Below, piece after piece: positions 1 through 33,018 of a stretch of DNA of 33,018 nt. The notes under the pieces are model-generated. The model was not told the origin of the DNA, searched no databases, and saw only the letters and a list, made by a program, of their open reading frames with translations. The stretch spans positions 1-33,018 of the forward strand of contig JAFMKA010000016.1 in assembly GCA_017853175.1 (NCBI GenBank), given 5' to 3'. Made by a program: the position numbers and the translations under genes. The stretch is from Steroidobacteraceae bacterium. GTDB taxonomy: Bacteria; Pseudomonadota; Gammaproteobacteria; Steroidobacterales; Steroidobacteraceae. The first letter of the stretch is position 1. The number at the start of each line of letters is the position of its first letter.

Positions 1-91
1 AAACCGGTAGTCGAATGCCGAGAGGCGAAAGGAGCAGAGGCGAATCGCTGCCGAGGCAGGCATCGCGGAGGAGAAAGCCGATCTCCGAGGT

Positions 92-820
92 TTGATTCGA
101 CTTGGACTGCCGCTGAGTTTCGGCTTGCAGGTACTCGGGCCCGCGTTACTCGATTTTGCCGAACAACATCCGCAGGTCGAGTTGGTACTCGATCTTTCCG
201 ATGAGCGATCGAATCTCATCGAGGAGGGTCTCGATTTATCCGTTCGAGTGACCTCTTCCTTGCAGCCGGGTGATGTCGTTCGTCAGCTCGGCACTTGCCG
301 ATTGATGACGCTCGCATCGCCCGACTACTTGGCTCAGCACGGCGTTCCGCGTCACCCCTCAGAATTGCGGCACCACCAATGTTTGATCTACGCCAGTGAT
401 CCAACGCCGGCGAGCTGGATTTATCTGGAGGGAAATCGTGAGCACCGGGTGCCTGTACGCGGTCATATCATCGCCAACAACGGCGTGCTGCTCGCAGAGG
501 CTTGCGTGCGGGGCATGGGAATAGCGCGACAACCCGACTTCATCGCGGCACCCTATCTCGAACGAGGCGTACTGCGCGAGGTGCTCGAAGAGTTCGAGAT
601 CACTCCGCTCGGTGTTTATGCCGTGCTCCCGGGTAACCGATACGTCTCACATCGAGTGAGAGTGTTGATCGAGCACCTTGCCGCGTCGTTGGTGACGCAA
701 CGCTCAACGGTGAGCCGTAGTTCAACGACGACCCGTGGACGGCAGCGTAAAGTCGAACATCACCGCAAGCGCTCGCAAACCGGTCGTCGTCAGCGCGCAG
801 GCCGTCATCGCCCACCATGA
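92..820 (+). CDS. LysR-type transcriptional regulator, C-terminal part (cut by window start)
   Basis: This is the effector-binding (periplasmic-binding-protein-like) domain of a LysR-type regulator. Visible family marks are the opening strand of the domain (IRLGLPLSFG), then LGPALLDFAEQHPQVELVL, NLIEEGLDLSVRV, LMTLASPDYLAQHGVPRHPSELRHHQC and a late GMGIARQPDFIAAPYLERGVL stretch. The N-terminal winged helix is missing because the gene runs off the window. The TTG at 92 is only the first possible start in this frame: the frame is open back to 11 and that part (ending EKADLRG) still looks like the LysR linker. A TAG at 8-10 then closes the frame, while frame 1 upstream also looks linker-like, so a frameshift near 30-40 is possible. 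The last 40 or so residues are low-complexity, exceed the usual family length and overlap the opposite gene. Target genes are unknown. Confidence 0.8.
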   Translation: MIRLGLPLSFGLQVLGPALLDFAEQHPQVELVLDLSDERSNLIEEGLDLSVRVTSSLQPGDVVRQLGTCRLMTLASPDYLAQHGVPRHPSELRHHQCLIYASDPTPASWIYLEGNREHRVPVRGHIIANNGVLLAEACVRGMGIARQPDFIAAPYLERGVLREVLEEFEITPLGVYAVLPGNRYVSHRVRVLIEHLAASLVTQRSTVSRSSTTTRGRQRKVEHHRKRSQTGRRQRAGRHRPP

Positions 821-1363
821 GGGGACATCGAGACTCGCAAAGACCGTATAGCTGAGACCCCCTATCGCCGCGCAGATGGCATAGGGTCGATGATCGCGAA
901 AGAGCGCAGGAATCTCGTTACACACCAGGTCTCCAAGAACGCCTCCGAAGGTGCCCGTGATGACGCCCATCATGATCGCGACGATCGGGGGTTGTCCCAT
1001 GATCCAGGACAAGTGAGTTCCCGTCGCACAGAAGAGACCGAGTCCGATCGCATCAGGAATTTGTAGCCAGTGTTGTCCGTGTTCTAGACGCTGCAAGCTC
1101 ACGAGTGCCGCGCAGCCGATACTGATCGCGAGAACGCCGAACAGCACGATCTGGTGGTCTACCCAAAAAAATGGACGGCGGTCGAGCAGGACATCGCGCA
1201 GCGTTCCGCCTCCGAAGGCGGCAAGGAATCCGCAGGCGCATATGCCGACGATATCCATGCGCTTGCGCAGCGCGCTCAGCACGCCAGAAATCGCAAAGGC
1301 GATCGTCGCGATGAACTCTAGGGTGAAAATCGAGCTCTGACTAAGGGCGGCGAGGAGTTCCAT
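722..1363 (-). CDS. TRIC/UPF0126 (YicG-like) membrane channel protein
   Basis: A 213-residue, very hydrophobic inner-membrane protein of the UPF0126/TRIC family, whose members form trimeric cation channels; some bacterial members have been linked to amino-acid transport. Both internally repeated halves carry the family signature: SGVLSALRKRMD followed by FGGGTLRDVLLDRRPFFWV in the first, and GTFGGVLGDLVCNEIPALF in the second. The length matches the family (about 205-215 residues). It is the last gene of a minus-strand series, 50 bp after the HupE/UreJ-like gene, so it may be co-transcribed with it. No convincing Shine-Dalgarno precedes the ATG. Its 3' end overlaps the convergent LysR reading frame by 99 bp. 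The ion or solute carried here cannot be told from sequence. Confidence 0.9.
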   Translation of the reverse strand: MELLAALSQSSIFTLEFIATIAFAISGVLSALRKRMDIVGICACGFLAAFGGGTLRDVLLDRRPFFWVDHQIVLFGVLAISIGCAALVSLQRLEHGQHWLQIPDAIGLGLFCATGTHLSWIMGQPPIVAIMMGVITGTFGGVLGDLVCNEIPALFRDHRPYAICAAIGGLSYTVFASLDVPSWWAMTACALTTTGLRALAVMFDFTLPSTGRR

Positions 1364-1413
1364 GGAGTTTTTGTGGTGTGGATGTTGCGGCGATTACTCG
1401 AGGAGCGATTTGT

Positions 1414-2457
1414 TCACACACCCAGGGTGATGGGGGAGAGACCCGCCCAAATACGCTCGAAAAACCAGTAAGCGGCAATGATTCCACCGGCGTATGACAT
1501 CGCAGTTCTGAGTTTACCCTCATGCGCGGCGATCGCGAGGCGGGGGTCTCCACCAGGTAACATCATGACCGCTCGCGTGATCACCATTCCCGTCAGCACG
1601 GCCAGGCTGATGAACGTGATCTGACCCACCTCGACACCGATGTTGAACATCAACAGTGCGGAAATCTCCTCGTCTTTTGGCAGACCCACCTCCCGAAGAT
1701 AGCCGGCAAAGCCGAAGCCGTGGAGCAGACCGAACAGAGTGGATACGGCGACCGGGCGACGAAGTGTTAGAGTCTCGCGCCGACTGCTCAAAGATTCGGC
1801 TGCAACCAACACGATACTCAGCGCGATCATCGACTCGACGAATGGAGCTGAGGGAGTCGCGACGCCTGTGGTGGACAGCGCCAAGGTGATCGAATGGCCT
1901 AGCGTGAAACCGGTTAGGGCGCGAATCAATGTCCACCCGGTGCCCGTGATGAGCCATAACAGCGTCAAGAAAATCAGATGGTCGAACCCACGAAGGATAT
2001 GGTCGAAGCCGATTAGTGCGTACGATCGTGCGCGGAGTGCTTCGGGTTGAGGAGCTGAAATGCTGATCGAGTGGCTTCCCGGCGACCCGGTCATTGTCAC
2101 GACGGTTCCGTTGGCCCGGCTGACGGTGAGTAGTGTGGGCAGAGACGGATTGTCATTGGGATAAGTCAGTTCGATGCTCAGCGGTGAGCGCGGATCTGAG
2201 CAAAGGTAGCTGGCGTTGTGAATTCCACGTCCCGATCGTTCGCCGAGATCTTTTTTGCAGCCGGCGCCTGTTAGTTCGACGAGCGGTTGATCCGCGACCG
2301 TCAGAGTCGGCGACGGCTGCCAGCTGACGACGTATCGTCCCTCGGACTCTTCACTGACTTTGACGAGCAGAGGGCGGTAGTCGTGTGCGTGCGCGAAGGT
2401 GGGGCTTAGGCCAAGACCAAGTCCGAGGAAATATGCAGTGATCCGAAGGAGTCTCAC
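1414..2457 (-). CDS. HupE/UreJ-family membrane permease with exported N-terminal domain
   Basis: A 347-residue protein. An N-terminal signal peptide (MRLLRITAYFLGLGLGLSPTFAHA) leads into an extracytoplasmic domain of about 120 residues, then a multi-span membrane domain. The membrane part has the HupE/UreJ_2 marks: FDHILRGFDHLIFLTLLW, TLGHSITLAL, FGLLHGFGFAGYL and FNIGVEVGQ. Characterised HupE/UreJ proteins carry nickel or cobalt; the histidine-rich GFDH, GHS and LLHGFG motifs fit metal handling, but the longer exported-domain subfamily is not well characterised. The start is the GTG of a GTGA overlap with the stop of the upstream parvulin gene, indicating translational coupling. It belongs to the DUF3604-parvulin-HupE series. 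Urease or hydrogenase genes are absent from the window, so a role in those pathways is not supported here. Confidence 0.85.
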   Translation of the reverse strand: MRLLRITAYFLGLGLGLSPTFAHAHDYRPLLVKVSEESEGRYVVSWQPSPTLTVADQPLVELTGAGCKKDLGERSGRGIHNASYLCSDPRSPLSIELTYPNDNPSLPTLLTVSRANGTVVTMTGSPGSHSISISAPQPEALRARSYALIGFDHILRGFDHLIFLTLLWLITGTGWTLIRALTGFTLGHSITLALSTTGVATPSAPFVESMIALSIVLVAAESLSSRRETLTLRRPVAVSTLFGLLHGFGFAGYLREVGLPKDEEISALLMFNIGVEVGQITFISLAVLTGMVITRAVMMLPGGDPRLAIAAHEGKLRTAMSYAGGIIAAYWFFERIWAGLSPITLGV

Positions 2458-3362
2458 TGCAGCGTCGACTCCACACGGTACTGGCCGATGAGTGATTTGA
2501 TGCGTCGCTCGAGCCGTTCCTCGACTTTAGCGTTCCTCAGATCGTTAGCGACAACCTCTCTAACCGACTCCAAATTCGGCGTTGAGGGAGAGGATCGACG
2601 AGTGACCTGAATCAGATGAAAGCCGCTACGTGATCGATAAGGCCCTTGCCATTCGGAGTTCACAGGTTTCAAGAATGCAGCGTCGGCAACCTCTGGGCCC
2701 AGATGGCTCTCGATCAGCGGTCGCGGTTCGTCCGCATAGTCTTGAAAGTAGGGGAATCGATCGCTGCGTGTGAGGGCGGCTTCGAAATCGATGGCGTTCG
2801 ATCGAAGGGCTGTGAGCGTGGAGCGCGCCCGTTTCTCCGCCCCGGCTTCACCGCTTGAAGCATCGAAAAACACGTGCCGAAGAGTGGCCCGTGCAGGGTT
2901 CTGATATCGCTGTACGTTATTGAGGAAAAATTGCCTCAACTCTTCATAGGAGGGTGCGGAGAGATCTTCTTCAGGAGAATCTCGCAATACATATTCCATG
3001 GTCTGTGCGAGGCGTCGACGAATGACGTAATCGGTGGAGTCCAAGCCCATCGCGAGTGCTTCACGGTGAAGAACCTCTTCCCGAATATATTCATCGACTA
3101 GATTGGCTTTCTGCGCTGGTGTCATCGAGCGCAGCATTTCCTCGAGTCGATCCCGTGCGGAGTCAGAGAAGGTCTGATTCCTGTATTGCATGAATTCGAG
3201 AAGGCGCTCTTGAGTGATGACGATCCGCCGGGACTCCTCCTCGCTCTCTGACGTGAACCACGTGAACAACGCAAACAGCGCGGCTCCGATCACGATGAAA
3301 TGCACCAACGGTTCACGAAGCAGCTTCGTGAGTTGGCCTCGTGACCGAGAAGGTACGGTCAC
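2454..3362 (-). CDS. Membrane-anchored parvulin-type peptidyl-prolyl isomerase (PpiC-like)
   Basis: About 302 residues. One N-terminal membrane segment (PLVHFIVIGAALFALFTWF) anchors the protein with the rest in the periplasm. A helical chaperone-like region follows, with YIREEVLHREALAMGLDSTD as in SurA/PpiD/PrsA relatives, and then a divergent parvulin domain (PARATLRHVFF, and SEWQGPYRSRSGFHLIQV, where FHLIQV is the typical last strand). The likely role is folding of exported proteins. I prefer the GTG at 3362, which forms a GTGA overlap with the upstream DUF3604 stop, as at the next junction; a TTG at 3374 would add four residues. Its place between the DUF3604 hydrolase and the HupE-like permease suggests a dedicated foldase for one of them, which is inference. 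Confidence 0.85.
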   Translation of the reverse strand: MTVPSRSRGQLTKLLREPLVHFIVIGAALFALFTWFTSESEEESRRIVITQERLLEFMQYRNQTFSDSARDRLEEMLRSMTPAQKANLVDEYIREEVLHREALAMGLDSTDYVIRRRLAQTMEYVLRDSPEEDLSAPSYEELRQFFLNNVQRYQNPARATLRHVFFDASSGEAGAEKRARSTLTALRSNAIDFEAALTRSDRFPYFQDYADEPRPLIESHLGPEVADAAFLKPVNSEWQGPYRSRSGFHLIQVTRRSSPSTPNLESVREVVANDLRNAKVEERLERRIKSLIGQYRVESTLQ

Positions 3363-5218
3363 GGTTTGTACCAAATCGGCGAGGTGTAGGCCCGCTCAAC
3401 CGTGACGCTCTTCACGCCGCTCGGAATGGTCGCTCCGAGTCGCTTCGCATCGTAAGCCGTCCATCTCGGTGTCGGAATTTCGAGCACACGCACGTAATAG
3501 AAAGCGCGAAGCTTTGGGTCGAAGTCGGGGTCGCGCCAAACGGCATCCAAAGACTCGGCGCCGATCGAATTGGAGTAGGTGGCGTTGGAAATATCCACCG
3601 TCGAGCCGACAAGCGGCGTCTTTCCGCCGTTACTTGCCGCGCGACGATTTCCCGATAGCGCGACGTCATAAATTTTTTCGTGCGTTTTACCTGAGGCGTC
3701 GAGCCACCCTTTAATAACTTGAATACGATCCAAATTCGCTTCGTCCGGATCTTTCGTCGCCGTGATCATCAGCACAGGCGCTTTGCTGCGCGGCGCTGCA
3801 TTCAGCGTACCGCCCATCGGCACTCCCTTCGAATAACCGACCTCTGCGTAATCGGCGCGCTTCACATCGGCGGGGGAAAAATCCCAGCCCCCGAATAGCC
3901 GGACGGTTATTCGGTTGCCGGTCGTCGCATACACTTCTTTTCTGGTCAGTGCGTCGAAGAGGGCTTCGCGGGTGTTATCGGTGGCCCAAACCGCCGCAAG
4001 GCCCGATGCCGCGAAGTCCGAACCCGGTACCGGGAAGCCCGGTGCCATTTGGGTAACCATCCGGTTGACGGTAGGTTCCGAGGAAACGAATTTTCCGAAG
4101 AAGTTATCTTCGGTCGTGGTGGTGATCCCGATGTGAGAGTCGGTGCTGCCGATCATACCGAAGGCGAACGGATTTACGCCTAGGCGGGACTCGTGCGCGA
4201 GTCCGCGCGCCAAGGCCGATCGCGCATATTCATACTCAAGCATCCAAGGTTCTTTCTTGCGTGTTCCGCCGATGTTCGTCTTATCCCATCTTTCATAGTC
4301 GGCGAACTCGTCGTTCGGTGAGAGATAAGGGTGAGTTTCGCCATCCCCCTTAACTTGAGTTACTTCGTAGACGGGTTCCCAACGCGAACGGCGTGCGGCG
4401 TAATCGGTCGACAGCGGCTGTCCGGCGATCGTCGTGTCGGCAAACATCATTCCGTTGCTACCGTTACCGTTATGAGGAATCGCCAAGACCCGTCCTGACG
4501 TTTCTTTTTCGTATCCCTCGAGAGCTTTCCACAAATCTTCCGGATCAATGCTGTCCAAAGACGAGTAGGGGATGTGCTTAAGTGTATTTTCCGGCCCATC
4601 CCGAAACAAAACAACTCGGTGCAAATTATTGCCGTCGACCGCAGCGCTCCATTCGTATCCGACAATCGTCGTGAAGCGCCCCGGCTCATTGAAGCGCTCG
4701 GCCTCGTTGACGAGTTCCCGCCAAACGAATCGTTTAAAGAAATCCGGCAGGCGCGAGTCCTCTCGGGCGCCGCGTCCGACCAAGGCATCGGCGAACTCGG
4801 TGAATAATTTTCGATCCTCGCCGTTCGCCAGGTAGCCTGCCCATCGGGCTCCTACCGAGGTCTGCAAGAGCTCCGGTGTACGTTTTCCCGCATGAAAAAA
4901 CGCGCCGAGATACTCGGCATGATCGGTCACCGCCAGAAAATCGAGCGGTCTTTTCAGTCGGGTAGGTTGTCCGGTTTCGGTTTTGACAGCTTCGCCGCGG
5001 GCGAATCTAAACGCATCTGCCGGTGTCATGTGTCGAGTGCCGAGGCTGTAGGCGTCGGCCGAGCACTGCGTGTGCAGATGCAGATCACCCCAATACACCC
5101 GCCGCGGGTATTTGGTTGCAACCACGGGTGAGTAGGCGGTCGACGAGGGCTGCGCCGAGGCGGTCGACGAACTCCACACGAGCGCAGCGAGCAAAAAAGT
5201 TATCAACCTGGCGTTCAT
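3359..5218 (-). CDS. DUF3604 exported PHP-like metallohydrolase
   Basis: A 619-residue exported protein. A signal peptide (MNARLITFLLAALVWSSSTASA) is followed by a DUF3604 domain covering almost the whole chain. The metal-ligand pattern of PHP-type phosphoesterases can be read: GDLHLHTQCSAD (HxH at 47/49), FLAVTDHAEYLG (D99, H100), a VGYEWS glutamate, IPHNGN, and a GSTDSHIG near the middle. A multinuclear metal site is therefore likely, although the reaction and substrate of DUF3604 proteins are not established. The start at 5218 is chosen because GAGGTG (complement of 5225-5230) lies 6 nt upstream; the in-frame GTG at 5227 has no such site. It is first gene of the minus-strand series with parvulin and HupE-like genes, and diverges from the TonB-dependent receptor, sharing a 209-bp regulatory region. 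Confidence 0.88.
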   Translation of the reverse strand: MNARLITFLLAALVWSSSTASAQPSSTAYSPVVATKYPRRVYWGDLHLHTQCSADAYSLGTRHMTPADAFRFARGEAVKTETGQPTRLKRPLDFLAVTDHAEYLGAFFHAGKRTPELLQTSVGARWAGYLANGEDRKLFTEFADALVGRGAREDSRLPDFFKRFVWRELVNEAERFNEPGRFTTIVGYEWSAAVDGNNLHRVVLFRDGPENTLKHIPYSSLDSIDPEDLWKALEGYEKETSGRVLAIPHNGNGSNGMMFADTTIAGQPLSTDYAARRSRWEPVYEVTQVKGDGETHPYLSPNDEFADYERWDKTNIGGTRKKEPWMLEYEYARSALARGLAHESRLGVNPFAFGMIGSTDSHIGITTTTEDNFFGKFVSSEPTVNRMVTQMAPGFPVPGSDFAASGLAAVWATDNTREALFDALTRKEVYATTGNRITVRLFGGWDFSPADVKRADYAEVGYSKGVPMGGTLNAAPRSKAPVLMITATKDPDEANLDRIQVIKGWLDASGKTHEKIYDVALSGNRRAASNGGKTPLVGSTVDISNATYSNSIGAESLDAVWRDPDFDPKLRAFYYVRVLEIPTPRWTAYDAKRLGATIPSGVKSVTVERAYTSPIWYKP

Positions 5219-5263
5219 TGGCAGCACCTCAAAAAATTAGCTGGTGGCGAAAGTCCGTTCGTA

Positions 5264-5306
5264 AATAAACAAGCAAGAATGTTTTCGACAAGCCTGCTTG
5301 TTTATT
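5264..5306. promoter_or_regulatory. Tandem palindromic operator candidate between DUF3604 and TonB receptor genes
   Basis: A perfect 12-bp inverted repeat, AATAAACAAGCA (5264-5275) and TGCTTGTTTATT (5295-5306), has its arms 31 bp apart centre to centre. Inside the right part is a compact palindrome ACAAGC-CT-GCTTGT (5288-5301). A second copy shifted by 19 bp, AAACAAGCAAGAATGTTT (5267-5284), shares 12 of 18 positions with CGACAAGCCTGCTTGTTT (5286-5303). This looks like two adjacent sites for a dimeric repressor, and the size and symmetry suit a TetR-family protein (inference). A weak promoter for the receptor, TTGTTT (5298-5303), 17 bp, TACGTT (5321-5326), would have its -35 within the site. 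Confidence 0.6.
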
Positions 5307-5427
5307 CAAATCGTAACTGATACGTTCGGGATAAGGGGAAGGTTTGGTTGGGTGCGCGCATCAGTTGGTCGCGTCTCCGACCGTCACCTCTAAAGCAGAA
5401 ATAACTATATTTTTTGGGGGTCGACGT

Positions 5428-8256
5428 ATGAAATTCGCTTTGCCAGTTCCTGTTCTTTCAGCGCTCGTGTCGTCAGTCCTCGGATTTTCAACAGGGGCGA
5501 TGGCTCAAGACTCGGGTGCCTCACAAGGTGCTGCTTCGCTCGAAGAAGTGGTGGTGACGGGCACTCGCCTCAAGTCCGATGGGTTCGAGGCGCCGACACC
5601 GGTGACCGTCGCGACCGTCGAATCTTTGGTCAACGCAGTACCCACTAACGTCGTCAACGCGCTTCAGGAATTGCCGCAGTTTTTAGGCTCGGCAAACTTC
5701 TCGTCGGGTGGAAAACTCGGTATCGGCGAGGGCAGAGGCCAATTTCTGAGCCTTCGAAATTTCGGCGCGGGCCGAACCTTGATCATGTTGGACGGCGTTC
5801 GTATGCCGCCCACCACCTACGACGGACGCGTGAACTCCGAGATCTTCCCGCAGATGCTGCTCAAGCGTGTCGACGTCGTGACCGCGGGTGCATCGGCGGC
5901 ATACGGATCGGACGCAGTCGGCGGCGTCGTCAACTATGTGCTCGATCATGACTTCGAAGGTGTGAAGGTCGATACTTCGGCCGGTATGTCGAGCCGCAGC
6001 GACTCGTTCAATTATCGTGTGGGCGGGGCTTTCGGTGCGAAGGTGGGCCAGCGTGGTCATTTGCTCGTCAGTGTCGAGCGCTTCGAAAACGAAGGCATCG
6101 AGTTGGGAGATCGTCCGCTCGGTCAAGAAGCCTACGTTGCCGCCGGTCGTACGCCGGGCGGTGGCGCGCAGGGCACGGCCAATAATCCGTTCATTATCTA
6201 CAGCGGCGCAGTGTGGAATAACCTGAGCGCCGGGGGTCACATCCTGGCGGGTCCGCTCGCGGGAACTTACTTCACGACTCCCGGCCAGTGGCGTCCATTC
6301 GTCGCGGGCAGGGCGACCGGCGCATCGAACACCAGCGTGGGTGGAGACGGTGTGGCACTTCAGCGCGAACAAAGCGTGTCGGAAGATGCCGTGTCGACTC
6401 AGGGCATGGTTCGATATGAATATGCCTTGACCGATAACGTGAAGGCCCATGTGCTCGGTCTTTATTCGAAGGCTGAAGTCAGCATCACCGGTGGCTTCAA
6501 TTACTTCGACTTTGGCCACACCATTTACAGCGGTAACCCGTTCATCCCTGCCGACATTCAGGCTCGGATGACGGCGCAAAACATCGCGTCTTTCTCGCTG
6601 CAGAAGTACGTGACGGACTCGCCGATTTCTCCGGCGACCGACGACACCCGGCACTACACCATCATGGCGGGGCTCGAGGGTAGTTTCGATGTGGCGGGTC
6701 GCAGCATCGGTTGGGATTTGACCTACGCTCATGGCGACACCAAGCAGGAAGCGTCGGAAATCAACACGCCTGAGCTTCGGAAATTCCATGCGGCAGTCGA
6801 TGCGGTTCGGGATTCTTCGGGCAACATCGTGTGTCGTGTGACGGTGACCAACCCTGGGCTGTATCCGGGCTGCGTTCCGTTCAACATTCTCGGTGAGAAT
6901 GTGGCCTCGAAGGCGGCTGTGGACTACATCCACGGTACGTCGCTCTACGGCACTGAGACGAAGCTCGACCAGGTTGCGCTGTCGTTCCAAGGCGATCTTT
7001 TCGAGTTGCCGGCGGGTGCAGTCGCGTTCGCTATCGGTGGCGAATATCGGAAGCAGAAGCTCGTCATGACGAGCAACTCCGATCCCTCGGTGGTCAGACC
7101 GGTTGATGGTTTGCGCAGTCTCGCGCTCACGCAACCGCGCTTCTGGTTCTCTAACCGCGCGAGCGCCAAGGCTGATCTCTCGGTGAGCGAGGCCTTTGCC
7201 GAGTTGAACATTCCGTTGCTCGCCGATGCGCCGCTTGCGAAGAGCTTCGATATCAACGGCGCGATTCGCTTTACGGACTACAGCACGAGTGGAAACGTAA
7301 AGACCTGGAAGGGTGGTGCAACATGGCGCCCGGTGGACGAGGTCTTGTTCCGCGTCACCAAGTCGCGTGACATCCGTGCGCCCTCGCTGTTCGATCTCGG
7401 TGCCTCGGGCTCTGCGGGTCGCACGACGCTTGTCGATCCTTTGACCGGTCGATCTGACGTGGTTCTGACAGCGGGCGGCGGTAACCCGACTCTTGCGCCT
7501 GAAATCGCTGATTCGATCAGTTACGGAGTCGTACTGCAGCCGAGCTTCCTCGAGGGGTTCAGTATTGCCGTCGACGCATTCGACGTCGAAATCGTCGATG
7601 CAATCACGACGCTGTCGGCCGGAAACATCGTCAACCAGTGTTTCTTCAGCGGCGGCACGGATCCGATTTGCGGTCAGATTGATCGACCGATCTCGGCAAC
7701 GAGCACGGCCGCGGGCAACTTCCCGACTTTGATCCGTATCGGTCCGACCAACAGTTCGTTGATTGCCACCAAAGGTGTCGACATCGAGTTGGCCTACGCT
7801 ACGGACTTCATGGGCGGTCGCTTGAATTCGCGACTGCTCGTGTCGAAAGTCGATGAGTACAACACGAAGGCGAGCCCCTTCTTGGCGGTCGTGAAGAATG
7901 CCGGTACGAACATCCTCCCGGATCTGAAGGCGATCTTGCAGCTGCAGTACAGCCGTGGGCCGCTCTCAATTTCAGTTCAGGAGCGCATGATCGGTGAGAT
8001 CACGCTCGGGCAGTCTCCGAATGCGATCTGGGCCGAGCCGCCCATCGCGGCGCAGTACTACACCGACGTGACCGCTCGTTATGACTTCGAATGGCGCGAT
8101 GCATCGCTCGAAACCTTCGTGACGGTGAAGAATCTGTTCGATCGTCAACCGCCGCTGGTGCCGAACACTGCCGCCCCTCGATTCAATTTCCCGACCTTGC
8201 CGTTCTACGACATCATCGGGACGACCTACACGGTGGGTGTACGTAGCAAGTTCTAA
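5428..8256 (+). CDS. TonB-dependent outer-membrane receptor
   Basis: A 942-residue outer-membrane receptor. The signal peptide ends AMA-QD (after residue 26). A TonB-box-like EEVVVTGTRL follows, then the plug domain with FGAGRTLIMLDGVRMPP and AAYGSDAVGGVVNYVL, and a long beta-barrel ending in the C-terminal phenylalanine (VGVRSKF) expected of BAM substrates. The layout (EEVVVTGTR, N-terminal plug ending GVVNYVL, late NLFDRQPP) is that of the large receptors used by proteobacteria for organic ligands as well as iron chelates; the ligand cannot be assigned. ATG 5428 is chosen over in-frame upstream starts because GGGGG lies 7 nt before it and the signal peptide begins there. The operator at 5264-5306 and the downstream hydrolase suggest a substrate-inducible uptake unit. 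Confidence 0.95.
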   Translation: MKFALPVPVLSALVSSVLGFSTGAMAQDSGASQGAASLEEVVVTGTRLKSDGFEAPTPVTVATVESLVNAVPTNVVNALQELPQFLGSANFSSGGKLGIGEGRGQFLSLRNFGAGRTLIMLDGVRMPPTTYDGRVNSEIFPQMLLKRVDVVTAGASAAYGSDAVGGVVNYVLDHDFEGVKVDTSAGMSSRSDSFNYRVGGAFGAKVGQRGHLLVSVERFENEGIELGDRPLGQEAYVAAGRTPGGGAQGTANNPFIIYSGAVWNNLSAGGHILAGPLAGTYFTTPGQWRPFVAGRATGASNTSVGGDGVALQREQSVSEDAVSTQGMVRYEYALTDNVKAHVLGLYSKAEVSITGGFNYFDFGHTIYSGNPFIPADIQARMTAQNIASFSLQKYVTDSPISPATDDTRHYTIMAGLEGSFDVAGRSIGWDLTYAHGDTKQEASEINTPELRKFHAAVDAVRDSSGNIVCRVTVTNPGLYPGCVPFNILGENVASKAAVDYIHGTSLYGTETKLDQVALSFQGDLFELPAGAVAFAIGGEYRKQKLVMTSNSDPSVVRPVDGLRSLALTQPRFWFSNRASAKADLSVSEAFAELNIPLLADAPLAKSFDINGAIRFTDYSTSGNVKTWKGGATWRPVDEVLFRVTKSRDIRAPSLFDLGASGSAGRTTLVDPLTGRSDVVLTAGGGNPTLAPEIADSISYGVVLQPSFLEGFSIAVDAFDVEIVDAITTLSAGNIVNQCFFSGGTDPICGQIDRPISATSTAAGNFPTLIRIGPTNSSLIATKGVDIELAYATDFMGGRLNSRLLVSKVDEYNTKASPFLAVVKNAGTNILPDLKAILQLQYSRGPLSISVQERMIGEITLGQSPNAIWAEPPIAAQYYTDVTARYDFEWRDASLETFVTVKNLFDRQPPLVPNTAAPRFNFPTLPFYDIIGTTYTVGVRSKF

Positions 8257-8275
8257 TATCTGATCGTTTTTTTGA

Positions 8276-8328
8276 GGGTCGGAGCGATACGCTTTTTAAA
8301 AAGTTGATATCGCCCGACCCTTTTTTTT
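8276..8328 (+). terminator. Intrinsic terminator after TonB receptor, possibly an attenuator
   Basis: GGGTCGG (8276-8282) pairs with CCGACCC (8314-8320), and after a single bulged A the stem continues as GCGATA with TATCGC. The loop contains a 12-nt palindrome CTTTTTAAAAAG (8292-8303). Eight T residues follow at 8321-8328. It begins 20 nt after the receptor stop and ends only 25 nt before the next start on the same strand, so it should reduce, rather than fully stop, transcription into the hydrolase gene. There is no T run on the opposite strand, so it works in the plus direction only. Confidence 0.9.
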
Positions 8329-8353
8329 GAAGAATTTTTGCGAGGGGGTTCGA

Positions 8354-9802
8354 ATGATGATGCTCAGCAGATTGAAAATGGCGTACGGCCTCATGGTGCT
8401 CATGATGTCGCCGCTGGCGGCGCTTGCCGGAGCCCCCAAGTTCGATCGACTGCCGACCGGGCAGCCATCGCAAGTGCCGTTCATCGGTTGGTATGAAGAT
8501 CTCGGGAAGAAGGGGTACGCCGAAGAGGAGTATATCGCCCGAGGTGAAGCGAACGTTTATGAATACGTTCGGGCGGGTGATCCGACCGTTCAGGTTCGCA
8601 TGCCTGCGGTTCCTTACGTGACCCGTGTCCTCGTTCGTTATCCGAAGGATCCATCGAAGTTCAACGGAACGGTCTATGTCGAAGTGCTGAATGCGACGGC
8701 GGGTTGGGATGGTGATCCGACATGGCAAGCGGCCGCAGATTATTTAATTCGTAGTGGGGCGGCCTGGGTGGGTGTCAGCACCAAGCCGGTGACAGTCGAT
8801 TTCCTGCGCGACAAGTGGGGTCGAGATAAATATCCGGCGCGCGATACCAGTCGATATGCATCGCTGTCGATGCCTCACTTCGGTCAGGTATGGGACATGA
8901 TGACCCACGTCGGAAAGTGGGTGAAAAGCGCGGGCGACCAAACTAATCCGTTACGTCAGTACGCCGTGAAAAGATCATTCATGGTTGGTTTCTCGCAGTC
9001 GGTGGCGTATCAGGTCACTTATGCAAACAGCTTTCACGAGCGTGAGCGGATGCCGGATGGCCGAGCCGTCTACGATGGCTATTATCTGGGTGCCGGTGGT
9101 TCACGTGCGAAGGACGTTACGGCGGCCACTCCGCAGACTGAAAGCCTAGGCGAGGGCGATCCGAGAAATCTGATCCGCGTCAACGCTCCAGTGGTGAGAC
9201 TCCAAACTCAGACCGAAGTCATCGGTTTCGGCTCTTATCGAGTTAGGCAGGACGATGCAGAGTTTCCGCTGGTGCGAACCTATGAAGTTGCCGGGGGTTC
9301 TCACGTCGATGCACATCTGGATGAGGTCGGTGGGTTTGCGCTGGCGAGAGATCTTGGGCTGCCCCCGAGCTTCTGCCCGAAACCTGATGCAGCCTACAAC
9401 CCGGTACGCACGGGGTTTTACCAGTCTGCCGCACTCGACATCCTTGATCGTTGGTCTCGAGGGACGACTCCGCCCGCCAGTCGTCTTTATTCATTGAGCG
9501 AAGAGAATGGCAAAACGGTGATGCTCAAAGACGCCGTGGGAAATGTGGTGGGCGGCGTCAGACCCCCAGAACTTGAAGCGCCTCGCGGCGTTTACAAAGA
9601 GTCGAACTCTGGTCCCGGATTTTGTCGCCTCTACGGTGGGTTCGTTCCTTTTGCGCCTGAGAAGCTTCGTGAGATGTATCCCGCCGCGGGTGCTTTTGTA
9701 TCGAAGTTCGACGCGGCCATCGCTAAAGCGGTCAATGAGCGATTCTTGCTCCCTGAAGATGCGGCGTTGTTGCGAGCGAGTCGTCCAGCGACGATCAATT
9801 AA
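8354..9802 (+). CDS. Exported alpha/beta hydrolase domain-containing protein (Abhydrolase_10-like)
   Basis: About 482 residues. A signal peptide (MMMLSRLKMAYGLMVLMMSPLAALAG) precedes an alpha/beta hydrolase fold resembling the 'alpha/beta hydrolase domain' family. The nucleophile elbow reads MVGFSQS with Ser214, and a late GGSHVD (His317) is a good candidate catalytic histidine. Other family-like stretches are FNGTVYVEVLNATAGWD and AAWVGVSTKPVTV. The protein should act in the periplasm as an esterase or lipase-like enzyme. GAGGGGG at 8342-8348 sets the start to one of the three consecutive ATGs at 8354, 8357 or 8360; TTG 8329 frame starts further up lie inside the terminator and are unlikely. 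It follows the TonB receptor and may process the ligand that receptor imports. The substrate is unknown. Confidence 0.88.
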   Translation: MMMLSRLKMAYGLMVLMMSPLAALAGAPKFDRLPTGQPSQVPFIGWYEDLGKKGYAEEEYIARGEANVYEYVRAGDPTVQVRMPAVPYVTRVLVRYPKDPSKFNGTVYVEVLNATAGWDGDPTWQAAADYLIRSGAAWVGVSTKPVTVDFLRDKWGRDKYPARDTSRYASLSMPHFGQVWDMMTHVGKWVKSAGDQTNPLRQYAVKRSFMVGFSQSVAYQVTYANSFHERERMPDGRAVYDGYYLGAGGSRAKDVTAATPQTESLGEGDPRNLIRVNAPVVRLQTQTEVIGFGSYRVRQDDAEFPLVRTYEVAGGSHVDAHLDEVGGFALARDLGLPPSFCPKPDAAYNPVRTGFYQSAALDILDRWSRGTTPPASRLYSLSEENGKTVMLKDAVGNVVGGVRPPELEAPRGVYKESNSGPGFCRLYGGFVPFAPEKLREMYPAAGAFVSKFDAAIAKAVNERFLLPEDAALLRASRPATIN

Positions 9803-9832
9803 TCGTTTTACGGCGAGTTGGTCGTCGATACC

Positions 9833-10375
9833 TCACGGCTTCCACTCGACGAGTTCGAGTTGATAGCCGTCGGGGTCGGCGACATACGCGATGACCACGC
9901 TGGACGATTTCGACGAAACATAGGCTTTGGTCTCTCTCGGCGGACGCAAAACCTTGTGCCCCGCCGCGATCATTTTGCCGAGGGTCTCATCGAGATTTTT
10001 TATTGAAAACACGAGCGTGTGCAGTCCGGGATTGTTCGCAGAAATCGTTCGACCGGGCGTATAGACGAACGTCAATCCGTCTCTAAAGTTTTCTCCGCCA
10101 TGTGTGGTGTACACCTGTACCGAACCTTCGGGAGTGGGGCGCGTTCGGATGACTTCCTTGTATCCCAGAAACTCTGAATAAAAGCGCACTGACTTATCGA
10201 GGTCGCTGACATCGATTTTGGTGACCATGTATTCGAATGGCGGGCCCTCATCGGCATGAGCCGTTTTTGTTGTTGACGTAAACGCCAGAACAATTAAGAC
10301 GAGCCACGCAAAGCCGATATCGCTTGAGCGCGCCGTCTCACGCCGAGCTTCATGAAGATTTGCTGCATGTGCCAT
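9833..10375 (-). CDS. Exported VOC (glyoxalase/dioxygenase-fold) protein
   Basis: A 180-residue protein. The first 40 residues hold a hydrophobic signal-peptide core (GFAWLVLIVLAFTSTT) ending KTAHADEG, so export is likely, which is unusual for the VOC fold. The rest is one complete VOC unit: MVTKIDVSDLDKSVRFYSEFLGY, GLHTLVFSIKNLDETLGKMIAAGH, and the closing AYVADPDGYQLELVEW. The C-terminal glutamate of ELVEW is a typical metal ligand position. No GTG, TTG or ATG lies in frame between the ATG at 10375 and the signal-peptide core, so translation must begin inside the C-terminal coding part of the upstream LuxR gene, overlapping it by 82 bp in another frame. That suggests coupling to the regulator. 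The reaction cannot be assigned. Confidence 0.8.
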   Translation of the reverse strand: MAHAANLHEARRETARSSDIGFAWLVLIVLAFTSTTKTAHADEGPPFEYMVTKIDVSDLDKSVRFYSEFLGYKEVIRTRPTPEGSVQVYTTHGGENFRDGLTFVYTPGRTISANNPGLHTLVFSIKNLDETLGKMIAAGHKVLRPPRETKAYVSSKSSSVVIAYVADPDGYQLELVEWKP

Positions 10376-12957
10376 TTGACTGTCCCCTCAGTGATGCCTA
10401 GTCGTTCGCCGATCTCGCGATTTTGCAGACCCGCGGCGACCAAGGTGAGTATCTCACGCTCTTTGGGCGTGAGTGACGATTCACTAGGGCGTGTTACCTC
10501 AAAGCGCTGATCTTGCTTTGGCTCGATGGTCGTATTTGCAGAAAGGATGTTAATCGCTTTCTTCGCAAAGACGTCGATCTCGTTAGTGTGCGAGGCGGAA
10601 GCTCGATAACTTTCTAGTAAAAGCGTGCGTACGGGCGGAGCGGAGTCGACGATCTTGCGTAAAAACCCGCCTCGCGCAGCGCCGGCTAGGGCTTCGCGAA
10701 GAGATCGCCGCGCGTTTTGCATGTCGCCCGATAGTAGTAATGCGTGCGTCCGAATAAGTTGCCAGCGGATCAGGGTGCGTACGGCAAGATTACCCGCGCA
10801 GAAAGAAATCCAGGCGTTCGCGAGCCTTAAGACTTCCGTGTGTCGTGCCTTCGACAGCAGGATGCGTGCTCTGGCTGCATCGTGAATCTCAGTGTCGGAA
10901 TCCTTGGCTTTTCTCTTCGATGATGACGGCGTGACGAGCTCATCAAGGCTGGTGGGTGTGCCGACCGCGCTGAGTAGACGAACTTTTTCGCCCTGTAAAC
11001 ATCGACGAAGTCGATCGAGCTCCCGCTCCTCCGAGAAGCGGATGCCATCCTCTAGGGTCGTCAGTGCGCGATCGATATCACGCTCTGCCACGAATAGCTT
11101 GGCTTTTACGGTGTAGGCCGTCACTAGTTGATCGACTAAACCGAATTCCCGCGCGGCCGGCAAGTGCATGTCGATTAGACGAGACGCCTGTGCTCTGTCA
11201 TCTGCCTCGTAACAGAGATCGGCGAGATACAAACCCGAGAGCGCAGACAGGCCGGTTCGTACGCCCTCGAACCGCAGCGCGTCTTCTAGGCTTCGCTCGA
11301 GCAGTCGGTGCGCCACGGCGATTCTTCCGCACTCGACGTGGGCTGCTCCGAGTTCCGCTCTCACCCAGGGCGTGAATGTCACGATTCCGCAGCGCTCGGC
11401 AAGTTCCGATGCCTGGCCTTCGAGCTTGAGTATCTCCGTGATCCGATACTGACGGCGATAGGACGCAAATAGCTGTGCGTAGAGATTTAGTTTTAGCCCG
11501 TCGTTATTGGTACTGGAGAAGTCAGCGATGAGTTGCTGACACTCTTCATCACTGATGGGAACGGCATTGCGTGCTGATCGGAGGGTCAGCTCTCGGTGTT
11601 TTAGTAAGGGTGCAAGTTCTGCGTTCCGCAGGCGCGTAGAGCGCCTAGCCCCTGAGGTCCGAGAGAGCGATTTCCGTACGCACTCGAGTAACTCCTCGGC
11701 TTCGACAAATCGATACTGACGCGTTCGCCACCATGCGATCACGAGTGAGAGGTGTGGTAGTGAGCGTAGTGTCTTCGTCGGAATACCTGCCGTGTATTTC
11801 TCGAGTAGATGAATTTGACCGCGGTAAACCATGTCCTCGCAAAAGCGTTCGAGGTTTGCGGTATGGAAGCGAAGATTCCCGCTCAGCATGCTGTGATTGA
11901 GAGCTTCGGCGATTAAGCCATGATTGGCGTACCAACGACTCGCCCGTTGGTGCAGCCGTTTTTTCACAGTTGGTGACTGCGACTGAAGTCGTCGGTCTAG
12001 GAGTTCCCGTAAAAGCGGATTGAGTCGGTAAGTGTCGGGTTTGGCACGGTCGTCGCGAATGAACCCGCCCATTGTCCTCAGTGTCCGAAGATGTGTGTCA
12101 GAGTTACTAACTTCCGATACTGCGCTACAAGAGGAGATGCTCAGCGTCTCCAAGATGCTTATTTCTTCGAGAAATTTCAGGGTGCTCGCCGGAAGTTTTT
12201 CGAGTGTGGCTTCTTCGATGATACGAAACAGCACGTTTTGCGTTCGACGAAGGCTATCTAGTACAGCTTCACCGGGAGGTCGAACGGAAGTGTTGGCATC
12301 GAGGATGATTTTGATCGCGCCCACCCAGCCGCCCGTGCTATGGAGCAACGCGTCGCAATCGTCACGATTTAATCGCGCTCCGATGGCGTTGGCCATCGAG
12401 TCAATTTCATCAACGTCCAGCGCGATATCGTGGTCAGTGAACAAAAGTGTTCGACTGCGGGCCCATATCGCGGAGAGGGGGGTCGGCAAGTCGCCACGAC
12501 TCGAAAGTACGAATAAGCAATTTTCGAATGAGTGACGTATGAGCGTCGAGAGTTCCGATTGCATCGATTGAGGGAGCAACGGAGCGTCGTCGATCAGAAG
12601 CGCCACGCGCTGTGGCTGTTGAAGCAACGCGGTGCATGTCTCGATCGACGAGCGACTGTTGGTCGGTGTCGATTCACCCGAAATAAGTGAGGGCACGAGG
12701 ATGTCGGATAGGGATGCGCGCTCACCCGAGAGCTCGCCGGCCGAGATCCACAGGGTGAGGACCCCCATTTGCTGTAGTCGGTCATGCCATTCCCGCAGAA
12801 GAGTGGTTTTCCCGAACCAAGCCGGAGCGCTCGCGATGATCGCCGAGGGCAGGGGTGAGTCGAGCCATCCCGAGAGCCGGGGCCGACGCACGTGATGCGC
12901 TGACAACGGCGGTGGGCTCATGCCGCGATGGCGCGTTTTGTCGAAAGCAGTAGTCAT
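10294..12957 (-). CDS. MalT-type (LAL) LuxR-family transcriptional regulator
   Basis: An 887-residue signal-transduction ATPase of the STAND class. Near the N-terminus is a Walker A motif, APAWFGKTT (residues 44-52), with LLIDDAPLL as the probable Walker B. A long helical, TPR-like middle region fits the MalT-like sensor part. The C-terminus is a LuxR/GerE helix-turn-helix: LTPKEREILTLVAAGLQNREIGERLGITEGTVKWHMQQ and so on. Such proteins bind an inducer and ATP, multimerise, and activate promoters. The ATG at 12957 is preceded by AGGGGG (complement of 12962-12967) 4 nt upstream. The gene diverges from the six-gene redox operon starting at 13065, across 107 bp containing nested palindromes, making that operon the obvious target; the inducer is unknown. 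Confidence 0.93.
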   Translation of the reverse strand: MTTAFDKTRHRGMSPPPLSAHHVRRPRLSGWLDSPLPSAIIASAPAWFGKTTLLREWHDRLQQMGVLTLWISAGELSGERASLSDILVPSLISGESTPTNSRSSIETCTALLQQPQRVALLIDDAPLLPQSMQSELSTLIRHSFENCLFVLSSRGDLPTPLSAIWARSRTLLFTDHDIALDVDEIDSMANAIGARLNRDDCDALLHSTGGWVGAIKIILDANTSVRPPGEAVLDSLRRTQNVLFRIIEEATLEKLPASTLKFLEEISILETLSISSCSAVSEVSNSDTHLRTLRTMGGFIRDDRAKPDTYRLNPLLRELLDRRLQSQSPTVKKRLHQRASRWYANHGLIAEALNHSMLSGNLRFHTANLERFCEDMVYRGQIHLLEKYTAGIPTKTLRSLPHLSLVIAWWRTRQYRFVEAEELLECVRKSLSRTSGARRSTRLRNAELAPLLKHRELTLRSARNAVPISDEECQQLIADFSSTNNDGLKLNLYAQLFASYRRQYRITEILKLEGQASELAERCGIVTFTPWVRAELGAAHVECGRIAVAHRLLERSLEDALRFEGVRTGLSALSGLYLADLCYEADDRAQASRLIDMHLPAAREFGLVDQLVTAYTVKAKLFVAERDIDRALTTLEDGIRFSEERELDRLRRCLQGEKVRLLSAVGTPTSLDELVTPSSSKRKAKDSDTEIHDAARARILLSKARHTEVLRLANAWISFCAGNLAVRTLIRWQLIRTHALLLSGDMQNARRSLREALAGAARGGFLRKIVDSAPPVRTLLLESYRASASHTNEIDVFAKKAINILSANTTIEPKQDQRFEVTRPSESSLTPKEREILTLVAAGLQNREIGERLGITEGTVKWHMQQIFMKLGVRRRAQAISALRGSS

Positions 12958-12964
12958 CGGACCC

Positions 12965-13022
12965 CCTGTGCCGAGTATGAACTAGCGACCCTATCTTTAG
13001 ATAGGTCACAACCGCGCACAGG
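12965..13022. promoter_or_regulatory. Nested inverted repeats in the LuxR/redox-operon divergent promoter region
   Basis: CCTATCT-TT-AGATAGG (12990-13005) is a perfect 7-bp-arm palindrome. Around it, CCTGTGC (12965-12971) and GCACAGG (13016-13022) form a second perfect inverted repeat with nearly the same centre. The left outer arm overlaps the Shine-Dalgarno of the LuxR-type regulator. The location in the 107-bp gap between the divergent genes makes this a likely site for the LuxR-type protein itself or another dimeric regulator. I could not assign a clear -35/-10 pair. Confidence 0.6.
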
Positions 13023-13064
13023 ACTCACATATTCGGGAGGAAGGCGGCTGCCACGGGGGGCGAG

Positions 13065-14207
13065 ATGCTTTCGGTTTGCGGGCGAGAAGGGTTTCTTTCA
13101 TTACGGTTCGCTGTGATCTGGCTGCTTTCGTGGGTGGTCGGCATGGCCAGCATGGCGCAAGGGCAAGAGCGTTCGACCAACACGAGTCGCGTGATTGGCT
13201 TCGTGGTGACTACGGAGGCCCCGGGGCACTGGGAAAGTCCGGATGCCGGTGTCGAGTGCCCCGAAGGTTTGCACTTCACCGAAAAAGAAAATTGGGAGGC
13301 GATGAATCCCGTAGAGCGGGAGGAACGTCGAAGTCGGTTCGGTCATCGCTGGAACCGCGGACCCAACGGTGAGAATTCCACTGCCGTGCCTTGGGCCATT
13401 AAGGATCCTCTGCCGATTCGATTCGTGAAGAGCGACGTTGCGCTGGGTTTCAATCTCGACGGTACCGAAGACGGTCGAGAAACTCCGAACAGCTGCGGGC
13501 ATGCCAAGTTCAAAGATCCGGAGACGGGTCTGCCCGTAGACAACCAGTTGTATCGCGTGATGGGTTGCGCAAAAGGGTGGAGATCTTCCGGGGCTGCCGC
13601 AGGCTACCGGATGATGGAATTTCCAACCTATACGGCGAACCGACTGCTGCTCGAAATTTCCGGAGTCGATGATCTCATCGATGATTCCGAAGTCGAGGTG
13701 GCGTTATACAAGGGTCTCGACGACATTCCAAAGAAAAACAACGGTGAATTTCTGCCGGGTCTTCCTCACCGAGTGGATACACGTTTTCCCGTGATTGCGC
13801 GAACGTCAGGGAAAATCGAGGGGGGTGTGCTCACGATCAAGCCGGTCGAACATGCGCGCTTTCCGATGCGGTGGAATGTGCGTACCGGAACGCGTGACTG
13901 GTACGACATGCATCTGAGGTTACGACTCTCGACGGATGGCGCCGAGGGTTTGCTGGGTGGCTACCAGGACCTCGAGAAATATTGGCTGATGTATCGACGT
14001 GGCCTTGCGGTTTCCGTCGATAACTCCGCGTGGAGTCCGCCGTCCATGTATGCCGCAACCGAGGCGATGGCCGATGGACGACGCGATCCGAATACGGGGC
14101 GGTGTTCGGCGATCTCCTCATCGATGAAGTTGAAGGCAGTGCGTGCATTCATCGTGCACGCGGAGCCCGAATTCGATCAGGCTCTTTTCGATCTTCGTGG
14201 ATATTGA
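13065..14207 (+). CDS. Secreted protein of unrecognised family, first gene of the redox operon
   Basis: A 380-residue protein that I do not recognise. A signal peptide (LRFAVIWLLSWVVGMASMAQG) precedes a soluble, acidic-and-aromatic-rich body. Six cysteines are visible in the mature part or near it (contexts GVECPEG, PNSCGHA, VMGCAKG, GRCSAIS among them), none in a CxxCH heme motif. There are two sections: residues up to about 165 with repeated Trp/Arg-rich stretches (MNPVEREERRSRFGHRW), and a later part rich in beta-strand-like segments (RLLLEISGVDDLIDDSEVEVALYKG; MHLRLRLSTDGAEGLLGGY) resembling a carbohydrate-binding-like or jelly-roll layout. ATG 13065 follows GGGGGG (13055-13060). It ends 3 bp before the DUF1592 gene, so the two are almost certainly co-expressed. 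Confidence 0.8.
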   Translation: MLSVCGREGFLSLRFAVIWLLSWVVGMASMAQGQERSTNTSRVIGFVVTTEAPGHWESPDAGVECPEGLHFTEKENWEAMNPVEREERRSRFGHRWNRGPNGENSTAVPWAIKDPLPIRFVKSDVALGFNLDGTEDGRETPNSCGHAKFKDPETGLPVDNQLYRVMGCAKGWRSSGAAAGYRMMEFPTYTANRLLLEISGVDDLIDDSEVEVALYKGLDDIPKKNNGEFLPGLPHRVDTRFPVIARTSGKIEGGVLTIKPVEHARFPMRWNVRTGTRDWYDMHLRLRLSTDGAEGLLGGYQDLEKYWLMYRRGLAVSVDNSAWSPPSMYAATEAMADGRRDPNTGRCSAISSSMKLKAVRAFIVHAEPEFDQALFDLRGY

Positions 14208-14210
14208 CCC

Positions 14211-15845
14211 ATGAAAAAATTAAAGACCGCCCTGATCGTCGGTTGCTGCGTGCTCGCATTCGGCCTGTCGCCCGTCGCATCTCCTGAGGGCTCCTCCAGC
14301 TTGCGCTTGCTGAGTCAGTCTCAGTATGCCGATAGCATCACGGCTGTGTTCGGTGCAGCCGTCGTGCCGAACGTCAGGTTTGCACCAGTTCAGAGAGTCG
14401 AGGGTCTGCTGAGCGCTGGCGCACGAACGGCCGGCGTCACCTCGGGCTCTCTCGAGCCGATGTTTCGAAGCGCAGAGGACGTCGCGCTGCGGGTGATTCA
14501 TCCCGACTATCGCGATCGTCTCATTCCCTGTCGCCCAGGCGACTCCGCGAAGCGAGACGACGGTTGTGCACGGATATTTCTCTCCAGCGTTGGCCGAGCA
14601 CTCTATCGCCGTGAGATCAGCAGTCGAGAAATTGATCGAGTGCTACGAATCGCGGGTGATGCTGCCGATGAAAGTCGGGATTTCTACTCGGGAATCGCTG
14701 CTGCGCTCGCGTACATGCTGTCTTCGCCGGACTTTCTCTATGTTCGCGAAACGGTGGAGCCGGACCCTTCAAAACTCGGGAAATGGCGGCTCGACGGAGC
14801 CTCGCGAGCGTCGAGACTGAGTTTCTTTCTTTGGAATTCCGGTCCGGACGACGTGTTGTTGCGGGCGGCGGCGCGCGGCGAACTGCACGACCGCCGCGGG
14901 ATCGAGCGTCAAGTCAAACGCATGCTCGCGTCTGATCGAGTCCAGCAGGGCACGAGAGCATTTTTCTCGGACATGTTGGCCGTCGAAGGTTTCGATCTCA
15001 TCGCAAAGGATCCGATCATCTATCCCGCGTTCACCAGTCGAGTGGTGAGCCAGGCGAGAGAGCAACTCCTGCGAACGTTGGTGGATCACACGGTCGTCCG
15101 TGATCTCGACTATCGAGATCTGTTCGTCACTCGAAAGACATTCATGAGCCGCGATCTGGCGGTGATCTACCAAGTTCCAGTTCGTGTGGCGCCGGATCAA
15201 TGGATGGAGTACGAGTTTCCGGAGGGAAGTCCACGAGCGGGAGTTTTGACCCTTGCCGGCTTTCTCGCCCGATACGCCCACCCGGGCCGTACCTCGCCGA
15301 CCAACCGGGGTCGAGGACTTCGCGAAACGCTGCTTTGTCAGCGGGTCCCCGACCCGCCGCCGAACGTCAATTTTTCGTTGTTCGAGGATCAAGAACATCA
15401 ATTCAAGACGGCTCGTGAGCGTCTCGATGCTCATGCGACGAATCCGGTATGCGCGGCATGTCATCGACTGACAGATCCGATCGGCCTCGTACTCGAACAT
15501 TTTGACGGCGCAGGGCAATACCGCGAGACGGAAGACGGCGCCTTTATCGATACCCGCGGAAAAGTGGCCGGTGTTTCAGTGCGGGATGCCAATCAGCTGG
15601 GTGAAGCCCTGAAGGGTGATCCGGCGGTGTCCTCGTGCGTTGTAAAGAGACTGCTTTCGTTCGGAACGGGACGAAAGCTAACGGAAGCCGATCAGCCTGT
15701 GATCTCCCGACTCGGTGACGAGTTCGTCGATACCGGTTATCGATTCAAGGCGCTTCTGAAATCGATCGCGACGAGTGAAGAGTTTCTTTCAGCGGACTCG
15801 CCGCTCCAACCGTTGCCGAGGCAGGAGGTTGCACGTGCTAATTAA
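14211..15845 (+). CDS. DUF1592/DUF1588-type exported protein with a CxxCH heme motif
   Basis: A 544-residue exported protein showing, in order, the chain of domains first noted in planctomycetes and acidobacteria: a degenerate DUF1587 (RLLSQSQYADSITAVFG), DUF1595 (SVGRALYRREISSREIDR), DUF1592 (SRLSFFLWNSGPDDVLL), DUF1588 (GVLTLAGFLARYAHPGRTSP followed by GRGLRETLLCQ), and DUF1585 at the C-terminus (SCVVKRLLSFGTGRKLTEAD). The heme-type motif CAACH lies at 414-418, in NPVCAACHRLTDPIG, which suggests covalent heme c and periplasmic location. The N-terminal MKKLKTALIVGCCVLAFGLSPVA is a signal peptide; IVGC resembles a lipobox but leaves a very short hydrophobic core. Function is not established for the family. 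It partners the next gene, DUF1552, with which such proteins are commonly paired. Confidence 0.9.
   Translation: MKKLKTALIVGCCVLAFGLSPVASPEGSSSLRLLSQSQYADSITAVFGAAVVPNVRFAPVQRVEGLLSAGARTAGVTSGSLEPMFRSAEDVALRVIHPDYRDRLIPCRPGDSAKRDDGCARIFLSSVGRALYRREISSREIDRVLRIAGDAADESRDFYSGIAAALAYMLSSPDFLYVRETVEPDPSKLGKWRLDGASRASRLSFFLWNSGPDDVLLRAAARGELHDRRGIERQVKRMLASDRVQQGTRAFFSDMLAVEGFDLIAKDPIIYPAFTSRVVSQAREQLLRTLVDHTVVRDLDYRDLFVTRKTFMSRDLAVIYQVPVRVAPDQWMEYEFPEGSPRAGVLTLAGFLARYAHPGRTSPTNRGRGLRETLLCQRVPDPPPNVNFSLFEDQEHQFKTARERLDAHATNPVCAACHRLTDPIGLVLEHFDGAGQYRETEDGAFIDTRGKVAGVSVRDANQLGEALKGDPAVSSCVVKRLLSFGTGRKLTEADQPVISRLGDEFVDTGYRFKALLKSIATSEEFLSADSPLQPLPRQEVARAN
15823..15828 (+). promoter_or_regulatory. 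Shine-Dalgarno that fixes the DUF1552 start at GTG 15835
   Basis: AGGAGG, 6 nt before GTG 15835, is a consensus ribosome-binding site lying inside the end of the DUF1592 gene. It argues against the upstream in-frame GTG at 15775 and gives an 11-bp overlap between the two genes. Confidence 0.85.
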
Positions 15846-17199
15846 ATCAGGACGACTCTCGGAGCAGGAGTCGAAACTTTCCCGGCGGTCCGTCCTTCGC
15901 GGTTTCGTCGGAGCGAGTGCCGTATCCGTGCCGTTGCCGCTGCTCAACTGTTTTCTTTCCGATAGTGGGGCTGCGCTGGCTGCGACGGGTCAGGCTCTCC
16001 CGGTGCGCTTCGGGACTTGGTTTTGGGGGCTTGGCATGAATCGCCGGGTTTTCGTCCCCAAAAAAATCGGCGCAGATTTCGATTTCCCAGAGGAAATCTC
16101 AGTCCTCGAGCCGTTACGGCGGCATCTCAATCTATTCACTGGCTTCTCGGTTCCCATCGACGGTAATCCAAATCTTTGCCACTACTCCGGATGGGTTGCG
16201 CTTCGATGCGGTGCGACGCCGAAGTCGAGAAGCGATCTGCCTGGAGAAAGTTTGGACAACCCCATCGCCGAGGCAATAGGGGGTCGTACGCCGTTTCGTA
16301 TGATCAACGTTGCCGCAACGGGCAACCCCCGAGACAGTTACAGCTTTCGAAATTCGGATTCGGTGAATCCACCCGAGATTTCGGCGGTAGATCTCTATCA
16401 GAAGATGTTCACCAAGGTTTCGCCTGAGGCGGGTGCCGCAGCCGATCCGCGAATGCTTTTGCGCCGCAGCGTGCTTTCAGGAGTCGCCGAAGACGCGCGT
16501 AGCTTGAGTCGACAACTGGGTGCCGAAGATCGATCTAAGCTGGATCAGTTCTTGACCTCGGTGAGGGAGCTCGAAACACGCCTCGAGTGGCAGCTTGCTC
16601 CGGCGGACGTCTCGGGCGTTTGTCCCAAGGCGCCGGGAGAGCCGAACAGTGTAGGTGTCGGACTCGATTATCGATTGGTTGAGTCACGACACACCGCGAT
16701 GGCAGATCTTCTCGTTCTCGCTCTCGCCTGTAACAAGACGAGCGTGTTCAACGTGCTCTATTCGAACTCGGCGTCGCTGATCACTCGGGAAGGCTTGGAT
16801 AGCGTTCACCACAACATCACGCACGAAGAGCTCTACGATCCGAAGCAAGGTATTCAACTGCAGAGCTCCTGGTTCTTGCGAGAATCTTTCAAGGCCTTTG
16901 CCTATTTCATCGGTGCGCTAGCTCGTCAAACCGAGGGCGCCGGTAGTCTGATCGACAACGTGCTGGTCTATGCCCACTCGGACAACGAGGATGCGAAGAC
17001 CCACGTGCTCAACGGCACGCCGATGTTTACCGTCGGACGGGCGGGCGGCCGTCTGCGGACGGGTTTGCACATCGATGGTGGCGGAGATGTTGCCACCCGA
17101 CTCGGTTATACCGTGCAGCGCGTCATGGGGCTTCCAGTCGCCGAGTGGGGCGTGGGTTCTCTGCGCACGAATCGCGAAATCACGGAGATTCTGGTTTGA
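15835..17199 (+). CDS. DUF1552 exported protein with twin-arginine signal
   Basis: A 454-residue DUF1552 protein. The N-terminus has SRRSVLRGFVGASAV with R17-R18, a twin-arginine (Tat) signal, then PLPLLNCFLSDSGAALA before the mature part. Typical DUF1552 text follows: PVRFGTWFWGLGMNRRVFVPK, LNLFTGFSVPIDGNPNLCHYSG, SAVDLYQKMFT, LDQFLTSVRELETRLEWQ, SVHHNITHEELYD and VLVYAHSDNEDAKTHVLNGTPMFTVG. The family has distant resemblance to alkaline-phosphatase/sulfatase-like DUF1501 proteins, but no reaction is established. Tat export implies folding, perhaps cofactor loading, before transport. The start is set by AGGAGG at 15823-15828 and overlaps the DUF1592 gene by 11 bp; the end overlaps the next start as TTGA. 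It is expected to act with the DUF1592 heme protein. Confidence 0.9.
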   Translation: MLIKSGRLSEQESKLSRRSVLRGFVGASAVSVPLPLLNCFLSDSGAALAATGQALPVRFGTWFWGLGMNRRVFVPKKIGADFDFPEEISVLEPLRRHLNLFTGFSVPIDGNPNLCHYSGWVALRCGATPKSRSDLPGESLDNPIAEAIGGRTPFRMINVAATGNPRDSYSFRNSDSVNPPEISAVDLYQKMFTKVSPEAGAAADPRMLLRRSVLSGVAEDARSLSRQLGAEDRSKLDQFLTSVRELETRLEWQLAPADVSGVCPKAPGEPNSVGVGLDYRLVESRHTAMADLLVLALACNKTSVFNVLYSNSASLITREGLDSVHHNITHEELYDPKQGIQLQSSWFLRESFKAFAYFIGALARQTEGAGSLIDNVLVYAHSDNEDAKTHVLNGTPMFTVGRAGGRLRTGLHIDGGGDVATRLGYTVQRVMGLPVAEWGVGSLRTNREITEILV

Positions 17200-18482
17200 G
17201 CGGGAGAGTCGTTAGATTTCTCTTCGTCCTGCTCTTCGCAAACGTCGCAAACGATGCGGCTTTGGGTTCGCCGATCGTCGTGGGTGCACTTGGTGCAGCG
17301 GACTTTTCGGAGGGTCCTCCGCCGTCCGGTATTGCGGTCGGTCGCGCTGATTCGGTCGGTCCGATTTACGTGACGTCTTCGGGTATGACGCTCTATGTAA
17401 ACGCTCTCGATACTCCCAACGGAGTTTTTGGGTGCACGGACACCCGATACGAAAAGACGGGTGGTGCCGACGGTTATCCGTTGCCGCGAGCGAATAGTCG
17501 ACGGACGTGCATCGAGAAATGGATGCCGTTGACGGCGACTTCAGATGCCGTTGCGACACGACCCTGGTCGGTTGTGACTCGACCCGATGGCCGACATCAA
17601 TGGGCTTACGAGGGTCAGCCGGTTTACCGCTCTCCTCGCGATCAACGTCCCGGCGATATCAACGGCACGATGGGACTGAGTCGTTACGGAGCGTGGCGGG
17701 TGCTGCCTGTTCCTCTCCGTTTGCCACCGGGTACGAAACTGATTCGAAAGGTGGATGGATTGATGTTGGCCTCTGCCGAAGACAGTCGGTTGTTGCTGAC
17801 GCCGTCGACATCTCGTAGTCGTGTGGTATCGGGTGTCACGCCTCTTTACGCGCCCGAGATGGCGGCAGGAGCCGATGTCGTGTCTGCTCGAGATGGTCGA
17901 AAGCAATGGGCGTTCCGTGGTGCTCCGCTTTATCGAGTGACCAGTGATTCAGCGACCTCGTTGATCCAGTCTCTCGTGGCGTCGAAGGCTTGGCGACCGT
18001 TGCTTGTTCAACCCGCGAGTCCTCGTCCGAAATTTGTGACCCTGCATATGTCGGTGCCAGAGATCGGATGGGTGTTTGCCGATTCGAACGGGCGAACTTT
18101 GTATGCCATGTACTGCCACGATCAGGTGCCCGACCGTTTGTCCTGCGATGAGGTCGGTGATCCGGCGGCGCACTGGTCTGCGCTCTGCGGTGACGCGAAA
18201 TCCTGTTCGCGAGAGTGGAAGCCCGTGCTCGCAGAGGCGAATGCGGAATCAGTGGGCGCATGGGCGATCGCCGAGGTCCCGTACCCGCAATTTGTCGAGC
18301 CTACGGGGGCGTACGGCGAGGACGTTCCGACGGTTCGAGCGTGGACGTATCACGGTCGGCCGGTCTACACGTTCGCCGCCGACGAGTCGCCCGGCGATGT
18401 GCAGGGTCACGGCATCGAAGCGAAGGTCAGTGGATTCGGAGCGATTACGGTTCTGGGTGAGGAGTTTCCGGTTCTTCCGTGA
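17196..18482 (+). CDS. Four-repeat COG4315-like exported protein (Yx(FWY)xxD family)
   Basis: About 428 residues. The TTG at 17196 overlaps the previous stop (TTGA), has GGAG 8 nt upstream, and begins a signal peptide (SGRVVRFLFVLLFANVANDAALGS). The mature protein resembles the 'predicted lipoprotein with Yx(FWY)xxD motif' family (COG4315), but in several copies: GMTLYVNALD; WAYEGQPVYRSPRDQRPGD; WAFRGAPLYRVTSDSA (degenerate); GRTLYAMYCHD; and WTYHGRPVYTFAADESPGD, the only canonical YxFxxD. Cysteine pairs around the first and fourth copies (FGCTDT with RRTCIEKW; SALCGDAKSCSREW) could form disulfides. No lipobox was seen. Family function is not established, though relatives often sit near redox proteins, as here. 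Usual members have two repeats in about 130-170 residues, so this one is a double-length version. Confidence 0.82.
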   Translation: MSGRVVRFLFVLLFANVANDAALGSPIVVGALGAADFSEGPPPSGIAVGRADSVGPIYVTSSGMTLYVNALDTPNGVFGCTDTRYEKTGGADGYPLPRANSRRTCIEKWMPLTATSDAVATRPWSVVTRPDGRHQWAYEGQPVYRSPRDQRPGDINGTMGLSRYGAWRVLPVPLRLPPGTKLIRKVDGLMLASAEDSRLLLTPSTSRSRVVSGVTPLYAPEMAAGADVVSARDGRKQWAFRGAPLYRVTSDSATSLIQSLVASKAWRPLLVQPASPRPKFVTLHMSVPEIGWVFADSNGRTLYAMYCHDQVPDRLSCDEVGDPAAHWSALCGDAKSCSREWKPVLAEANAESVGAWAIAEVPYPQFVEPTGAYGEDVPTVRAWTYHGRPVYTFAADESPGDVQGHGIEAKVSGFGAITVLGEEFPVLP

Positions 18483-18496
18483 GCTTGGAGGGAATG

Positions 18497-19312
18497 ATGC
18501 GGATTGGAAAGTGGGTCGTTCTGTTGGCGTGTTGCTCATCGATCGTTTGGTCGGTGGAGCCTGGCGAACAGATCGAATATCGAAAATCGGTCATGAAAAC
18601 CCTCGACGAGGGCGTCGTGGCGTATCAAACCGCGTTGAAACTCGGCGCACCGCAATCTGAAATCTCAAGACACCTCAAGTCGTTGGCTTTGACATCGGGT
18701 CAGATCAAAAAAGCCTTTGAGCCGCGTGTCGAGGGCGGGTACGCAAAACCCGATGTTTGGAAAAAATGGTCCGATTTTTCAAAACGCGCAGACGCGCAAA
18801 GCGCGAGGCTCATGCAGTTGTCGGAGTTAGCCGCCTCGGGGCCATTGTCCGGCGGGAACGACCCGAAGACGGCACTCGGTTGTTCGGGGTGCCATGACGC
18901 GTTCCGGCAGTCTTCGGCAAAGACGGCGTCGTCAGCGACCAAAGCCGCTCAGACCGCTGATTCGATCGAGTATCGCCAGCAACTGATGCGTGTCATCGAT
19001 GCTCAAACATCGGCCATCGGCCAGATTCTTTCCGGAACCATTCCTGAGGATAACTTCGCCTCCCATCTCGAAGTCGTTTCTCTGACGGCGAGTTTGGCCT
19101 CAGGAGCGTTCGACCGTGGGGCACCGGGTGGTGAGGCGCTGCCGAAGGTGTGGCAAGAGAAAGCCCGGTTTTTGCGGACGATGCAGGATTTCTCTGAAAA
19201 CGCCATCAAAGCCTCTCGAACCGCGCGGCAGGACGGCAAGGATGCGGCGGCCGTGATGGTCATCGACGCGTTGCCCTGTCGTCAATGTCACGACGTCTAC
19301 CGACGAAAATAG
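18497..19312 (+). CDS. Tandem-domain cytochrome c'-like diheme protein
   Basis: About 271 residues, exported (MRIGKWVVLLACCSSIVWS). Two similar helical-bundle halves each begin with a matching stretch (IEYRKSVMKTLDEGVVAYQT; IEYRQQLMRVIDAQTSAIGQ) and end in a heme-binding CxxCH: CSGCH at 129-133 and CRQCH at 261-265, each followed by a D(A/V)(F/Y)R. Heme near the C-terminus of a four-helix bundle is the cytochrome c' pattern; single-domain members are about 130 residues, so this is an internal duplication. Cytochromes c' bind NO or CO or transfer electrons; here electron transfer is suggested by the neighbours. GGAGGG at 18487-18492 favours ATG 18497 (or 18494); a GTG at 18479 making a GTGA overlap is possible. 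The gene lies 11 bp before the triheme cytochrome. Confidence 0.88.
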   Translation: MRIGKWVVLLACCSSIVWSVEPGEQIEYRKSVMKTLDEGVVAYQTALKLGAPQSEISRHLKSLALTSGQIKKAFEPRVEGGYAKPDVWKKWSDFSKRADAQSARLMQLSELAASGPLSGGNDPKTALGCSGCHDAFRQSSAKTASSATKAAQTADSIEYRQQLMRVIDAQTSAIGQILSGTIPEDNFASHLEVVSLTASLASGAFDRGAPGGEALPKVWQEKARFLRTMQDFSENAIKASRTARQDGKDAAAVMVIDALPCRQCHDVYRRK

Positions 19313-19323
19313 GTTTGAAGTCC

Positions 19324-20595
19324 ATGCGGCTAAACATCGGGTTGGTGTTGCTGCTTTTCGGCTTGGTGTCGTGCGCAGAGGATGCGCCTGTCCTCGAACG
19401 TGATCTCCGCAACGTCTCGGAACTCGATATCGAGCATGGCCGATATCTCGCGTCGGTCGGTAATTGCGTGTCATGCCATACCTCCAAAGAGGGGCCCGCC
19501 CTCGGAGGCGGGGTTTCTTTCGCAGTGACGGGAGGGCTGTTCGACTCGCCTATCGGACACATCTACTCGAGTAATATTTCGCCCGATTCAGAAACGGGGA
19601 TAGGCGCGTGGACGCTCGGCGAATTCGCGAGAGCCTTGCGAGAAGGCGTATCGAGGGACGGTCGACATCTTTATCCCGTTTTCCCCTATACGCATTTTTC
19701 GAGTCTGACGGATCGCGACATCTTCGCCTTGTTCGTATTTCTTCGGAGGTCAGAGCCCGTTCGCTATGAGCCTCCGAAAAACGAGCTGCCGTTCCCGCTG
19801 AACGTTCGATCGATGCTGGCCCTATGGAAGTTTTTCGACGGGAGTGGCGAGCCGTTTGAGTACGACGAATGGAAATCCGAGGCCTGGAATCGCGGCGCCT
19901 ATCTCACGTTAGGTCTCGGCCATTGCGGCGCGTGTCATTCGCCGAGAAATGTCATGTTAGCCGAGCGCAGTAGTGCGCGACTCAGCGGGGGGTTCTTGTT
20001 TGACGAGGTAGAGCCCGGGAAGATTCGTCGCTGGTCGGCGGTCAATTTGACTCCCGCCAAAGCCGGATTGCAGAGCTGGTCTACCAACGATATCGCCAAC
20101 TATTTACGTACTGGACATTCTTCGAAAGCGGGTTCTTTTGGGCCCATGAATAAAGTGATCGCGGGCGGTACACAAAATCTGACGCCAGAGGATGCCGCGG
20201 CAATCGCCGAATTTTTGAAGAGTTTGTCGCCGATCGAGGAGAAGGCGGGCGCGCCACCGTCGGCGGGGACAAGAAAGATCGGCTCCGATGTTTATGAAGA
20301 GTACTGCTCGGAGTGTCATAAAGCGTCGGGTCGAGGGGCTTTCATGAAAGCGCCGCCGCTTGTGGGCAGCGCAATCGTTCAGTCCGCTGATTCGTCGTCG
20401 TTGATCAATGTCATTCTCTACGGTGCACACCCCGATAGTCGGCTACCCGCACCTTTTGGCGCCTGGGAATCGATGAAGGGGTTTCGCCAAAAACTCGACG
20501 ATACGCAGGTCGCCGCCTTGGCGTCTTATCTCAGAGCGGCCTGGGGACACGATGCCTCGTCGGTGGAGCCGGAGGACGTCAAACGTCAGCGCTGA
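19324..20595 (+). CDS. Triheme c-type cytochrome lipoprotein (AdhB/gluconate dehydrogenase cytochrome-like)
   Basis: About 423 residues. The N-terminus MRLNIGLVLLLFGLVSC is a lipoprotein signal with lipobox LVSC (Cys17), so the protein should be membrane-tethered. Three cytochrome c domains follow with CVSCH (48-52), CGACH (201-205) and CSECH (328-332). The arrangement, with GNCVSCHT, then FARALREGVSRDGRHLYPVFPYTHFSSLTDRDIFALFVFL and LGHCGACHSPRN, is that of the cytochrome subunits of membrane-bound alcohol, gluconate and sorbitol dehydrogenases, which pass electrons to quinone or oxidase. No dehydrogenase of those types is in the window, so its partner here is probably the DUF1592/DUF1552 pair. 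ATG 19324 gives the lipobox; an upstream GTG frame start lies inside the cytochrome c' gene. It is the last gene of the operon. Confidence 0.92.
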   Translation: MRLNIGLVLLLFGLVSCAEDAPVLERDLRNVSELDIEHGRYLASVGNCVSCHTSKEGPALGGGVSFAVTGGLFDSPIGHIYSSNISPDSETGIGAWTLGEFARALREGVSRDGRHLYPVFPYTHFSSLTDRDIFALFVFLRRSEPVRYEPPKNELPFPLNVRSMLALWKFFDGSGEPFEYDEWKSEAWNRGAYLTLGLGHCGACHSPRNVMLAERSSARLSGGFLFDEVEPGKIRRWSAVNLTPAKAGLQSWSTNDIANYLRTGHSSKAGSFGPMNKVIAGGTQNLTPEDAAAIAEFLKSLSPIEEKAGAPPSAGTRKIGSDVYEEYCSECHKASGRGAFMKAPPLVGSAIVQSADSSSLINVILYGAHPDSRLPAPFGAWESMKGFRQKLDDTQVAALASYLRAAWGHDASSVEPEDVKRQR

Positions 20596-20652
20596 CATCT
20601 CGGGTTGGCGACGAGGACGCCGGGTGGATAGGGCTCCTCACGGTGGGCGTGC

Positions 20653-20666
20653 TAGGGTAGGCACCC
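20653..20666 (+). promoter_or_regulatory. -10-like hexamer and small hairpin at the gltS start
   Basis: TAGGGT (20653-20658) ends 8 nt before the ATG, so transcription starting at the usual distance would give a leaderless message. The same bases form a short GGGT-AGGC-ACCC hairpin (20655-20666) touching the ATG. No -35 consensus is visible, and the AGGG could instead be a weak Shine-Dalgarno. Confidence 0.35.
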
Positions 20667-21890
20667 ATGATTCAGTTTGATTTGATCCAGACCCTCGCTT
20701 TAGGCGGGGTCGCGCTCTTCGTGGGTTTTTCGCTTATTAAGGCGATCCCGGTGCTCGGTCGATACAACATTCCGGCGGCGGTCGTCGGCGGTTTGCTTGT
20801 CGCGTTGCTTATCACGTCGTTACGAGTCACCGACACCGCAACCCTGAGTTTCGACACCAGCCTGCAGACGCCGCTCATGACGGCGTTCTTCACCTCGATC
20901 GGATTGAGTGCGAGTGTGTCTCTGCTACGGGCGGGTAGTGGCCAAGCGCTCGTGTTTCTTGCGCTCGCGAGCATTCTGGCGGTGGTTCAAAATCTCATCG
21001 GGATCGCCGTAGCCATGGCGTTCGGTGAAGCGCCACTACTCGGCGTGCTCATGAGCTCGACGGCGCTGACAGGGGGTCCTGCGACGGCGCTCGCGTTCGC
21101 GCCTCAGTTCGCGGCAGCGGGAGTTCCCGCAGCCGAGAGTCTCGCCATCGCTGCGGCCATGGCCGGTATCGTCCTCGGCGGTTTGTTCGGCGGGCCGATC
21201 GCAACTCGGTTACTCGTTCGGCATGGGCTAGAAAGGTCCGTTCGTCGCACGACGCGTGATGCGTCCGAATCCGTCGAGGTCACGACGCGTCTTCCCGATC
21301 GTGCCGATCAAGAGCAGGGAGACGAGGATGGTGTCCGCGAGGCTCTGAAGGCGTTGACGGTATTGCTCGTCGCCATGGCGTTCGGCGGGGTCTTGAGCGC
21401 CGGATTCGTTCAGGCAGGACTGACCCTTCCGGGATACGTGGGTGCGATGCTCGTGGGCGCTTTGATCCGCAACATCGACGATAGGACCGGTTGGATCCGC
21501 ATACCTCAAGACCTCGCGTCGAAAGTGGGTGCGGCGTGTCTTACGCTCTTTCTCGTCGTCGCACTGATGAATCTCAAACTGTGGGAGCTTGCCTCGTTGG
21601 CCTTGCCTCTCATCGTGAATCTCGTGCTGCAGTTGATCGTCGTGGCGTTGTTTTGTGCTTGGGTGGTGTTTCGGGTGATGGGTCGCGACTACGACGCGGC
21701 CGTGATGAGCGGCGGCTTCACGGGGTTCATGCTCGGCACGACGGCCAATGCGATGGCGGTAATGCGTACGATCGTCGAGCGTTTCGGGCCTGCGCCCCGC
21801 GCATTTTTGGTGGCGCCCATCGTCGGCGCGTTTTTCATCGATTTCACTAATGCAGTGATCATCACCACCTTCCTCAATTTCTTGTCATGA
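20667..21890 (+). CDS. GltS-family (ESS) sodium-coupled carboxylate symporter
   Basis: A 407-residue membrane protein with about ten hydrophobic segments, matching the sodium/glutamate symporter GltS family. Marks are IPAAVVGGLLVALL early on, FFTSIGLSASVSLLRAG, the first-half loop LTGGPATALAFAP (the GGxGTA-like re-entrant motif) and the second-half counterpart SGGFTGFMLGTTANAMA, with a hydrophilic central loop (about residues 195-225). Length is typical. Glutamate is the textbook substrate, but its 4-bp ATGA overlap with aroD hints at a shikimate-pathway-like carboxylate; that is inference. It starts 71 bp after the redox operon and probably has its own promoter. Confidence 0.9.
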   Translation: MIQFDLIQTLALGGVALFVGFSLIKAIPVLGRYNIPAAVVGGLLVALLITSLRVTDTATLSFDTSLQTPLMTAFFTSIGLSASVSLLRAGSGQALVFLALASILAVVQNLIGIAVAMAFGEAPLLGVLMSSTALTGGPATALAFAPQFAAAGVPAAESLAIAAAMAGIVLGGLFGGPIATRLLVRHGLERSVRRTTRDASESVEVTTRLPDRADQEQGDEDGVREALKALTVLLVAMAFGGVLSAGFVQAGLTLPGYVGAMLVGALIRNIDDRTGWIRIPQDLASKVGAACLTLFLVVALMNLKLWELASLALPLIVNLVLQLIVVALFCAWVVFRVMGRDYDAAVMSGGFTGFMLGTTANAMAVMRTIVERFGPAPRAFLVAPIVGAFFIDFTNAVIITTFLNFLS

Positions 21891-22663
21891 CGAGTTTCCA
21901 TCCTCTTTCGGTTCGCGGAAGAACTCTCGGCAACGGGAGAGAGCCGGCTGTATGCCTGTCGCTCATGACGGCGGATCTCACGACGCTCGACTCTGATGTC
22001 GCGGCGATCTTGGCGCTTGCGCCTGATGTGATCGAGTGGCGTGTCGATCATTTTCGAGCGGCAAACTCAGCGGACGAGGTGTTTGCAGCAGCCGCTCGAC
22101 TGCGTAAGGCGGTTGGCGAACTTCCGTTGATCTTTACGTTTCGTTCAGAGCTCGAGGGTGGTGCGAAAACGGGTCTCGAGCCTTCAGCGGTCGGTCAACT
22201 GTTCGCGAGAGCCGCGACATCAAAGAGTTTCGAGTTCATCGATCTCGAGTTATCGCTACCCGTGACGATTATTAACGCGGTGATCGATATGGCTCACCAG
22301 AGCGGCGCTCAGGTCATCGTCTCATCGCATCATTTTGATCGTACGCCGTCGGAAGAGGAAATCTTCGGCCTGCTCGCAAGGGGGGCTGAAGTTGGAGCGG
22401 ACGCGGCCAAGGTGGCGGTGATGCCGGAAACCGCCGCCGATGTGATCCGTTTGCTATCTGCGACGGAGCGGGCCTCCCGCACGCTGTCACTGCCGCTCAT
22501 CACGATGGCGATGGGCTCTCTCGGTGCGATCACTCGTATCTTTGGTGGTCTTTTCGGCTCTGCACTGACTTTTGCAGCGGGCGAGCGAAGTTCTGCGCCC
22601 GGTCAGTTACCCATCGGTACTTTGCGAGAGATTTTCGCGGCTGTCGATCAATTAGAAAAATAG
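21887..22663 (+). CDS. aroD: Type I 3-dehydroquinate dehydratase
   Basis: A 258-residue class I (Schiff-base) dehydroquinase, which converts 3-dehydroquinate to 3-dehydroshikimate in the shikimate or quinate pathway. The active-site residues are all present: DVIEWRVDHF (E50, R52), FTFRSELEGG, VIVSSHHFD with the general base His148, and DAAKVAVMP with the Schiff-base Lys175; the His-Lys distance of 27 equals that of the E. coli enzyme. MAMGSLGAITRI and the GSALTFAAG end are also standard. The ATG overlaps the stop of the GltS-like gene (ATGA), so translation is coupled. Its 3' end overlaps the convergent sulfatase gene by 16 bp. Many bacteria use a type II enzyme for biosynthesis, so a catabolic role is possible. 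Confidence 0.95.
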   Translation: MTSFHPLSVRGRTLGNGREPAVCLSLMTADLTTLDSDVAAILALAPDVIEWRVDHFRAANSADEVFAAAARLRKAVGELPLIFTFRSELEGGAKTGLEPSAVGQLFARAATSKSFEFIDLELSLPVTIINAVIDMAHQSGAQVIVSSHHFDRTPSEEEIFGLLARGAEVGADAAKVAVMPETAADVIRLLSATERASRTLSLPLITMAMGSLGAITRIFGGLFGSALTFAAGERSSAPGQLPIGTLREIFAAVDQLEK

Positions 22664-24333
22664 ACGAACTCTTCTTTTGCCTTGGCGGGTTCTTGAAGCG
22701 TTCGGTCGATCGGTACCGGATTGGCTGCAAGAGACTGCCAAAGCGGCGTGGCTTGTTGACGATCAAACGCCTCGAGTTTTGCAGTCATATCAGCGACCCG
22801 TGCGGGATCGCGTTCCGAGAGATTGGTTTTCTCAAAGGGATCGTTCGCAAGGTCGAACAGCCAGCTCTTTTCGGAGAGTCGACTGGTCTGGAGTTTCCAG
22901 TCGCCGAGACGCAGCGTCAGGTAGTCATCTGTCCGCCAATACAGGGCCTCGTGCGGGCGTCCGTTAATCTCGCCTCGAGCGAACGGCAGTAGATTCACGC
23001 CATCGATGATGCGGTCGCTCGGCGGACTCGCACCTGCTGCCGCAGCGATCGTCGAGAAGATGTCGAAGTGCGCAGCAGGCCCCGCGACGACTTGTCCTTC
23101 GGGCAGGCTTTCTGGCCAGCGCATAAAGAACGGCACGCGAATGCCGCCTTCGAAATAGGTGGCCTTCCAGCCTCTGTAGGGCTGATTTCGATGGCCGACG
23201 CCAGCGTAGTGCGGCGCACCGTTGTCGCTCGTGAAAATGATTAAAGTGTCTTTCTCAAGACCGCGTTCACGTAACGATGTCAGCACTCGTCCGATGTTCC
23301 GATCGAGAGAGCGCAGCATGGCGGCGTACACGCGGAGCGTATGATCTTTGATGAAGGGTAGGGCATCATAGTCTTCACGAGTCGCCTGAAGCGGAGTGTG
23401 CGGTGCGTTGTAAGCGAGATAGAGGAAGAAGGGTCGTTGACGGTTTGCGTCGATGACCTTAATGGCTTCGTCAGTGAAGTAGTCGGTGAGGTATCGGTCG
23501 GGCTTGAAGACTTCGCCGTCGTTGAATCGAACGCCCCACGGCTCACTGGCGACGATGAACTTCGAGATCAGATCGTTTTGAGCGACCGCTGTCACCACCC
23601 GTGGATCGTCGTTGGGCAGATACATCGCGGCGCCGTACTGAAGGCTCAAAGACTCGTGGAATCCGTGCGCGTAGGCCCGATATTTCGGGCTGTCACCGAG
23701 ATGCCACTTACCGATCTGCACGGTGTGATAGCCCGCAGACTGCAAAAGTTTCGCGATGGTGATCTCACTCGTGGGCAGACCCATCTCTTCGACGGGCGGT
23801 TGTCCCGCTTCACGGTCCGCAAAATATTTGGGTGGCGGACCACCGGGATTTCGATTGATTCCGGAGGACACCAGCTTCATGAAAGACTTCGGTGTCGGCG
23901 TGAATTCGAAGCCGAAGCGGGTGGCATAGCGACCCGTCATGATGGCCGCGCGAGAGGGCGCGCAGGTTGCGTTGCCGGCATACGCCGCATCGAACCGTAC
24001 TCCGCCACGGGCGAGCCCGTCGATATTCGGGGTCTCGACTCGACCTTCGGCGACGCCCTGACCGAGTACCGTTAAATCGTCGTAGCCGAGATCGTCGACG
24101 ACGATGAGAATTACATTAGGTTTTCGCTGAGTGACGGTCGATGAGGCTTCGACGCCCGTTTGATCGGCGCTGCGTTGCCACTCAATTTCGCGGAACGGCG
24201 CACTATCTTGACGCAAAGCGAGTCGTGCAACCCATAAAGCGAGACCCGTCCGTCCGCCTATCGAGAAAAACACGGCGACGAGCGACGCGAGGATCGCAGC
24301 GAAGATTAAAACTGAGCGAACGCGACGAGTCAT
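22648..24333 (-). CDS. Membrane-anchored formylglycine sulfatase (arylsulfatase family)
   Basis: A 561-residue type I sulfatase. An N-terminal membrane segment (SVLIFAAILASLVAVFFSIGG) places the catalytic domain in the periplasm. The metal-binding start PNVILIVVDDLGYDD (D80, D81) and the full sulfatase signature CAPSRAAIMTGR are present; Cys124 should be oxidised to formylglycine. Other expected elements are IGKWHLGDS, RPFFLYLAYNAPHTPLQ and IIFTSDNGAPHYAG. No maturase (FGE or anSME) gene is in the window. The substrate cannot be predicted. The ATG overlaps the stop of the upstream tandem isomerase-like gene by 4 bp (ATGA), so it is the last gene of an MBL-isomerase-sulfatase operon. Confidence 0.95.
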   Translation of the reverse strand: MTRRVRSVLIFAAILASLVAVFFSIGGRTGLALWVARLALRQDSAPFREIEWQRSADQTGVEASSTVTQRKPNVILIVVDDLGYDDLTVLGQGVAEGRVETPNIDGLARGGVRFDAAYAGNATCAPSRAAIMTGRYATRFGFEFTPTPKSFMKLVSSGINRNPGGPPPKYFADREAGQPPVEEMGLPTSEITIAKLLQSAGYHTVQIGKWHLGDSPKYRAYAHGFHESLSLQYGAAMYLPNDDPRVVTAVAQNDLISKFIVASEPWGVRFNDGEVFKPDRYLTDYFTDEAIKVIDANRQRPFFLYLAYNAPHTPLQATREDYDALPFIKDHTLRVYAAMLRSLDRNIGRVLTSLRERGLEKDTLIIFTSDNGAPHYAGVGHRNQPYRGWKATYFEGGIRVPFFMRWPESLPEGQVVAGPAAHFDIFSTIAAAAGASPPSDRIIDGVNLLPFARGEINGRPHEALYWRTDDYLTLRLGDWKLQTSRLSEKSWLFDLANDPFEKTNLSERDPARVADMTAKLEAFDRQQATPLWQSLAANPVPIDRTLQEPAKAKEEFVYFSN

Positions 24334-25511
24334 TTCAGAAGATGGATTAGATCGTCCTCAAGGCACCAGAGCCTATCCTGCCCCCAGTACGCCGGCAAAC
24401 CGGATACTCGAAAACTGGGTACGCCCCACAAGCGAGTGGAGAATAGCTCGTTACGATGGCGTTCGGCGATGGTCCGCCATGACTCATCAGCCAACGAGGT
24501 GATCACTGCCGAGTGATCTAGCCCCGCGCGTTGCGCAAGATGCTCGAGGCCTCGGGCGCTGCCGGCATCGATGCCCTCGGCGAAGACGCCGCGCAGGAAC
24601 GACTCGAGGAATTCCTCGCCGACACCTCGCTGAATTGCCTGATGCAGTACCGCGAGCCCTCTTTCGGCAGGTCGCCCGACGGGATCTGCAACATCACCGA
24701 AGGGTAAGCCGAGCCGAGCCGCCTCGCGCTTGGCATCCGCGAGAATGTAGAACCTTTTTGCAGCGGGTATGGGCAGGCCTCGCATCACCATCGGTAAGAC
24801 GAACTTGAGTTCGAGTGCGGCGCCGTAATGTTTAGCGAGTCGTCGCACACGATCGACGGCGAGCCAGGTGTACGGACTGCGAAGCGAGCAAAAGAATTCT
24901 ACGGTGGGCGCTGGCCGTGCGGTCAGCGTCGAGCGGTCGACCGAGATAAATCGTAGTTCGGGAGGCGTCAGCGGGCTTGGAGTCTGCGAGGTCGAAGTGA
25001 GTCCCGCCTTGATCAATCGCGACTCGAGATAGTGAAGTCGATCGACGCCCCAATACCATTCACCCTCGAAATAAAACATGGCGCCGAGGTAATGGCCTTT
25101 GCGCGCGCGCAGTGCACGACCGCGCTCGAGTGCGTCGGCGTCTGCGTCTGCGCTAAGACCTCTCGGCGCCGCGCCGTCTCCGGGGGGTGCGATGCCGAGT
25201 CGCTTGGCAAGATTGGCAGCGTCGCGTCGTGACCAGTCACGAAGCGCTTCGGCCTCGGGCGCTGCAGATCGATCGGGAGGGGGTACGGCGTGGCACTCGA
25301 TGTCGATCGAATAGTGATTTCGGAGTCGGTTGAGTTGAGATGCTGCGAGTTCGCTGTAAGGATCATCGAACTGATGGAAATAATGCACCGTAGCGGTTTT
25401 ACCCGATAGGCGGCGCGCCAAAGATTTCAGGTGACGCTGCGCCTCGAGTCGTTTTTCGCTCGTTAAAAAGCGCGCGACGCTGCGGCCGACCTGGGTACGC
25501 AAGGCACTCAC
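24330..25511 (-). CDS. Tandem HCCA-isomerase/kappa-GST (DsbA-fold) protein
   Basis: A 393-residue protein made of two thioredoxin-fold units of the 2-hydroxychromene-2-carboxylate isomerase/kappa glutathione S-transferase type. The first begins ATVHYFHQFDDPYSELAASQ and ends FYFEGEWYWGVDRLHYLE; the second begins TVEFFCSLRSPYTWLAVDRV and ends LWGVPSFRVSGLPAYWGQDRLW. Both show the xPYxxLA entry motif and the WGxDRL exit motif of the family, and neither has a CxxC redox pair, which argues against a disulfide oxidase. No signal peptide is apparent, so it is probably cytoplasmic. Glutathione-dependent isomerisation is the known family reaction; the substrate here is unknown. The GTG start overlaps the MBL gene stop (GTGA), and its stop overlaps the sulfatase start (ATGA). 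Confidence 0.85.
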   Translation of the reverse strand: MSALRTQVGRSVARFLTSEKRLEAQRHLKSLARRLSGKTATVHYFHQFDDPYSELAASQLNRLRNHYSIDIECHAVPPPDRSAAPEAEALRDWSRRDAANLAKRLGIAPPGDGAAPRGLSADADADALERGRALRARKGHYLGAMFYFEGEWYWGVDRLHYLESRLIKAGLTSTSQTPSPLTPPELRFISVDRSTLTARPAPTVEFFCSLRSPYTWLAVDRVRRLAKHYGAALELKFVLPMVMRGLPIPAAKRFYILADAKREAARLGLPFGDVADPVGRPAERGLAVLHQAIQRGVGEEFLESFLRGVFAEGIDAGSARGLEHLAQRAGLDHSAVITSLADESWRTIAERHRNELFSTRLWGVPSFRVSGLPAYWGQDRLWCLEDDLIHLLK

Positions 25512-26590
25512 GGTCGCGAATCGACCTCGATGCTCGTCGAGCCCGCCGGTAGGGAAAACCAGTCGCCATCGACCCCGACGCGTATGGGTCCGTCGTAACG
25601 CGAGGTGGCGTCACCCAAAAAACGTGCGTCCAACATTCGACTGGGGAGGGGTGGAACGATGTGGTTGAACACGAGCATTCGCACGCCTGCACGTTGTGCG
25701 ATCTCGGCCGCCTGTTCGGGCGAGGTGTGGTAGTTCCGAATATCGGCCATGACTTGCGCGTAGGTGGTACGCGCGTGACGCGCGAAACCGCTTTCCATCA
25801 AGGCGACGAGACGTGGCGAGAGTCCCTCGTGGATCAAGAGGTCAACATTCTTTGCTTCGCGTTCGACGGCGGCGCTTGCCCGCGTGTCTCCACTGATGAC
25901 GACGCTGCGTCCCTTATAGTCGAAGCGGTAACCCACGGCGGGTCTCACTGGGCCGTGGTCCACGAGAAACGCCGTGATCTTGAGGGAGGGTGTCTCGATG
26001 ATGACGGTGCGCCCATCCGTCCCCATCAAAAATTCTTTGGCTCTCAGACCTCGGCCTTCTGGGGGAACGATTCGCTCGCCGTGGTGGAGGATTCGATAGT
26101 CGTTATCTTTGGAGTAGGCGAGACTAACGCCTTCGACCACGGATTCGACTCCGGTAGGGCCGTGTACTTCGAGCGGAGTCTTGGCCGAGGCGGCGACCCA
26201 GCGTTGCAGCGCGAGATCGCCGAGACCTCCGACATGATCACCATGAAAATGCGTCAAAAAAACTGCTTCGACCCGACCAGGGTTCAGCATCATGCGGTTG
26301 AGTGTTGCCGCGCTTCCCGGCCCTGCATCCACGATGAAGAGTCGGTCACCGGCGAGCACGGCGGTGCAGGGCCCGCTATGTCGGGGGTCGGTCATGGGCG
26401 AGCCGGTGCCGCACAACCCTACATGGAGACCATCAGGCAGCCCTTCGGCGGGGTTTTCAGCCGCTGCGGTTCGATCTATCACCCGCGCGATCAGACGTTC
26501 GGCGATCGCTCCGCGGAAAAACCAAGCCAGCAGGCCTAAGGCGGTGAAGGCGATTAACGCCATCGAGGCCGATCGAGACAGTTTTGCCAT
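25508..26590 (-). CDS. Membrane-anchored MBL-fold metallohydrolase
   Basis: A 360-residue metallo-beta-lactamase-fold enzyme. An N-terminal membrane segment (MALIAFTALGLLAWFF) probably anchors it with the active site in the periplasm. The zinc motif HFHGDH is complete (His114, His116, Asp118, His119), the preceding DAGPGSAATLN and the later VVISGDTRAS (metal-bridging aspartate) and VFNHIVPP (last histidine) are also present. The general layout recalls RNase Z-like or alkylsulfatase/arylsulfatase-like MBL proteins; a sulfate- or phosphate-ester hydrolase would suit the sulfatase downstream, but that is inference. It is first gene of the operon. There is no Shine-Dalgarno; TAGTCT lies 6 nt before the ATG (see the leaderless finding). 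Confidence 0.9.
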   Translation of the reverse strand: MAKLSRSASMALIAFTALGLLAWFFRGAIAERLIARVIDRTAAAENPAEGLPDGLHVGLCGTGSPMTDPRHSGPCTAVLAGDRLFIVDAGPGSAATLNRMMLNPGRVEAVFLTHFHGDHVGGLGDLALQRWVAASAKTPLEVHGPTGVESVVEGVSLAYSKDNDYRILHHGERIVPPEGRGLRAKEFLMGTDGRTVIIETPSLKITAFLVDHGPVRPAVGYRFDYKGRSVVISGDTRASAAVEREAKNVDLLIHEGLSPRLVALMESGFARHARTTYAQVMADIRNYHTSPEQAAEIAQRAGVRMLVFNHIVPPLPSRMLDARFLGDATSRYDGPIRVGVDGDWFSLPAGSTSIEVDSRP

Positions 26591-26626
26591 CTGCGCAGAC
26601 TACCCGATCCCGACGTGCGGGGGCGT

Positions 26627-26917
26627 TTAGCGCCGGGTGCGGCCGAGATGCGCGTCTACGAGCTCGTCGATCGAGTGATCCACCTGCGAGAGATCGGCTT
26701 CTGCATTTTTAATGAGTGCGCAGACGGCTGCCGCATGGCTCGGAGCAATACCGTTACCGTTCTGGAGCGCCTCGTGGAGCAGGTGCAGAACCCCGCGAAT
26801 CCGCAGAGATGATTGGTGAAGAGTCATCAGCGGTTCGTCCGCTGGGCTGGGATGAAGCTCGGGTAATAGCGAGAGGGGGTCTAAGGATGGTTTTTTCGAG
26901 AGTGAAGAGTGATTCAT
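26627..26917 (-). CDS. Small hypothetical protein, 96 residues
   Basis: A small soluble protein I do not recognise. After a Pro/Ser-rich first 30 residues, the sequence LRIRGVLHLLHEALQNG, then SHAAAVCALIKNAEADLSQV and DHSIDELVDAHL are amphipathic helices with regular leucine spacing, which looks like a genuine three-helix protein and not a chance frame. The ATG lacks a Shine-Dalgarno, but TACCAT lies 8 nt upstream, like other leaderless candidates here. Its stop is 37 bp before the MBL gene start on the same strand. Overlapping frames on either strand (26716-26994, 26754-27011) look less protein-like. Confidence 0.5.
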   Translation of the reverse strand: MNHSSLSKKPSLDPLSLLPELHPSPADEPLMTLHQSSLRIRGVLHLLHEALQNGNGIAPSHAAAVCALIKNAEADLSQVDHSIDELVDAHLGRTRR

Positions 26918-26953
26918 GCGTCGGAATGGTAGGCCGATTTGGCAGGTATCGAG

Positions 26954-26988
26954 ATTCCCCGGCGCACGGTGGGTATTCCCCGCCGCAC
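26954..26988. promoter_or_regulatory. 21-bp-spaced direct repeat upstream of the two-component genes
   Basis: ATTCCCCGGCGCAC (26954-26967) and ATTCCCCGCCGCAC (26975-26988) differ at one base and are 21 bp apart, two helical turns. Direct repeats at that spacing suit a response regulator or AraC-type protein binding on one DNA face. The site lies in the 182-bp gap between the small minus-strand gene and the histidine kinase, whose partner is a REC-AraC regulator. Confidence 0.5.
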
Positions 26989-27061
26989 TTTTGAGTCAAA
27001 GATCGATTCATTTTGGAATATATTCACCTAGACGTCGTATCTATATAGGACAATTCGGTTG

Positions 27062-27082
27062 TTGAGTGCTGCAGCAACTCAA
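27062..27082 (+). promoter_or_regulatory. Leader hairpin next to the histidine-kinase ribosome-binding region
   Basis: TTGAGT (27062-27067) pairs with ACTCAA (27077-27082) around the self-complementary GCTGCAGC, with one bulged A. GGGGGG follows immediately at 27083-27088. In RNA this hairpin would sit just before the purine-rich region that serves the ATG at 27100. No thermodynamic calculation was done. Confidence 0.4.
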
Positions 27083-27099
27083 GGGGGGTGAGGCTGCCG

Positions 27100-29697
27100 A
27101 TGCGGGTTCGCAAACGATGGGTGCTTGCGGCGTGGTTATGTTGGGCCGTCCTGCCGCTCAGAGGTTTGTCGTCTCCGGTCGAAATCGATGTCGCCTCGAT
27201 TCGCCATGACCTCGAAATCATCGAGGGTATCGCCTGGTGTCGCGCCCCCCTCTCTGCGACTCGAGAGGCGATTGCGGCCGGTGCCTGCGAGCTCAACACT
27301 CTCACGCGACACAACCGCAAACTGAGTTCCATCGATGACGCGGTTTGGATGCATCTGCGCCTTCGTAATTCTTCACCCGACGAGCTTGAGCGCTGGCTGC
27401 AGCTCGCTCACCCGCGGCATACCGAGGTCACGGTGTTCCAGCGAGAAGAGGGTGGCGGTTGGCGTGTCGATCGCACTGGCTACGGCGTGCCTCGCGTCGA
27501 GCGTAGCGCCACCGCAGCGTTCTACGATGTTGTCCCCGTGTGGGTCGCCGCGGGTGGCACGGCGGAGATCTGGGTACGTATCGAGAGTCGATCGAGGGTC
27601 AACCTCGAGACTCGGCTTTGGGACCCTTCCGCCTATCGAGGATTCAGACAAGCGACCAGCGTTTGGATGGCAACGGCGACGGGCGGCCTTCTGTTTGGGC
27701 TCCTCTTGTCGCTGATGCTGCTGCTGATAACGGGGCAAACCCAGTACGGTTTTTTTGCCCTCTCACTAGTCGGCCAGTTTTTCCAGGCGATGATTTCTAG
27801 CGGGATATTCCTGAGGTTCCTCTGGCCCGCCGATCAGCCTGTCCCGATAGAAATGATGTCGGTCGGCGGGATGATCACCACGGTGGGCTTGGTGGGTTAC
27901 TTGTACGCATCCATGCCAGCGATTCGTGCCATGCCTGAAGAGCTTTTGGCCATTCGAATCCTCTTGATCGCAGTTCTAGGCTTTCAGCTGGTCAGTATTT
28001 TCATCGACTACGCATTCGGCGCGGCGATCTGGGGTGCACTCGTGGTCCCGCTACTCGGGTTGATGGTTTGGGTCAGTTATCGGGTCTGGCGGCAGGGGGA
28101 GGCCTTCGCGGGTTGGATATGTATTGCGTTTGCCGCACTCACTCCGTCTGTGGCGGTTCGAGCACCGATTGCGAAAGTCAACGCACCGGAATACATGATC
28201 GATATCGTGACTGCGCCCATCTCGATGCTCATCGTGATTGCACTCGTACTGATGGCATTGATCGAACAGTCAAAATCTTTGAACAGGCGCCTAGTCGATG
28301 CAGAGTTAGCGACCAACGAGCAGATCAAATTTCTGTCGCGTATGAGTCACGAGTTACGTACGCCTCTCGACTCCGTGCTCGGAAACGCCCAGTTGCTGAT
28401 GCGATCTTCAGAAAAGCTGCGCACGGCACCCGAACTGTCGACGATCGTCAACAGCGGTCGTCATCTGCTGCGTCTGATCGATGAAATTCTCGATTACGCC
28501 AAAGGATCGGCGGGCGCGCTGGCATTACGACTCGAGCCCGTACCCTTGATCGAATTTCTCGATCAAATCGAAACCTCATCTCAGATCATCGCAGCGAGAA
28601 ATCAAAACACCTTCGTTCTTCAAAGGCGCTCTGATAGTGCCTCGATCGACGGTGCTGTGCTTCGTATCGACTCGGTCCGGTTGCGACAAGTGCTCGACAA
28701 CCTCATCGTCAATGCAGCCCGCCACACCCGTGATGGGGTCATCACCGTGGAGTACTCCCTTCGCCCGACGACCGATGATTCATTCGATTTGGGCTTTGCG
28801 GTGATCGACACGGGCGAAGGCATTGCGTTAGCTGACCAGAAACGCATTTTCTTGCCGTTTGAGCGTGTAGGTCGTGCCGAGCGCTATGGTGGAAAAGGGG
28901 CGGGAATGGGACTCGCGATCGTCAAGCAGTTGGTGAGCCTCATGGGAGGTGAGATCGGTGTCGAGAGCACGCCGGGCGGCGGAAGTGCGTTCCGTTTTTC
29001 TATTCCGGTGGTGTCGGCAAAGTTGAAAACGACCGAGGGGTTCGAGCCCGAGCTGAGGCCCATCGAGGCGCGTGGTTATGCAGGTCGTCCGCGTATTGCC
29101 TTCGTGATCGACGACGACCCCGGCGGTCGCGCCATCTTTGCGGGTTTGTTGGCTCGAGCGGGATTTGTCGTTCATGAGGCGGAATGCGGCAATGCCGCGA
29201 TAGGTCTTTTCGCATCCCTCGAAGTGCTGGATCTCGTGGTCACCGATCAATTCATGCCGGATGGCGACGGATGGGCGGTGCTCGAGGCGATCTATCGGCA
29301 TCGCCCCGAGACGCCGGTAATCATGATTTCGGCCGCGCCTGCGAGTCGCCCAGAGGGCGTCGCGGAGGATATTCGTTTCGCGGCGGAGTTTCTGAAGCCG
29401 ATCAACCATAACGAATTCTTACTCTGTGTCGGACGTTTGTTGGGGCTGCGTTGGACTCATTCGCCGACTGTGGCGCGCGGCATCGACTCGCCCGCAGATC
29501 TTCGGCCGGCGGCCGCCGATCTCGCGGTGTTGCGCGACATGGTCGAACTTGGTGAGATCACCCAGATGCGCGAATGGGCTCGCGCGTTGAGGCAGCGCTC
29601 GCCCGAATACGCAGGCTTTGTAGATCGGGTCGAGGCGTCGGTCGCCGATCTCGATTTCGAGACACTTCAAGATCTCGCGACGGAGTCGAATTCGTGA
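27100..29697 (+). CDS. 7TMR-DISM hybrid sensor histidine kinase with receiver domain
   Basis: About 865 residues. A signal sequence (RWVLAAWLCWAVLPLRG) leads to a periplasmic 7TMR-DISMED2-type ligand-binding domain (VWMHLRLRNSSPDELERWLQL; AEIWVRIESRS), then a seven-span 7TMR-DISM membrane domain (starting ATATGGLLFGLLLSLMLLL). The kinase core follows: DHp box FLSRMSHELRTPLDSVLG with His417, then HATPase N-box RQVLDNLIVNAARHT and G boxes VIDTGEGI and GMGLAIVKQLV. A receiver domain has DDD at its start, Asp716 in VVTDQFMP and the lysine in FLKPI. DISMED2 domains are thought to sense carbohydrate-like ligands. ATG 27100 has GAGG 6 nt upstream; GTG 27088 is the alternative. It overlaps the next gene by one base (TGATG). 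Confidence 0.95.
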   Translation: MRVRKRWVLAAWLCWAVLPLRGLSSPVEIDVASIRHDLEIIEGIAWCRAPLSATREAIAAGACELNTLTRHNRKLSSIDDAVWMHLRLRNSSPDELERWLQLAHPRHTEVTVFQREEGGGWRVDRTGYGVPRVERSATAAFYDVVPVWVAAGGTAEIWVRIESRSRVNLETRLWDPSAYRGFRQATSVWMATATGGLLFGLLLSLMLLLITGQTQYGFFALSLVGQFFQAMISSGIFLRFLWPADQPVPIEMMSVGGMITTVGLVGYLYASMPAIRAMPEELLAIRILLIAVLGFQLVSIFIDYAFGAAIWGALVVPLLGLMVWVSYRVWRQGEAFAGWICIAFAALTPSVAVRAPIAKVNAPEYMIDIVTAPISMLIVIALVLMALIEQSKSLNRRLVDAELATNEQIKFLSRMSHELRTPLDSVLGNAQLLMRSSEKLRTAPELSTIVNSGRHLLRLIDEILDYAKGSAGALALRLEPVPLIEFLDQIETSSQIIAARNQNTFVLQRRSDSASIDGAVLRIDSVRLRQVLDNLIVNAARHTRDGVITVEYSLRPTTDDSFDLGFAVIDTGEGIALADQKRIFLPFERVGRAERYGGKGAGMGLAIVKQLVSLMGGEIGVESTPGGGSAFRFSIPVVSAKLKTTEGFEPELRPIEARGYAGRPRIAFVIDDDPGGRAIFAGLLARAGFVVHEAECGNAAIGLFASLEVLDLVVTDQFMPDGDGWAVLEAIYRHRPETPVIMISAAPASRPEGVAEDIRFAAEFLKPINHNEFLLCVGRLLGLRWTHSPTVARGIDSPADLRPAAADLAVLRDMVELGEITQMREWARALRQRSPEYAGFVDRVEASVADLDFETLQDLATESNS

Positions 29698-30470
29698 TGC
29701 GCTCGCGCATCGACGTGCTATTGATCGACGACTCAGTCACCGACCTTCGGCTGCTACTCGAACTGATGACGCTTCGCGATTTGCGTTTCAGCGTCGCACG
29801 CGATGGGGAGCAGGGGTATCGCCAGGCGGTGGCGCTTAAACCCGGGCTGATCCTGCTCGATATTCACATGGAAAAAACGGATGGCTTTACCGTTTGCCGA
29901 CGACTCAAGGCGGATCCCGGTACGGCTGCGATCCCCGTGATATTTCTGACGGCTGCGACCGATCTCGTCACTCGACTCGAAGGATTCCAAGTGGGTGGTG
30001 TCGACTACATCACCAAGCCCTTCAACGAAACGGAAGTCTTGGCGCGAGTGGGGGTTCACCTCGGCCTCGCAGCGCGCCGAGTGAGTGAGCAGGCGGGGCA
30101 AAACGAAAAGGGTGAAGACGCTCACCCGCTATCGACACCCGATGAGGTGCTCGTCGTTGCCGCCCAACGCATTTTGCGCGAGTCGATTGCTTCGCCGCCC
30201 TCGCTCGACGAACTCGCGTTACGGGTCGGTAGCAATCGTCGAAAGGTAGGCGAGGCGTTTCAGGCCTTGTGTGGTCAGGCCGTATTCGCCTGGTTGAGGG
30301 AGGAGCGTTTTCGTCGGGCGTACGCAATGCTCCGTGAGACCGAACTGCAAATTTCTGACATCAGTGACGCACTCGGATACTCGACGCCCGCCAACTTTTC
30401 TAAGGCCTTCCGCGAGCGATATGGTCTGACGCCAACGGAGATCAGAGAGGGCGCGATATCCCCCCCCTAA
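29697..30470 (+). CDS. Response regulator with AraC-type DNA-binding domain
   Basis: About 257 residues. The receiver domain runs to about residue 120: VLLIDDSVTD, phosphoacceptor Asp55 in LILLDIHM, the switch threonine in FLTAAT and YITKPF. After a short charged linker comes a C-terminal AraC/XylS double helix-turn-helix: ASPPSLDELALRVGSNRRKV, then LQISDISDALGYSTPANFSK and the FRERYGLTPTEIR signature. It is therefore a transcription factor presumably phosphorylated by the kinase encoded directly upstream, with which it overlaps by TGATG; GTG 29694 is an alternative start. The reading frame ends in a run of eight C (30460-30467) before TAA, and the convergent hydroxylase gene ends 5 bp further on. 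Confidence 0.95.
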   Translation: MRSRIDVLLIDDSVTDLRLLLELMTLRDLRFSVARDGEQGYRQAVALKPGLILLDIHMEKTDGFTVCRRLKADPGTAAIPVIFLTAATDLVTRLEGFQVGGVDYITKPFNETEVLARVGVHLGLAARRVSEQAGQNEKGEDAHPLSTPDEVLVVAAQRILRESIASPPSLDELALRVGSNRRKVGEAFQALCGQAVFAWLREERFRRAYAMLRETELQISDISDALGYSTPANFSKAFRERYGLTPTEIREGAISPP

Positions 30471-30475
30471 AGTCG

Positions 30476-31591
30476 TTAAAAACTCGTTTGAGCGAAAAAA
30501 GCGAGCATCAAGCCTAGTGTGACGAGTCTTGCCAGTTCAAAGAGCCGCGCAAAACGTCGCCCTTCGAGCAGCCACCCGAGACTCATGGCGGAGAGCACGA
30601 TCACGAGCGCCCATAGCATCCGATCTGCTGAGGCGAGGGCGGGTGCGATCGCTAGAAAGTAAGTCACGATGACGGCGAGCAGTCCGTATTGTGCGACGGC
30701 ATAGTGCTGCATGCCTCGAGATGTTCCCGTGCTGAATTTTTTGACGCTCTGCGGATCGAGATGGGCCAGTGCAACCCCACGCCCGCCGGGCGGATCGAAC
30801 CAAGTGCGTGCTGCGGCGAGTATCGACCCTGCGTTCAAAGATTTTCGAATCACATCAGCGTAGACATTGAGATTGCCCCATACGGGGTTATAGCTCGCAA
30901 GGGGTTTGCGGATGCCATAGACCACGGGCTCCTCGTCGCGCTCCTCGGTGAATGTTCCGAATAGGCGGTCCCAGAGAATGAAGATTCCGCCATAGTTTTT
31001 ATCGATGCAGTAATCGTTCTGTCCGTGATGAACACGATGATTCGAGGGCGTAACGAACACTCGGTCTGCCCAGCCGAGTTTGCGAACGAGCTCGGTATGC
31101 ACCCAATATTGATAAAGCAGATCGATGAGTGCGACCGTTCCAAAGACGATGGGAGGAACTCCGAGCAACGCCATTGGCAGATAGAAGGGAAAGGAGGCAA
31201 ATGCGCCAGTCGAAGTCTGCCGTAGCGCCGTCGACAGGTTGAAGTATTCCGACGAGTGATGAACCTGATGGGCCGACCACATGAGGTTGATTTCGTGCCC
31301 GAAACGATGGACCCAGTAATAGATAAAGTCGTAGGCGATTAGGGCCACGACCCAAACCCAGATTGCATCAGCGGGCAGAGTGCCGACACGTAGCGTGTCG
31401 AACGTCCACACGTAGATGCCGAAGGTGAATACCCGGACAAAGACGCCGGACACCTGACTCAGGATCCCAAAATTCAAGCTCGTGATGGCATCGGGAATGT
31501 CATAAGTGTTAACGCCGCGGCGATGTGCGATCCAGGCCTCGAGCAGGATCGAGACCATGAATACCGGGATGGCGTAAACGATCGGGTTCAC
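30476..31591 (-). CDS. Sterol desaturase / fatty acid hydroxylase family protein
   Basis: About 371 residues, an integral-membrane di-iron hydroxylase of the fatty-acid-hydroxylase superfamily. The eight-histidine pattern is clear: YYWVHRFGHE (HxxxH), WSAHQVHHSSEYFN (HxxHH) and NHRVHHGQNDYCIDKNYGG (HxxHH). The last phrase and the size resemble the alkylglycerol monooxygenase-like branch. Several membrane segments flank the motifs and three more form the C-terminal 90 residues. The start is taken as GTG 31591, which gives a first membrane segment (VYAIPVFMVSILLEAWI); the frame runs further upstream but that part is Arg/Ser-rich and overlaps the opposite gene. TATAGT lies 6 nt before the GTG. 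The natural substrate, a lipid, is not known. Confidence 0.9.
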   Translation of the reverse strand: MNPIVYAIPVFMVSILLEAWIAHRRGVNTYDIPDAITSLNFGILSQVSGVFVRVFTFGIYVWTFDTLRVGTLPADAIWVWVVALIAYDFIYYWVHRFGHEINLMWSAHQVHHSSEYFNLSTALRQTSTGAFASFPFYLPMALLGVPPIVFGTVALIDLLYQYWVHTELVRKLGWADRVFVTPSNHRVHHGQNDYCIDKNYGGIFILWDRLFGTFTEERDEEPVVYGIRKPLASYNPVWGNLNVYADVIRKSLNAGSILAAARTWFDPPGGRGVALAHLDPQSVKKFSTGTSRGMQHYAVAQYGLLAVIVTYFLAIAPALASADRMLWALVIVLSAMSLGWLLEGRRFARLFELARLVTLGLMLAFFAQTSF

Positions 31592-31597
31592 CCTGCG

Positions 31598-31621
31598 ACT
31601 ATAACGGGAAGTCGCTACACT
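31598..31621. promoter_or_regulatory. Back-to-back -10-like elements in a 38-bp divergent gap
   Basis: On the minus strand TATAGT (31603-31598) is 6 nt before the GTG of the hydroxylase gene; on the plus strand TACACT (31616-31621) is 8 nt before the ATG of the phosphatase gene. Both would give messages without a 5' leader. No good -35 hexamer was seen for either, so the assignment rests on the -10 match and the absence of a Shine-Dalgarno. Confidence 0.4.
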
Positions 31622-31629
31622 GCGCAGGC

Positions 31630-32172
31630 ATGCCGCGTGTGCCGTTAAAGTGCTTGCTGTCCTCGATCGTCTCGATCGGCTTGGTGACGGCCATGCTGTC
31701 GCATACGACGCGAGCCGAAGACAGTCTGACCTCACAGCCCACCGTGGTCATCGTGGTCCGTCACGCAGAAAAGTTGAGTGACGACGGGTCGCGTGATCCG
31801 CCGCTGAGCGCGATCGGGCAAGAGCGGGCGCACAAGCTCGTTTCATCGTTGCGCGATGTCGGGATCAGGACCGTTTATGCGAGCGATACGCGCCGGGCGC
31901 AGGAGACGGCCGAGCCGATCGCAGCCTCGCTCGGGCTCGTCGTCGAGAGATACCCGGGCCGAGAGGTCGCGGCGCTCATCGATCGGGTGTTGAAAAACGG
32001 AGTGGGTCAAACCGTTCTCGTCGTGGGTCACTCGAACACCGTACCCGAAATAATTTCGCGGCTGACGAGGGGGAGCGAGTCCGTCGTTTTGCGCGATGAC
32101 GAGTACGACGCGATGTTTATCGTCACGATCGGCCGTCGCGAGGCCCCAGCGTTACTCAGGTTGCGATATTGA
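31630..32172 (+). CDS. Exported histidine phosphatase (phosphoglycerate mutase-like)
   Basis: A 180-residue branch of the histidine phosphatase superfamily. An N-terminal hydrophobic stretch (CLLSSIVSIGLVTAMLSHTTRA) looks like a signal peptide, so it probably acts in the periplasm. The phosphate-pocket motif IVVRHAEK contains Arg44 and the nucleophilic His45; LSAIGQERAHKLV, VYASDTRRAQETAEPIA and the second catalytic histidine in VLVVGHSNTVP follow in the usual order. Size is that of small SixA-like or lipid A Ais-like members. The substrate is unknown. It is monocistronic, divergent from the hydroxylase gene and convergent with padR-like gene. Confidence 0.92.
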   Translation: MPRVPLKCLLSSIVSIGLVTAMLSHTTRAEDSLTSQPTVVIVVRHAEKLSDDGSRDPPLSAIGQERAHKLVSSLRDVGIRTVYASDTRRAQETAEPIAASLGLVVERYPGREVAALIDRVLKNGVGQTVLVVGHSNTVPEIISRLTRGSESVVLRDDEYDAMFIVTIGRREAPALLRLRY

Positions 32173-32193
32173 GCGATCGATCGGTGCGCGAGC

Positions 32194-32709
32194 TCAGTGA
32201 TCGAGTAATGCCCGATTTTCCCGAAAATATTGGATCGTTGTTTCGAAGAGCGCGCTCTTCAAACCAGCGACGAATCGCGCGCTCGCCGGGTGCGGATGCT
32301 TGAGTGGCGAGTCGGGGTTCCGCGTTGCAGCGAGTTCGGAGGCCATGGCCGCGAGTCGCTCGTCGATGACTTGGGTGATGCGCTCGGGCGTCACGAGGTG
32401 GGAAAAATAAAGCAGCGCGAATAAATCGGACCGCAGCAGATGACGAGGCTCATCCATCGAGAGCATTCGGATGAGCTCGGAGCGGCCCGCTGCGGTGATC
32501 CGATAGATTTTTCGATCTTGTCGCCCACCCGATGATTTTGCGGTGGGCTCAATGAGCCCTTGGTTTAGTAATGTCGAGAGTGCTGGGTAAATTGAGCCAA
32601 ATCCTGCGGCGAAAAAATGATCCCCCGCCGATTCAGCGTGTTTCTTGAGGTCATAGCCGCTCGCGTCTCCAAAGGAGAGCAGCCCGAGGCAGAGGGTTTT
32701 GGCATCCAT
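32194..32709 (-). CDS. PadR-family transcriptional regulator
   Basis: A 171-residue PadR-type regulator. The winged-helix domain fills the first 85 residues: LCLGLLSFGDASGYDLKKH, FGSIYPALSTLLNQGLIEP and the wing DRKIYRITAAGRSEL. The longer C-terminal part (residues 90-171) is helical and corresponds to the Vir-type dimerisation/ligand domain of the PadR subfamily 2. PadR proteins usually repress their own and neighbouring genes in response to phenolic or other small molecules. The palindrome at 32719-32735 on its promoter suggests autoregulation. TATACT lies 7 nt before the ATG and no Shine-Dalgarno is present. Confidence 0.92.
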   Translation of the reverse strand: MDAKTLCLGLLSFGDASGYDLKKHAESAGDHFFAAGFGSIYPALSTLLNQGLIEPTAKSSGGRQDRKIYRITAAGRSELIRMLSMDEPRHLLRSDLFALLYFSHLVTPERITQVIDERLAAMASELAATRNPDSPLKHPHPASARFVAGLKSALFETTIQYFRENRALLDH

Positions 32710-32718
32710 AAGACAAAG

Positions 32719-32735
32719 TATATCGGATCGATATA
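32719..32735 (-). promoter_or_regulatory. Palindrome over the -10 of the PadR gene, probable autoregulatory operator
   Basis: TATATC-GGATC-GATATA is a perfect 6-bp-arm inverted repeat located 10 bp from the ATG of the PadR-type gene. On the minus strand it runs into TATACT, the best -10 match, so a bound dimer would block initiation. The -35 is not obvious. Confidence 0.55.
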
Positions 32736-32776
32736 AAATTGCGGGGAGGGTGGTGTTAGAATCGCCGCCCTCGTGT

Positions 32777-32852
<76 letters not shown>

Positions 32853-32874
32853 TTTCAATCTAGTTGCGGTTGCT

Positions 32875-32950
32875 GCCCCCGTAGCTCAGTGGATAGAGCG
32901 ACCGCCTCCTAAGCGGTAGGTCGTCGGTTCAACTCCGGCCGGGGGCGCCA
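32875..32950 (+). tRNA. tRNA-Arg (anticodon CCT)
   Basis: A complete 76-nt cloverleaf with encoded CCA. Acceptor GCCCCCG pairs with CGGGGGC, discriminator G; D arm GCTC/GAGC; anticodon stem ACCGC/GCGGT with loop CTCCTAA, anticodon CCT (reads AGG); T arm GTCGG-TTCAACT-CCGGC. It is 22 nt after tRNA-Ala, so the pair is probably one transcript. The remaining 68 nt of the window hold no gene I can see, apart from a TAGAAT (33002-33007) that could be a -10 element. Confidence 0.95.
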
Positions 32951-33018
32951 ACACCATCGGCAGCGCCGCGGAGCGGTCCCGAATCAGTCGCACCCTTCGG
33001 GTAGAATGTCCGGCTTTC

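Follow-up and report, generated by a model that had tools for sequence, protein, structure and literature searches.

We showed that a divergent subfamily of the paired DUF1592 and DUF1552 proteins travels with two further proteins, ORF1 and Lipoprotein_15, across one bacterial order. In the window (the whole 33,018-nucleotide stretch of a Steroidobacteraceae contig that was analysed) these four are encoded, together with two cytochromes, by six tightly packed plus-strand ORFs (13065-20595; Table 1), all of whose products are exported. The reading that we prefer, at a probability of about 0.48, is that of a dedicated multi-subunit periplasmic redox module, in which the DUF pair would be the core, the cytochromes the electron route and a small organic compound, imported through a TonB receptor, the substrate.

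Table 1. Features of the six-gene module and of the adjoining part of the window
Feature	Position	Strand	Basis or remark
TonB-dependent receptor	5344-8256	+	homologue directly upstream of the six-gene operon in L034
Abhydrolase_10 protein	8327-9802	+	homologue directly upstream of the six-gene operon in L034
Divergent MalT/LuxR-type regulator	10294-12957	-	tied to the module by position only
Perfect inverted repeat CCTATCT-TT-AGATAGG	12990-13005		in the gap separating ORF1 from the divergently oriented MalT-type gene
ORF1, exported protein, 380 aa including signal	13065-14207	+	no Pfam/NCBIfam match above cut-off; conserved core member
ORF2, DUF1595-DUF1592-DUF1588-DUF1585, one CxxCH (C414, C417, H418)	14211-15845	+	Pfam
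ORF3, DUF1552 (HXXSHH) with Tat signal, divergent HxxTHEE form	15835-17199	+	Pfam, motif, model
ORF4, Lipoprotein_15 (secreted repeat), 4 stretches	17145-18482	+	Pfam
ORF5, two class II cytochrome c domains, two CxxCH, distal Met in both	18494-19312	+	Pfam, alignment
ORF6, triheme cytochrome c (Cytochrom_C, 3 stretches), LVSC lipobox	19285-20595	+	Pfam, homology

The grouping of these genes exceeds chance, since the same six-family order was found in one MAG (L034) and the core genes recur order-wide; a further locus, L060, contains all six families in a different order. Neighbourhoods were counted around the 35 copies of ORF1 for which 8 kb or more of sequence is available to either side, considering genes on the same strand and within 8 kb. 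DUF1552 and DUF1592 were each present in 34/35, Lipoprotein_15 in 28/35, the triheme cytochrome in 17/35 and the class II cytochrome in 12/35, and the predicted association of the cytochromes with the DUF pair was not refuted by these counts. Lipoprotein_15 lies no more than 5 kb from the divergent DUF1552 in all 19 cases, whereas Lipoprotein_15, ORF1 and the triheme were absent within 8 kb of all 17 canonical DUF1552 genes examined from 36 canonical-like matches. The association is thus limited to the divergent subfamily. The genes have also diverged in parallel, the pairwise distances of ORF1, DUF1592, DUF1552 and Lipoprotein_15 being correlated (r 0.87-0.96). Compared by sequence with solved structures, the ORF1 profile gave nothing significant (best E 0.4) and that of Lipoprotein_15 no match at E <= 1. 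The open-licence papers searched, which did not include preprints, yielded none on this gene set and no reaction for DUF1592/DUF1552 pairs.

The original prediction of six plus-strand genes with six CxxCH motifs on three proteins was confirmed by ORF, Pfam and motif counts (one motif in ORF2, two in ORF5 and three in ORF6). The DUF domains of the adjacent ORF2 and ORF3 all pass the curated cut-offs (DUF1592, 8.6e-29; DUF1588, 6.2e-29; DUF1552, 3.6e-47). ORF1 and ORF2 are separated by 3 bp, and the best start of ORF3, a GTG at 15835 with AGGAGG ahead of it, reproduces the predicted 11-bp overlap with ORF2. The best start of ORF5 is the ATG at 18494, preceded by GGAGGGA, while the real start of ORF4 is probably further inside than the first GTG at 17145; the overlaps between the ORFs grow if longest-ORF starts are used. 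Export signals, judged by eye from the N-termini, agree with the prediction of one Tat substrate and one lipoprotein: ORF3 carries the Tat motif SRRSVLRG, whose two arginines are kept in 61/61 divergent and 17/17 canonical homologues, ORF6 has a lipobox, and the N-termini of ORF1, ORF2, ORF4 and ORF5 are Sec-like. The description of the triheme as a lipoprotein suits the window better than the family, as a lipobox is visible N-terminally in only 2 of 30 trihemes.

The pair encoded in the window shares with the canonical, planctomycete-type PSCyt/PSD proteins the DUF1595-DUF1592-DUF1588-DUF1585 core with CxxCH and an adjoining DUF1552; in Verrucomicrobia, PSCyt3 genes are reported usually to lie beside an unknown gene family (PMC5615132). 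Unlike the canonical systems, the window combines the pair with ORF1, Lipoprotein_15 and separate cytochromes, and its DUF1592 has a single heme motif and no insert. The CxxCH of DUF1592 is invariant (58/58), but it occurs twice in 15 of the 16 canonical proteins and once in the divergent ones, ORF2 included, and the insert of 140-211 aa ahead of DUF1595, present in all 11 canonical rows, is absent from ORF2. Besides the domains of the DUF1592 core, Pfam finds only a weak DUF1800 match in ORF2; both divergent relatives scanned still match DUF1587, though weakly. We found no invariant methionine in DUF1592 that could serve as the second ligand of its heme, the best position (M238) being occupied by Leu in 6/47. 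Neither the sequence profile (best E 0.14, nothing significant) nor a fold search of the PDB with a confident model (best E 1.5) gave a match. On this modelling, DUF1592, a one-heme protein, is the remaining candidate for the redox catalyst. ORF1 was considered as a split-off form of the lost insert and rejected (hhalign probability 0.2%).

In the divergent DUF1552 proteins the canonical HxxSHH (S 16/17, H 17/17, H 17/17) is replaced by HxxTHEE (T 60/61, H 61/61, E 58/61, E 59/61). Sequence alignment places invariant histidines at positions 136, 346, 350 and 410 in both subfamilies, with D394 and H432 nearly so. The sequence profile gave nothing significant against solved structures (best E 0.62), and the model (pLDDT 65.8) found its best PDB match at probability 1.00, E 8.6e-5 and a query TM of about 0.35. 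All 21 PDB matches at E <= 0.001 are, judging by their titles, probably members of the alkaline-phosphatase superfamily. The likeness to sulfatases and LtaS/LtaP is a loose fold match only: the top 12 rows have identities of 8-11%, query TM of 0.34-0.38 and rmsd of 10-17. Since the DUF1552 model fits this superfamily best, albeit by a loose superposition, the original view of the pair as a joint oxidoreductase is unsupported as written; DUF1592 keeps its place as a candidate redox catalyst, while DUF1552 may be phosphatase-like.

This resemblance also favours a quite different explanation, namely that the pair is not a redox enzyme at all, DUF1552 acting as a hydrolase and the cytochromes serving a separate PQQ or GMC dehydrogenase that oxidises the released alcohol. 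Carboxylesterases, one Abhydrolase_10 protein and MFS carriers do occur in the neighbourhood, and 7 of the 64 related loci contain PQQ dehydrogenases, the one in L134 immediately preceding the triheme gene. The claim that no known dehydrogenase is present held for the 26 window ORFs scanned, none of which matches a dehydrogenase family, GMC and PQQ included, but not for all related loci. We nevertheless regard this explanation as quite unlikely, given the invariant CxxCH within DUF1592 itself, the location in this operon of the only triheme found in the 81% complete genome (whose other contigs gave one PQQ-propeller and one GMC match), and the lack of PQQ cluster members, the only cluster counted, in 27 of 30 triheme-bearing loci (a PQQ dehydrogenase being present in the other 3).

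ORF6 itself is homologous over about 390 residues, including three CxxCH motifs, to the triheme subunits of membrane-bound glucose, fructose and alcohol dehydrogenases (8hdd_B, E 5.9e-70; 7w2j_C, 2.4e-67; 8gy2_B, 8.3e-64). It differs from them in that the match stops about 50 residues short of the C-terminus of the solved chains, in its N-terminal lipobox, and in that no flavin or PQQ dehydrogenase gene was found in the window. Of the 16 triheme matches at E <= 1e-95, 13 (the window's own included) have ORF1 no more than 8.1 kb away, as against none of the 14 weaker ones.

ORF5 resembles cytochrome c'/c-556 in its PF01322 domains, with a CxxCH near each C-terminus, and differs in having two domains per chain. 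In both domains methionine replaces the leucine found at the distal position in cytochrome c' of Alcaligenes, which would make ORF5 c-556-like; of the predicted cytochrome c' the class II domains were retained, but the label itself is doubtful for the window and fits other loci better. Met occupies the distal position in 15 of 25 aligned domains, both window domains included, and Leu, Phe or Tyr in the other 10 (L101, L142-L146 and four plasmid loci). The type of class II cytochrome matches the kind of electron link. All 15 distal-Met domains belong to 8 loci, each of which has a distinct triheme, and no triheme was found in the 10 loci holding the 10 non-Met domains. On all 13 megaplasmids of the distantly related sphingomonads that carry the divergent DUF1552, cytochrome b561 is located 491-796 bp from it. 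The link therefore differs between loci and some show none; in six (L101, L142-L146) a class II cytochrome was present and neither a triheme nor b561 was found.

When Met is missing from the distal position, class II cytochromes can bind gases. The 10 domains of this kind, together with the variation of the neighbouring regulators, would suit a device for sensing, assembly or detoxification, such as a nitric oxide or peroxide sink, in place of a catabolic enzyme. Such a role is very unlikely in our estimation: Met is found in 13 further domains besides the two of the window, 22 of 34 full-flank ORF1 copies have a TonB receptor within 8 kb, and the presence of up to 4 ORF1 copies in several genomes is better suited to several substrates.

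In the redox module that we favour, a small organic compound would enter via the TonB receptor and be handled by a core of DUF1592, DUF1552, ORF1 and Lipoprotein_15. DUF1592 would act as a one-heme protein whose fold has no counterpart in the PDB, and DUF1552 as its metallo-hydrolase-type partner. Electrons would be relayed between the heme of DUF1592 and the inner membrane, first by the class II cytochrome and next by the triheme, whose position may be taken on sphingomonad plasmids by cytochrome b561. We infer the formation of a complex, a redox site in DUF1592, the departure of electrons from the substrate and the small organic nature of the latter. More tentatively, and with the odds against it, DUF1592 might provide the redox subunit for a heme enzyme of a new class, one with a non-PDB fold and a phosphatase-type partner; in this lineage the canonical multidomain protein would have been split into a multi-subunit assembly with an exchangeable link to the quinone pool (Met cytochrome plus triheme, or c'-like cytochrome plus b561).

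Alternatively, electrons might run in the opposite direction: the class II cytochrome, reduced by quinol or the respiratory chain, would pass them on to DUF1592, which with oxygen or peroxide would attack the substrate or prime an oxidative enzyme, a role of the kind suggested for Cellvibrio Cbp2D. This is suggested by the Sphingobium modules, in which b561 adjoins the class II cytochrome, and by the Cbp2D/E pair, hypothesised to cleave cellulose directly (PMC12542752). Cbp2D of Cellvibrio japonicus, required for growth on insoluble cellulose, combines an X183 cytochrome with DUF1587 and with X132, which carries a second CxxCH; for the Teredinibacter proteins TERTU_2913/3803 (X183, X132) the small domain that starts X132 is given in the legend as DUF1687. 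By domain description this architecture resembles canonical DUF1592, and X132 may by analogy be the DUF1592 core. However, ORF2 has no CBM, X158 or X183 match, and in contrast to the window DUF1592, no DUF1552 partner is named in the passages on Cbp2D consulted. The reverse direction seems to us rather unlikely, since the parallel depends on this equation of X132, the window triheme is closest to subunits that accept electrons from dehydrogenases, and LPMO families are absent from the matches of the 26 window ORFs scanned and from the 25 families most frequent in the 118 neighbours scanned.

As for the substrate of the favoured redox module, a polysaccharide is not indicated, as the 25 commonest Pfam families (118 neighbours scanned of 266 selected unlabelled ones) include no glycoside hydrolase. 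The tomato-root Sphingobium plasmids suggest a steroid or saponin, as would the order if it is Steroidobacterales; a search of an mBio paper on tomatine (PMC10653915) for DUF, cytochrome and TonB terms found none. With the DUF pair linked to particular partners and to electron carriers that can be identified, and present on plasmids of named sphingomonads, an anonymous family becomes assayable, by asking which compound oxidises or reduces the cytochromes. The module also bears on the role of Cbp2D in cellulose breakdown.

The predicted control of the module by the MalT-type regulator found no support, a MalT-type gene being labelled in 0 of 64 annotated related loci, and the regulators adjoining the module differ between loci. 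The palindrome upstream of ORF1 is a possible operator; L034, the only locus examined for it, has a different palindrome. GltS, 71 bp downstream of the module, and AroD were rejected as core members (labels in 0/64 related loci each).

The arrangement of the core genes also varies, which, like the presence of the cytochromes beside only some of the loci, counts against the favoured reading. ORF1 and Lipoprotein_15 occur together in L136 and, on opposite strands, in L126, where no DUF pair was found nearby, and in L059 only a TonB receptor accompanies ORF1. One ORF1 copy in each of L107 and L109 has its pair 3-5 kb away, and on one plasmid ORF1 and the DUF pair are separated by 200 kb. Two genomes contain as many as 13 and 14 DUF1552 matches.

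We conclude that the six plus-strand genes form a real and conserved module, which is likely a DUF1592/DUF1552 variant new to the literature searched, with probable electron partners identified. The gene spacing of the original prediction is correct, provided that ORF3 begins at the GTG codon listed below. The source draft genome (1.92 Mb, 81% complete) yielded one DUF1552 gene, one triheme cytochrome and, counting the two in the window, three class II cytochrome domains.

Genes of the module and other features in the window and in related loci (L-numbers)
Feature	Position	Strand	Remarks
ORF1	within 13065-20595	+	exported; without Pfam or NCBIfam match above cut-off
ORF2	within 13065-20595	+	Pfam DUF1595-DUF1592-DUF1588-DUF1585
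ORF3	within 13065-20595	+	Pfam DUF1552; GTG start 15835 preceded by AGGAGG
ORF4	within 13065-20595	+	Lipoprotein_15
ORF5	within 13065-20595	+	class II cytochrome c, two domains
ORF6	within 13065-20595	+	triheme cytochrome c
Inverted repeat	window 12990-13005		CCTATCT-TT-AGATAGG
Symporter/3-dehydroquinase pair	window 20667-22663		71 bp past ORF6
DUF3604 gene	window 3359-5227	-	E 1e-237
Glyoxalase-family gene	window 9833-10375		near module
Glyoxalase-family gene	L101 6819-7298
Glyoxalase-family gene	L142 10322-10852
Glyoxalase-family gene	L143 10664-11125
Glyoxalase-family gene	L146 4773-5333
ORF1, S. herbicidovorans plasmid	L162 8986-10331		annotated in two overlapping pieces

The association of these genes is borne out by neighbourhood counts. 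Within 8 kb and on the same strand, 64 copies of ORF1 were accompanied by DUF1552 (59), DUF1592 (58), Lipoprotein_15 (54), the triheme (23) and a class II cytochrome (14), in loci mostly picked through ORF1 matches, some of whose sequences also served in profile building. For the 35 copies flanked by at least 8 kb in either direction, the numbers were 34, 34, 28, 17 and 12, respectively. Starting instead from the divergent DUF1552 (the subfamily of the window), Lipoprotein_15 lay within 5 kb in 19/19 cases and DUF1592 in 18/19, the remaining one being truncated by a contig end. As a control we used 17 copies, spread over 15 loci, of the canonical, planctomycete-type DUF1552 of the same order, taken from 36 canonical-like matches (a partial match, G024:C288, was counted among the latter and its locus was not fetched). 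DUF1592 accompanied 16/17 of these, and Lipoprotein_15, ORF1 and the triheme none within 8 kb; one locus gave a weak class II cytochrome match. Two genomes (G027 and G055) carry 13 and 14 DUF1552 matches, almost all canonical, which constitute large unexplained paralogue families within the order.

There are exceptions. In L136 and L126 it occurs with Lipoprotein_15 (on opposite strands in L126) and no DUF pair was found nearby, so these two genes can form a unit of their own. L107 and L109 each have one ORF1 copy whose nearest DUF pair is 3-5 kb away, and at L059 nothing but a TonB receptor accompanies ORF1; contig ends truncate L104 and L061. Leaving out the window, a TonB receptor lies within 8 kb of 33/63 ORF1 copies (22/34 with full flanks).

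ORF1 profile matches were obtained in 32/396 sampled genomes of the order (13/72 genera), in 1/369 of the class sample (the source genome), in 2/398 of the phylum sample (the source genome and G525, from outside the class) and in 3/61 relatives of G525, itself included; these counts are lower bounds, because the first pass scores few candidates per genome. The gammaproteobacterial MAG RHO1_bin_72 (locus L034) has the same six families in identical order, with an ORF1 65% identical to that of the window. Its Abhydrolase_10 and TonB receptor genes lie immediately upstream on the same strand; in the window they are placed just past the MalT-type gene.

Among loci with a single ORF1, between-locus distances of ORF1, DUF1592, DUF1552 and Lipoprotein_15 were correlated at r 0.87-0.96 (n 34-44), and with those of the triheme at r 0.57-0.73 (n 23-24), shared species history contributing to both; 0/2000 permutations reached the observed values. 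In eight genomes, 13/16 strong triheme matches (E <= 1e-95, the window's own counted) were within 8.1 kb of ORF1, one was 13.7 kb away and two were on contigs lacking ORF1, while 0/14 weaker matches lay near ORF1. The triheme of the module therefore looks like a subfamily of its own. Against its exclusiveness to the module count the PQQ dehydrogenases present in 3/30 triheme-bearing loci, that of L134 being immediately upstream of the triheme.

A second putative electron link came from a protein search of plasmid records, in which 13 megaplasmids of sphingomonads (12 of Sphingobium and one of Novosphingobium) proved to carry the divergent DUF1552, besides two more distant matches. In all 13, a cytochrome b561 gene (PF01292 in the two scanned) is located 491-796 bp from DUF1552, and in 11 it is bordered by an annotated cytochrome c or c'. 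In TomTYG65 the cytochrome bordering b561 was detected by profile, and the sole class II match of the Novosphingobium record is ~3.7 kb upstream of DUF1552. ORF1 adjoins the DUF pair in 12/13 (they are 200 kb apart in TomTYG65); the S. herbicidovorans copy, being annotated in two pieces, may be broken or mis-sequenced. With the Sphingobium b561 as phmmer query (E <= 1e-4), no match was found in the window or in 64 related loci.

The class II cytochromes occur in two forms. At the distal position, 15 of 25 aligned domains have Met and 10 have Leu, Phe or Tyr. The Met-type domains come from eight loci (the window, L034, L060, L119, L124, L132, L135 and L137), all with the triheme; the others come from four plasmid loci and from L101 and L142-L146, in none of which the triheme was found, nor was b561 in the latter six. 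The kind of cytochrome thus goes with the kind of link, and we regard this correspondence, together with the plasmids, as the best argument for assigning the cytochromes to the DUF pair. In the C-terminal domain of ORF5, Met stands where Alcaligenes cytochrome c' has Leu (presumably Leu16), and Met occupies this position in both ORF5 domains, which speaks against the label cytochrome c' given to this protein earlier. L119, L124, L132 and L135 encode a tandem pair of single-domain proteins, whereas the window and L034 encode one two-domain protein, which represents fusion or fission of the cytochrome pair. In four of the loci lacking Met and triheme (L101, L142, L143 and L146), the module is flanked by a Glyoxalase-family gene.

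The DUF1592 protein gave a confident predicted model (pLDDT 90.5, 58-sequence alignment), for which Foldseek found no match in the PDB (best E 1.5). Its CxxCH motif is present in 58/58 sequences; H408, ten residues ahead of H418, is equally invariant and might, as a guess, be the second heme ligand. No Met of the alignment is invariant (the best, M238, is Leu in 6/47 divergent rows). C376 and C476 occur in 47/47 divergent sequences and are not the commonest residues in canonical ones. Canonical proteins have two CxxCH motifs in 15/16 cases (the sixteenth is close to a contig end) and, in 11/11 rows, a 140-211 aa insert; in three scanned after trimming to the profile match, DUF1587 precedes the core, with a PSCyt1 match in one. 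Two divergent relatives retain a weak DUF1587 match, and the Pfam scan found none in ORF2. A loose lipobox pattern flags 38/61 DUF1592 proteins and 7 of 30 trihemes; inspection by eye showed an N-terminal lipobox in 2/30 trihemes.

The view that DUF1552 is part of an oxidoreductase is unproven or contradicted: its modest model (pLDDT 65.8, pTM 0.70, 14 sequences) loosely resembles the alkaline-phosphatase superfamily, to which all 21 PDB matches at E <= 0.001 appear, judging by their titles, to belong (query TM ~0.35, rmsd 10-17 in the top rows). Residues invariant across the two subfamilies are H136, S232, D252, R264, E267, H346, H350 and H410, with D161, D394 and H432 nearly so; divergent proteins have HxxTHEE instead of HxxSHH.

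Together with ORF1 and Lipoprotein_15, the DUF1592/DUF1552 core would act on a compound imported by the TonB receptor, and electrons would be exchanged between the DUF1592 heme and ORF5, and between ORF5 and ORF6. This is the simplest account using all the parts, and the predicted electron route through the cytochromes is reasonable as a hypothesis; the electrons could run in either direction. The nearest relatives of ORF6, cytochrome subunits of glucose, fructose and alcohol dehydrogenases, take electrons from substrates. Electrons fed to DUF1592 would also fit the b561 and the precedent of Cbp2D of Cellvibrio japonicus. According to PMC8981238, Cbp2D combines an X183 cytochrome and DUF1587 with X132, the last of these domains carrying a second CxxCH. 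PMC10916295 reports two Teredinibacter proteins in which a small Pfam domain (printed as DUF1687) starts X132. We infer X132 and the DUF1592 core to be the same domain; if so, the window carries a stripped-down core of the Cbp2D kind of protein. PMC12542752 states that growth on insoluble cellulose requires Cbp2D and Cbp2E, for which direct cutting of the polymer is hypothesised.

No account of this set of genes was found in the open-licence papers covered, preprints being outside the scope. In the sections available, PMC5615132 states that PSCyt/PSD genes of freshwater Verrucomicrobia usually adjoin two unknown gene families and have no assigned function, PMC6004670, PMC7789669 and PMC2754498 merely list the domain names, and PMC5122149 describes a comparable pair, DUF1501/DUF1800, accompanying bacterial chitin synthases.

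The MalT-type gene, proposed as regulator, is divergent from the operon, and the 107-bp gap contains a perfect 7-2-7 inverted repeat, a candidate operator for a MalT/LuxR-type regulator. None of the 64 related loci has a MalT homologue label, and other modules have AraC (Sphingobium), TetR, histidine kinase or response regulator genes; the link is therefore one of position only. Downstream, two mutually overlapping genes, for a sodium/glutamate symporter and a type I 3-dehydroquinase, are possibly co-transcribed with the module, and were not seen beside it in the other loci compared. The window also encodes a DUF3604 protein covering nearly the whole model, whose gene is in a run with rotamase and HupE/UreJ-like genes adjoining the TonB receptor.
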